Assembly (NCBI GenBank): GCA_037576215.1
Contig: JBANDB010000010.1
Span: forward strand, 3,224,001 to 3,288,000
Reading direction: 5' to 3'
From: Armillaria gallica
Lineage: Eukaryota > Basidiomycota > Agaricomycetes > Agaricales > Physalacriaceae
Length of the DNA: 64,000 nt
In this document: piece by piece, positions 1 through 64,000 of the stretch
How positions within the stretch are numbered: the stretch's first letter is position 1
Layout: each line of letters begins with the position of its first letter
Made by a program: the position numbers and the translations under genes
Notes under the pieces: model-generated
What the model was told of the DNA's origin: nothing
The model's input: the letters and a program-made list of their open reading frames with translations, nothing else
The model's database searches: none

Positions 1-366
1 CAACAGACACTTCATATTGAAGATCGCTTATCAATAAAATGTTCAACCTTCCATTCCGCTAATATCTTTTACAGCCACCTTCCTTTTCTCGTAGCATATG
101 TCCTAGAGCTATAATCGCGTTGCCCTTCGCTCACCGTATCTTTGAAATAGGCGCGGCATCTTAGATTAGATCGGTGGCGCCGCCAGCACCAAAATCATCC
201 ATCATGTGGTCTTCGACCTGATGCATTGATGCCCGATTGTTATGATATCCCTGCTTTCGTCGTTCCGGAAGAAATAACTACGCTTCCAATTCTCTATTTC
301 GGTGAAACATGCTTTCGCTTATATATCACCTTGCGCCTCGATTGACCGTCATTCCTTCTGCCATCC
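1..366. other. No gene seen; upstream region of the 367 gene
   Basis: No supported reading frame. It probably holds the promoter and 5' leader of the gene that starts at 367. A pyrimidine-rich stretch precedes the ATG, as is common in basidiomycete promoters. Confidence 0.4.
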
Positions 367-900
367 ATGGCTCAGCCGGCTGTTTTTGACCTGCGCTCCT
401 CCAGCGCTAGGTCCAAGTCTCCTTCCTCAGAAACCATATATTACCCCATCATGAGCGTGCCAAAACCGCGTTCATTTCTTTCTGTCCTCAACCATATTCG
501 CCGGAGGGTCTTCAATAGCCTCCTCTCCCATCCTAGTCCATCCAGAATCCCAATACCAGCACCGCCTGTTGAACCCAAGGTGCAATCTGAAGTGATGGTC
601 ATGTCGCAACCTGTGAGTGCCCAGGTGCGAGTCCGACATGTGGTGCCAAGGAAGGTCCACTACGAGACAGTCCGACGACGACAACATCGAGAAGTGTCTG
701 TTCTTCACACTTTCCCGTCATCTGTGGCTCGTTCTCGGGCATTCAAGCGCCCGTCCACAGCACCACAGTTGCAGAATTACGTTTCTGGAAATCGCTTCAA
801 TGGGTTTGTTCGAAGGAGGGAGAAGAAGCCAGCGTGGAGCGGCGAATGGAATAGGACGGATATACGGGACGTCATTAAAGACTTGAGAAGCTTGAGGTGA
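367..900 (+). CDS. Hypothetical basic protein, 177 aa, single exon
   Basis: The frame is uninterrupted from an ATG at 367 to a TGA at 898-900. The protein is very basic, with a proline-rich segment at about residues 55-70 (IPIPAPPVEP) and several Arg clusters. The C-terminus is compact and hydrophilic: WSGEWNRTDIRDVIKDLRSL. Short fungal proteins ending in a similar WSGEWN...VI..LR tail occur in other mushroom genomes as unnamed proteins; that is memory, not a search. No signal peptide or membrane segment is visible. The amino-acid composition and the conserved-looking tail argue that this is a real gene rather than a chance ORF. No function can be assigned. Confidence 0.7.
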   Translation: MAQPAVFDLRSSSARSKSPSSETIYYPIMSVPKPRSFLSVLNHIRRRVFNSLLSHPSPSRIPIPAPPVEPKVQSEVMVMSQPVSAQVRVRHVVPRKVHYETVRRRQHREVSVLHTFPSSVARSRAFKRPSTAPQLQNYVSGNRFNGFVRRREKKPAWSGEWNRTDIRDVIKDLRSLR

Positions 901-3900
901 TTTCAGCTCTCTGTTGTACTACTTGGTGTCGATGGTGGTCCTCGTATCTCTTTAGGCAGATCTCCGTTGTTGTACTTTTACAATTTATCCTTTTATTCTC
1001 CTCTTCTCTGACCTTCTTTCCTTCATGGCTACTATTGATACAGGAACTGTGTTGATGCACTGTACATTGGTATATTATCTGTTCGGTTTCGACGCGACGT
1101 CTTCCATTTAATATTTGACAGATTTATATTCATAGCATCTCATGATCCCGGAGTGACTCATGTCATCTCTTGATAGCGAATGCCAACTGCATATCGCGCT
1201 AAAAAAATTCATCAAGCGCCATTCCATGTTGACTGAGCTTGCCTTATCTTCTTCTATCAGGGTTTCCCAGTTTTTTCTGCACCTGATACTGGAGCAAGGA
1301 TGATCCTATTATAGACCGTCTGGATAGGAGCTTGAGATAGTAAAAAAACTCTGACACGTATTTGAATAAGTACGGGAATGAAAATCGCCCGAATTTACGA
1401 CATATATAGATGACTGGATTGTCGCTATATAGTACAATATATGCATGATAACCCCATACATTTTTTTGTCTCATCTGATTCATCGACGTTGAGCACTATG
1501 ATTTATGCAATGCCACTGAGACCGTCAAATTCACAACCAGAAGTCGCATGCAAGTCCTACTTCTTCTCTTACTGTTAAAAAGTACATACGCACTGGCAAT
1601 ACTCCTCTATAGTGAAACGAACAAACACAACAGGGAATGCTATAGCACCAGTTACATGGGTTGTGGTATAGCTTCTCTAACTTGCCCCTTACACCCATCG
1701 GCCGATACTCTTCCAAGTTCTCCAATCCATCGCACATCTTCACAACAGAAATCGTGTCTACGACTCGAACAGGATCCCCTCCGGATTGCAATACCCAGGC
1801 ATTTATGGAACGAAGGTTACGCAAGGCCATTATATGGACGTAATATGGTACAAACATTCCCCAGTCTCGTAGGCGCAACACCTACGATACCGGAACTACC
1901 ACTGTGTCATCGTGTCCTCGCAGCTACCAGATGAACGCACCCTCTCCAGTCCTTGCAATAGTAGTCCCTTCGTGTAAAAATGAGGGTTTCCCGATTGGAG
2001 TCGCCTGTACGACGGGAGGTGTCTGCGCTTACAAGTGGAGCCGCCGTAAAAGGTGTAGGCACGCTTCTATAAAACGACAGTCAGAAAGTGATTACTAGTC
2101 ATAGTGACGGATAACACACATTAAACTGTCTCCTCCTTCTCCCTCATCTACGCTTCTTCACCAACCGGTACACAAATCCGTCTGGCGCTTCCTGAGACTC
2201 AATCAAAAGGATCTCTTGAACGCACACGACAAGTCGCTATGTTTTCGGCTGTGGACCCCTTGTAATTCGTGAATGAATGTGAACATTGAGAGCAATATTT
2301 GAGCGAGGACGGTAAGAAAAAGTTTAATAGAAAGAAAGGATGGGTCTACTTGTCCGATCTCTACCTCATTCATTGTCGGCCATCCTCTGAAGTGCATTCT
2401 GTACCCAGAGAGTAAGTGCCTCTTCTCTTACAGTCGACCTCGACGACATCACCTTATACTTCTGTGTTGTGTGATACCGTTGAATCTGGAATCGCGAAAG
2501 TTGATTCCATCCTTTGAGCATCGGTGGTAAGCCACAAGTCCCAAAGGGAAAAGAATTAGCGTACCTTTCAGAAATCGACTTGTCCATTATTGATAACCAC
2601 GTTGGCGTCCTTTAGCTTCATGGGAGGTTCTACGACGTCTACATTTCATAAAGTCGAACTTAGGGATATTCGCCTCCAAATTGCGGCATCATAGTCGTCT
2701 AGTTCTGATCTCGCCGCCAAGACTCTTCGGGGTGCCATCGTGATGAGTTCATGCATTGCGACAAAATTGACTGAAATTTGGTTGTACTGGATATAACAAT
2801 TAATGTACGAATTTTATCAAGAAACAGGATTGGCCATTACTTGAAAAGGCTCCCCTCTACCGCATGCATTCCTCATCCAATCGATAAAACAACTGACTCG
2901 TATGCCTGCCGGCTCGTGGTGCTATCTGCAACCACGATAATCAGCCTGAGCCCAGTGCGAAGAAGGAGGAGCTTACCGTGGCAGCAGTACTTGGACAAAC
3001 CATCTCTGCTCTTTGGCTCCCCTCGCTTATGCTCCTCCGAGCAATAGAGGCCATCATATAAGGCCTACATGCATGAGCGAGGCTTCGAATGGTACGCTTC
3101 AGGCGGTCTAGTTCGGTCAAAGAACAGGCTAGAAGCAAGCGTCACTTTCACTTCTAGAATGACGGAATGAAACGTACATGTAAAGGTGACATTCGAAACT
3201 GGTGTTTACACCGGTTACAATTGGTTTTCGTGGCGGTTTCTTGATAGATATAGGTGTGTTTCTGTAAGAAAGACAATCAGAAAGTGATCGCCCGTAGAGA
3301 AAGACGACTTACATAAGTCTTGCGAACTTGGAGCGCAACCGCCTCTTTTTTCTCCCCTTCATTTTGGCCTCCTCTGCACCAAGTTGCAACGGAGCTTGGG
3401 CACGCATCTGGTACTATTTCTCCTGCAGACCCAACTCAATACGAGCCATTTGTTCAACATGACAACACGTCATTCGGTTACCTGCCATTCTTTTCCTTCG
3501 TGATTGATGAACGTTGAATGTAGCCTTCGAGCGAAGACCGTAAGCACGAGTATGATAGAAAAAGGACGTGCCTACCTGTTATATCTCTGCCTTCGATATC
3601 CTTTATCATTCGTCCTCCATCGTTGGCTCCTTTACCTCGCTATTCCATCCTGGACCATTTGCCTTAGAGATGCGCCCATGAAGGGTAACAAATTTTTCAG
3701 CTGCCAATCTTGAATTGTAGTGACCTGAAGACAGTTTAGTACAGAGCCTTGAGCCGTCGAGGAAGTGGTTTCGAACGTCGAGGGCTACCTATTGATCGAT
3801 CTGATAGTTAGAGATGGCCTTACGATAATAGGCTACACAACTGATGAGTTCCGGTTCCCTGCCTGTATTCCTCCAGTCTGAGAACTCGGCTCGTCGAGCT

Positions 3901-3950
3901 GTATGGTGATTGTACTGAGCGATGAGCTATGGCATTTTACGCGAATATTG
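901..3950. other. No convincing gene; decayed sequence with an internal diverged duplication
   Basis: Several ORFs of 60-128 codons lie here, but most lack an ATG or overlap on opposite strands. The least unlikely is a minus-strand stretch at 1531-1881 (VLQSGGDPVRVVDTISVV...), which may be an exon of a decayed gene. Segments around 2065-2390 and 3245-3620 resemble each other in the same order (a CAGTCAGAAAGTGAT-like block, then GAGGACGGTAAG / GAAGACCGTAAG followed by an ATAGAAA...GG...CTACCTGT-like block). This suggests an old tandem duplication. Nothing here could be named. Confidence 0.3.
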
Positions 3951-3954
3951 ACCC

Positions 3955-5560
3955 CGGAAAAACGACAACTCAGAGGAAGCATCATTCGCAGTTTCGCCAG
4001 GTAGTCGGCAGTTTGATACGCCTAGGTTCACTTCGTTTCGCACAAGACAAAAGGTTTAAATTCAAATTTTGTCTATCTGGGAAGAATGGTGAGCTCCAAG
4101 GAACACAAAGGTAAGAAACGACTTACCTAGATTGCGGTAAGAGAGAAGGAAGTCGGAGCTCTGAGATGACAAATGATTACAGGAACTCCGGATCAATGTG
4201 CCGAGCGCAAGCCTTCGCGAGATGCCTTCCAATCATTTGATTTGAATTTTTCGCGGAATGGCATGGAGGGCCCGTGCGCACCGGTTACTGCCGCCGTGAT
4301 TGAGGGTCCGACCTAGGCTTCCTTCCACACCGTCACCTTCACCGTGCTCCCGCTTTCTCTGGTCGATCTCACTAACCCGACTGTGCAAACCTCGTTCATA
4401 AGAATTTTCCCTCCAATTTTGACACGACGCTTTGTCTGCCAGTGGGATCAGAGAGGCGAAGTTCTGCCAGATGGGATGATTGAGGGGAACGTTCACTCCT
4501 GGTGAGTGCAGAAAACTAAGCCTCGTCTGTTGATGTGACTGTTACATTCTAGTCATCCTTGCACCTAGTCGTCGTCGCTACGATTAAGGACGCCATTCGT
4601 GTTGGGGATGGACCGCTCCTCGTCGTCCTCGTCGGAGGCCCGCAAGGCCCGCATAATTGAGCTGGCTATTGATGTCGGGCAGCTTACATTCCCCAGACAG
4701 TGTTGACCATGGTGAGCTCTTGTCTATCTCATAACCGCATCCTCATGCTTAGCCGCTGCAGAACTTTCCTTCCTTCCTTCGATTCGATGAACAAATGGGT
4801 CAGACCCGAGGCGATTTCTCGATGATGCTCCATTTCCTTTTGATGTCGCCATGCGGGGACCCACGGACGTGCCTTCGCAAAGGATTTTTACGAGGCAAAT
4901 AGCCTTTATTCACGTAGGCTTTCCCTTCCATTCATCCAGTTCTGTATCTCACTGGTGTGCAGAATAATGCACGACGACCTATTCATAACCGATGATGCCA
5001 ACTCTGCTTTCTGTACTTTACTGTGCGTCGATATCCTTTCGTTGAATGACAGGTTTTCTGACTCACTGCGCGATAGTTTCAACTGTATTTCTATGCATTG
5101 TAATTCAAAAGTTCTCAAGTTTTCTGTGTGCATTGTGCCTGGCTGAAATAAGGTGCACGACACGAAGAATCTGTGATTCGACGTCGTCTAGTCGTTTTTC
5201 ATTCCACTACTGAAAGGCGTGCTTGCATGCGACCGATTTCTGCGTTGTCCATGACCATTTGAACCAAAGACCCGGCTTTACTGTTTGCAGACTCCTCTCA
5301 CCATATGAACGTTCACGCCGCATGAGTCAAGTGCGACGCTCTAACTTCCATTGATGATTTTGGTTCCCTGTCAAGGTGTTACATCTCCAGGCAAGCTCAA
5401 ACCTCATTCACCGCTGCGGAAATATGACAGCATAACTGCAGAAAGTGATGTTATTTATTTTCCTCGTTACCTGTTATGGCTACACTGTGTGGCGGGACTG
5501 TGCATTCTCCCTCTTGGCGTCGTCTCTCTTATATCTTATCCAGGCTGTTCCGATAACCTT
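3955..5560 (+). pseudogene. Degenerate multi-copy gene relic, copy A
   Basis: This stretch aligns in order, with many differences, to the reverse complements of about 21,650-23,250 and 46,290-47,660. Shared landmarks in order are an AACTCAGAGGAAGC block near 3968 (shared with copy B only), the GTGCGCACCGGTTACTGCCGCC block at 4273-4294 (protein: CAPVTAA), a segment encoding MDxSSSSS..EA near 4608, a block around 4890-4930 encoding ..TRQIA.IHVGFPF, and CCGCTGCGGAAATATGACA near 5411. In this copy the first reading frame meets an in-frame TGA soon after its ATG at 4222, and later frames are also broken. It is a relic of a spliced protein-coding gene; I do not recognise the family. Confidence 0.5.
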
Positions 5561-8500
5561 TAACCTAGGTATTCATACCCACATATCAACCCCGCAGACG
5601 GCCCGCGTCCACATGACGAAATAAAGTTGACGCCCACCTTTCTGGGCGTTTATTTGATGTCCCACTCTTTCATACAGGTGTGAGCTGCACTATCCAACGT
5701 TCCTCTACCTCCCTGGCGACATCGACATCGAAGCTCGTCCCACGTCTACCCACACTGAAGTAGTTCTACGGAACTCAACTAGGAGTCTCTGGTTCGCGAT
5801 AGCGACCTTCATGGAGACGTCGAAGACTGATCGTCTCTACAGTAACATTGGCAGGAGAAAGTCTTGCGCAACCGCTGGAACTCTTTCACGCAGTCAGCCT
5901 CGATCTTTTTGGAATCTGGGGTGGCGGGCTGGATGGACACTGGTCGACAGTGATCGTGCACAGTCCCCAACGTTCACTGCGCCCCACGAAATTGACCCCT
6001 ATCTGTGGCAAGTACAATGTTGACCTGTTCCGATACACCAAGATTATCAGTTCGTTGGAGATTTCTTCGTACGCCTGACGAAGATGGCCTTCCTTCTGTC
6101 ATCCTCTCCTAAAATCCACCAGGGTATCTGTCTCTAGTGCAGGTTCGCCCTATACACCATTACACTCCGTCTGTCAATGCCACCGAGGTGAATGAGCACT
6201 TGCAAGCCGGATTCGGAATTGATAGAGTCACCCGAGCAGCCATTTTGAACGACATCGCCAATATGGAACAGGAGATACGCGAACTCGACTCCCTTGCAAT
6301 GAAGTTCGCCGTTTGTTCTGTAATTGAATTTACCAGAATATCAAAGAGTCATTCGAACGAAATGTAATGTGCGTCGCGCGATAAGAGCAAAGCGGCTATG
6401 TATTCCATGATGACCATGCGTTGTGTAAGGGGTACAAATACAAACCACTGCATATAGTAGCGCTACCCGCACTTGCGACATTGTCAACACCATTGAGGAA
6501 GCCGCAAAAGAGTAGCCGGGGGCCATGCTGTCTGCCGCAAGACAAATTCGGCGTTAGGTCAATAAATTTGTCGATAAGCTTCCATGGGTTATCTGACGCG
6601 GTCGTCTGCAACACGAAGGTGGGTCGCTCTGGAGCACGTCAGGGTACATACTTGAATTTGGTTATGGTCTGAGAGTCATACTCTGGGAAGCGAGCAGAGT
6701 AATGGAAGGAGCGGGGGTGGGATTGGTCGGGAATCAGCTAGATGTCCGTTCGAGCTTTGATATCATCGTAAAAGGAATTCATCGAATATTCAACGTCTCG
6801 CCGACCGTTGCGTAGGGTCGAGTGAGGCGATATAAGTGGGCATCTTCATACGGCGTCACCAAAACACATGATGTTGGTGAGTCGCTGGACGATGAATCTA
6901 TTGGTCCAGACAACGCCTAGGACGGAAAGATAGGGCTCGCCACCAGGGGTAGGACAGCGGCATTTTCCCCAAAGGATGACAACTGTTTCGCCGATTAGAC
7001 AGTTCGTAGGCAAATGGGCAAAGATTACACACCGTGGAGTGATTCCGCATGCTCAGAACGTAGTACGATGCATCGCAGCCACCTTCTCCCAGAGCGCGCG
7101 TGATCTCTATGAGGGATGGCGCATTCCTTGAAACCATGCCGCCGGGAATTCGACCGCTGTCCGAACGAAGAATCGCAGTGAGGATGACTAAGTAACACTT
7201 TGGCAAGGTTGGCTTTGTCTTTATTTGTGGCAGGCGCAGTAGTCATGACGTTGGCGGACAGAAGATAGCGGCCTCATCGGGCTCAAATACAGAGTCATTG
7301 ATCTTGTCCAGGAACTGGTTGAAGGTGGGATAAAATATCCATCCGGGCGGTGCAATGGTTACCAGTGCTGGTCTGTCCCGGGTGATGGCCGTGGTGCTGT
7401 GAGTCCGCGACTACGCTCAGTGTGGGAGTTGATATCATCCAGCGACATCCGTAATAGGCGATACCACAGCTATAGAGTGCCCTAAAACAGGTTCGCAGCT
7501 ACAACGTTCGTGGACTGAAAGCGGACTTTCCCGAAACAGAACCCTAACGCGTACCACGTGACTGACACGTCGCGTCCCAGCCGAACTTAAGTTGGAAGTT
7601 TCAACGGTACTACGGCCGAAGTGAATGTCCAGACATGGCGCAAGTGCTATGCGAAAGAATACTGCGCCCTTTACGCCACTGTGCCAGGCGGAATCTGGAT
7701 CGACGTGTTACTCATTAGTTGTAGCTGGTCGAATAAGAAGTACACGGCTCGACTCCGTGTTATGACCAATCGACAGGTAATCCAAGCGTGGCTCGATACT
7801 TGCGTTTCAATTAAATTGACTTCATATTTTACACAATGGACCAGCATTCACTGAAACGACGTCATTCATCGGTTAACAGGCCTCTTCGGTCGCGGATTTC
7901 CGAGCAAGATGGGTGAGTGGAAAGAACTTATCATCCATCGGCGTTATGTTGGAATGATAAAGAAGCTAATGCATATCGTAGTTCGATGGCCCAGTGGTTT
8001 GTTCTGCGATTGTTATTGTCGGTCGAGATCATTTTTCTCCGGTTCCAAGTTCATATCCCAGTCGACGAAGGAAAAAAATACAACCCGCACAAACAGTGTG
8101 TACTGTTAGACACCGTTTCCGTTGTATGGTACAGTCATTTGATCTCGCCTGAATAGAGTTTTTTTAAAACATACGCTGTCCTTATTCGTCGAATTGGATC
8201 GCACCGTTCTCCACTTTGGCTTTTCCGACGTATTGAATGCTTATTCTGCTTCGTCCCTACGCAGTGGTCGGCTAGTACGGATGTGAATAAATTTACCAGG
8301 TGAATGGACGGAGATCTTTATCTACTCCTAGACCGTAATTACAGAAGTGCTATCTCTTTGACTCTATTGACTCATCTGAAAGGAGGCTTTTCAGATTCCT
8401 CCATACAACGTACTACGGTCTTATCTGTTCTACTTTCGAAGAACCTGCTCTTGTAAGAGACTACTACTGTCCTGCAACGATCTCGTGTCCTGCCATTACG

Positions 8501-11500
8501 CGAGTCCTCACCGGCGCCTTCGGGCCCCGGTAGTTCTGCTTCTCCTGGTAAATATGGTTCATCGCGGCCATTTGGTTCCCACTCCAAAGCCGGTCCTCTT
8601 AAACTCCTTGACGTAGGATCGTAATAGTACTATGTCTAGTCCAATCTAACTTTTGTGGGAAGGCACAATGATATCCCGCGACAACTCAGAAAGGCATCAC
8701 TGTTCAAACGTTAACGTTCATTTCTCACGTCAAACGTCGCCGCTCGTCTCAACGTAACGCGGATCTTCCTTCTGTGTCTCATATTTCAACGCCACACACA
8801 AAGGGCCATAGAGATGGTGTTAATACGTCTCTTGATTTTCCTATGAAGTTACATTGACTTTTGTCCTCTCTTTCTACGGCAGAATTTACACCGTTCGAAC
8901 AATGGTCTCCCATCTCCAAAGTGCTTTTCCTTGGGTTTTCAATGTCTACGTCGTGACTAGAGAGAGTAACAACATGAGCGTAAGAAGCTAAGAATTTACA
9001 GCCAAGAATTATCGCGAACGCAGCTTCAGCTGCCTGTATCCTAGCAGAAATGTCAGAACAGAGCTTGTGACGCAGCGAGAAACCGTACCAGATGGCTTCG
9101 TTGGCTTACAATTGGTACCCGTTGCTCTCTCTTCATGATCTTCCCCTATACGTGCTATGATCATCCCATCCTCCCCAGAACCCTTTGCGTCGCTGATGAA
9201 TGGGCTTCCGTCCTATAGACTGATGTTTAACCATAGAGTCGTATGCCTCTAACGCCGGGGTCGCCATATAGGCCAGAGAGGGATGGAACACCATGGTCGC
9301 GCGGTCGAATCCTAAGTCGTAGAGGATGAAGGGTAGCGCTTAGTGTAAACCCTAGTCTGACCCGTCTTCAAAAAGAAAGATAAGAACCAAATCCACTACG
9401 AAGGACGAGGCGCTCACTACATAAAACCTTATATAATACCGCAAAGGGATGCCGAACGTAATGCAATTTGGGATTTGATTGAACAAAAAAACTAGAGGAA
9501 AAGGACCACTGTCAATTGTGTTCAACATACGGGAAATAGTTTACTGAATGAACTTTGATCTCGAAACATTTCTATACGACGTTAAAGCTAGTCATTTTTG
9601 TACATGACAGGACAACGTCATCCTCGAGATGTCGCAATAACTGAAATTCGTCAGAACTGACGACTCCAGAGATGGAAGGATATATACCTAGTGCTTTCCA
9701 GAAATAGGCCACAAAGCAGGAGCAGTCAGTAAAACGATGATGTTCATCCCTGCACAAAGTTTAGGCCGACAACTTTTCAACTGGTGAGGCACGCACAAGA
9801 GATACTGGGCTCGAAGATGCCTTTCGGAGAGGCAGCAGCAATGATGTTGGCAATGCTGTACTGTAACCGTATTGTGAAAGGATGCTGCCCAGAAGGGCGA
9901 AGATCCCGATCAATTGAAAGACCCCTCAGAACATTGGCCTCCAGTCTACTGGGAGAATAAGAAATAGAACGGACGCACGTCGCAGGTACGATAAAACTCA
10001 CGGTCGCTATTTCCAGCAGATACTAAGCCTCGACGGACGTACTCCGAGGAATGCTATGTAGTCGGTCGCAAATAGCCGATATCAAAGAGACATGAATCAG
10101 AGAATGAGAATCGGAGCGTCCGGAAGCGTCAAGTATGGTCGAATTCGTAAAATATTGAAAGTTAGAATGAAGGTGGGTAAACCTGCCTATGTGGAAGGTA
10201 GAAATGGTCAATAAGATACATGCACGGATAAGAAAAGTAAGAGAAATACAAAAAGTACAGGTATCTAGGCGTAGCAGGCCATGATCTGGTCTCAACAAGA
10301 TAGCGGGCCAGGCATGGATTTAGCAGTCGCCGTCTTCGCCTGCAGATGCCTTCATAATATCTTGGTCGGGTGGGTTAGCAGCATCTTGGGGCTTCTGAAT
10401 TGAGGACCTCGGTAAGACAGGATTTGGATAGGATGCTCTCCGCGATCTGATGGAGGATTTCCATCTATTGGTAATAGCGGAGCCGTATCGCTGGGTTTTC
10501 CAGGTATATGGATGGTATAGCGCATTGAATGTAAGCTACGAACAACCGGAGAACTAGGAAAGGCCCGAACCATGCACGTGACTGTCGGGACAGTGCGGGC
10601 CGCACCCGCTTCCACAATAGGTAGCGTTTGTTTACCTTCCTCATCCTCGTAAATTCAACATAACCCTCTTCCCGTTGCAGATCAACTTTATGCCAATATG
10701 CCGCTCTGGGTGACAATGTCGTATCGGAAAGATTGTTTTTTCTAGGACCGACGTTTCTTGCCATTTACAGCTTGATGTATCACTCCTTCCTGCGATGCCG
10801 AGTGCGTTGGTGTTGCTTCATACGCAAGGACGCTATCCATTTGCTATCCTTTGTGCGCTCTCCCTTTCGACTTTCGTTCCTTGTTAATAGCTGCTTCCTT
10901 CAGTATTTTAAGGTTAAGACCCAGTATTCGCTTGGGGAACAGAAGGTAGTAGTCCAAGCGTGACTCAACACTGCGTATTCTATGATTCGCGTTTCTCAAT
11001 GAAACGATACAACGATTTGTTGCTTGCAGGACCACGGCATCTCTTACACCTTGCCATCCCTCTCAGTACGTACCGATGTATGGGAGAAGAACGGCTCTCA
11101 ATCATACCCACAGACGAATCAGGAATTGAAATACTTAGATCACGCCTGCCATCAGTGTCATACATCAAAAGAAAATATGACACAAGACGAAGGACTTGAC
11201 AGTTGGCATTACACCCTTTTGTATGCGGTGTATCTTTCCCGTCGTTTGGGATATGACCTTCCGACCGGAGTAAAAGAAGGGACGCAAGGGAGGTTAATGC
11301 AGAACTGACAACTGGGCCATCGAACAGCAATTATAGATCAGGTTCTTTGTCATTTCAATGGCCCGTGAATATTCAATTCAGTGAGACTGACCTTTCTCGC
11401 TCGTACACACCCCGTTAACCTGATGAATGAAGGCTGGTCTATATTGAAACGGATGTAAGATTTATGAATGCCTGCCCTTTCAAGTATGGTGCAGATAAGC

Positions 11501-12686
11501 CTTGGATAAGACTCGCCGTCGGAGACATGTCTACTCGCAGCGCATGATGGACATAATATTACGGTGTGAGCCCCGGTCCCTAAAGAAAGAGCATGCGGAC
11601 CGGGGCCCTCGAGAGTGACTGTCACTGTGACCGGACGGATCTTCCTTCCAATTTGCTTCCAACTGCTTACTCTTGCGGCTGAGGGAGGGCACTCTATGAT
11701 CACCAAGCGATATGTATTATTACCTCACCTGGACTTGGTGCTTGATACAGGACGTCTTCTAGTTGCATCAGCGTAGATGGGAACTACAGCCACAAGATGG
11801 CCAAGGAACGAAGCATTGAAGATAGGTACTCGCTCCCAGACTTCAGTTCACTACCATTTCATGGTCCGTGATACTTTCTAGATTACCCGAATCAATCTGG
11901 TCTCTAGCCAATTGCCATCCGATCATAACGGCAGGTTCGAGCACTCTAACCGGTCCTGGAAACTTTATGCTGATCCCTCGCAAAGCCCACCTCTGAAACA
12001 GTCATGAACAACTTTCTCGGTCGGCCGTGCGTAAAGTGCGTGATTCATTGCCTTTCGAACTTCAATTCCATGGTGATAGCTCACAGAGAATATAACCGTA
12101 ACCATTATCTTCGACCTGTTTCCTGCGACTATCGTATCTAGAGATCTTTCACTATTGACGCTGTATTAACTACCTTGCCCACGGTGGAATACCGTAAGTT
12201 CAGTCATTAAATTGAAGTCTCTTTGTTTAATCTAAACAACCCACGAGATTGATAACTCTATACACCATCATGCGACCAGGCTTCTTGCGACAACGGGATT
12301 TCCAGGGGCCTGTTTTCCCAAGGGCAGTACAACCATGATAACCAGGATCCATATCGAATTCTCCTGCCATACGCTCGACGTGTCAATTATATTTTTCACT
12401 CGTTTACCTGCTAAAATTTCTGCCACGGGTGCGAGTACTCCCGTAGTTATTTCCATAATTGTAACTCGTAACTCGTGTGCATACGGGTCAGACCGTCTGT
12501 CGTAACCATCCTACGGCACCGAGTGCATCTCCGCCACCGAACTCTATCTTGTCTTATTGTGTAGCGTGAGTACCCGCACGAAAGAATACGCACAGGTCGG
12601 ACTGAGTCCAAATCCACACCGCCTTTCGGATTTGACATGGCTGCAGTATTTAAGCACAGGATTTCCTTCACTTGCTGCCAATAACA
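5561..12686. other. No confident gene over 7 kb; scattered coding-like fragments
   Basis: Reading frames are short and usually lack ATG starts. Two places look faintly coding. One is 6137-6367, with the phrase ILNDIANMEQEIRELD, like the helix that precedes the F-box in mushroom F-box proteins. The other is minus 11,350-11,706, a 118-codon frame without an ATG. Neither can be extended with convincing splice sites. I take the region to be gene debris and intergenic DNA. Confidence 0.3.
6137..6367 (+). pseudogene. Possible fragment of an F-box protein N-terminus
   Basis: A 76-codon frame contains AAILNDIANMEQEIRELDSLAMKFA. In agaricomycete F-box proteins a similar helix (..I..IE.EI..LD..I..) lies just before the F-box; compare the intact protein at 14,943-16,595, which has APISEIQSEIDLL in the same role. 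No F-box follows here, and the frame ends shortly after. The call rests on one short resemblance and is weak. Confidence 0.22.
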
Positions 12687-13129
12687 ATGTCGAAATTCGA
12701 GGTATACGGGTACGAGTTCCTACCTGATCCCCCGTTAGGTACGCAGTCGTCTCTCCTCTTGGCAACAGCCTCTGCTCATGTTTACCAGGCCGCAATGGCT
12801 TGAACCGGGTTAGCTTTCAATGCACGTACAACTACCCATACCCCACACCCGACTTGTCGAGGTATGCAGGGGAGCACCTCGCGAACTACCAAATTATCTC
12901 ATGCGGAGTTCAGAGCTACATTATCTGGTTCTCCGCGAACGCAAAATCAAAAGGGCATTATCTTAATCGAATGACGGACTTTTACCACAAGTGGCACCAT
13001 CCTGAGGATGCATCGAGTCTATGGTGCGGAACAGTAGTCGTGTTCAAAGTTGTTTCAGGAGGGCGAGGTACATTGACGTACGGACATGTAGATGAGAAGG
13101 ATTTCGAGATAATCCGATGTATGATATAG
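12687..13129 (+). CDS. Hypothetical protein, 130 aa, two exons
   Basis: Exon 1 is 12687-12738 (ATG at 12687; MSKFEVYGYEFLPDPPL), intron 12739-12788 is exactly 50 bp (GTACGC...TTACCAG), and exon 2 is 12789-13129. The phase-1 junction joins the frames without a stop. Exon 2 alone is a 109-codon frame with no ATG, so splicing is needed for a normal start. Visible features are an aromatic-rich stretch (CTYNYPYPTPDL), a Trp/His segment (DFYHKWHHPEDA) and a hydrophobic strand pattern near the end (CGTVVVFKVVSGGRG). No signal peptide or membrane helix is seen. The family and function are unknown to me. The perfect intron geometry and strong coding character support a real gene. Confidence 0.6.
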
Positions 13130-14942
13130 ACGCTCATTGCAACTGCAACGATGCTTTCTCAGACCCAGCGTGAGAGCTTGGTAACCAACGTCAGTCCAAA
13201 TGAATGACTCAGAAAGAGCGGGATTGCCAACATCCGACGTCCGATTTCATACTGAAGGCCACTTCGCTCCGGTTTCTCACCAGACTACTGGGACTTCTGA
13301 GATCAAGGGTGAGTTAGATCGTCATTAAAATGCCACTGGGAACTGCGCAACGGGGGTCCGCGCCATACCCGAAGGAGCGATCTTCGATTGATGTTGATCC
13401 TACGAGTAAGCACAAAGGAGTACAGGCGCAGTGCACCCACGTATACATGTGATATTCATGCGATTGTTACCCGTTACCGAATATAAATGCACGGATATCA
13501 AAAGTCAGTAGATACACATCGCGAACACAACGACTTCGCGTCTTCTGGTCACAATGAAGAGAAGAGAGAGAAAGACTCTGTCGGAATGGAAGATAAATTT
13601 TCGCCGTTCTGAATTTGACCGTGGAAAGAGGGCAGATAGTCACTCCGTATAATATAAGAAGACGTCTTATACATCAGAGAACCACTCGATCATCGCATTC
13701 TGAAGTCTGCGTGGAAATCGGAGAGACAGAAGAAAGAACTGCAGTTGCAGATTATGTAGAGTCCACGAGAGAGCTAGGCTCTAGAAGCGAAATGTAACAC
13801 CTGAATGAAGGTGATACTTCGTGGATATCGCAGAATTAGATTGCGCTTTCCTACCATAGTTAGGTCAGTAACGAAACTTGAAGGGATTAGCTAACAAAAG
13901 AGTCAGACAGCCTCTGGGAATCTTAATCGATTACTACAGCCTCTCGTTCCCATCTTGCCTGCACACTGCCCTGCTTTCAGGTAGCTGCTTCGAATGCTCT
14001 GGATGTGCTTTGAGCTGGAGTAATAGTCCACGTTGTACGCGAGCAGAAGAGTGGTCCTCCGCTGAGGGTGTATCATTCTGTGGCTCGGATGTAGGTCCGT
14101 AGGGAATCAATAGACAGACAAAATGCACACCTTCTGGATTCCCGCAGTTCATGGGCTACACACATTAGCATTAGTAGACGACGGGAGGGGAAAGGCTGGA
14201 ACATAAGTACCATTCAATAACGTAGATCGCTACCCGCACAGACATTGCATCGACCCAGAAACACTCCAAAATAGAAGCCAGTATATCTCAAAATAAATCC
14301 AGCGTACCGTCAATCTATTCAAGCTACACCAATCAATTCAATGCATTGCCTCATCGATTCAAATAGTCTGCCAGTTTGTCGTGCGCGCCATTCCTGCTGG
14401 GGCTATACCGACGAGTACGGAAAAAATACACAAGATACAGTGCGCTCTACCTTGAAGAAACTTGATTCTCTTTCTCGTCAGGACGACGACCTTCACTAAA
14501 ATGTCGTGCGCGTATGATATATGACGACGATTGAATAATCTAGGGACCTTCTATTATCACAGCGCGGTCACAAGAAGTGAGAGCAAGCTGCCCATGGGTG
14601 GACGTCGACGCTCCGTCGGGTTGTTGACTCGTCATTCCGTCCATAGAAATGTACGCGTGAACCCCAAAGGTCAGGGTGGCCGACGTAGTAGGTGGAGCCC
14701 ATGTAGCACAAATTGGACGAGATCGTTATATTCCTGTCTTACCAATATGTATTCGGGGATCAGCACGACGTAAGTTCACAAGATGGTACGATATAGTCAT
14801 GATAATATACAGACATGATTTCTAAATCCATTCAATCATCGTCAGGTGTGCGGGGAAGCGCGCTTACCTGCAATACGCGCTCATCCCAGTCAGCTAGGTC
14901 GAGCTGAAGATCCAGTCCATTATCCCCTAAACGCTTCAGCTC
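13130..14942. other. Intergenic, nothing recognised
   Basis: Only short overlapping frames on both strands, without consistent splice signals. The last 300 bp lie downstream of the minus-strand F-box gene and probably contain its 3' untranslated region. Confidence 0.35.
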
Positions 14943-16595
14943 CTACAAGCCACCATTCTCGCTGATCGGCACCTCAAATGCTCTCCCTATAACGTCGATC
15001 CGGAGGTACTCAAGCATCTGCGAACAGAGCAGAACACGTCGCGAAACAACCATATCCACAAAATCAACGTCCAGATATTTCACACGATCAAATTCGACGT
15101 TGTCAAGCAATATCTCCAGTTCCTTTAAACAGGGAAGCAGTGTATGATGGAGAGCATCTTCAACAGGAACAGTCTCTGTCATGTCGATAAAAAGAGACAC
15201 CATGGTCGTGTCCGATGCCCTTGACGACTGCTTATCCTGAAAGGAGAGTGAGACGAGCTGGGGGGATAATTGGAGTATGGGAAGCAAGTCTTCGTCCATT
15301 ATTGCATCAATGAAAGTGAGTGTAGTCAGGGAACAGTGGGAGCGAACGACCAAGTCGTGAAGGTGGAAGAGCGCGTCTATGGGACACACCATGACATCTT
15401 CTTCAGCCTTGACTGACGCCAAAGGTATCTGTGTCAAGGCTGGTAGCACTAGGCTACAAAGCAACCCTCCAAGCGAAGCTGAAAGTGTCTGAAGCGATTG
15501 GTGTACGATCTGAGGATGATATGGACCAGGTGATTGAGGAACGACGCTGTGGTGATGGTACGTAAATTCCAAAAGATTAGGCGCCGATGCGATGATGTCC
15601 AGGTACTTTGGTACTGTGTCGTGTTCAGGAAGGCGCCTTACGTCTGAAAATTTAACCAGATTCTCTGCAGGGAACGGAATGTGGGCTTCTGCGTGCATTC
15701 CTGTCAAGTCCAAGGTTTTTAACTTCGGAGCGATTTCGAACGTGTCCATGGCTCCAGGCATGGCATTCGGTGCACACGTCAAGTATACATCCTCAACGCG
15801 GTCGATTCTTCTGCGAACAAGAGACAGTCGAGGTAGGAAAGATGGTACGATAGCCAGTTCAACCGATCCCCAACGCTTCGAATGTGTTAAGAGAAGATCG
15901 AAGCACTGGCTCATCTCTTCAGGTTCATCAGCCCGATCGTCGGCGGCCTCCTCATGGAATCCCCAACATTTGAAGAAAAAATCAAGGCGGTGGTTCTGAC
16001 TACGTTCCAAAGCTCGGTTAAGAAGAGCCATCATGTCCTTCTTGGGAGCTGGGATCAACATATCCCCTTTCTCCGAGCGCTTACGCTGCCAAGTGATCTC
16101 CAGGGTCGACCAGATATCAGGACACAGAAACTGAACTGCGTCTCTCCACGAGCTGCATACCTGACCGAGATGCCATGGCCCTGCTGCGATCTTGAACACG
16201 TTGAATCCAAAGACGTGGCAGGGGTCTGCGGCAGTGGGTTCAGTCTGCTTCTTCGGCGTCCAGCGCAGGATCTCGACGAGGATTTCAGAGGGTAAGCGAC
16301 GGATGGGGGATAACGCCGCACGGTAGTCGTGCCTAATGTTTTTGAGGTGTGCCATCTTCGCCTCCAGAGATGCAGCTGCGCTTCGGAGGAGATCGATCTC
16401 GCTCTGGATTTCGCTAATGGGAGCGTCGAGGACCTCGATACGAGCCTCCAACTGAGCAGCTTGGAAGGCCGTTGGTACGGCATTGGTAGACAGTGGCGCG
16501 ATGAGCTCTGGAGAATGACTGGATGTCGATACCCAATCGTATCTGGACAGCAAATCACGGAGGAAAGCGGGAGTAGACTGCTTTATTGACGTCAT
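14943..16595 (-). CDS. F-box protein with leucine-rich C-terminal region, 550 aa
   Basis: Single exon, ATG at 16595-16593, TAG at 14945-14943. The protein begins with a coiled coil (about residues 45-95: EARIEVLDAPISEIQSEI...), then an F-box (about 96-155) with the typical IRRLPSEILVEILRW start and a VCSSWRDAVQFLCPDIWSTL end. A long region of degenerate leucine-rich repeats follows, with phrases such as PKLKTLDLTGM, APNLLEFTY and LPCLKELEILLDN. F-box proteins bridge Skp1-Cullin1 ubiquitin ligases to substrates; mushrooms have very large families with this coiled coil/F-box/LRR layout, nearly all without known substrates. The start is chosen because the coiled coil requires it and a second ATG is far downstream. 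A lineage-specific, fast-evolving paralogue is likely. Confidence 0.88.
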   Translation of the reverse strand: MTSIKQSTPAFLRDLLSRYDWVSTSSHSPELIAPLSTNAVPTAFQAAQLEARIEVLDAPISEIQSEIDLLRSAAASLEAKMAHLKNIRHDYRAALSPIRRLPSEILVEILRWTPKKQTEPTAADPCHVFGFNVFKIAAGPWHLGQVCSSWRDAVQFLCPDIWSTLEITWQRKRSEKGDMLIPAPKKDMMALLNRALERSQNHRLDFFFKCWGFHEEAADDRADEPEEMSQCFDLLLTHSKRWGSVELAIVPSFLPRLSLVRRRIDRVEDVYLTCAPNAMPGAMDTFEIAPKLKTLDLTGMHAEAHIPFPAENLVKFSDVRRLPEHDTVPKYLDIIASAPNLLEFTYHHHSVVPQSPGPYHPQIVHQSLQTLSASLGGLLCSLVLPALTQIPLASVKAEEDVMVCPIDALFHLHDLVVRSHCSLTTLTFIDAIMDEDLLPILQLSPQLVSLSFQDKQSSRASDTTMVSLFIDMTETVPVEDALHHTLLPCLKELEILLDNVEFDRVKYLDVDFVDMVVSRRVLLCSQMLEYLRIDVIGRAFEVPISENGGL

Positions 16596-18104
16596 GGCTG
16601 AGACTGAAAAGCGGTTCAGTCATTGGATGGGCAACGGTAGGGAAAGATACGAGAGATCTTACATATGGCTCTGGTGGGGGATATTGATGTGCAGGGTACT
16701 ATCGAAAGGCTTATGAGACCCGCCCCGACACTTGGAATGAAATAAGAAACAACGCGGAAGGACAATGGGTGAAGATGGCATCTAGAATACGGCAAAGAGA
16801 CCCTGGCCGGCATTTTCCATATTTGAATTGGCTCATAGAGTTTCAACGACGCGTGAAGATCGTTCGAGATTGCAGTTTCCTTATGTTCAAAGTATCTCTT
16901 AACAGGTGAATCAGTTGATAGTCTCTGAGGTGCAAGGGAGGGAGACGTACAAGAGACGTAAACCTTAGGCTAGTTGTAATTGTCGCACTGGAAACGAGAA
17001 CGTAATGCAGGGTCTCAGTTCATATGTTGCGGCGTCTTCTGTATTTGACGCAACCTAAATAACGGTGACAGAGATGAGAGGCGGTAGCACTGAGCCTGAC
17101 GGTCGGGCGAATGATGTCACCATTTTAATTAGAAGTGATGAACGGCGTATTGCATAGAAAAGGTCTTCAAGCTTCAAGGCTGGGACCCGAGGCAGGAACA
17201 AGGAAGCTCATTGATTAGGACAATCTGTCAAGACAGCTGAGCTGATGCTTGGCAGGTGAAAAGGGCGAGTATCGTACCTCTGGCCAAATTTGAGCTTGTC
17301 GCTGGAACACTTGCAATGTACAATCGCCAGCCAATCTCTCGACAGAGGGCGTTCTCCAGAAGGCCCTTGTTGCTGCTCGATCCTCGGCAGTGTTAAACAG
17401 CGGAGGGTAGCTACACATCCGAGTGAAAGACGTTTCTAGTCCGAGGCCACAGCGAGTATAAGCCAATCTTCCAGAGACAAACACGTTAGATGCAGTGCGA
17501 GATGGCAGGAAGATGCCGATGTCAATAGAACATATAAGAGGGAAAAAATCTACAAGGAATTACATGAGAGGAATTGAGCAAATGGAATACTACTCATTGT
17601 TTCTGGAAAATGCTATCATTGAACTCTGAGTCATAACAGATATTTCATTATTCCAGTACTTGGTTTGCGTCGGAAAGGACCGGACACGGACCTATCATGC
17701 TTTGGCTTCTGCTTAAGATACGGCCGCAAAGCCATGGTATCGTTATAATTGTGCTGGGAGGTTTAAGAAAAAAAATCCAATCATATTGGCAATGCAACCT
17801 CTATATCGGTGAACAGCGAGCGGACGACGGGAGTGCAAAATGTTTACACGGTGTTGTCTAGTCGAAGACTGTTTGACCTATCTATAAGTAAGGTATGAAC
17901 CGGAGAAAGAGTAACGTACGGAATATGTTTCCAATTCTAGCAGTTCCGAGATATTACGACAGCCAAAGAGACGATATAAAAGAGAGAGATGCAATTTTGA
18001 TGGTGATGGCAGGGGATGTGAAATTGACCGGCCGGTAACCTAAGTTGGGCTCGTCGGCAGTATGGCCCGAAAGTCCGGATCCAGCTTTGTCTCCGCCCAT
18101 CACC
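16596..18104. other. Intergenic region between divergent F-box and membrane-protein genes
   Basis: No coding frame that can be supported. The stretch 17,945-18,104 is the conserved upstream region of the gene at 18,105: it reappears with clear similarity before the truncated copies at 54,530 and 62,050 (for example GCAATTTTGAT...GTGAAATTGACCGGCC). Promoter and leader are therefore the likely content. Confidence 0.4.
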
Positions 18105-19257
18105 ATGACAGACAGGAAGTCGCAGCCACCTCCACGAAACTCAAATACGATATCTTCTAGCTCTCGTCTAGCTCCTCCACCTCCATACAGCGAAGATATT
18201 GAACGTGGAGTGAACGAGACTAGACCTTTGTATTCTGGTAGGTTACCATTCTTTTCTTCGCAGATTCCTTTCATCATCTTGTTCTACAGCAAATCACGTT
18301 AGTTACACTGTTCCAACGGAAATTACAGAGTGAGTCCATGATTGCAATCTACCAGTTGAATAGTCTCCGAATGCCCGCTCGCTTAGCGCTTATCAATCAG
18401 CATCAGCGTCGTCATCTTGGTGCGTCGCAGTACTTCTTTTTCTTACAACGCCTAATTGTAATTGGAAGTAAAACTCTTCGAACACTACTTGTGTTTTCTA
18501 TCCTTGCGATCGTCTTCACACTTTACCTCCGCGAAAGGAGGAATCATCAACTCATCCTTGACGGTCTCACATGGACCGAACTCACTGCATCAAACCGATG
18601 CCTCCGCTACAGCACCCGGGAATATTCTGCTCTGCTGAGGGGCGTACTGAACAACGGCGATGGTCTGCAGTGGTGCAAGGAGAAGGAGATCATCATTCAC
18701 GGAATAGATTTCAGGAAGCCTACACATTGTACTATCGACGTGGATAAATCGGCAAGGAAAGCGTCATTTCCAGATACCAGATTGACTGATCTCTATCTAG
18801 GGGACCACCAGGGTTTACGGCCATTGGATCTTCAAGTCGAATGAGCCGCGTTGCTTGACGACATGGGAAGATTTCAGGGACAAGGTGCGTCTCTTGATTT
18901 TCTTTCGTGTTCTGGGACCTAATGCTTACATAACGTGCGATGGTCTCTTTAGGGATGTGCCGCCAAAGGATCGAAGTACCGCGTAAGTCCATTCAAGCTC
19001 ATACATTTCCACCGATTTCATGTATTTCGAAGCGCATTGAAGCCCAGATGGGAAACCATCAGCCGCTATGGGATAATTGGCGCGAGATGTGTTCTACGAC
19101 TCCTGCAGACTATGAAGGGCATCATTTTGATCGACCGGATAGCTGTGAGTGGGTAAGCTACTTCGTACTCCATGTGTATTCTATTACTTATGCTTAGACT
19201 TAGAGCTTTCTCGGTAGTGTAACGGGTGTCTGGTTTCTCAAGGACAAAAGTTGCTGA
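18105..19257 (+). CDS. Single-pass membrane protein with Cys-rich TREY/CSTTPAD domain, about 257 aa
   Basis: Exons: 18105-18237, (18387)-18739, 18801-18884, 18953-18982, 19033-19152, 19204-19257; introns 18740-18800, 18885-18952, 18983-19032 and 19153-19203 are 50-68 bp with GT...AG. The first intron is uncertain: an acceptor at 18386 or a 26-bp intron ending at 18263 both keep frame. The protein has a cytosolic Pro-rich start with a PPPY motif (APPPPYSED), one transmembrane helix (TLLVFSILAIVFTLYL), then a domain with conserved phrases RCLRYSTREY, WCKEKEIIIHGIDF, EPRCLTTWEDFRDKGC, MCSTTPADYEGHHFD and a final GVW..KD.SC. These phrases mark an Agaricomycetes-specific family of unknown function that I recognise from other genomes. 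Correct splicing recovers the entire domain, including the ending Cys, so the gene is probably functional. Truncated copies of its 5' part occur near 54,600 and 62,150. Confidence 0.75.
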
Positions 19258-19752
19258 TCCATATATCATCTCTCACCTTTACTGATTATCTTTGTACATT
19301 TAATAATGAAGGGCGTGGTGCTGCATCACCGGTAATAAACAACTTTATTTCGCTAGGTGATCATCTAGTTTCCTTGGATGGACCGCGCTTGAGATCTTGA
19401 GACCGGAGAAGGATACTAGCAATGAAGTCACGAGTGTCGGATGAGACGAAAATAGTAAGGTGGACTGTGAAAGTACAATATGAATCCACCAAAAGCCTAG
19501 CGACATGCACCGTGACGAAGTTGCGACTTTGTTGTGGGCCGCCGCCCGGAACAGCGCCGCGGTCACACATGACGATGCGTGACAGTAGATGCGTTAGCGG
19601 CGCCCCGCAGACGCAAAGCTGCTCTGCCCCCTCTACTTGGTCAAACTAGTACATGGTCCTCTGTTTTCGAAGTATTGACTGTATGCCTTAACTTTCTTTT
19701 TACCTTGGTCCTACACTGACGTTTTCTTTGCTTGAAGGACAGTCCTTTTGCA
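19258..19752. other. Intergenic, nothing recognised
   Basis: It contains the 3' end of the upstream membrane-protein gene and the presumed promoter of the F-box gene at 19,753. No supported coding frame. Confidence 0.35.
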
Positions 19753-21156
19753 ATGTCTAACGAAAATTTTATTTCGCGTCTCAACGACGACGTTCTGTTG
19801 GAAATATTCCTCCATTTATGTGCCGAAAAGTCCCGGAGTGTATATTGCAACTATCCGTACCCCGCTCTGCAATTGTCACTCGTCTGTTCACGTTGGCGTG
19901 CGGTGTCACTTTGCTCCTATCGCCTGTGGACAAATATCACAGTCCTTATCTCTACCACAGCGCCACGGGACGGCGAGCCAGGACCTGATGAGCGTGCTCG
20001 CCATGCCCCATTTCAGGAAGAGATCACGAATTTCTACGTACAGCGCTCGCACGGCTGGTTAATCAGTGTTTTTGTGTGCAGGAGCACACAATCTTGGTCG
20101 CCAAAAATTCCTCCTCTTTCTGAATGGGTCTTCCCAGTTAGCGATACGCAGATTTATCTGCTGTGTCAGGATACTGGCTGGGAGGAGATCAGTATTTTAA
20201 GCTGGTGGCATGGGCCCATGTAAGACTAAAGTTTACGTCGCTTGTTGGATATAGGAGCTCAGTGTTTGAAGGCGGTGCATACGGTAACGCTCCCGGGACA
20301 TCCAAGCCTTTATACGCCACCTGCTTTTGCGCTGGCTTCAAATCTTCGTAGTCTCTATCTCCATGGCCATAACTGTTGTTATAGCATCGACAATGGATCA
20401 TCGCACCCCGATTTCCTTTTCAATAAAATACGCTTGTTGGCCATTAATGGTTCTTCCACTCGAGGTGATATCGAATGTGGTAGCATTCTCTTGATACGGC
20501 GCGCTCTTGCGCGTTTCCCATATATCCAAGACCTTATACTCTCGGTCCCGCTCGTCGATCCCCACGAAAATGACATCCTACCAATCCTTTCTCTATCCTT
20601 TCTGACTTCTTTGACCCTCTGGGTTGACTACGCCTGCCAGGGCAAAGTGAAGTACTACTTATCCAATCTCTCTTTACCGTGTCTGCGTTCTTTCGCCCTG
20701 AAATATGTTAACAACATCATCCAGTACCCTTTTGTTGCGAAATCGATGGCTGATATCCTTGGCACATGCTCGCAGTCTCTTCGTTCATTCTCATTGGAGA
20801 AAGTTCCCATTCGAACTTCAAGTTTGATTGACATTCTTTCGGTTGTCCCTGGATTAACGTGCCTCGAGATCCGTGATCCGGTACTCGGAAGCTTCATCCC
20901 GTATTGTCTTGTCTCACAGACGTTGGCCGCCTACTTCGAGGCTAACCCCGTGTTCCTTCCGGACCTCGACGCCGTGCAGTTCATCTGGCAGAGGGAGGAT
21001 ACTGGGCGCGAGCTGGAAAAAGCGCTGATGGAAATGGCTGAGACGCGCAGAGCGTATGGGAAGTTGAAGGAGGTTATTATCGGGAGGCTCAATTCATACG
21101 AGGAATTGAGTGTGGATACAAATCGTCGGCTGGCGGCGTTGAAGCGGCGAGATTAA
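19753..21156 (+). CDS. F-box protein, 446 aa, two exons
   Basis: Exon 1 is 19753-20191, intron 20192-20254 is 63 bp (GTATTT...ATATAG, with a GACTAAA branch-like site), exon 2 is 20255-21156. The phase-1 join is open throughout; without it the frame would end at 20,221. The F-box lies at the N-terminus (residues about 5-65: ISRLNDDVLLEIFLHLCAEK ... LVCSRWRAVSLCSYRLW). A degenerate leucine-rich region follows (ALASNLRSLYLHGH, FLTSLTLWVDYA, VPGLTCLEI) and the C-terminal tail is helical and charged. As an F-box protein it would connect a substrate to an SCF ubiquitin ligase. It differs from the F-box protein at 14,943 in lacking the leading coiled coil, so the two are not recent duplicates. Confidence 0.82.
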
Positions 21157-21649
21157 CCGACGGACAGTTTAGGCATTGTCCTGAGGGACGCGTATCATTC
21201 TAAATAGTGTCCCATTAAAAGCTTGGTTAATGATTGTAACTCATACTCCTTAGAGAACCGTCTTATAGCTTTGTCCGAAATCGGCAAGAAATTCTGAGTC
21301 CTGTTGTTTCGTCAATCTCAGGAAGTCCCGAATTATTGGTTGACGTGTTGTTTTCTTATTTCGACTGGTTATTGGCGAGATTTCTTAAGTAGTCCCTGCC
21401 TGACGTCGCCCATCAGAGAACATCTGCAGATACTTTCACCTGCAGTGCCCAGGACTGGTTGAATAATCCTGAAAGCAAAAGATACCCTGCTATCTCTATT
21501 TCTTGAGCATAACTTTTTGTCGGATGATGTGCCTCATCTCATTCGCCTGAGAAAAGACATTTACAGACCTGCGACGGACCAACAGTTGAGAGCAATGAAG
21601 ACGTGGTTCAAATCAGCATAGTAGCCTGACTATCGATCACTGCCCAATT
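21157..21649. other. Intergenic, nothing recognised
   Basis: 3' flank of the F-box gene up to the start of repeat relic copy B. No reading frame worth naming. Confidence 0.35.
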
Positions 21650-23250
21650 TTTTCCAGTTGTTTCTTATAAACTGTTTCTAATCTCCAAGCGAGAGACGCC
21701 GTCAAGAGGTAGAATGCACGTTGTCATGCCACGCAATGTAGCCATAACACGCAACGAGGAAACAATATCACCTTCTGTAGTTCACCCTGTCATATTTCCG
21801 CAGCGGTGGTGAATGCAGTTGAGCTTGACTGAACATGTAACCCCTTGGCGGGGATTCGGGAGCCAAGGTCATCAATGGAAATTAGAGCCCCGCATTTGAG
21901 TCGCATGGCGTCGACGTCCATATGGTGAGATTTATGCAACACAGATTGCACTGAAAAGCGATGGATAGGAAATCGGTCAGAAGCAATTACTTGGAGTCTG
22001 CGAAGAGGCAAAGTAAAGCTACATCTGTTGGTCAAATGGTCATGGACAATGCAGAGATTGGTCACATGGCAAGCACACCTATAAGGAGTGGAATGAAAAA
22101 CATGAACAGGTCCACACGACGTCGAATCACAGATTCTTAGCTGTCGTGCACCTTATTTCGGCCAGATGCGATGCACACAGAAACCATGAGAAGTTTTGAA
22201 TTACTATGCGTAGAAATACAATTGAAACTATTGTACAGTGAGTCAGAAAAACTAACATTCAATGAAAGGATTATCGTGTGCATCATCCTGTATACCAGGC
22301 GTAAGCGGTAGAACTAAGTGAACAGAAGTGAAAACCAACTCGAATAGAGGCTATTTGCGTCGTAAAGATCCTTAGGGAAGAAAAGATAGTGGCGACGTCT
22401 GTGGGTCTCCACACGACGACATCAAAAGGCAGTGGAGCATAATAGGGACAATGCCAGGTACCCTGGTCCGAGCCATTTTGTTCATCGAACCGAAGGGAGG
22501 AAACTTTGGTGGCCGTTAAGTACGACGATAAGGCTCTGAGATAGACAGGGTCCCACATAACCCGCCCGATGTCAATACCCAGCTCAATCATGCCGGCCTC
22601 CCATGACGACGATGAGGAGCTATCCATCTCCAACACGAACATCGTCTTTAAGTGCACAAGGGTCCTGGCGACGAAGACAAGCTTGTGCAAGGATGACTAG
22701 AATATGACAGTCACATCGATTGACGAGGGTTAGTTTTCTGCGGTTCACTTGGAGTAAACCTCAATTATCCCGTCTAGCAGAACTTACTTCGCCTCTCTGC
22801 TACCACTGCAAGACAAAGTGTTGCGTCAAAATCGGTGATAGACTATAGGTTAAAAAAACTGACATGAACGAGAGTTACTCAGCTCGATAAGCGAGACCAG
22901 TGCAGTGAAAATGGGAGCACATTGAAGGTGACAGCTTGGAAGGAAGCCTAGATCAGACTCTCAATGATGGCGGCAGTAACCGGTGCGCACGATCCCTCGA
23001 TGTGAATCCGTGGAAGCTCCAAATACAGAGCTTCAGAATGATTGGATGGCATCTTGCGAAAGCTTACACTGAGTATATCTTAATTTCTGTCATCACAGAA
23101 CTTCGGTTTCCAAACTCTCCCTCTCTCTTACCACAATCTAGCTAACTTATTTGTTCCCTTTGTATTACCCAGCGCATACTGCGACCGCTACTTACTACCA
23201 ACCTACTACTACATTCTCGACAGGGACAACAAATAATGCTTCCTCTGAGT
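21650..23250 (-). pseudogene. Degenerate multi-copy gene relic, copy B
   Basis: Reverse-strand copy of the relic at 3955-5560. On the minus strand it starts near 23,240 (AACTCAGAGGAAGCATTAT) and runs through a frame MPSNHSEALYLELPRIHIEG..CAPVTAA that ends in an in-frame TAG. It continues with the best preserved block, minus 22,690-22,283 (135 codons, containing MDSSSSSSWEAGMIELGIDI, RFDEQNGSDQGTW, PFDVVVWRPTDVATIF and RIFTTQIASIRVGF). That block looks truly coding, so this copy decayed more recently than copy A. The family is not recognised. The early stop and frame changes make it a pseudogene unless splicing removes them. Confidence 0.5.
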
Positions 23251-23972
23251 TTTCAGTCTGTGCCGAGCTCAAAATTCGCACGAAATATCAACAGCCAAAT
23301 TCAACGTTGTTTCTGTGAACAGTTGAAATTGGAGGACGGAGCGGGAGCCACGAGTCCGGCCGTCCGACCAGTCCGAGTCCGACGATGAATCTGGAACATT
23401 ACTACAGCTTCAACCAGCACCATAGCCTTGAACAGAACAGCAGAACAGCAGTATGGCGGCCCGACGATCCCGGCTCGCATTCCCCATATAGGATGGAGGC
23501 TGTCCTTGCGCCACAATGAAATTTTAAATAAGTTCGGGAGAACGTTGAGAGAACTAGGTTCTATCCTGCACTCACATACGTTCCTATCCTGGCGCAAATA
23601 TCTCGTTATTCCATCTCAAAATTTGAAGGATGATATATATATTGGATTTATATGACGCTCAAAGGGCGTCTGTCAAGTTCTTTGCAGCTGTCTTTAGGAA
23701 TGCCATTTCCGTCGCGAGTTCCTGCTTTTGTCTGGACGTATCATCTCACGAATTGAGCAGGCTCCAGACAAGGTGAGTCATTTTTAGTTTTCGGGTCAGC
23801 CGTTAACATCAAATTATCATTCTCTCCTTCTGATGCTGTTCGCATGACAGAAAACTCCACAGCACATCCGGAACCGGTTCAACAAATTATTACTTGGACT
23901 ATGACCTCGTATATCGGTTGTGTTCTATCGAGTGGGTGGTTCTGAATGACGTTGGCGTAGCACATCCTGATC
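23251..23972. other. Upstream region of the metacaspase gene
   Basis: A short frame from ATG 23385 (MNLEHYYSFNQHHSLEQN...) could be an extra N-terminal exon of the metacaspase, but it runs into a stop and no convincing donor links it. Otherwise nothing is recognised. Confidence 0.3.
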
Positions 23973-25693
23973 ATGAAACAGGTCACGCATCCAGGACGCA
24001 CCCCGTCACATTTATCGCACCATTTATCGAAGGCATCCACTGCAGAAACGCGGTTTTCTCGGGTTGGCTCCCAAATACACTGGCCTCAATGGTGGGAATA
24101 GCCTGGACGATGTCCCATTCGATCCAACACTGTACGCACCTACGGTACGAGCACATCCTCCAAATAAATATCCGGAACGGACTGGGCGTAAGAAAGCACT
24201 TTGTGTAAATGGACCTTTCCGTTCCATGTGATTGTTACTAGGGCGCTAATCACATTTAATGTAGATCGGTATCGACTATTTAAGTCGTCAAGGACACTGC
24301 AAAGAGCTTGGTCAACTCAAGGGTTGTATCAAAGACGCTGAGAATATCAGCAGCTTTCTATTTGGTAGTGTTGTTTATGAACACCCGTCGCGAAGAACGC
24401 TGACAAACTCTGCTCTTCAGAATTCTGGCGCTTCAATTTCAAAGGGAAAATAGAGATCAAAGTTCTCAGAGACGATAGTAGTAACCCCGACGAAATCCCT
24501 ACTATGAACAACATTATTAATGCTATGCAGTGGCTCGTCGATGATGCACGTCCAGAGGATTCATTGGTCTTTCATTGTAGGTATTTACTTTCTCTCTTTC
24601 GCTGCTTTCTGAGATCTGAGTATCTCGTACTCCCAGTTTCTGGACATGGCGGCCAGATACTAGACAAGAACGGTGACGAGGTAGATGGATACGATGAAGG
24701 TTCTTCCTTCGATACCTTTCCTTTGCCATTACGGTATCTAATATCCCTTGTTCTAGTAATCTACACTGTCGATGGCGACTATATTCTTGACGACGTGTCT
24801 CTGAGCTTTTATGAGCGTTTCTTTGCTTGACATTTCTCTTCCAGAATATGCACGAGGTCCTGGCGAAGTCACTTCCTCTAGGCTGCCAACTTACGGTATG
24901 CATCTTACATTGTAATTTATACGTACCTAACTAGCAAATTATCGTTCAAGGCACTCATTGACGTAAGTTTTGCGATCCCAGGTTACTTTTCACACTGATG
25001 ATATATGGGACAGTGCTGTCATTCTGGAAGCGCTTTGGGTAAGCCTTTCGAGTTGAAAACATCAGTCGGCTGTGTTCTTAATTCTCCTTGAATTGTGTTA
25101 GATCTACCTTACGACTGGGTACTGCATTTTCCAGACATCTTGTGGCTGCGCCTGACGGCCTTCCATTGTTATAGCACAACGTCAAGGGTTTTGTCCCAGG
25201 TACATCCGTCACGACAGAGTGGTTTGAACACAAGTCCACTGAAGCCAAAGTTGTAAGTCTCAAGCACCTCATTTTATACAAGTAAAGAGGTGGTTAATAA
25301 TACGCAGATATGCCTTTCCAGTTCTGAAGATAGCATGAGAAGTGTGGATTCCGCTCAGGGAGGTGCGCTAATAAATGTGAGTTTCTCACACATACGATAA
25401 CATGGCATGAAATGCTCGAGCATTGTAAAGACCTTCATAATGTCCCTCAAGCATAATGCGTATCCGACATACAAGCAGTTTTTCGACTCGATCAGGTTAA
25501 ATTTTCATTTTAAGACTGCAGAGCATGATGTTCATTTATTTCTTTTTGTTCAGGAAAATCATGATAGGCAAGCACAAGCAGAAGCCTCAAATATCTTGCT
25601 CCAGAGATATTGTAAGCCTCCGTCCCACTTTCCCCCGTCTTTTGTCTTATTCACTTGTGATCGTAGGATACAGACAGCATATTTGTTCCGTAA
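23973..25693 (+). CDS. Type I metacaspase (caspase-like cysteine protease), about 308 aa, about 15 exons
   Basis: Exons: 23973-23981 (tentative start), 24046-24204, 24265-24364, 24421-24576, 24637-24699, 24757-24794, 24845-24895, 24951-24962, 25014-25038, 25102-25118, 25175-25252, 25308-25376, 25431-25495, 25554-25611, 25667-25693. All introns are 50-64 bp with GT...AG and all phases agree. The peptidase C14 fold is clear: RKKALCIGIDY strand, GCIKDAENI helix, KVLRDDSSNP, INAMQWLVDDARPEDSLVFH, catalytic His in FSGHGGQ (about residue 145), NGDEVDGYDE, and catalytic Cys in DCCHSGSALDLPYDW (about residue 198). It ends with the family's usual SxxQKPQ-like tail (HKQKPQISCSRDI). Metacaspases cleave after Arg/Lys and act in stress response, aggregate control and cell death; this one lacks a long Pro/Gln-rich prodomain. 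The gene appears intact, and only the 5' end is uncertain. Confidence 0.85.
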
Positions 25694-28498
25694 TGCCACG
25701 ATGCCCTTGATTTTGCCTTGCCGTGAGCTGTGCTGTATAATCCTCCTTATCTGCTTACCTTTATTGCGTAAAACAACTCTGCGTATCTGTTCTTCTGATA
25801 ATATGAAACGAATTTGATTTTCCGATGGAACTGCGAGAACTCGGGTTGATAGGAATGGTACGTATTCTGTCCACGGTCAGTCCTTCAAAGAATCTGACGC
25901 AGTCGCATCATTATCATGGTCCGAGCCGCTTCGAAGTTTGAGTCAAGATTTTACTGTAGGAACCCACTTGAATGCATGCTAATAATTTGGGAACATTTAT
26001 ATCAAGGAATATGTGCATCGAAGCATGGAGCTACTATGCAACAATAGGACTGCCATAGTAAGGATCACATGGAAATTATAATTTTTACCGAAGCAGTATG
26101 TCCAGTACTTGAAGAGATGTTTTAATGGTATACATCGAATCATGGATAAAATCACCAAATGCTTATCACGTTCCAGATTGGAACGGTGAACGCGGAGCAA
26201 TGATAGTGCGCAAACTTGACGCGTCGAATTTTGGGTAGACACGCGTTAGTCACAGTCACGGGCCACGTAATGAAGCTTTCCGTTACGATTTCTCGACGAT
26301 TTCAAAATCCCGCTCTCCCAACTTTCATCTTACCGCATATAAGTCTCGAAAGAAACAGGTCGGTTCTGACGACCAGGAAAGTATGGCACCTCGGCATGGA
26401 TGCAAGCGACCCCCAAATGCTCCTGCTGCAGTCGTCGGTCGATAGATTCACCATGCTGCCGAAGGACGTCCCTTTCGAGTTGGGCTAACAGGGATGAGAG
26501 CGTTTTTTCGGAAGATTTTTGGGAACTTAGATTCTCTCGACTTCCTTCACTTTGCATGTCTGACGAGGGGTCTGACTCTCCGAGGTGCCCTCTTTGACAA
26601 GGCGTTTGTCGCTGGGTAGAAGGCTCTGAATGGCTCTGAACGGAAATGTCGTTGATTTACCAAAGCCTCCAGAGGGCAGTCAGAGCCGGTATGGGTTAGT
26701 CTCTAATATGAGACTAGGTCCTATGCGCGTTATATTCTGCTCTATCGATGTTATTTACTTACATGTATTCCGTGATGTCCTGTATCCTGGAAGGCGGCCC
26801 TAGAGTAGAGATAGCAGCCTATCGTAGGGTTAGCTGGGAAGGATAATTGTACGCCGTAACCTCACCCTTATCTAGAAGGCCATGATTGATACTTGAATTA
26901 CATCTAGATCCTATGGGTGTCATACTTCAATAAGACACATCGTGGCACTGGGTTACTAACACTAAGAATATCAGTCGATATCGAACTCCTAATTACGGTG
27001 AAAGTAACTGGACACCGAGTTTGCGGAGTAAGCCCATGATTCTAGTTCGTAGAAAAGTCTTTTCTCCTTCTGTTCAACGGAGAATGAGGCGTGTTATGAG
27101 AAAAACGGAGACGAGAGGCCCTTGCCCGTACGCAGATGAGCCATATCGATGACTGTTTAACCATGACCTATCGGATGTCGCTGCTCGGAGTTGTTATCCT
27201 TGAGAACGGTGATCATGAAAGAATCAGAAAGGCTAGCTGCGTAGGGCTGTATCAGCTTCATCTCTAACTCGTTTATCGAGATCATGCGCGAACCTTCATG
27301 TCTCTGCATAAGGGCGTGCGCATAGCATAGAGCTTCCAGCCTTATCGGTAGACTACAAATAGGGTACCCGGTTTTCGAAATGTATCGCATCGGAGGAAGC
27401 CCAATGGTTAAGGGATGCGGACCTCCAAGAAAGTCGATCAAAATGCGTTTAGTGATAGTGGGAACCTCAATTGGCGAGCAAAGCCTCAAAACGATAATCG
27501 GGCCTGTGGTATATGCATTGTCACCGATTACTTTGGACAATTCGCGGCGCCGTAGTTTGAAAGCTAGTCGGTAGTAACCTCCAAGGAGTAGGTTTTGTGA
27601 CTCATTGCACTGTTCAAATGACACTGAGCCTGGAGTCTAAAAGAAGAAAAGAGGAGGTTTACCTGTCGGAACTTCAGCATTGTCGTCGACATTCTCCAGG
27701 GTCTCGGCATTTGGTATACTTGGTCGAAACAGAACTGCTGGACAACATCGTGTATCGTTGACTTCACGTGTACGCGTGTATGAGGATGGGAAGACGTCGC
27801 CTTTGACATTATCCGGCGACCGCGCCGACTGCGCGCAGCGGGATATGTCTCGACCCTCCAGACACCCACGCCAGGTGTGTACCACGCATAATGGTGAATG
27901 CGTATAGGTGAGAATACATCTAAGGTGGGTGACGAATGATCGTGAATATAGGACGGCATTTACATAGATGGGGCGGGATTCGAACCTTGAAGCTGAAGCT
28001 TGACCGATCGTCTCTTCTTCAAAAAGTTCAATTTGATAACAAAGTGGTCGTATCGAGGACGGGCGACTACGGGCGAAATGAAAGTTGGGTACACAAAGAG
28101 AAGGCTCGAGTAAAGAGCGTACCTCTGTTATTGAGTGTACTTTCGAATGTCAGCCATCGACTGATGGCTTGAAAGTTCTAGTAATTGCGCCAGATCCTCT
28201 CATGCAACTGTTACAGCAGAGATGATGATCATTATCGCTGTCTCCACACAGTCTTCCATCACGAACCAGGGACTCTTAGTTTTGATTTCCATAGGACGAC
28301 CTCAGCATGACGTAGGATCTAGGGACTAGCTTTACCGATATAACCAGCAGAGGAGACACATGCTACATACAGATCAGCGATGGTAAGACAAATGAGGAGA
28401 AATGGGCATACCTCACGCATGGATTAAACAACCCAAGTCGAATAAGCACCTAGAACGATGAGCGTCGGATTTATTCTGCTGCGGGTAGCTGCCGGCCA
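25694..28498. other. Metacaspase 3' flank, then weakly coding sequence
   Basis: 25,700-25,820 is the 3' untranslated region; a similar piece recurs on the minus strand at 58,080-58,245. Beyond this I see a coiled-coil-like frame at minus 26,557-26,330 (LLAQLERDVLRQHGESIDRR) and a longer frame at minus 27,624-27,157, listed separately. No named gene. A GGTTCGAATCC box (tRNA T-loop/box B consensus) sits on the minus strand near 27,972-27,982 without a recognisable tRNA around it. Confidence 0.3.
27157..27640 (-). CDS. Possible last exon of an unrecognised protein (about 160 codons)
   Basis: The frame is open on the minus strand from a good-looking acceptor (CTTCTTTTAG at about 27,641) to a stop at 27,157. 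It has phrases such as LLGGYYRLAFKLRRRELSKVIGDNAY, PIIVLRLCSPIEVPTITKRI and MISINELEMKLIQPYAA. It has no ATG at its start, so upstream exons are required; candidates lie at 27,640-27,960 (containing NAETLENVDDNAEVPTG) but the donor/acceptor distance there would be only about 26 bp. Length and composition suggest coding; family unknown. It could equally be a relic. Confidence 0.35.
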
Positions 28499-28505
28499 TA
28501 CGTTG

Positions 28506-28620
28506 GAGGCTATACCGTCCATTTTGTCCACAGATGCCCTGTAGCAACAGGGAATGGTTTTGTACACAAATCCCTGTAACTACAGGGCGCAAGGTTTGTG
28601 TACAGGTCAGGGACGGGTTC
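28506..28620 (+). repeat. Left terminal inverted repeat of the KDZ element
   Basis: Contains two near-palindromes, CCCTGTAGCAACAGGG (28537-28552) and CCCTGTAACTACAGGG (28572-28587), separated by TTTTGTACACAAAT, and then TTTGTGTACAGGTCAG. The same series occurs inverted at the right end. Confidence 0.75.
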
Positions 28621-29412
28621 AGTCCACAGCGCGGAACCTCTGTAACCAGGCTGTCACGCTTAGATTTCCCACGCTTTCCTGTATCCTATGCTCCGCCCTC
28701 CCGCTCGTCATACCCCGCCCTGCGCTCTTTCTATTCCCTATTTGTATCGATATTTATTTTTGGGCTTGATCTTAGCATCTTTTTGCTATATGATGGGATC
28801 TCTGTGCCTAGGGATAGTCCCTTCCTCGATTTACTTGTTCGATCCGACAGTCTTCTGTGCCTCTTCTTGATTTATCCCGATATATCCTCTGATTCTTGTT
28901 CCAAACTCTCCGAAAGTATGTCGGGGTGGGTACGGCCGGGTCCCCCTGTATCAGTCTCTGCGATATGTGCGCTCGGTCATGAGCCTAGACCCAAACTAGT
29001 TCAGTGAACAGCGAACTGTCTGTTCACAACTCTAACGACAGGAAAAGTTACAAATAAAAATACGGGAAATATATCTAGCATACTTTTCCGACTTCTCAGC
29101 AGTTGCCACTGTGAGCTCAGACATTTATCCTGCGCTGTGAATAGATGTCCCAATCCTCTCGTTAACATTTTCTTGTGCACAGAGGGTCTTCCTGGTGTGT
29201 GTACAACTGCGCCTAAGTTGTCCATAGCTCACTTTCCTGTGTTGTGCACAAGGTACTGCCATACCGCCGAGTCTTCCTGGTTTGTGTACAGCTGCGCCTA
29301 CGTTGTACACATCTCACCTTCCTGCGTTGTGGACAAGGCCGCCACATTATTCGGGTACGTCCCTTTATATATTGCCATGCTGGCGCCTTTCGTTTGGTGC
29401 ACCTGAATCCCC
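28621..29412. repeat. Left subterminal region with 84-bp repeats carrying TTGTGCACAA motifs
   Basis: No gene is supported. Two units beginning TCTTCCTGG at about 29,188 and 29,272 repeat with an 84-bp period; each contains TGTGTACA, a TTGTCC/TTGTACAC site and a TTGTGCACAAGG / TTGTGGACAAGG site. The stretch lies just upstream of the gene at 29,413, so the sites may serve transposase binding, promoter control, or both. Confidence 0.6.
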
Positions 29413-30221
29413 ATGTCCCTCTCAGAACGACCAACCTCACATCCTCAGAGACTTCCTCTCGCTGCTCCGACTGTCGAGAGTGAGATAGATGCCGATACGG
29501 CGGCTCTTTTTGACTTTGACTCTTTGTTTGAAGACCATTCGACTCCTTTCTCTTCGTTTGTCAATTACTTCTGTCTCCTTGACTCAGTTTGTTCATTACT
29601 CTCGCTGTGCAGAAACGTATTATTCTATCATCCGTATAATGATATACACACCATCGAAGTGTAAGAGCTCTTTTTACGCTATTTAGTCTCTTTGTTCACT
29701 CTATACCCAGCGCAATCATCGGAGTCTTACCCATTCCAGGGTTCTATGAATACGCGATCCGACTCGACTATTCCCCAGAACAGCGACTCTGGCTTGCCGA
29801 ACGTGGTCCCAAATTTGAACGTGCTGTTTGCCGCAATCGGGTCATTCCCTTTTTCCGACAAGTTTGGCGTGATTGGTTCGTTGAGTGGCCCGGCGCAATT
29901 CAAAGTACCCCTACGCAAACAGAGAAGGAGTTCAAGCAGATGAGGGCCGATGAGGAGCACAGGAAAATTGTATGTCTTTCTCTTGTCAAGTTCGAACTGC
30001 CCTGCTCATTTGTAACTATTCAGGAAATTTTTACCTTGTACATAATGGGCCTCAAAAACCGATGGATTGAAAATGGGCCCCCGCCTCAGAATTGGACTCA
30101 GGCGAGAGTGTTCGCAAAGCTGCAAGAGCTCGAGGAGATGATCACGCGGCGATTCAAGTCGGTAGAGCATTACTTTGTGGAGATCGAGGAGCGTTGGAAC
30201 GTAGAGGATTTAGGTCTATAG
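29413..30221 (+). CDS. KDZ-element cargo protein with helical QR-W-L domain, 215 aa
   Basis: Exons 29413-29555, 29613-29660, 29711-29969 and 30024-30221; introns of 57, 50 and 54 bp, all GT...AG and in phase. The N-terminus is low-complexity and acidic (ESEIDADTAALFDFDSLFED). The centre has LDYSPEQRLWLAERGPKFER and IPFFRQVWRDWFVEWPG, a pattern of aromatic helices that I also see in three other proteins of the same element (34,225, 37,455 and 41,054). The C-terminal third is charged and helical (EEMITRRFKSVEHYFVEIEE). Proteins with a related W-L-x-E-Q-x-x-W-L start are common in mushroom genomes without named function. A DNA-binding role is a guess. The middle exon has no ATG, so the gene is invisible to simple ORF calling. 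Confidence 0.68.
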
Positions 30222-30337
30222 ATAGTACACTTGCTTCGCACATCAAAACCTTTTTACAATTTCATGCATTTCAATACAAATACAATAGAGCGCAGTAAGC
30301 AGTAAAAAAAAAAAAGTTTGATGTGAGAACTACTTTG

Positions 30338-33300
30338 CTACATACGACGGTCACGTAAGTCAAGGTTGATCGTAGGATCAAAGTCGGCTGAAGAGGTAGG
30401 CAAAGAAGCCGTTACTTCACTCCACTGGGTCGCTGCGCTCGCGCAAAGGTCTGACCACATGGCGGCCTGCCTCAGTGCGTACGCCTTTTTCCCCGGTGAG
30501 CTTGCACGTGCAGCTCGGTCCTCCCACACGTTGCAGTAGTTTTGGAAGGTGACTTCGATCCGACGGATCTCCTCCGTCAACAAATCACACTCCTCCTGCC
30601 AGCGCTGGGCGCGAGCGCGAGACTTGCACCATTCAATACGTAACGCTTAATTAAAGGAATGTAAGTACGTGAGTTTCAGCGAAGTCAAGATTGATTGACC
30701 TTCTTGCAACCCTTTCTCACCTCCCTGAAGATTCGTCTTCCATATCCACGACAACGTGCGTTGTCCCTCGGAGGTCCCCTCGTTATACGAATCCAATCCA
30801 CGTACATCTTCTGGCTTGAGGGGTGATAGAGCTCCCTTCCACTCCTGGTGGCCTAGGGCCGCAGATACAGCCTCCAAAGCGTTATAAACACGTCGGTATC
30901 GTGCCGCGTCTGCTTGAATCTTGGTCTCCACCCTATGCATCAGGACATTTGCTTTCGTTCCGTATCGCTGTCCCCTGGAAAACCGTTGACGCCATATCAT
31001 CAAATATGATTTCAATAGCAGATGATCACGTAATGTTGCCAAAGTATCGTGTGCCTGAGCAAGACGTAGTCGGCGCTCATCGTTAATGACCGTATTTTGA
31101 GTGGAGGGATGTACAGCATTGAGCCGCAGTGCATGAGAGGGAAGGTACAACGGGACCTTGGAGGCATGCACTTCGACACCGGGGGCACGACGATCGTCAT
31201 CCCTGGCCCGTAGCAACGTAGTCCTTGGCATGTAAGTCTTCTGTACGTCAATCCAAGCATCAATTTTGCGAGAGATGCGATTAGCCTGTTGTTGCACTCG
31301 GGTGCGTTGGAGATCAGTCGAATGAGTTCCGAGCCCGTTCATGTCATCGATCAGTCGTACCCTCAAAAGTTCGTTAGACTACGACTGTTAAGCGCTGTTG
31401 TGAAGACATACTGGGCTTCCTCCAATTGCAAACCCTGAGCGATGAATTCGCTAGGGCTAACGTCGTGACGGATTTCAATCTTAGTTTCCTGTTTCTCTTC
31501 CCTAGCTAGCTCAAGGCGTACTGCATTTTCCGTGACAGCTGGATCCATCTTGCATGAGTTAGATTTATACTATCCAGATAAATGACTTACGACGTAAAGT
31601 CGGGGCGAAAGGATTAGGCTTTGTCCGATCCATTTCCCAGCTCAAAACCATGGAGCGCCACTGGACAATGGCCTCCGCATGCTCCGTTTGTAGAGCGTCT
31701 TCGTAACTCATAAATTCGAGTACATGCTCTGCGCGCGCGCTGAACGCATCCCAAAATCTTTGGCAAATTGTCTGTGCTACTCATAGCCATGAGATGAAGC
31801 CTTGGCAGTAGCAGTGAACTACGAACCCATAATAACAATCTTGCGCCAATTATAGTCACCAAAATGATCATCGAGTGTGTCTCGCCGTGATCCCGGACCC
31901 ATCTCCTTGGTGCTGTTCGCCAAAGCATTCGTCGCGGCCCAAGTTCTCTCTGGCGCCTCTCCGTCTGTTTGTCCAACCTTTGCCAAGAAGTTGAAGGAGA
32001 AGTCGTTGCGACACTTGAGGATATGCGCTGGTAAATGAAATTTTGGTACAAGATAGAGGATGTTGCGTTCCAGTTGATCGGGTTGCAGTTCGGACGGATA
32101 CTTGTTGATGCGTGCAAAGAAGTTCTTGTGCCATTGGCATGTGATATCATATGAAATCACGAGATCAGGCGGCGTACCGCAGGCAAGTGTTGACAACACG
32201 AAGTAATCCATGTTGATGTACCTAGTAGATGTTTTAGTATATGATTGGATCATTCGTACATTCTTACCTTTCTCCCTTTTGAAGATCGCCGACGGATAGA
32301 GGAAGCTTCATATCATGGCGACCGCAAACTACGGCCCCAACGCCGGTCACTGCCGCTCCTTGACCGCCTCGGCTATTCGCGAGTTTGACAGCGTCGTGAT
32401 TGTTACAGGTGCTTTTTTCTTCGGCCGGAATTATTTTGCCATATTTCTCGAGAAACGATTGAAAAGTGGTTTCGTCCACAAAGTAGGCGTAGCCATGGTT
32501 CAAGCTGGGATCATTATCTTCGCTAGATACATTCAGGCGGCGCAGCCGGAAGTTGGCATCAACTGTGAGAAATAGGCGGTATAACCAACGTTTTGACCTG
32601 GAACAATCTCTGAGATCAATAGTACAATGACTTCACTCGCTGTGGCTTACCTGTTTTCCATCCACCCCGCTGGTAAATTCACATGAGGATGGGGACAAGC
32701 TGGACAACGTGGCACCAATTCCCCGGGTCTCGTCGCTGAAATTCCCCCTGGTTCATGTCCACGGCCAAAGCGCTTCAGACAGCGCAAGTGGCGCCATTCA
32801 CGTATTATTCGTAAAAATGTATCATACCGATCCTAGCGCTAACGTGAGATGTGAGAACGTAAATGGAACCAACAGACGTACTGGAGGAGTATTCAGCCCT
32901 GTGTTGTCCGAGAGCCGGGCCAGTGTGTGATAGAATTCATAGGCAGAAACCTTGGACATGAAAGATAGGACTTGAAACAAGTGCAGAACGCGAAATGTCG
33001 CAGCAGTTTGAGGATAAATTGTGGTCGCGGGCCACAGGCGGCTCCTAAGCAATTGGACGTGCCGCTCAATGGATTGCGTACAATTGCAGAACCCCATCTG
33101 CACGGTGTGAATGCCATCCACGTCAATGACTACAAATGATTTGATGACCGCGGGGAGGATACATTTCTGTCCCAGTCGGTGTCCTAGCTGGATTATTAGA
33201 CCAAGGCTAGTGAGAGTTGTCTTCTTAAAGTAGGTACCCGTCCATTCCTGAGAATGGGAAGTCAGATAGGAATACGCCGCAACAGATTCTTCACTTCACC

Positions 33301-33927
33301 TCGACCTTATGAAAAGGAATGGCCTGGTGACCACCCACAATGCACCTAGCACAGAGCATTCGTCCATCAAAACAAGAGACACAGCGATAATGGCCTTGTT
33401 CGTCATGACAAGCATGACATCGGTCGATTCCTGAAAGTGGCGCTTCCAGACGCAGGATCTCCGCCATAAATTCCTCGCGTTGGGAGGTCCATACCAACAG
33501 TGGGTGATCCTAGTTGGAATTCAATGATAGACGGCTCTTGAAAGATGATTCCACTTACACCTAAAGGCCTAGGGCGTCGTGTTCCTTCTGCCTCGCCGTT
33601 TGCGACCTCAGCGGGAGCACTATAATCGGGGTCCAGAAATGACATCCTAGACATACTGGCCAGTATGGAAGTATCAAAGAACATGGGTTCCGGAGGAAGC
33701 AAAGGAGGTTCTTCGACATTCCCAGCAGACATAGGTACTGACTGTATCGCGACAGCCATTGTTCGCACACTGATGCCAGAGGAGTCAACTCGAGAGGAGT
33801 AATCCGTGTGATGGTGATAAGTCTGCGATGAGCGTGGTACCCGAACCCGAACTTCGTCTTCATCACTGGCTTCATCAACAATGTCCACTGCTGCACGGCC
33901 CCCTCTTTTCTTGCGACTGTAATTCAT
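30338..33927 (-). CDS. KDZ transposase with CxC2 zinc cluster, about 1045 aa, intact
   Basis: Exons (minus): 33927-33559, 33509-33300, 33247-32882, 32832-32651, 32597-32268, 32221-31827, 31779-31591, 31538-31412, 31361-30700, 30645-30338; nine introns of 46-54 bp, all GT...AG and in phase, 3138 coding bases. Residues about 124-193 hold the Cys cluster (CHACHDEQGHYRCVSCF, LCARCIVGGH, PFHKVE) known as the CxC2 domain of KDZ transposases. The core has VDANFRLRRLNVSSED (Asp about 389), CNNHDAV, GVGAVVCGRHDM, SYDITCQWHKN (Asp about 511) and TDGEAPERTWAATN (Glu about 574), then the HFGDYNWRKI motif. A long helical C-terminus (ENAVRLELAREE, SPSEFIAQGLQLEEAQ, EWCKSRARAQRWQEE) follows. It is predicted to cut and join the element's inverted repeats. 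I found no stop or frameshift, so it may be active. Confidence 0.92.
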
Positions 33928-34224
33928 GAGGTCAAGTTAAACGATTAGAGGGACAAAGGGCGTTGAGAGAGTTATCTCTTACGATTGACTCACCCAACTT
34001 TAAGTATACCACGTGAAATATTCTTTTAGGGCTGGTTGAGGTTGTAAGCATGTCGCGGTGGGTGTCGTACTCGATTCCGTCGACATATGGCCGTTGATGA
34101 ACCGACATACAGCCAGATTTTCTCCGAGGATCTGATTGGAGGAGGAAGTAGAAGCAAAGAGGAGTCCCATTTAGGAAAGACCCTACTATGTTTCACGTGT
34201 GAGTCAAACATACAGTACAACTAT

Positions 34225-34776
34225 TTAAAAGTCGTTATCAGCAAGCTTGCGCGGTTTGGGAGTCTTTTCGCTCCTCCGGAAAGAACCCCCTGACGTCCCT
34301 CCCTCCTGCCCACAGCCTTCTTCTGCCTTACTCTCCCCCCCCCTGCCTTCCGACTCTGCTCGCTTCCTTGCCTTTCTTTTCAATATACCTTCCGCATAGA
34401 ACGGAGCCCAAAATTCGAGCGTCTGAACAATCAAAGCAAGGTCCTGCATACAGGTCAGCATCCATTCGGAGAAATAGGACCTACGTTAATCAACTCACAT
34501 TTTGGCGGCATGTGTTCCAGTGTTCACAAGCTTCTTGGTCCTCAGGGTCCGGGGATTGGAGCTCGGTTCGAAATCGATCATGCCAGACCAGCCACAGTTG
34601 TGATTGGAATTGAGCATATGCTCGCGGTTTTGTACGAGCACTTCTCTTCACACGGCGGTATTCGAGGAGATAAGGTCGCAGGAAACGCTTTTGGACTGGA
34701 GTGATGGGTGGAAAAGCCGACCTATAGTAGTTCAGGGTAAACCTAGGACTCCATAAAGAATGGCAAGTACTCACAT
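34225..34776 (-). CDS. KDZ-element cargo protein, 147 aa, start codon split by an intron
   Basis: Exons (minus): 34776-34775 (AT), 34721-34499, 34443-34225; introns 34722-34774 (53 bp) and 34444-34498 (55 bp), both GT...AG. The only in-frame ATG is made by joining AT with G across the first intron, giving MSAFPPITPVQKRFLRPYLL; the GTG at 34774 is simply the donor. The middle has TPVQKRFLRPYLLEYRRV and QLWLVWHDRF, similar to the QR-L...W pattern of the proteins at 29,413, 37,455 and 41,054. The C-terminus is very basic and Gly/Lys-rich (KRKARKRAESEGRGGES), which suits a nucleic-acid-binding or nuclear protein. It shares a roughly 420-bp divergent promoter region, full of TGTGCACAAG motifs, with the gene at 35,196. 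Confidence 0.6.
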
Positions 34777-35195
34777 TTTTCTGCTTCAGTTCAAAGTGGT
34801 TGTGTTAACGGGGGCTAGTTCTTTCTAGAGTCATCGTTGCTTCTTTTTGAGGGTGAGGAATTCCTGTCAGGTGCATGAAAGTTCTCTGTTTTGTGTACAG
34901 AACAACATCCTCACTTGTGCACAAGTACGACCGGTGGACTAGCAGATGACGGTCATTTCTGTTGGGTGCGTGACAGTTCTCTGTCTTGTGTACAGAATGA
35001 CTTCCTGACTGGTGCACAAGTACGACCTGCAGGCTAGCAGATGATGGTCATTTGGCTCATTTCCTGTGCAAACAAGTAGGCTCCCTGATCTGTGTACAAG
35101 TGCTCGCCCTGGTCAGTGCACAAGTACGACCGGCCATTCGGCCAAGGGGTCTTGCCGTGTCGGATGCCGAATCAACTCTTCGTTTCCCGTCTAGC
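34777..35195. promoter_or_regulatory. Divergent promoter region with repeated TGTGTACAGAA / GTGCACAAGTACGAC sites
   Basis: Two copies of an approximately 117-bp unit (from about 34,863 and 34,980) each contain GTTCTCTGT(T/C)TTGTGTACAGAA followed by GTGCACAAGTACGAC and GCTAGCAGATGA-like sequence. A third partial copy ends at about 35,130. The region separates divergently oriented genes and carries the same palindromes as the element's ends. Confidence 0.6.
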
Positions 35196-35980
35196 ATGGT
35201 TACGCCCAGGCGCGCCCCCATCGAAGAAGCAGAGCGTCGAGAGGCTCACAACGCCTGCAGCAGACGCAGCTATGCCAAGTAATTTCATTTTTTAACCTCC
35301 TTCCATGATTTTCAATGAATCCCCCAGGAATCGCCTTTCAATCAATCAACGATGTAGAGATACCTATCACCGGCAGAAAACGCACCCATCCAAGGCAAAC
35401 AGGTGAGGAAGATCGCAATATTGCTCTAATGGCACTCCTCTGACAATGTACCAGACCCTTGGAGCCCCTTATTCGGAAAGCTGCGCGCCTGGTGGACATT
35501 GAGGTTAATAGTGGACACTCTCATACTCAGTACGTTATTCCACGCTTCTGCGCCTACTCTCCCTCACAAGTCGGTAGGCGGAGCTCGGAATTGGCTGAGG
35601 CTATGGACCAGGTTGAACGGCTTTCTGCGCGGTTCAGAATAATCACAAGCGGATCCCCAAAACGGCACGCATGCATTATATACAAGGAATACGCACGGAC
35701 GATGACCGAGGATCACCCTAAAGGCTGTCGCAGCCTTATCAATAATGCAGTCCTGGAGATCTCATCCCTCGAACAATCCCTTCAAGAGTACGAGAATGTC
35801 ATACTCAACTATGCTGGCGTCGGGAAGGAAATGAAGCGGTATCGTTCGGTCTGGGAACCCATACAAAGGTTGGTTTGTTGGTTGGAAGAGATGCTATGCG
35901 AGGCCATGATCAGTCCGGAAGGTTTAAGGGAGAAGTATGACAGACGCGAACTCGCGTTTAGGGCACTCAATCAGGATTGA
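35196..35980 (+). CDS. KDZ-element protein with basic N-terminal region, 227 aa (paralogue of 35,995 gene)
   Basis: Exons 35196-35278, 35328-35402, 35455-35980; introns of 49 and 52 bp, GT...AG, in phase. The N-terminus is strongly basic: REAHNACSRRSYAKNRLSIN, then RCRDTYHRQK, resembling the DNA-contacting basic region of bZIP-like proteins, but no leucine zipper is obvious. The C-terminal part is helical and ends WEPIQRLVCWLEEMLCEAMI. The convergent neighbour at 35,995-36,834 has the same layout (SKRYYVRNRHDISVRRKAVYR ... GEPIRCLVRWLEDIWRAGID) and is a paralogue by motif order. The two stop codons are only 14 bp apart. Predicted nuclear DNA-binding factor of the element; target unknown. Confidence 0.68.
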
Positions 35981-35994
35981 ATTGTCGTAGCTAC

Positions 35995-36834
35995 TCAAAT
36001 AAATTCTCTCTGCCACATAAGCCGTTTATTGCCATATGCAAATCTCAACTCCTGAGGACCATCAATACCTGCTCGCCAAATATCCTCCAGCCAACGAACC
36101 AAGCATCTGATCGGCTCTCCTGCCTTCGACAATTTTTTCTGCTGCTCACTGGAACCATCAGCCTGGAATGCCTTGGCAACCACCTCAGCATAGCTCTTTT
36201 GTAGGCGGTACAAGTCATCCAGGGGATCAACAAACAGAGAGAGCTGGCCTTGTCGTCGAGAGTTACTTTTAAAATAAAGTCGCAGGACAACTTCGACGTA
36301 GTCGTGGGGCATCTTGCCTTTGAGAAGGTCCTCGAACTCTTGCACGATGGCTCTGGCATCCGCACCAAATTTTGGAAACAGATCTGGAGGAGGTGCAGGC
36401 TTGGGTGCAGTAACAGGGCTAAAAATATCCATTATTACCACAGAGAAATAGAAGATATTTGAGAACACAAACACAGATACAACCTCGTACTGGTTTGTGT
36501 TGCGTAATCTCTTGAGGCAAGTGACCAGCTTCGTCTCTACTACAGAAGAGGCTGACTCCTCCGAGTCAATTTTGGGAGCGGGCTCGCCTGCGATTCTGAA
36601 AGTGAAATTATAAAGTGGAATTGTGAATAGACGCAGAGTTTGTTACCCCTGGGGACGATAAACGGCTTTGCGTCGAACAGATATATCATGTCTGTTTCTG
36701 AGTGGAAACAAATGCCGTCAGGAAACGCTGTAAGATAATTCATCAGGTACATACCTCACATAATAACGTTTACTCTTATCTCTGATAGCCTGCCGTTTTT
36801 CTGCAGGGGTGCGATATTTTTTCGGTGGTGCCAT
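35995..36834 (-). CDS. KDZ-element protein with basic N-terminal region, 243 aa (paralogue of 35,196 gene)
   Basis: Exons (minus): 36834-36755, 36697-36647, 36595-35995; introns of 57 and 51 bp, GT...AG, in phase. It starts MAPPKKYRTPAEKRQAIRDK and continues SKRYYVRNRHDISVRRKAVY, a basic helix like that of the opposite gene at 35,196. The middle contains a Pro-rich linker (APKPAPPPDLFPKF). The C-terminal helix GEPIRCLVRWLEDIWRAGID matches EPIQRLVCWLEEMLCEAMIS of the partner. A hydrophobic stretch in the last exon (VSVFVFSNIFYFSVVIM) is unusual; it may be retained intron sequence rather than protein, although I found no in-phase splice that removes it. Probably a DNA-binding partner or antagonist of its paralogue. 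Confidence 0.65.
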
Positions 36835-37454
36835 TCGACGACGTGGGAGGAAAAGGACTTCGTAACGGCTTGATCAAAGTTGCTCTCATACCCAATTGGC
36901 ACTTTCATCTGATCGTCTCACCGTATCATCGTTTGTGTCCCTTCTGCCCTCCTCTTGTATGGTATGTACTCCCAAATATTCTAGATGATAATAACTATTG
37001 GTGGCAGAGGTTCTCTGAGTGATATGAGGTGGTATACTCCACTGGTACATGCGTAAATCCTAAGCACTATTTACTTCGTCTACCCTTTCTACCTTGATTT
37101 CTGACAATTATTCATACCTCATGAATCACAGGAAACGTCAAGAATGAGACCTGCCACAACGTGAATGCCTACAATCCACTCGGGAATTTGTTCATACCTA
37201 CTGGGGTTTCTGACCATCTTCACAAGGATACGTATCCGTATGTATCAATGTAGCCACCATTCATTCAACTACAATGCCCAGGTTTTCTTCGCTGATTATG
37301 TGATAACCAGCTTGCGTCCGACAGTACTCAGACTCGCCTGTAACGTGCTTTCAATAATGGAACTGGACGAGCCCCTATCAATGTACCATACCTCACGTGG
37401 CTGGGCAAAGGTATTTAAAGTTCCCACCACTGTCTTCCTCTTGCCATCCTTACC
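36835..37454. other. Divergent intergenic region inside the KDZ element
   Basis: It separates the minus gene starting at 36,834 from the plus gene tentatively starting at 37,455. Upstream exons of the latter could lie here (for example around 37,370-37,410), but I cannot support them. Unlike the other two divergent regions it has no obvious TTGTGCACAA cluster. Confidence 0.35.
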
Positions 37455-38260
37455 ATGGCTTGTCTTTCATACACGATGGTCAGTTCATTTCTTCTATGTC
37501 GACCTCAAGATTTACCCAAAATTTCCTAGTCTCAATCCAAGTACCTACAAACCACGCATATGGATGGACTAAAGACAGAGCACAATGTAAGTTCCTTGCC
37601 ACCTCAGTCGATGTAGAAATTTTCCAACCCATTTTGAATATCAGGTGGCTACTCAGTTCACCCGTCAACGCTTGGCGTTCCTTTGGGATCACATCGATGA
37701 ATACGTCGACGCGATATACAGCGGCCATGGCGACGCCTGGTTCGATGACATGTTGGGGAAATACATGGCTCAATTTCCGGATGCGGTGCTCAACAAACGC
37801 ACATCGGGAGACCGGTTGCATTTCTACAGCATCAAGTCGTTGAAAGATGTACGTTTATATCTTCCCCGGACTTTCTTAAGTACGCTCACACTGTTGTGTT
37901 TAGGATCTGTTAAAATGGATGGACAACCATGGCTGCGCACAGGTAAAGACTGGATACGCCTGCAACAAGGAGTTCAACACGACTCTCACAAGCACCCGCG
38001 AAGTCACCGCCACTACCATTGAAGAAATGTCTGCCGGTGGAAGCGACGTTGCCACTGCTTCTGACTCCTGCACGTCAGAGGAAACGAGCTCCGTAGATGA
38101 GCTGAGCAAAGAGGGCACGGAAACGTTGAGTACTCTTGACGCCCAAATCAAAGAGTTGGAACAGTTGCATGCTAAGCTTCAGGAGGAGAGAAATGAAGTA
38201 CGCGTGTGTGCCATTGATATATGGCTTGAGGGAGTTCGTCTCATGATGAACTCGAACTAA
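37455..38260 (+). CDS. KDZ-element cargo protein with helical QR-L domain and acidic/Ser-rich C-terminus, about 213 aa
   Basis: Exons 37455-37478, 37530-37586, 37645-37848, 37904-38260; introns of 51, 58 and 55 bp, GT...AG, in phase. The start is tentative; more 5' exons are possible. Residues about 28-75 read TRQRLAFLWDHIDEYVDAIY and WFDDMLGKYMAQFPDAV, the same aromatic helix pattern as in the 29,413 and 41,054 proteins. A Ser/Thr/Glu-rich stretch (ATASDSCTSEETSSVDEL) follows, then a short coiled coil (LDAQIKELEQLHAKLQEE). Function unknown; the layout of a helical domain plus acidic tail plus coiled coil could suit a transcription regulator. Confidence 0.58.
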
Positions 38261-39955
38261 TGGTCAACTCGCTTCGCTAGAATACACTTCTGTACCCGTT
38301 TCAAAATGTCATCTTTATCTGTTATATGTTTGACGCACGGAAAAGTTTTACATTTCTTGATGCAGTCGCTTCTTGGTCGCTTCTCAAGTAAACGTAAGTA
38401 AAAATAATTTCATCTGTACATAGTAAGCAGGAGCCCCGCAAAATAGAAATTGGTAAAACGAGGCAGGAAATGTTTTATTGAAGTGTTCCTGTTAATTCAT
38501 GTCCTCTCGAGAATAGTAATTGATGACCGGAATTGTATGAGAATGGCCTGAGTTGTGCACCAAAGAGCCAAGAAAAAAGAGAATCACACTGAGCTGACAG
38601 GTAGATCCGCTAGAGAACGCAATTAGAATAGTGGCAACATGTACCAGGAGCCTGAGTTGTGCACAGAAGAGCCAAGAAAAATGAGAACCGCATGGAGCTG
38701 ACAGGTAGATCCGCTAAAGTGGGCAGTGGAAACGTGTACGAGGTGCCTGAGTTGTGCACAAAACAGCCAAGAAACGTGTACGATGCGCCTGAGTCGTGCA
38801 CCAGCGGGATTGATGGAATCGAGTTTCAAACAAACTGGGCAAATAGATCTGTCAGATTCATATCTGGAGGGCAGGCATTATATACAAGCAGCTTGCATTG
38901 TGCACAGAAATGCCAAGAGACCCAAGCTTCTGACCAACTAGATGAAGAAAACTTTCGGAAGTGTGTACGAAGGTGAGGACCATAGATAAGTGACTGGCAT
39001 TGTGCAAAAGTAGAGCAGAATCAGGCGAGCTATGTCCCAGAAATAGCATTGAAATAGTGAACAGCTGTGAAAGCTCCCTGAGTTGTGCACAACTGGTATT
39101 GGATGACCCGAAAAATGGGGATCAGTTAAGAGAAGCCATGTGTAGAAGCAAAGAACCCGTCTGAGTTCAAGTAGGAGAACAACGTCGATCATTCACCTGA
39201 GAAGAAGTCGCATGTACTATGTAGAAGCCGAAAAGAAGACGAAGCGGTTGAAAATCATCTTCGGATCTTCAGGGGCAGATCAGACGTCAAAATGAAAATC
39301 GGCGCATCATACGACAATCCTCGTTCAAAATTATACAGAAGAAAAGACAAGTAATATACGCACCTGAGGACCAGGAGGGACAAGGGAGGGAAGGGTCAAA
39401 TTCATCCTAGTGATATCTGAATAAGTGCCGAACAATCCACAGAAAGGATTATATTAAGCTACGAGTAAGCTTTTCATCGGGTGTTGCCACAAAGCCTCAG
39501 CTCTGGATCGACTGTAAAATCTAAGATATAATATGTAACAGTCTTTTTCGGCTGCTGCAAGCTGCTGTACTTGAGCTTGTTTAATGTCGCCTAGTAAATG
39601 TTGCATCAATGTTGCATGGTAACTAATTGCGAGCTCAGATCAAGATAGCGGGACACAAATTGATATTTGGGGGATGGTGGTAGGTATGGGACACTTGACA
39701 AATTGGGAGTAACTACTACGGGCACTGGATATGAAGAAGGTACAGCGAATCAAGAGAATATCTACAGAGAAAGTATAAAAGTGAATTTACATGCCAAGAA
39801 AGATGCAAAGATAAATAAAAATGAGTAAAGACCGTGATGAAATGAGCGTGAAAGCGGATGATAAATAAGACAGGATATAAGTCAAATTGATTGACACAAT
39901 GGCTAGCGAAAAAAAATGGTCCAAAAAAGTATGAGAAAAGAAACAAGGTACCCGC
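38261..39955. repeat. Internal intergenic region (convergent gene ends) with TTGTGCACA repeat cluster
   Basis: 1.7 kb without a supported gene. From 38,550 to 39,090 there are at least seven TTGTGCAC(A/C)-type sites (for example near 38,552, 38,656, 38,752, 38,894 and 39,082). Two of them lie in approximately 105-bp units that share GAGCTGACAGGTAGATCCGC (near 38,591 and 38,695). The flanking genes end here, so these are not obvious promoter sites. Confidence 0.55.
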
Positions 39956-40720
39956 TCAGTGGAGGACTTCCACAGTGCCCATCGTCAGAGCCTCATTGAA
40001 GGCCTCGCTTGCAGCAGCCTGGTTCGCGTGACAGAAGTAACATGCATGCCCCACCCCAGTAACTAACGGACTGACGGTCTGCCTGAAAGAAGATGTATCA
40101 GATAATTGAAGCAACCTCTTAGTTAGAAATTGAGCTTACCAGCCCTTGAAGACGCCTATGGAAAGGCCTTTGGACACCGTATACCATGGTCCATCAGTAG
40201 CAGCAGGCATAGACCCACTGGCAACAGGAGGAGTGGAAGGAGGAGGCAGAGTAGGGGTGCTGACCGTGTCAGCAGACTCGGTGGTGGGCAAAGCGGCGGG
40301 TGCAGGAGTGACAGGAGGCTGAGGCGGGGGGATGATAGAAGCGGCAGTTGCCTGCGCCAAGGGTGCCATAAAAGTTGACGACGGTCTAACCATGAGTCCA
40401 TGGGCATGGCTGGCTACCGCCGGACCATGGTGAGATGGTTGGACAGAAGCGGGAATGGCTATAACCGGCACGACATTAGGGAACAAGCAATTAAAGCAGT
40501 AAAAGGACTGGAGATGTCCTTCGACTGTGCTGGGCGACCTAGCGGCAGGGGATTCGGGCATGACCGAGGCTTCGTGGATAGTCGTTGCATCTAATCAATA
40601 AAGAATGCCGTTAATATTAATAATAATAAAAGTCCTTAGAAAATTTGACGTACCACTAGCAGGAGAGATGCCAAGGGCAGCTAGTGCAGAAGCAAGCTGT
40701 TCAGAAGTGAATTGGGACAT
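39956..40720 (-). CDS. Viroplasmin-domain protein of the KDZ element, 214 aa
   Basis: Exons (minus): 40720-40654, 40590-40140, 40082-39956; introns of 63 and 57 bp, GT...AG, in phase. The N-terminus is MSQFTSEQLASALAALGI, a short amphipathic helix. A long Pro/Ala/Ser/Thr linker follows (PPPQPPVTPAPAALPTT). The C-terminal 60 residues match the viroplasmin fold: WYTVSKGLSIGVFKGW across the splice, then QTVSPLVTGVGHACYFCHAN and EAFNEALTMGTVEV. This small fold is known from caulimovirus protein VI and from the N-terminus of eukaryotic RNase H1, where it binds RNA/DNA hybrids. Here it occurs without an RNase H domain. It is probably a nucleic-acid-binding accessory protein. It is transcribed divergently from the 41,054 gene across a 330-bp region with four palindromic motifs. 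Confidence 0.78.
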
Positions 40721-41053
40721 TTTTTTCAAGGCAGATGAGATGCAGATTGGTGATCTTCAAGAGATGTCCCAGCCTAGCTTTATAGTCGAGCGGAACCCGT
40801 CTTTTGTGTACAACTCAGCAACGGGGCTTGTGCACAATTCAATCCCAAAGGGTACAAAAGGTGCACAATCCAGGAGCCTTTGTTGTCCACAAACCCCCCC
40901 CCCCCCCCGCGCTCCTTCCTGCTGCTCCTCAGTTGATTTCGATTTTTTAGATGCACGTTGATCAGTCGAACCTATTTTTGGACAAATCGTGTCATTGGTA
41001 AATGTCCACGTGCGCTTTCGTTATCGGTCTAGGCTGACCTATAATGATGTCAG
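40721..41053. promoter_or_regulatory. Divergent promoter region with four TGTGCACA-like sites and a C15 tract
   Basis: TTTTGTGTACAACTC, CTTGTGCACAATTC, AGGTGCACAATCC and GTTGTCCACAAACC follow one another between about 40,800 and 40,895, then a run of 15 C at 40,894-40,908. It lies between the starts of two divergent genes. Confidence 0.6.
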
Positions 41054-44000
41054 ATGGCTCGGAAAAAAACACAATCCCTGGCAAACGGCAATGCCCAGTC
41101 TCCTAGCACGACATCGTCTGCGACTTCTGCCATCCCCAATGCGACCGTCCCCACCGCTAATCCCGCCGACCCTCTCGCACGCAAAAGAAAAAAAGGCTGG
41201 ACCAACGACGACCAGTGCGACCTGCTGGACGGTTTGATGGATGACTTTCAACAGGCTGCTGCCGATGGAACCTTGCCAGCGTTCAAAGCTATGGTACTGG
41301 GTCTTTGGCAGACTCGTTATCCAGAGAGGTTTGGCAAGTACTTCTTGGATCGTGATGGTAAAGTACGCAAGCTTGCTGCTTGCCTGATCGGCGTAGAGGA
41401 TTCCGGAAAGGATGCGCCCTTTCTGAAGATGGTGGGGGGTGTCCTGGACCTTGGTCCGGCGCATTGCCTTGATGGTTGTGATTTGGCAGAGCCCGATGGT
41501 GATGAGGAGTGCGGTATGGTTGAGGAGCCGAATCCAGAGATTGTGGAGGTGCGCCTGGCCTTTGGGGATGCCCTTGAAGCTCGACGAATGGTCAGTCTGT
41601 CTTTTTCTCATGTTATGAACTATAGCTGACATACCTAGCAGAAACTGTATAACTGGTTCGGAAACCACAAGCCCGCTCGTCGCATCAGGAGGGGAGGAGG
41701 ACTCACATGGTTTTCTCTGATTCCCACCCGTGTCCCTCAGCCAATCCACAAGTATTCCAAGATGTATTACGCAGAGCGCGTTCTTCCTCGTGTCATCGCT
41801 GAAGCAAAGGAGCGTGGTGTTGTTCGTAACGACCTTACCCTTGTGAAGGAAATGACGGCACATGCATGGGCCAACGAGTCGCCAGAGATCAAGCAGTCTG
41901 TTATGGATGCGATCGAGAAAGACAAGGAGTTGATCGAGAGGTTGAAAGATGGTACATTGGACGTCAATGTGTCGGATGCTGATAAGTGCACATTCGTGGT
42001 TTTCTGGTTTCTGTACTAGCTGTTACCAACTGTATTTGTTAACAGAATCATCGAGAGCCTTCAATTCGAACTTGGAGCGATTTTTGAACACATCAACAAG
42101 TTCACTGATTGGGGGTTTGTCGTTCTAGGTGTGGGTTACGATCCGCGGACTGGCAGGGTTCGAACTACCGTGTAAGTTCCTGTCTTTGAACATTTCTTTG
42201 GAATATTCTAACATGAAACATGGTTTAGATACAACTATACCTGCCAAGACGCGAATGGCAAGGACTTTATCAAGTCTTTCAACGAGAATGCCGCGGCAGG
42301 ATACATACCTGGCACCATTCCCGGCGACTCCCGCACCTTCTCCGAGTACTTTGGTGTTCCCTTCATGCATCACATGAAGAAAATAACTAGTAAGTTATCA
42401 TTATCTACATTTCCCTTTCTTTTAGCTCATATGATTATTTAGAAGAAGCTATTCGTCTCGGCAAGATCAAGGAATCACCGAAGGCAACGCAGACCATCTC
42501 CAAAGGCTCTCTCAATGTTGACCCTGCACATCTTTTCGACGATGCTCCTCCCCTGCCTGAGTTATCGGCACCTGTCCATGATCGCTCCCAGCCGCAGCAA
42601 AACAAGAATTCGGCCACTCGTCCGGTTCTCTCGTCGGCTAGCCCATCAGTGTCCATCAACGTGTCTCCACCACCTGTTTCATCATCCGTTCCGGCCCAAA
42701 ACTCGGGGGCCACTTCACAACACCGCTCAATGACACCTCCAAACGGGCTTCCCAACGACGAGCCTCTCTCGTTGGTTACCTTGTCGGTGTCCACCAGCAT
42801 ATCTTCGCACTCTATGACGCTTCCGAACAACGAGCCTCTCTCGCCGGTTACCTCGTCAGGGTCCACCAGTGTCTCTTCTTCGTCTGTTGCGACTTTGGAC
42901 AATGCCGACAGCACGCCAACATCGTTCGGTATTCTGCCTGGTACTCCCAGTCTCGACGACTTATTCCATGGGTTTGAGCATTGGGATGGGAGCTCCACTA
43001 ATGGTGCACCGGGCCCATTGTTGACCCAGTCGAACTCGAATTTACCAGGGATGTACCACTTTTCAAATAATCTCCCTGGGTTGTCGCAGCAATTCAACTG
43101 CTCAGATTTAGCTGGAATGGATTGGACCAAGATTGACTGGACCGCCGTTACTAACGGAGTTACTGAAAGCTTGCCGCCCGTGCCATCTTCCATGCCGATC
43201 GACGTGGTGACCTCCACCTCAAACCCAGCATTGCCGCCGACCGGGCCATCGGAATCAATCACAAACGATGTAATCTCTAACTCGCACTCAAGCTTGCAGT
43301 CCGTGCCGCCCGCCATGTCAATCGATGACGTTACCTCCACCTCGCCAGCAACCTCGACAATAACCGATTTGTCTACTACCTCCTCCCAATCCCCCCCGAA
43401 AAGTGCGGTGACCCGAACAGAAGTCCCACCGACCACGTCATCGACCACCTCTGCAGTAACTTCATCCCCGGTGCCACTGCCAGATGTTTCCAACGTATCG
43501 CATCCATCCAGGCAGCGAAGACCCGCGGGTCGGAAGGAGGTAACAACTCTCTCTGTGACTGAGAAGGAGCAGGGTCCACCCAGATGGATTGCTGAGACTG
43601 TAGTGCTGCTCACGGAGGATTCTCTCGGCCTGGCATGGGCTGGTCTTCTTGAAAAGTGGCACCAGCTTGAGCGCGACATATGGAGTTCAGATTCCGATCC
43701 TGTGGTATGATTTCACCATGTTGCTCTGTTACATAAGCTGATATACAATTTTTTCCTAGGGCAAGCTAACGGTGTCGAAGCGGCGCCCACATTCTCTTAC
43801 TTTGTGGCTCGATGGTGCGCACTATTTTGACCTCCCACCAGATATCCATGACTACTCTCAATTTGCATCGGAGATGGTCGACTGGTGGAACCAACTCAAT
43901 CCTAGCTGGCGACGCTCGTTGACCAGTGACGGTTTGCCTCGATCTGACTATACCAGCAAATCACTGCTTGCACTGCGAAAGGGAGGGCAGTATGGTCTTG

Positions 44001-44185
44001 TGACCGTTGTCCTTGGCTTATATTGGTGGGGAAAAGGTCGTCAAGCCGAGGATAATTGGCTGGGCATGGTCAATGACGTCGCAAATGTAATTGACGTTGT
44101 TCTTTGTCCAGAACGCAAGCGGACCGGGCAGAAGCGTTCGATTGACAGTAGCCGCGAGGGAAGTGCAAAGCGTGTAAAGGTTTAA
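41054..44185 (+). CDS. Large KDZ-element cargo protein of an Agaricomycetes-type family, 951 aa
   Basis: Exons 41054-41590, 41642-41985, 42046-42171, 42229-42389, 42443-43704, 43760-44185; introns of 51-60 bp, GT...AG, in phase. The N-terminus is Ser/Thr-rich, then KRKKGWTNDDQCDLLDGLMD and FKAMVLGLWQTRYPERF, the same helical pattern as in the 29,413 and 37,455 proteins. A second block (LYNWFGNHKPARRIRRGGG, SKMYYAERVLPRVIAEAKER) follows, then a beta-rich segment (WGFVVLGVGYDPRTGRVRTT). The linker is about 350 residues, low-complexity and Ser/Thr/Pro-rich. The C-terminus has MVDWWNQLNPSWRR and GGQYGLVTVVLGLYWWGKG and ends in basic residues (KRTGQKRS, SAKRVKV), a likely nuclear signal. I know this architecture from unnamed proteins in many mushroom genomes. 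A role in transposition is inferred only from location. Confidence 0.75.
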
Positions 44186-46044
44186 ACGCTTTTTTTTTTG
44201 ACGCTTTGGGCGTATTTTCTTGTGTGTGAGTCGCTATTTATCCATGATTCCATTCTTGTTCTGCATTATTTGTATTGCTTGCTGCCGGCCCTTCTTATGT
44301 TGAGTTCTCAAGTATTTTATCTATTTCCCGTCCATCTTACGTTTCTCTTGTATTCTATTGTTATTTACCGTACATATTATAAAGTTCGCGCTGTATATTG
44401 TTATCTCGTCTCTTATTTTACCATAACAAGTAGTCTAAAAAATGTATACCCCCATACATACTCAATGACAGTTTATGTATGGTACTACGGTGATGACCAC
44501 AGTGCGTTGTTGGATTCTCGCTGTGGGAAAACTGAGATTAGAGAACATAAGGGACAAAGGTGATTTGGAAAAGGAAATAGGAGGTATACAGGTCAGGGAT
44601 AATCGTTGTACACAAAATCGGGACTGCGCGTAAGTATTCAATTGGACCAGTCGGGGATAGCCGTTGTGCACAGAACAGGGACGCGTGCAAGTATTCAACT
44701 GGAAATGGCGGTGCACAAACCAGGGATATTTGCTGTACACAGAATCGTGACAGTGCGTAAGTATTCAATTGGATACATAATCTCTTGTGCACCAGTAGGG
44801 AGGGGTCCGTGAGACGAGCGTCTGTGACCGTGCGCACATCAAAGCATCCGTAGCCGCTGCGATCTCTTCGGTCTCTAGGTTTCATCGGCTCTGTCCTAGA
44901 ATTGATCGTTTTATTGGATTCTCGGAAAACTGAAATGAGAGTGCGGCAGAATGGCGGTTTCGTAAAGGAAATAAGTGGTGCACAAATCAGGGATAGCCGT
45001 TGTGCACAGAACAGGGACGCGTGTAAGTATTCAATTGGAAATAGGTGGTGCACAAACCAGGGATAGTTGTTGTACACAGAATCGGGACAGCGCGTAAGTA
45101 TTCAATTGGATACATAATCTCTTGTGCACCAGTAAGGAGGGGTCCGTGAGACGAGCGTCTGTGACCGTGCGCACATCAAAGCACCCGTAGCCGCTGCGAT
45201 CTCTTCGGTCTCTAGGTTTTGTCGGCTCTGTCCTAGAATTGATCGTTTTATTGGATTCTCGGAAAACTGAAACGAGAGTGCGGCAGAATGGCGGTTTCGC
45301 AGAGGAAATAGGTGGTGCACAAATCAGGGATAGCCGTTGTGCACAGAACAGGGACGCGTGTAAGTATTCAATTGGAAATAGGTGGTGCACAAACCAGGGA
45401 TAGTCGCTGTGTAGTGTGCACATATCCGGGACGAGGTACAATATTTCTTGTGTACCAGTAAGCGTGGCATCTGTGAACAACGCCTGGGCCTGGATGCATA
45501 ATGGATCATCATGTTGTCGGCCGAGCGACTGTGATATCTTTCATCATTATGTTTCGTCGACTCTCTGATCAATCCCTATCATTTGCCTTAACGGTTTGCG
45601 ACACCCGGATAGAATAGTAGGGACGATGCTCATTTGCCGAACTGTCGAATTTAGAAGAATCCCACGAGAACAGGGTTGCATCTCATAGAATTGATGGAAA
45701 ATAGATGTCTGTGGAAGACAGAAAGACATAAGAGTGTTAAAGCATACATACGCCAAAAGCGGCAACACAAGAATAGTTGTACCTGATGGACAAACACCAT
45801 CATCGTTCCTGCCTCCCTTCGATGACCCTGGTACCGATCACTCAATCTCGATAGACGCTGATACGGAATCTCGATGTCAACCCATACTAGGCAGGCGTCG
45901 GGGAGGCTTGATTTTCTCATCGAGCACAACACCCAGGGAACACAGTACGTCGCAGGCAACAGCGAGCTCGATTGTTCCCAGGATCATGCACCAGGTAGTC
46001 ACAACAGGCGTCACAGGACGACTATGCCACCGTAGGTGTGTGTA
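44186..46044. repeat. Right subterminal region: 337-bp tandem repeats with TTGTGCACA sites
   Basis: Two units start with GATCGTTTTATTGGATTCTCGG-like sequence at about 44,904 and 45,241 (period 337 bp), and a diverged first unit starts near 44,503. Each unit holds GTGCACAAATCAGGGATA, GTTGTGCACAGAACAGGGA, GTGCACAAACCAGGGATA and TTGTGCACCAGTA. No gene is supported from 45,480 to 46,044, although short frames exist on both strands. Confidence 0.6.
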
Positions 46045-46161
46045 CAGCGCTATTTGCTGACCTGTACACACAAATGGCTCCCCTGTAGTTACAGGGATTC
46101 GTGTACAAATCGTTGCCCTGTAACTACAGGGATTTGTGTACATGACGGACAGGATAGGGTG
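46045..46161 (-). repeat. Right terminal inverted repeat of the KDZ element
   Basis: It holds CCCTGTAGTTACAGGG (46081-46096) and CCCTGTAACTACAGGG (46116-46131) with GTGTACAAAT between them and TTTGTGTACA outside, mirroring the left end. Confidence 0.75.
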
Positions 46162-46289
46162 TACGTTGAGTAGTCATATCTGCATAATTGAAGGAAAATT
46201 TATCGAATTAGCCTGCATACATTATAAGAAAAGACGACAAGAGGGAGAATGTACGTACCCAGCCAGTCTCGCCACGCAGTATAGCTATC

Positions 46290-47660
46290 GTAGGCAACGG
46301 TGAAGATAACATAACTTTTCACGGTTCATCCTTCCACTGCCCGTCATTTTCCCCCAGTGGAGATGAATGTAGCTCCCGATCAACGCAGATGTGTAACATC
46401 TTAATATGGACTGAGATCATCGATGGAACTTAGAGCCTCGCAATCGAGTCACACAGCGTGGACATCCATATAGTGAGGTTTGAACAATGCGACTCAAGCT
46501 ACGCTCCACCGAAAAGGGTGGATCGTGAAATGGGAAGAAGTAATCGTGTGGGTTCCGCAAACAAGCAAGCAGGAATGCGATGCCTGTTCGATGAATGACA
46601 AGTCGTATCGCAAGCACGCCATTGAGTAGTCGTGAATGACACGATGACACGATATCGAATTACGCATTCATCAGTGTCGTGCATCTCAAGTCGGCCAGGT
46701 ACAATGCACGCAGACGATTTGTAGATTGAAATATACAGAAATACAATTGTCACTATCGCACAGTTAGTCAACAAGGAAAACTATCATCAAAGGAAAGGAT
46801 ATCGACGCACAGTGAAGTACAGAAAGCGAGTTGGTATCACAGGTGGTGAATCAGTTGTCGTGTATTATTATGTATACCTGACGTGAGATATAGAAGTGGA
46901 TGAACAGAAGGGAAAACCTACATGAATAGAGGCTATTTGCCTCGTAAAAATCCGTTCGGAATAACGGATAGTAGAGGTGAGTGCAGGCGACGTCCATGGA
47001 TCTCCACATGGTGACACCGGAAGGAGATAGATGGAGAAACGCATCGTCAAGAATTGGCCGAGTGAATCGCAGGAAGAAAGCTTCTGCAAAGGTTAAGCAT
47101 GGGGAGGAGGCTTAGAGATTTGCTCACCGTACTGAACACAGCGTGGAGAAGGCAACCGCCCGACGCCAATAGCGACCTTGATCATGTGGGGCTGAGCTTC
47201 AACGACGAGCTATCCATCTCTAACGGGAAACAAGGATCCCAGCGAAGACCAACTTGGGCAAAGATGGACTAGGACACAGTAGTCGCATCACTAGATAGTA
47301 GTAAGCGTTCTTCCTAATCATCCCATATATCAGCCTGTAGTTCGTTTCTCTCGTCCAGTTTAACGTCCGTGGAAGAGTTCAGATCCAAGAAATCCATGGG
47401 AACCAAATGGGAACGAGAGTTTCAAAGTCGGCTCAGCGGGATCGACGAGTGGAAGTGAAGCAGTGAGAGCACGGTGAAGGTGACAGTTTAGAAGTAAGCC
47501 CCCATCAATACCTGCGGCGGTAACCGGTGCGCACGGGCCCGTGGTCAGAGGTTCAATCTGATTGGATACGGATGCATCCGGCACATTGATCCGGAGTATT
47601 TTTAACCGTTGCTTTCGTCTCTCTTACCACAGCCTAGGTAAGTCATTTCGTTCCTCTTGT
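46290..47660 (-). pseudogene. Degenerate multi-copy gene relic, copy C
   Basis: Minus-strand copy of the relic at 3955-5560 and 21,650-23,250. On the minus strand a frame at 47,584-47,360 (MPDASVSNQIEPLTTGPCAP, then VTAAGIDGG) corresponds to the CAPVTAA block. Further on, 47,089-46,868 contains ERIFTRQIASIHVGFPF, matching RIFTTQIASIRVGF of copy B. The AATACAGAAATACAATTG block near 46,733 is also shared. The frames between these islands are broken. Family unknown. Confidence 0.48.
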
Positions 47661-50233
47661 ATTCCTTCGAGCTCACCCATGACTCATGCGTCTAGTAGGA
47701 TGATCGCGGTTCAAATATGTGGTCCAGCGGCTCCTTACATCGTTTTTGGCAAGGAGCAAATGTCGGGCAGTGTAAGTAGTATACATGGATGCATAATCAG
47801 AAATTGGTCTTGGAGGAGGCACTTTTCACTGTGTTCGATTGAAGGCGGGTGCAAATTCAAGTGATGGAAATCTATTTCAGATACTGCTCTGCCTCTCTAT
47901 GTACACTGTATTCGAGTCTGATTCGAATGTTCGACCACGTCTGTTATCAACATACTTAGTTGATCACAGAAGATGGGTGACACCTTGACTCGGTGAGACA
48001 TCTAGAAAAAATGGAAGCGAGGTGTTAGATGGAACTCAGGACAAAATTAGCAGTATTCGCCGAACTTACGTTGTATGTGAGGCGAATTACATATCTCTAG
48101 CTCGGCAACTTGAGAGAATATTCTATCTGAATGTCGGCCCCCGGTTAATGGGAAAAGGCTCTTTAACGACGGTACAGTGACTATAGAGGCTTGAAATCTC
48201 CATCAACTATTGAGTTCGTCGAGGTAGGGAGGGATAAATACACAAAGACAAGAATCTACTACGATGTAGATGTGGACTGAAAGTTCTTCAAGGATTTTGA
48301 GAGGGATCTACGAGCGCATCAGTACCATGTGCCTAATCGCCATACAAATAATTCCCTGCTTCCATATAATTAACGAGTCTGATGGCGCGGAATGAACGGA
48401 AGGTCGAAGAGGAAATTGATTTTTGTGAATAACCGCACAGTTCAGTCATCTGACATAGGCGCTGGTCAGGACACATAGCGGGCGGTTGAAGTAGTCCGGT
48501 GAATATGTCAGGGAGCCGGGAGGTAATTGAATAAAGAAACAAACACAAACCATAATTGTTCGTAGTACTTCTAGATTCAAAATTTCAAATATAATCGCTG
48601 CACGGGTCTTAGAACAATGAAAAACTTTGAGGGCTTGGGCCATAGGCCAATCTTACGTGTCATTCGGTCTGCCATACTCGGCCTACATGATACAAAGGTC
48701 TAGGTTGGTCTCACGGGATAAATGGTGAACCATGAGAGCCGGATTACCATCATGGCAGCTGCGTACCTGCTAAGATCGAACCTGTTCAATGATCCTTCTC
48801 TTCGGCGTGCCGGAAGATGTATGGTCCGAGGAACATAGCTGTTACTCCTACGTTCACACCTGTGAAACTATTGGCAGCGAACGTCTTACCCTTTGGGTTT
48901 CTCCTGGAAAGACGGATTGAACAATGACGCATCTTCCAAATTTTGGTTCTCTGTACAGACTTCCAGTCTAAAGACAAACTCGTACGTCAGAGGAGTTTCT
49001 TTTCAATATTCCCTCTAGGACTGCAAGATTTAAATAAAAGGAGACCACACAATGCTGCCGGTACCCATAGCATGCAAGACCTTAAAATTGCAATCATTCA
49101 GTGATCAGGCGCTGAGTCATCCAGATGACGTACGCTGTTTGGACCCGGGGTTTATCATCTGCGAACTGGACGGGCTAGTGAACATTCGTCGATATATGTC
49201 TTCAATAAGAGCCTGCCGCATGGTGTACCTCCGAATCGTTCTCTGTGCATATGAATGCAATGTGGAAATCAATACGTTACTTCTATCCCGTTTCGCATAA
49301 CATCAAAATATAGCTACCTGAAACTGAGTCTGGGTAGGGCGTACATTCATTCAGACCTGCTTAGAAAGCCGTGCCTTCGTTCCATCGTGCAGTCGGCACT
49401 TAGTAAGACGGCATCAGGCATAGTAGAGTACTGACATGACGGTCGCTTATACAATGTTTACTGACTGTCGTACGCCTCTTGTTGGTGACTAGATATTCCG
49501 TACTCAAGATGGCGAGCTTGCGGCGAGCACCCTGAGCCATTTCGTTGACTGGCAGTCAACTTTGAAGTAGGGCATGCACTCTCCCATCAGAAATTCTAAA
49601 GACAACTCCAGCGACAGACGTGACAGTCATCACCAAGGCCATCAGTGAACCTGATTGAAACGACCATCGATAAGAATACCTACATAGCAGAGCCAGATTT
49701 CTGGAACTTCCCCGTAGCCACAAGAATGTCTTAGCCTTGCCATGAGTTCGCCCCTTAAATTTGTGAATACGGTCACAGTTGCGATATAGCGACATCACCA
49801 TTTGGTATTGACAGTTGTGAGAGTATTCGAATTATCGCCCTGTGGTATATATGGAAATAAGAATCTTTGCTTTAATAGAGTTGAGCGCGTGGGATGATAT
49901 ACGAGGAACTGAGATTGTACCAGAGGTCCATGGAAAAGCAGCCGGTTTGAAAGCATATGAACCCCGGAATCTGGGTCGTACAAATTTTGGGACGTACCTG
50001 GATCTATAGCCGGTATCTCCTTGAACAGACTAGACTGAGGTTTTTCCAATGTTGTCGTGAACTTCCCTGCGTGCATCGGTGCGACGGTGCAGTACACTTT
50101 ACGACAGATGAAAGATCCTCACACGCAGGATTAGCCTTTTGCTCTGTACGTGCAATAATCGCAATTGTCAGAGGAGCTAAACTAATACATAACCAGATGC
50201 ATTCATGCTGATCGCCACAGAACCCACTTACGA
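47661..50233. other. No gene recognised
   Basis: Short frames only. Minus 48,977-48,786 ends with FAANSFTGVNVGVTAMFLGP, which could be the end of a small membrane protein. Similar but shorter wording is seen on the minus strand near 57,210-57,260. Both look like relics. Confidence 0.25.
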
Positions 50234-51035
50234 ATGGCTGATAACGCGAAGGTCTCTCTCCCTAGTATCCAAGAATGGTTCCCAGGTCAGTCGCGGTATT
50301 GTTCCTTGTGCATTGTTCATACTAAGTTGACGGTGTCTATCTTGCAGAGCATATGCTACGAGTTTCACCCGAAGTTCGTGGGAATGGTAGCGCGCCTGAG
50401 GCGTTCATTCCGAGTCGCCTATATGTACCTCCTCAGCCAATTCGCAAATCCTCGCTCGACGATGCCCCCTCACCTCCCAGCCACACGTCCTCCTCATCGC
50501 TTCGTCACCAGCCCGTACCAGGTGATGAAGATGAAGAGAGCAAGAAATATATCTGCGCGATCTGTCACAAACGATTCCTCCGACCCAGTAGCTTGAATAA
50601 TCACACCAACAGTCATACTGGCGCTACACGTGAGTCTCTCAGATTTTGATGTATCCAACATTAAAAGATACGTATGAAGCGTACCGATGCACACTTCCTG
50701 GGTGCGGCAAAGAATTCAACGTGAAGTCGAACATGCTCCGGCACTACCGAAGCCATGTGAACCCTGTTCCATCTTCGTCCCGTTCCTCTCTCCACGAGAT
50801 TCCCACCGAAAATTCGGGTCCTCAAATCCGTACATCATCGGATGCATCCTTCACCGAAGTACAGGACCAGGAAGGCAATCTGCTTCAGTACTCCCAATCA
50901 CGACCCTGGCAGGAGATGACAGGGATGGAAAAAGAGAGGTATTATCCGCATCTATATCCAATGAGCAGTGATCATTTGACACGAACTGAGAGGAGGAGAG
51001 GAGATGATGAGAGGAACCCCTATGCGAGACACTGA
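50234..51035 (+). CDS. C2H2 zinc-finger transcription factor, 229 aa, three exons
   Basis: Exons 50234-50285, 50348-50629, 50680-51035; introns of 62 and 50 bp, GT...AG, in phase. It starts MADNAKVSLPSIQEWFP, the LPSI..WFP opening seen in many basidiomycete two-finger regulators. Two adjacent C2H2 fingers follow at about residues 91-145: CAICHKRFLRPSSLNNH..SH (C-x2-C-x12-H-x3-H) and, across the second splice, CTLPGCGKEFNVKSNMLRHY (C-x4-C-x12-H-x3-H), joined by a TGATPY linker of the usual TGEKPY type. Flanking regions are Ser/Pro-rich. It is predicted to bind a short DNA site in the nucleus. The targets are unknown, and the gene is isolated between gene-poor stretches. Confidence 0.87.
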
Positions 51036-53960
51036 AGTGGCGTACCGTATCATGATCTACTTGTGTGATAAAGATGCCTTTAAATGATATGTTTTACCTA
51101 TGATTCACGCCAGGAGATAGTTGTCGAAGGGATATACCAGGACTTACTTTTCGTAGTACTTATGTTACGCACAGTTTTTGCTAGCCCATTTTCAAGACCT
51201 CCACGTGAATTGATTAATCATAAATCCCTGCAGATCTTTACTTTCGCGACGAAAATCTGGTTTTAGTCAGCGCCAGGAGAGTTGACGATGAGGAAGAGAA
51301 GATGTGAACGGACTGGCTACTCTACCAGAATGGAATGTACGAAAGGTCAGTAGGGTTCCAACCCTCGCCAATCAAAAATCAGGGTACTTTTCCCGTCACC
51401 TGGTTGATGTTCGAGGTTCAACCTCAGCGGTGAAAAAGCTAGATAGCAAAGCACTCACGAGGATGAATGGATCTGTACACATAGCTTCCTCCCATCGTCA
51501 TCGCTGGATCCAAAAGTAGAACGAAGGTATAAGAGATGGGGAACATTGAATTTCAGTCACCCTCACATCCAAGAAGAGAAAGTCAATTGGAATTTAAATG
51601 TCACAGATCAGCACCCGGACCGGGAACCACCACTGACAAGACATAACAAGGGGCCCGAAGATGAGCACAGAAATTTCTTCAGGGCATCCGTCCGAAAATG
51701 ATAACCAAAAATTATCCTGTTCCACCAGGACCACGCATATCACCCATCAGAACTTAAACCAGAATGTTGAGTAGACCGCTACCATTCATCCATGACGGTG
51801 TACACAAACTGCGCAATAAAACTCCGAAATCAGGGAACTACCACCCACATATGGAAACACGAACCCGTTGGAAAGTATAAGGAAACAGACCGCAGATCAA
51901 GTACCCACTATGAAACGGAGGAGTCTAATGAGCACAAATCCTTCGATAACAAGAAAGACACCGGCTTGCCGTGCACTACTATCGCGCGGGATTGAACCTT
52001 GAACATATATGTATTTATCGTTGAATGGGGTCAACCTTACCGTAACCGCTCAGTCTGTCGAATCCTCGTGTACACAGAGATTACCCGGCTTATCGCTGGA
52101 TGACATTCACAATCGAAGATTGCCAAAGGAGCTCGATGCGCTCCGCGTGGAAAGATAAGACGATCTGTAAGGAAAACCTCACGAGACCGGAGAAATCTAA
52201 CGAAGACAGTGGAAAATTTAATACAGAGCCTTACTCTCGCGAATAGCCCTTACGCAAGATACAGAAGACACTGCTCCTGTGGTGAGGTCCTAATACGAGG
52301 CTTGTAAGATGCAAATCAGATGGAGGAAATGGCGAGCGACTTACTTCGCCTGTTATGATGAAGTCCGGGACAAAGATGTGATTGAGCGACTGACCGTTGG
52401 ACGAAGGTGATGTGTCAAACGTGCTGTGCATGAAATACAGCGACATCAAGACGGGAAAAACCTGCCTGAATGAGGATCAATGCTATTTCCGACGCATAAT
52501 CCCACGAGAGTAGGGATTTTCTCACCCTGATATGAGATGATGACGAGAAGGGCCCAATCATATACTAGGAAATAAGACGATCTGTCGATCGTGGAACAAA
52601 GCAAACACAAGGCTCATGCAAAGGCTTACGTACATTTGAGGACAGAGCTATTGATCGTCAAATGAAATCCTGTCGCCCCTTCAAGAACGAGGGCCTCTTG
52701 TAGGGTGGAGAGCCTTCGGCCAAGAGCAAGAGTGTCTTTACTGTGGGACGCCATTATTGATTTAATTATCGCAAATCTACAAGGAGAAATTAGCTTGACG
52801 AAGATGACTGTACCTTGACTGATCGATGTTGAAGATTAGCGTCGCGGCTTTCGCTGAAGGTTCGATGGAGCAGTAGAGGCATCATAGGCGGACAGGTGGT
52901 TGCGTACGTCCCCCTTCTCCGAGCTTAGCATGGATGGAGTTAGAAGAAGGAAACTTAGGAATGGATATGGCAGAGAACTAGTGCGTGATACTCTTCGCCA
53001 TACCAGAACGCAAAGAGGAATATAACTCCAAAAATCGAGACAGATGGTGCCCAGCGTTGCACACGCAACAAGAAGGGAGAACGAAGGCGGGTCTGACGGA
53101 GTATTGGTTCTGCCAGAGGAAAATTAGTGCTGGAGGTAAATTCACCAGAAATAGTACACGGTCATCCGTGTGAACGACCAAAGAGTAAGGAGAAGACAAC
53201 TAGTCCGGCTTCCGTTAATGATGTGACACGCTGAATCAGACGGGTGTCAACAGCGTCGCTCAAGTCAGACATCGCTGAAAAGAGTCAGATTCCGACAAAA
53301 GGACGAAAGAGTTACGAGGAGTGTACAAAGAGGATAACAGTAACATCGGGTTTGTTATTCGAGCGTTGGTTCGGTCCGGTTCCTCCGCGACTACGTGTGC
53401 TCTAGGGCAAGTTTCGGAGGCTTCGCCGTACATTCCCGCTGTTCGTAGCCTACCCTTGCAATACCATCCATTTGCCTAGCGAACCCCGTGGTTCCAACGA
53501 TCATAGAGGCAGTCGTATCACAGGAACCCCATCAGGTAGCAAGCACAGACCACGGGATCTCAGATTACAGGACCGCGCAGAAGGCATCTCAAGTACATGG
53601 TAGTGTTTAATTCGAAAATACAGAAATACAATCGAAGATGTGGCACGGTGAGTGGGAAAAGCCGTTGTTTTACCAAAGGATCCCAATGCGCAATGAAGCA
53701 AGAGAGGATTTGACGTTGTCGTGCCTTAGGCCTTATCCAACATCCCTGTATAAATTGAAGGCAGATTTGGAAGAGGAGGCCGTGTGACGAGATGTATGCG
53801 GAAGAGCACTGTTCCTCAGTGGGCAATGAGCGTTGTAGAAAAGAGAGCCGCATACCTTGTTCCAATCAGCGCCCTGAAAGCTAGTCAAGGTTCAAGTCCT
53901 CTTTCCTTATTCCTGCGTCGTTGCCGTTAAAACTATATCGATGTTGCGACCGCCGTGGAC
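51036..53960. other. No gene recognised
   Basis: AT/GA-rich sequence with short frames on both strands. Around 53,570-53,660 a block (CATCTCAAGTACATGG..., AATACAGAAATACAATCG) resembles the 3' part of the relic family found at 46,670-46,760, so a small fragment of that relic may be present. Confidence 0.25.
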
Positions 53961-53964
53961 GAGA

Positions 53965-54910
53965 TCAGAGGTCGAGACGTCATGTTGACCATTATGAGTG
54001 AAACGGTATCGTCAAGGTCCATTGCAGTACCGTCAGAACATGAAAGGTGACACCGGTGAGCGCTTGAGCTCCCGTATGTCCCTGCTACTTCGAAGCCTTG
54101 TACGTGTTCAATGCGAGGGTGCTGGGCTAGATAAGGACCCTTACCCTGAGGCCTTGTGTACTTGAGAGTCGACAATGAACGAACGCCATTAAGAGAGAGC
54201 ACCGGGATGATCCTTCATGGCGAAGCTAATGAGGTCGCCGTCAACTCGCATTGATACAAATAGTAAAATCATAGCTGGCTTAGTGTCGTCAGGTTGGCAT
54301 GCAGGTGGGTCAAGGCGGATAGAGCCCAGGTCACCTTCTTCCATGGTCACCGGTGCCGGTCAACGTTCAACAACAACACCGACGATAATGAAGATGATCC
54401 CTCCTGAATGTGTTCCACGTCTCGCGCAGCGCAGAACGGATGTGGCCGGTACCCCGTTGGAATCATCTTGGGAGTAGAGATGCGGACTGGAGAGAGTATG
54501 ATAGACGGGAGATCTGAAGGTGTTCTTTATTCTCGGAGCGCAGAGACAGTGATGACAGAAGAAGGAAGCGATACAATTTTGATAGTGACTGGTGATGGTC
54601 CGAAACGTGAAATTGACGGACCGGTAATCTAACTTGACATCTCCGGCAATGTGGCCCGAAAGTCCGGACCCCAGCAAGTCGCAGCCATCACGAAACTCAA
54701 ATACGATATCTTCTAGCTCTCTCTTAGCTCCTCCGCCTCCATACAGCAAAGATATTGAACGTGGAGTGAACGAGACTAGTCCTCTGTATCCCGGTAGGTA
54801 ACTATTCTTTCTCTCCTCGCACATTTCTTTCATTATGTTGTTGTACAGCAAATCCCATTCGTTGCACAGTTCCAAGAGAAATCATACAGTGAATCCATGA
54901 CTATTCCTTA
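53965..54910 (+). pseudogene. Duplicated block 1 with 5' part of a TREY-family gene
   Basis: From about 53,965 to 54,693 this matches 61,495-62,243 with roughly ten differences seen by eye. The downstream part (about 54,530-54,910) also matches the promoter, first exon and first intron of the intact gene at 18,105: the phrase for LAPPPPYS.DIERGVNETR is kept at about 54,726-54,785. The ATG region differs (the MTDRK segment is missing), and the copy is cut off at 54,910 by the element at 54,911-56,292. It is therefore a truncated, insertion-disrupted copy. Confidence 0.6.
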
Positions 54911-55326
54911 CTATCGATCGATGGGAAGTGCAACTCTGGTCAGAAGTGCAACTTTCGCCAATGTCAACCGCCTACAGGCCGCATTTATTACCTGTTCCTC
55001 CTGTAAATGTTTTTCAGAGTACCTATAGATGATATGTACAAGTCTATTAAGTCAGATCGGTTTTCCGTTCAGATCATTTTAATCAGGAATTTCTACATTG
55101 CGCCCAATCGACTCAAAAATGAGTTGCACATCGCGTTCTTGCCTCGTGTCGATACAGTGAGACGCCGGGTGATTCTGAGAGATTTATACAAGCTTGGTAT
55201 GTATTTTTAGAGTGTTTTGACAAAAAAAAAATGCAGGTGAGCAGACTCGAAGTAAAGTTGGCACATGGCGTCGAAGCTAGAAGTGCAAACCAGCGTGACA
55301 AGCTCAGCCGCTCCGTGCTTGAGCCG

Positions 55327-55345
55327 ATCGCGGCCTGGCCGCGAT
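55327..55345. repeat. Perfect 9-bp inverted repeat (hairpin)
   Basis: ATCGCGGCC T GGCCGCGAT, a GC-rich perfect palindrome inside the 1.4-kb element. It could form a hairpin in single-stranded DNA or RNA. Confidence 0.6.
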
Positions 55346-55518
55346 TGCGGTGGACCGGCAGCAACGGCATTTCGGGTCACATCCCGTCACAGTTGCACTT
55401 CCCCGCTATTTTGACCCACCACGACGGCATCACTATTAGCAACAACAACAAATAACGCTGGCAAGGCCCACATCCGGGGAAAAGCCTGCTACATTTACTA
55501 TTAGTGCTCAAGAACTAC

Positions 55519-56226
55519 CTACTTCCCAAAAATGTCTGTAAAACAACTAAACAACTGAAATAGAGCGTTCAACATATCCATTATAGCCTTGTGACTGTCC
55601 TCTTCGTTCTTCTCCAATGCCACAAGGAAGGCAGTATCTTTGGTCACGAACTTCTTCAAACCTTCCTTAATCAACTCGTTCCTCTTCAAGACCCGATCCA
55701 ATCTGCCAATGATGGTCTTTGCCAGTTTCACCTATACCCGTCTCGATCCAGGTCTACTAACCCTGCGACAATTCACTTCACACCATCCGGATCCGGCTCA
55801 CCATCAAATGCTGAACTTTCCGGCATACTTTCTGCGATCTTCAGCGACTGCTCCATCAACAGCTGCAAGCTAGGTACGGCTGTGGGTTTCGTCGCAAATG
55901 GGTTCACCGAAGAAGTCGAGGTTTTTTGCGCAAATGGGTTTGCCGAAGAAGTCTGAGGGGTTCGTGCCTTCGTAGACCAAATTAAGTATCCGTCTTGGGA
56001 GTAACAACTGTCGGCTTCATAATATTCAAGTCGGTCTTGGTTGATTCGAGGTGGACGGTTTCGGGGGCGGCGGTAAGTCCCCATCTTCGTCCTCTTCCTC
56101 GTCCTCCTCATGCTCATCTTCATCCGAGACCAATCTGCACTAAGTAGTCAGAGGGAGAGGAGACTCATTGGCCCGCCTGCGCTTGCGAGATGTCTTGGTG
56201 ATGTTGCCTCCACACCGGGCACACAT
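55519..56226 (-). CDS. Candidate gene inside the 1.4-kb element, about 192 aa
   Basis: Exons (minus): 56226-56165, 56134-56057, 56007-55782, 55731-55519; introns of 30, 49 and 50 bp, in phase; the 30-bp intron is suspiciously short. The protein starts MCARCGGNITKTSRKRRRAN (a CxxC pair followed by a basic cluster), then an acidic run (SDEDEHEEDEEEDEDGD), a middle with two NPFA-containing repeats (SSANPFAQKTSTSSVNPFAT), and a helical C-terminus (KEGLKKFVTKDTAFLVALEK). I do not recognise the family. The whole gene lies between the inverted repeats, so it moves with the element. It may be an accessory or regulatory protein; no catalytic motif is visible. Confidence 0.45.
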
Positions 56227-56292
56227 CGTTTCGCCTGTAGGTAATCTCAGTTTGCAAAAAGAAACTCGGTTGCACTTCTAGGTGATCGATAG

Positions 56293-59227
56293 TACCAGGC
56301 TGAACAGTCTCCGCTTTCCTAGTGACATCCCTTGTCGATGATGTTATAGGCCGCCGCCGTGCAGAATCCCAATAAACACCCCGAATAATGTTTCACATGA
56401 GCCGGGGTGGTCTCCCATTGATCCACAGCAGCTGATGAATTCGCGTATATATACACTTAGTATAGTCGTCTTACCATCAGTTCATAACGAGTGCGTTGGA
56501 TTCAAGGCTTCGCAACGACATTTTTGACGGGGAGTTGGCAATCAAGAAAAACAGCGAGCACCGTGCGATATTGTGGCAGCGTTACACTGTGAATATCGGC
56601 AACTGTTAGTTCACTACGGAAGAACGGAAAGGGTTTCGCTCACCATCAAGGAGTGATTGCGAACGCTCAATGGGAACATGAACGGCATCTCCAAATCTAC
56701 TGGGAGGCAAGTCTTTCCTCTGAAGAATACTACATCGAGTCGGTTGTTTGTGACTACGCCACTCCGCTCGTCAAGCGTTGACTGATTAATTCTTTAGGCA
56801 AAGCCATTAGCCGTTACATACAGCTACGCACCGAGGAACAGTGCATTAGCAAACCCGAGAAGATTGATCCTAAAGAATCAGACCGAGCGCCTGACGGGAC
56901 CTGTGTGGATGAAGGAAATTGTCGAGAGTACAGCATTCCTTACCGTTGCGTCTCATGGATGAGATCATCGAACAATGGAGAAGTGGCTCAGCGGCCTATA
57001 AGACTGTCCGTTATATAAAAACGTCAACAGATAAGGTATGATGACTCACTGGTTCAGGCATCGAAAGTTGTACTTGACCCTCGCCTGAAAAGCTATCTCT
57101 TCTACGAACGAGCAAAGCCCTGACACAGTTGAGAATCTTGAGCGGTTGAGTGATTATAATGAAGAAGGCTTACCGTGGAGCACTATCCATCACTTTATTT
57201 AATAATCTCGAACTGAGCACAGCTGTCATGCCTACGAAGCTGTGAAAAGAGACAATGGCGAGACCTTGATGCATCGCCATTCAAATTCAGCAGTGGAAGC
57301 TTCCGAGAACCAGACGAGCTTGGTGAGTAGATAAATGATAGATATATGTCCCGTAGTCCCACTTAGAACGCATATAATGGCAGAACGAAAATGAAACTAC
57401 CTTACCCCAAGAGCTAGCAGGAACGAGGCGTAGATATCGCTACGATAGAGAGCAAATTAAGAAATTGGCAACATGATACAGGATAATCGATAACGGGGCA
57501 AATCTGAAGGGACATTAGTTGTGTAAGATAGAGATGTGACACTAAATCGAACCTTTGTGAAGAAGCCAAACCCATGAGAGTGAATGCATTTGTGTGGGTG
57601 GCAAGCGTCGGGGATATGATCAAGATCAAGGGCTGCTGGGGAGGCTAAATTGATCGGTACGAATGCCGCGTTTGTGTATGACGTCGTTATAGAGTTAAGG
57701 TTCTGCCCTTTGCATCGTCAATGTCAGAGGAAGAGAAAGCCGGTACATCAAAAAACTCACCAAGCACAGCGCAGTATTACCACTCTCCAGCCAGCTCCAA
57801 AACTCGTCCTCAATTTGTAGGGTCCTGTCATCCATCCGGCATTGAACGTCGTGGGGACCGTTGAGCAGGACAGTGCGTCGTTGATGGAGATTGCCGCTCA
57901 GAGCATCAGTGCAGATGGGACTGCGCGCATTGTGGTCGAAGAGAAAGCATGAAGAAAATTTGAAATTACAATCGTCTGCAATCAACACGCCCAGACCGGC
58001 CCCAAATGTTACCTTTGTATCGAAAAAATTCTGGACTATGATATAATAACAGCCACGTCGCAAGGGTAGCATCCTTTGAATTCGCGTTCTTCGACAAATG
58101 CATTAGTTATGTAGATCATGGGTTGATCATAAGAACAGATACAAAAAGTTGCTTTACGCAATAAAGGTAGGTATATAAGGAGGATTATGTAGCACAGTTC
58201 GCGACAAGGTGAAATCAGGAACGTCGCGGCATCACGGATCAAAGAGTGTGCTTGTATCCTATGAGGTCTCGCTTCCTAGTACGTTCACGGATCCCCGTGA
58301 TCCTCCCACTGAGCGTTCGTGATGACTACCTGGCAGTGAGCAAAATCTTTCCGTTCTTCGGTTGTGTACTAACAGTTTGCAATGTTGACAGCGCAAAGTA
58401 GCGCGGTTGCTCGGCGTTCTCATCTAGCTTTTCGGTTGCCAGTACCGTACAGATTGTCAATGGATCCAGCTCACTCCTTTCGAACTGATGGTAAGTTCGC
58501 TATACTAATTGTATATGTACGTACATCCATCAGCTGCTGTAGATCGATGGGAGATCGCCCTGGTCAGTGTGACAGACGGGTCCGGGATGATTACTGGGAT
58601 GATTGCAGTTCGATTCCGCACGGCAGCGGCTTATCACACCATTGAAAAAGGATGTTACTAAGATAGAGGTATACCATCGATATTCTGTCGTCAGATACAT
58701 TGCAGTGAGAAACCAAATTATCTTCAGACATGAATAGGCCGGGAAGGCTGTGGGGTTACTTCATTTTCGCTGGCGGACGATCCCATACGTCTTCGGTGAT
58801 TATGCATATGCTCCAGGTAACTTGGAAGAATGATTTGATCATATGGCATTAAATGAGGCATCTTTTCAAAACGCCTTCGTGGTGTCGACTGAAGTGTTCC
58901 GTCAGCTTTAGGATCAGATTGAGGAAATACATTAGTTTGTTGCGCAAAAAGACGAGATCAATCCCCTAAACACCACTATGTGGATCCGAACCTAAACAGA
59001 CAGGGAGCTATACCGTTGATACATAGTAGGTGTACTCGAAGGAAGAATTATGATGATGATGAATATGACCGCGAACATGTAAGAATGGGAACATTGTGAG
59101 GCTTAGGTCAAAGAAAGAAATTGAACTATACATGCCGGAGACACGGACTTGCAAGGGACAGTAGCGGTGTGAAGTAAAATTGACGCAGAGATGTACCTTC
59201 AGATGATAGATGTTCAAAAAAGGCAGG
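56293..59227. other. Gene relics, nothing intact
   Basis: It contains the metacaspase-end-like fragment (58,080-58,245, minus, listed separately) and a 125-codon minus frame at 58,072-57,695 (GLGVLIADDCNFKFSSCFLF, RRTVLLNGPHDVQCRMDD), which looks coding but has no ATG in good context and no recognised family. Otherwise short frames only. Confidence 0.3.
58080..58245 (-). pseudogene. Fragment resembling the 3' end of the metacaspase gene
   Basis: Read on the minus strand, this stretch parallels 25,690-25,810: CCTTG(C)CG.GA.CTGTGCT..ATAATCCTCCTTAT, ACCTTTATTGCGTAAA.CAACT, and GTATCTGTTCTT.TGAT. In the metacaspase locus this sequence lies just downstream of the stop codon. A second copy of at least the 3' flank of that gene was therefore once present here. 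No protease motif is found nearby. Confidence 0.5.
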
Positions 59228-59840
59228 TACAACTCCTTCATTGCCGACCAACGGATTCGAACCATCGTATCCTCTTGTCTTTCCCCTGATCCAATACACC
59301 GACATCTCACTAGAAAGCTCGGGTGAATAAGTATCTAATGAACTACAGGCCACCGCGAATTATAATCTTGAAACCTCTGCCCTGAACAAGACTGAAGAAA
59401 TAAAAAAGTGCGCAAGCGGTTTGAAAAGAATTATCGGTGCATTGTGCCTTTTAAGCATTGCAGATGGATGGATTCGAACCGTCCTCTTGGTAAAAGTATT
59501 GCCACTGATCAATAATCGCAGCGACAGTTGATTGGCCTACCGAATCAGAGAGATTTGGACAAGGTCTGCAGGAAATCAGACTCGTAAACACGACAAGTGA
59601 TTGAACAGGCCGAAAAACTTTCCCAAACCTACTGAAATGGCCGTACTTGTGATGCAGCCCTACCTTTGAAGATCATCTGGTAATTCCTTTGGCGATATGG
59701 TTTTATAAGCAGTGAGTACGCTTACTTTGGTCAACCAAAAAATTGGTTATGCGGGTGGGATCATACCTGCTAATCGGGGGGATCCGAACCATCGTACAGG
59801 TCGTAGGATTCTACCACTGAGCGATTATCACAGGTTAAGA
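59228..59840 (-). repeat. Three tRNA-like sequences (pseudo-tRNA or SINE heads)
   Basis: On the minus strand a perfect GGTTCGAATCC (box B/T-arm) occurs near 59,249 and 59,473, and GGTTCGGATCC near 59,780. Each is preceded 35-60 bases upstream by a box A-like sequence (TGGATCAGGGG, TTGATCAGTGG, CGCTCAGTGGTAGA). None folds into a full cloverleaf by eye: the acceptor stems do not pair. They look like decayed tRNA genes or heads of tRNA-derived retroposons. Confidence 0.4.
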
Positions 59841-61494
59841 GGCTCAGTGCGGTAAGCCCATACTACCCATACCACTGTTATGGTCGTAGATAAAAACGGC
59901 GTGCTTGATGACGTAAGCCTACGCAAGAGATTTAGAGCAAAGTCATTCGGGGCCTGGCAGTAAATGCGAATTTAGAGTAGGCAGGCCTGTTCATTGTCGC
60001 GTGCAAATAATACAGGGCGAAGATGAACTATAGACTGCGTAAGGAAAAGCTTGGGACCCGGACTAAGGTCAAGAGAACTCGTTGATCTGGTGACTCTGTC
60101 AAGATGGATTCGCCAGGCAAGAAAACCGAGAATAAAACACAACCAGATAAATCGGCATGTGTTCTTGGAATCCACGGGACATACGACTACCAGTCAACTT
60201 TTGGACGGAGAGATTAGTCTCCGGAAAGGCCATCTTCGCTGCTGGATTTTCAATAGAGGTAGACATTCCTCGATGGGAGAGGGAAGTTCTTATCAATATC
60301 AGCATAAGACCTCGGAGAATGTTTTCCTTCGGTCTTGAAGGCACCCTTATGCTTCGATGGTCGCCAGTCAGTGTGCAGGTCGAGAGATAAACAATTCTTC
60401 AGCGTTATTATTTCCTTCGCAAACGAAGTTGATGAGATGAATCGAGGTAACGTACCTAGTACCATATCCGTGAGAAGGTATAAATGAGAATTCGGTGGGA
60501 GTTACTAGCGCCGAGATTAGTTTTCAGTTGATTATGGAGGATGGTGCGTACCTGAAAAACATTGTTTCTAGTATGGCGTATCATGAGCCGACGGTTTGCA
60601 CCATCTTGGACATGATCCGTTATAGTTGTGTGACCAGTGCCAGTTCTATGATCAACAGCATGAGAACGATATATACTGACTTTATGACAAAGCTACTGAC
60701 CTTTTGCTCCCTTCGGCGCAATTCTGAACGTGAGAGATCTGCGTCATGCTACGAGACATAAATAACTGTAGCGCAGAAAAGATTTCATAGATGGTTTCTC
60801 AGGGATCTATCTCGTGCATTACTATTACCAACAATGACCACATAGAAGAAGCGCGTACCTCCGATGAAGGATATAGCAGGTGCGGCTGAATGTGGTCTTA
60901 GAATGTATCTCAGGGAAGAGGCCCAACAGATTCGATCGAGTGCATAGGCAGAGTCACGACGACAAGAGCAGCAAACCGAGTGGAGAATTCTGGAAAGGAT
61001 GTTGACCAAAAAAACGGAGGGATGAACTCGGAGATCCCATGCTCTTCATCATACGAGCGAGACGATAGTGTGAAGCATGCGGAAGGTCCAAAATGACACC
61101 ATTCCATGGGTTTTTCTGAGTTTCCCGCTTTGATTTACAGTCAAAAGCGTAAAAAGTCGCGTATCATGCAACTAAGATAATGCTACATAGTGATATCATG
61201 GTGAGCTGTGTAGATCAGCACGAAGCCGAAAACGCTACATCAAGGATCAGTTACCAGGAATGCGACAGAGCACCTGTGACATACGCACCGGCAATATGAC
61301 TTCAACGTAGCACCTGGCATTTGCACTGCTCCCGCAAGCTGACACATCACTGCGACTTGACTATATGCGCGTGCTCGTCGTGATCTGTTCCTCAGTAAGC
61401 AATGTGCAGCGCAGACAAGAGAGACACATACAATGAACACCGTGACAGTCATGCCCCATTTCCTTATTCCTGCGTCATCGTCGTTAAAACTGTA
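59841..61494. other. No gene recognised
   Basis: Short frames on both strands without splice support. Sequence from about 61,370 onward is weakly similar to 53,815-53,860, the edge of the duplicated block. Confidence 0.25.
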
Positions 61495-62243
61495 TTGGAC
61501 GAGATCAGAGGTCGAGACATCCTGTTGACCATTATGAGTGAAACGGTATCGTCAAGGTCCATTGCAGTACCGTCAGAACATGAAAGGTGACACCGGTGAG
61601 CGCTTGAGCTCCCGTATGTCCCTGCTACTTCGAAGCCTTGTACGTGTTCAATGCGAGGGTGCTGGGCTAGATAAGGACCCTTACCCTGAGGCCTTGTGTA
61701 CTTGAGAGTCGACAATCAACGAACGTCATTAAGAGAGAGTACCGGGATGATCCTTCATGGCGACGCTAATGAGTTCGCCGTCAACTCGCATTGATACAAA
61801 TAGTAAAATCATAGCTGGCTTAGTGTCGTCAGGTTGGCATGCAGGTGGGTCAAGGCGGATAGAGCCCAGGTCACCTTCTTCCATGGTCACCGGTGCCGGT
61901 CAACGTTCAACAACAACACCGACGATAATGAAGATGATCCCTCCTGAATGTGTTCCACGTCTCGCGCAGCGCAGAACGGATGTGGCCGGTACCCCGTTGG
62001 AATCATCTTGGGAGTAGAGATGCGGACTGGAGAGAGTATGATAGACGGGAGATCTGAAGGTGTTCTTTATTCTCGGAGCGCAGAGACAGTGATGACAGAA
62101 GAAGGAAGCGATGCAATTTTGATAGTGACTGGTGATGGTCCAAAACGTGAAATTGACGGACTGGTAATCTAACTTGACATCTCCGGCAATGTGGCCCGAA
62201 AGTCCGGACCCCAGCAAGTCGCAGCCATCACGAAACTCAAATA
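61495..62243 (+). pseudogene. Duplicated block 2, truncated TREY-family 5' region
   Basis: Nearly identical to 53,965-54,693, including a shared 86-codon frame (61,757-62,017 and 54,217-54,477). Identity stops abruptly within ...CACGAAACTCAAATA, before the PPPY-encoding part. What follows is unrelated, leading into the SLD5 relic. The break point marks the limit of the duplication or a later deletion. Confidence 0.6.
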
Positions 62244-62469
62244 ATCCCAGTAGGGCCCGCTCCGACGCCTGGTACTTTAGGCTTACGAAGCGAACAGCAG
62301 TCGAATTGTCCATATGTATTCCATGCCAATCAGGGCACCCCTTGTTAATCTCTCCCCCAATCTCCTGTCGGTCACTTCTGTACATTAATATTCATTGGCC
62401 TCTACCTACAATTCGAAAAATATCAGTCAAGGTGGAAAATATTATCCCGGAACGTAGCTGCCTCCCTTG

Positions 62470-62890
62470 ATGGACTGGGATGACGAGTACACTCTGCTAG
62501 CTACCTCAATCGAAAGGTGACGCTCTCGACTTTCTCAATCTCGGTGTGCCGGCCCTGACAGAAGCTGAGACGCCACTCTCCGAGCTCATCCGGCACTGGA
62601 TGAACGAGCGACACGCGCCGACGATTCTTGCAGTCGTTTGGTTTAACATTCAACTGTCCTCAAGCTCTCTCTGCAGTAACACAGCCCAACAAATCTCGTG
62701 CCGTGTTCGCCTATGCACTCAAAGAATGTCCGCCTCTCCGCTCACCAGAGTACGTCCTGTTGATCTCTTGCCTACTGTCTAACCACTTTGCAGCAGGACG
62801 ACCCTCACTTTGGAGAAAGATCAGCTCACGCTCATCCCATTCTACGTCATAGAACATCTCGTAGAACGAGGAGATGTGGAACTCGTCTGA
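62470..62890 (+). pseudogene. SLD5: Truncated GINS subunit SLD5 gene relic
   Basis: It begins MDWDDEYTLLATSIER, a typical opening of basidiomycete SLD5, and continues after a short interval with AETPLSELIRHWMNERHAPT, the hallmark of SLD5 (the GINS component that, with CDC45 and MCM2-7, forms the replicative helicase). Further pieces are RAVFAYALKECPPLRSPE and a C-terminal TLEKDQLTLIPFYVIEHLVE, then a stop at 62888-62890. Only about 110 codons remain of the usual 220 or so: the central helical part after HWMNERHAP is missing, and I could not join the pieces in phase. An essential replication gene must have an intact copy elsewhere, so this is a relic. Confidence 0.6.
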
Positions 62891-63271
62891 ATGTAGAAAA
62901 TCTGTGTACTGTAACATTTATGCTATCGTCTAGGCATCAATGGCTTGTCGTCTCCGTCCAACATTAATTCGGGTCGACTTCCGTTCGAGCACCTGATCCC
63001 AAGATGCAGGACATGCTTATGGTACGCTCTGAAGATCTGATCTCTACATTTGTGTGTAGGACAATGCGTGTACTGAAATTCAAGCCAAGACGCGTTGGGT
63101 CTTCGATGACGGATTTGGTGTATTCCCGACGACTTCCTGTGGTTAGCGTCAGGTGTGGAGGCGACACTCCTTGACTGTTGCGACGCGCCCGAGAATAATA
63201 CCATGTAAATCCAATACTTCCTGCAGTTTCCGACACGAAGGCATGAATAAACTCGATCTGATACCTTCGTG
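62891..63271. other. Intergenic, nothing recognised
   Basis: 3' flanks of the SLD5 relic and of the minus-strand gene starting at 63,984; further 3' exons of the latter are possible. Confidence 0.3.
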
Positions 63272-63984
63272 TCAATATGTAAATAAAACATCCCTCGCCA
63301 CACTTAAAGCATGAGTGAATGGTCGACATGAACTTAATTTTAGTGCAAACTCATACGCGTAACATGTTGTCAGATCCGCCGGTAAATCTGGGTGATCCTC
63401 AAGGAAATACATCTTTTCTGTTGGGTAGCTGTCCATTCCGTACACATGTCCGGAGATGTTGATACCAGATAGTCTGTATTCGTACCCGGAGGTGTTCGTA
63501 CTCAAAGGATGGTAAATATGCCAGGAGGCGTTAGTCCTCGAGGGATAGTAAACGTGCCCGGAGGCGTTAGACCCCGAGGGATGATAAAGGTGCCCGGAGG
63601 CATTGGTCCCCGAGGGATGGTAAACATTTACTGGAGTATACATCCCTGCTGATTCCACGTTACTATGAGAGGCACTAGACTGTTGCTTGGAGGGTGTCAC
63701 ATGAGGTGAGCCCACAGGAGAGGAGACAGAGCCTAAAACATATTCGTCAATACTGGTCAGTTTGCTTGACGATGAGATACCTCGCAACGCCGAGCCCGAC
63801 TGGAAAAGTCGCAGAAAATGGTTTAATTCTGAAAGTTCATTAGCCTCGCTTGCAGAGTTCACAGTGATCCTCTCCTACCTGGCATAGACGCTCCATCTGG
63901 ATTCAGGACATAAAAAAAGGCCAGCCAGTTAAACCTGAGGGCGAATTCGCAGGACATTGGATCGACGACCTCTAACTCAACCAT
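63272..63984 (-). CDS. Protein with 12-residue tandem repeats, about 220 aa
   Basis: Exons (minus): 63984-63879 and 63828-63272, with a 49/50-bp intron (63829-63878; GTAGG...TTTCAG), in phase. The N-terminus is MVELEVVDPMSCEFALRFNW; more 5' sequence could lie outside the window, but an ATG is present. The middle carries about five 12-residue repeats of the type YHPSGTNASGHx (residues about 108-165), encoded by 36-bp tandem repeats at about 63,430-63,620. Many NxS/NxT sites in the repeats could be N-glycosylated if the protein is secreted, but no signal peptide is visible. The C-terminal end after FALKL may be changed by another intron. Function unknown. Confidence 0.5.
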
Positions 63985-64000
63985 GGAAGATCCATAATTG

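Follow-up and report, generated by a model that had tools for sequence, protein, structure and literature searches.

KDZ elements are known mainly for their transposase and TET/JBP genes. A 64-kb stretch of DNA of Armillaria gallica (the window) holds a KDZ transposase gene in the company of seven others, which a preliminary description had taken for cargo of a complete transposon with its own regulation. The questions raised by this locus are whether the element is complete and mobile, whether the seven genes are passengers or working parts, and whether anything in its non-coding DNA speaks for such regulation.

Results

The window holds a complete and mobile KDZ element

The element spans positions 28506-46161 of the window (17,656 bp, about 17.7 kb), begins and ends with GAGG...GGTG and has the 7-bp sequence TACGTTG on either side (Table 1). 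The interval 28499-46168, at which the preliminary description had placed the transposon, is exact and comprises the element with both target site duplications. The two terminal inverted repeats (TIRs) that it had read are present; they are imperfect, about 105 bp long and 79% identical over 102 alignment columns. The left one contains two CCCTGTA..TACAGGG-type palindromes (28537-28552 and 28572-28587) as well as GTGTACA-type sites.

Further copies and empty sites had been proposed as checks, and one of each was recovered. A second copy on another contig (G000:C3:3094622-3112269, the C3 copy), 99.1% identical to the window element, ends at the same bases, lies between flanks unrelated to those of the window and has its own 7-bp duplication, GGACCCT; none of its eight genes has a premature stop. 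On contig C6, an empty site (G000:C6:6048905-6049307) matches the window flanks, joined across one TACGTTG, at 403/403 bases, which bears out the duplication. The chance of identity in both 7-bp pairs is 4^-14. Two copies, two different duplications and one empty site rule out a chance repeat or an assembly artefact. Allelic haplotypes were also ruled out, because alignments between the window and the C3 copy (64-kb window against 24 kb around the copy, E 1e-5) exist inside the element alone. The window element is a mobile DNA transposon of the KDZ superfamily, and the idea of a self-contained mobile module is strongly supported by the two copies with different 7-bp duplications, the empty site and the intact transposase.

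Table 1. Features of the element, with positions in the 64-kb window.
Feature	Position	Strand	Remarks
Target site duplication TACGTTG, left	28499..28505	.	single TACGTTG at empty site C6:6048905-6049307
Left TIR	28506..28610	+	alignment of both ends
GTGYACA cluster upstream of g1	29150..29345	.	9 matches in 28506-29412, both strands
g1	29413..30221	+	215 aa; no Pfam family; relatives at 18/18 module loci
KDZ transposase	30338..34170	-	1076 aa, 11 exons; CxC2 255-360, KDZ 432-660
g3	34225..34776	-	147 aa; no Pfam family above its cut-off
GTGYACA cluster, divergent g3/g4 region	34777..35195	.	7 matches
g4	35196..35980	+	227 aa; basic-helix paralogue 1
g5	35995..36834	-	219 aa; basic-helix paralogue 2
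g6	37560..38260	+	195 aa; relatives at 6/18 module loci
GTGYACA cluster, convergent g6/g7 spacer	38540..39100	.	9 matches in 38261-39955
g7	39956..40720	-	214 aa; C-terminal Cauli_VI domain, residues 158-199
GTGYACA cluster, divergent g7/g8 region	40721..41053	.	4 matches
g8	41054..44185	+	951 aa; no Pfam family
Right subterminal GTGYACA array	44573..45460	.	22 matches in 44186-46161, counting those of the right TIR
Right TIR	46057..46161	-	alignment; palindromes 46081-46096, 46116-46131
Target site duplication TACGTTG, right	46162..46168	.	single TACGTTG at empty site C6:6048905-6049307

The transposase and seven accessory proteins

The claimed KDZ transposase is borne out by its match to the Pfam KDZ core (PF18758; E 1e-64, 218.6 bits, cut-off 26.6) and by a cysteine cluster, CxC2 (6.6e-41). 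In the available portion of a report on Pleurotus, CxC2 precedes every intact KDZ element (PMC7641404). No tyrosine-recombinase captain turned up when the eight proteins were compared with Pfam (E up to 1).

The eight gene models are ab initio, and all of them, in their final form, read through, as expected from the description of eight uninterrupted spliced genes. The exons of g1 lie at 29413-29555, 29613-29660, 29711-29969 and 30024-30221, its first intron being uncertain, and those of g5 at 36755-36834, 36647-36697, 36491-36595 and 35995-36418; in g3 an intron splits the modelled start codon. The two basic-helix proteins, g4 and g5, are indeed paralogues (z 11.2, 0/300 shuffles as good), and their basic regions are present in 14/14 elements examined, the window element included, several of which have stop codons. 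A model of a g5 relative matched generic helical bundles only. The protein described as carrying a viroplasmin domain is g7, in which the Cauli_VI domain (ribonuclease H1 N-terminal/viroplasmin-type) scores 23.2 bits against a Pfam cut-off of 21. A helical segment said to be common to four proteins was not upheld: pairwise scores among g1, g3, g6 and g8 stay inside the shuffle range, and a g8-family profile aligned the expected stretch with no better than E 0.12 in g1 and 0.098 in g3, and a different stretch in g6 (E 0.04).

The eight-gene set recurs in fixed order, and four of its genes show purifying selection

Of the 25 listed KDZ transposase loci in the genome, 18 (the module loci) hold six to eight of the eight genes. 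Gene order is collinear and strands are consistent in all 18; each gene was scored at a single place per locus, the one closest to the transposase, and secondary matches were dropped. Six genes, the transposase included, are found at 18/18 module loci, one at 17/18 and one at 6/18. At least 16 loci besides the two copies carry six to eight genes in the same order; these locus counts are lower bounds, because 43 of 446 transposase candidates and 48 of 118 g8 candidates were scored. A tree of transposase loci covered 16/18 module loci and 3/7 others, and its deep split joins long branches. The relatives of g3 and g6 that were found are all no more than 45 kb away from a listed transposase (18/18 and 6/6, one place per locus); places farther away number 5 for g1, 13 each for g4 and g5, and 2 each for g7 and g8. 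Relatives of g5 and g8 were also found in A. nabsnona, A. ostoyae and Desarmillaria tabescens. In these species and in A. gallica the two probably share one contig, the contigs being equally long, and in A. nabsnona and D. tabescens their locus tags differ by 3.

A comparison of single exons from four genes in up to 15 elements, with pairs not independent of one another, gave median dN/dS values of 0.23 for the transposase (15/105 pairs usable), 0.25 for g5 (14/91), 0.33 for g4 (14/91) and 0.31 for g3 (10/78), some low-dS g3 pairs reaching 0.96. Genes g3, g4 and g5 are therefore under purifying selection, with a constraint about as strong as that on the transposase. Between the window and C3 copies, coding CpG changes look neutral (27/72 synonymous vs 35% expected, p 0.71).

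These data bear on the possibility that this is an ordinary KDZ element, whose extra genes were captured once and play no role in transposition. The remaining 7/25 listed loci lack the set, and the transposase family can therefore at times do without it. In Cryptococcus, active KDZ elements measure about 9-11 kb according to the part of that report available (PMC12810828), and the window and C3 copies show no sign of coding constraint since their split. We nevertheless regard passengers as unlikely, given the fixed order and strand in 18/18 module loci, the median dN/dS of 0.25-0.33 of three accessory genes over longer times, and the probable linkage of g5 and g8 relatives in three Armillaria species and D. 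tabescens. "Cargo" was the wrong word for the seven genes, because they recur in fixed order at the module loci and the three tested are under purifying selection.

Selection might instead act on host fitness, the accessory genes serving the host or a host-element partnership. Purifying selection and the intact genes of both copies would fit, but the module copies are dispersed, numerous and partly broken (with stops at several loci), the two young copies decay neutrally, and relatives of g3 and g6 keep to the neighbourhood of KDZ transposases; we consider a service to the host very improbable. That related elements keep a near-identical set and order suggests that the accessory genes are more than passengers and help the element to spread. 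The reading that we favour, and hold to be reasonably probable, is an autonomous KDZ transposon with a conserved eight-gene backbone, in which accessory proteins aid the element and palindromes in its non-coding DNA are candidates for self-recognition. Selection would keep the accessory genes because they raise the element's transposition or expression.

Palindromes are concentrated in the non-coding DNA

GTGCAC occurs 25 times in the 6.2 kb of non-coding DNA of the element, twice in 11.4 kb of genes and 7 times in 46 kb of flank, and TTGTGYACA 24 times between genes, never within them and once in the flank. In Markov resamplings of the window element, 1.9 GTGCAC and 2.1 TGTACA were expected, vs 25 and 17 observed; once the right-end block is removed, 21 GTGCACA matches are left. 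TTGTGYACAA-type palindromes are located in the TIRs, the subterminal regions and most spacers; the GTGYACA motif was not found in the divergent g5/g6 spacer. Because both strands were counted, by a rule identical for genes and flanks, each perfect palindrome of the TGTGCACA or TGTACACA type yields two matches to GTGCACA/GTGYACA; the 52 GTGYACA matches fall at 40 places, with 12 spacings of 1, and at most 25 GTGCAC palindromes account for the 35 intergenic GTGCACA matches.

Relatives were compared in the same way, most of them over 0.8-2.9 kb of non-coding DNA each. In a sister group of six elements, which form a moderately supported cluster in the tree (89/82), TGTACA occurs 6-11 times per element vs 0.4-1.3 in resamplings; in 4/6 this is more than any palindrome reached in 100 resamplings, and in 2/6 it equals that maximum. 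Among 18 element groups, a palindrome lies above the resampling maximum in six only, ties in three (ATGCAT in C9 merely equals it) and lies below in nine, the long C15:1976 and C5:3673 stretches included. A family-specific motif dense in non-coding DNA is thus true of the window element and of part of its relatives only.

The array could be bound by a host factor, or be a mere by-product of tandem duplication, in an element without its own regulation. Right-end sites derive partly from such a duplication (44707-45006/45044-45343, 96%), half of the element groups stay below the resampling maximum, and CpG decay shows no dependence on the motif (see below). Against this stand separate clusters at five places (left end 9, g3/g4 7, g6/g7 9, g7/g8 4, right end 22), the single GTGYACA match in all genes together, and the different palindrome of the sister group. 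We find this explanation quite conceivable, if doubtful.

CpG decay and the TET/JBP search

Between the window and C3 copies, 115 of 138 transitions lie at CpG, and these CpG-dominated differences are a methylation scar. The rate of CpG change does not fall near the motif, being 0.104 at distances of 0-25 bp and 0.107 at more than 1 kb; CpG changes are independent of motif nearness, and therefore there is no sign that a factor bound to the motif gave lasting protection. That the element has its own regulation is plausible in view of the non-coding palindrome array, but the CpG decay speaks against a regulatory role of the accessory proteins.

No TET/JBP enzyme had been noticed in the element, and this holds: a search for Pfam Tet_JBP, as distinct from the divergent PE type (PMC12730594), found none in the eight proteins. 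Genome-wide it gave no match over the Pfam cut-off, which rules out Tet_JBP cargo, and three weak ones. All three are more than 45 kb away from any listed transposase locus, and a g5-like place is 26 kb from one of them.

Discussion

A near-fixed eight-gene backbone that selection keeps at many dispersed loci, in a genome where no Tet_JBP match exceeds the cut-off, would imply that a cut-and-paste DNA transposon can depend on a whole toolkit. Within the favoured reading, the g4/g5 pair or the CxC2 of the transposase may bind the TTGTGYACAA-type palindromes, through which the element would control its own promoters and ends and compete with host CpG methylation. A narrower version, which we offer tentatively and think rather unlikely, is that the basic-helix pair reads a lineage-private palindrome, activates the element's own promoters and holds off CpG methylation. 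The palindromes concerned would be GTGCAC/TGTACA in the window element, TGTACA in the sister group and perhaps GTATAC and ATGCAT elsewhere. With motif arrays that vary from lineage to lineage, transposon self-recognition and self-activation become directly testable in a fungus.

We found no description of the eight-gene set in the part of the KDZ literature surveyed, which does not include the founding paper. That paper (Iyer et al. 2014, PNAS) reportedly notes further proteins, a divergent HMG domain among them. Unlike KDZ elements with TET genes, the window element encodes no TET/JBP dioxygenase.

The comparisons that follow hold as far as the available excerpts of the published accounts go. 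Kyakuja elements follow the rules of a 7-bp target site duplication and CA..TG termini, and two Laccaria families are said to be without TIRs (Kojima 2025, PMC12730594). The window element resembles the Kyakuja of Agaricomycetes in its KDZ transposase, 7-bp duplications, Agaricomycete host and right end ...TG. It differs in its left end, GA and not CA, so that the right end alone fits, in its TIRs when set against the Laccaria families, and in having seven other genes and no TET/JBP gene. Zisupton and Dileera have 8-bp duplications (PMC12730594), unlike the 7 bp seen here at two insertions and the empty site. KDZ1-KDZ3 of Cryptococcus neoformans are likewise large, mobile KDZ elements with TIRs, but measure about 9-11 kb, carry CxC1 and make 8-bp or 4-8-bp duplications (PMC12810828), in contrast to 17.7 kb, CxC2 and 7 bp in the window element; no comparable gene set is described for them in the excerpts of that paper.

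Like the Starship giant transposons, the window element is a fungal DNA transposon of large size that carries many genes. The captain of a Starship is a tyrosine recombinase, accompanied by variable cargo, whereas a KDZ transposase and a near-fixed set are found here. In En/Spm, a CACTA element with 3-bp duplications and one accessory protein, a second element-encoded protein, TNPA, binds to motifs repeated in the subterminal regions and acts as a regulator of the element. A similar, putative role is proposed here for an extra element protein, in a KDZ element with 7-bp duplications and seven accessory genes.

In the Arabidopsis VANDAL elements, binding and demethylation by VANC have been measured (PMC5735166, PMC10398659), whereas the window element is known from its sequence. 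Both have dense short non-coding motifs, partly in tandem repeats, that differ between related families, and both face host methylation; VANDAL belongs to a plant and to another superfamily, and, in the excerpts available, VANC21 motifs have one orientation, unlike the palindromes of the window element. If true, self-recognition would be a fungal counterpart of plant VANC anti-silencing in an unrelated superfamily, replacing TET/JBP.

A complete element and its second copy

The 86-Mb genome (28 contigs, the window being on C10) was searched for further copies of the element. A second copy on contig C3 was 99.1% identical to the window element across the full length, with both boundaries at the same bases. 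Its 7-bp duplication, GGACCCT, differed from that of the window, and its flanks were unrelated to the window flanks. At its termini the element has inverted repeats, imperfect and some 105 bp long, each containing two 16-bp palindromes. In addition, an empty site was recovered on C6, in which 403/403 bases corresponded to the window flanks joined across one TACGTTG. Together, the same-ended copy with its own duplication and the empty site establish that the KDZ element proposed in a preliminary description is real and complete, and the own-genome search suggested there for such duplication-flanked copies did recover one. Since the joined flanks matched uninterrupted sites elsewhere, the element sits within a dispersed repeat, intact copies of which persist in the genome; at least four were found (100, 93, 85 and 80% identity). 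A solitary element end was detected on C4, and in the surrounding 19.6 kb none of the eight proteins found a match.

Coordinates of the element and related features (contigs C1 to C21 belong to the same genome; bare numbers are window positions)
Feature	Position	Remarks
KDZ element	28506-46161	TACGTTG at either flank
g1	29413-30221	
g5	35995-36834	
Flanking dispersed repeat	28300-28505, 46162-46365	
Second copy	C3:3094622-3112269	17,648 bp
Empty site	C6:6048905-6049307	
Joined-flank match	C9:52720	93%, whole query
Joined-flank match	C10:3299459	85%, query 63-403
Joined-flank match	C21:980249	80%, query 3-399
Solitary element end	C4:2066340-2066670	CCCTGTAACTACAGGG palindrome; six GTGYACA matches at four places
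Loci with extra DNA	C15:1962569-1995499, C5:3657000-3689862, C17:1557372-1584237	~13 kb between g1 and transposase
Loci with g4 set apart from most of g5	C10:2289278-2301624, C3:1216675-1233149	11-16 kb of other DNA between
Distant gene-like places (examples)	C1:6775193, C1:6328136, C6:5672505, C12:194930, C9:915179-923181	>45 kb from any listed transposase
Weak Tet_JBP matches	C6:353126, C1:6301914, C2:4747036	24-28 bits, under Pfam cut-off; C1:6301914 is 26 kb from g5-like C1:6328136

A conserved eight-gene backbone

The genome was searched with each of the eight proteins, and matches were anchored on 25 listed transposase loci, within 45 kb. Eighteen loci, both copies included, held six to eight of the genes; six genes including the transposase occurred in all 18, g7 in 17 and g6 in 6. 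Five of the other seven loci had the transposase only, one an additional g8-like match and one a misplaced g1-like match. For the genes present, the order g1, transposase, g3, g4, g5, g6, g7, g8 and the strands were identical in 18/18 module loci. The seven extra genes of the preliminary description are present, but with such a fixed arrangement "cargo" does not describe them: what is unusual is a near-identical gene set kept across the whole element lineage. A one-exon transposase tree separated the 16 module loci included from the 3 others with 100/100 support, across long branches. Outside this genome, relatives of g5 and g8 lie on same-length contigs in four species, with locus tags that differ by three in A. 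nabsnona (951215 and 951218) and in D. tabescens (1486907 and 1486910), a spacing which appears to agree with that predicted from the window gene order.

No listed transposase lay within 45 kb of 13 g5-like, 13 g4-like, 5 g1-like, 2 g7-like and 2 g8-like places, which may belong to KDZ loci outside the 43 of 446 candidates scored. Among the three related loci with extra DNA, those on C15 and C5 shared 98.6% identity across 20 kb, and a further 3 kb was 98.5% identical. The C15 locus would measure about 33 kb or more if it is one element, and in the 4 kb read of its extra DNA there is an open frame of 326 aa, for which a KOW match (E 0.16) fell far short of the cut-off. At the C10 locus where g4 and g5 are set apart, the g5 match is broken in two, with residues 66-169 lying some 11 kb from residues 169-218, as by a nested insertion.

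The encoded proteins

All eight spliced frames of the predicted gene models are open in both copies. Only the transposase (KDZ and CxC2, with CxC1 barely above cut-off on a stretch shared with CxC2) and g7 (Cauli_VI) had Pfam matches above cut-off. g4 and g5 are mutual paralogues, both opening with a basic region that recurred in 13/13 relatives examined, several of which bear stop codons. The nearest named relative of g5 is from A. nabsnona (69% identity over the whole length); its predicted structure has a long helix (10-44) across the basic region, then an all-helical domain (101-227) for which no particular known fold was matched. That of g8 is from A. gallica (85% identity over 89%). With the named relatives of both proteins falling in Armillaria and Desarmillaria, the host is probably an Armillaria. 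Unexpectedly, g1 and g5 aligned with a z of 4.9 (0/300 shuffles equal), and the two possibly share a segment.

Selection and CpG transitions

Median dN/dS over usable element pairs was 0.23 for the transposase (15/105), 0.25 for g5 (14/91), 0.33 for g4 (14/91) and 0.31 for g3 (10/78), a few close g3 pairs giving 0.5-0.96; the genes tested are under purifying selection. Between the window and C3 copies, 115/138 transitions were at CpG (window side 95/105, C3 side 20/33), an excess read here as a probable methylation scar; a study of the mushroom Marasmius oreades includes measured CpG methylation of repeats (PMC9674265). Coding CpG changes were synonymous in 27/72 cases vs 35% expected (p 0.71), which suggests that coding change has been neutral since the copies parted. 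Constraint across many jumps with neutral decay after insertion would be the pattern expected of genes needed for spreading.

CpG changes were unevenly distributed, affecting 2/43 CpG at the left end, 4/109 at the right end and 12/35 in the g5/g6 spacer. Copy differences as a whole were rare in the first 5 kb (28506-33500), dense over most of 33.5-41.5 kb and lacking altogether in the final 0.6 kb (45506-46161), a pattern for which gene conversion and uneven methylation are candidate causes.

A palindromic motif in intergenic DNA

The 6.2 kb of element intergenic DNA held 25 GTGCAC palindromes, compared with 2 in the genes (11.4 kb) and 7 in the flanking sequence (46 kb); for TTGTGYACA, the counts were 24, 0 and 1. 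When all 64 six-base palindromes were compared, GTGCAC (25 vs 1.9 expected) and TGTACA (17 vs 2.1) were the outliers. Sites occupy both ends, the region 5' of g1, 2/3 divergent spacers, the g6/g7 spacer and a right subterminal array. Six elements of a sister group had 6-11 TGTACA vs 0.4-1.3, above the resampling maximum in 4/6 and equal to it in 2/6, and one more distant locus had 5 GTATAC vs 0.1. No six-base palindrome exceeded the resampling level in 9/18 element groups. The most testable idea for how the accessory proteins might help is that the putative basic-helix pair g4/g5 would bind this motif.

Comparison with known systems

By its transposase the element is assigned to KDZ. The preliminary description saw no TET/JBP enzyme, and this holds genome-wide, with zero Tet_JBP matches at the Pfam cut-off. 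The target duplication has the 7-bp length seen in Kyakuja, but neither the termini nor the TIRs agree with the two Kyakuja families as described in PMC12730594, and the element is therefore filed as KDZ without a sub-lineage. CpG changes between the two copies were as frequent adjacent to the palindromic motif as far from it, so that a parallel with VANDAL/VANC fails one test here. In the pattern of its motif, the element is similar to VANDAL/VANC of Arabidopsis as presented in PMC5735166.
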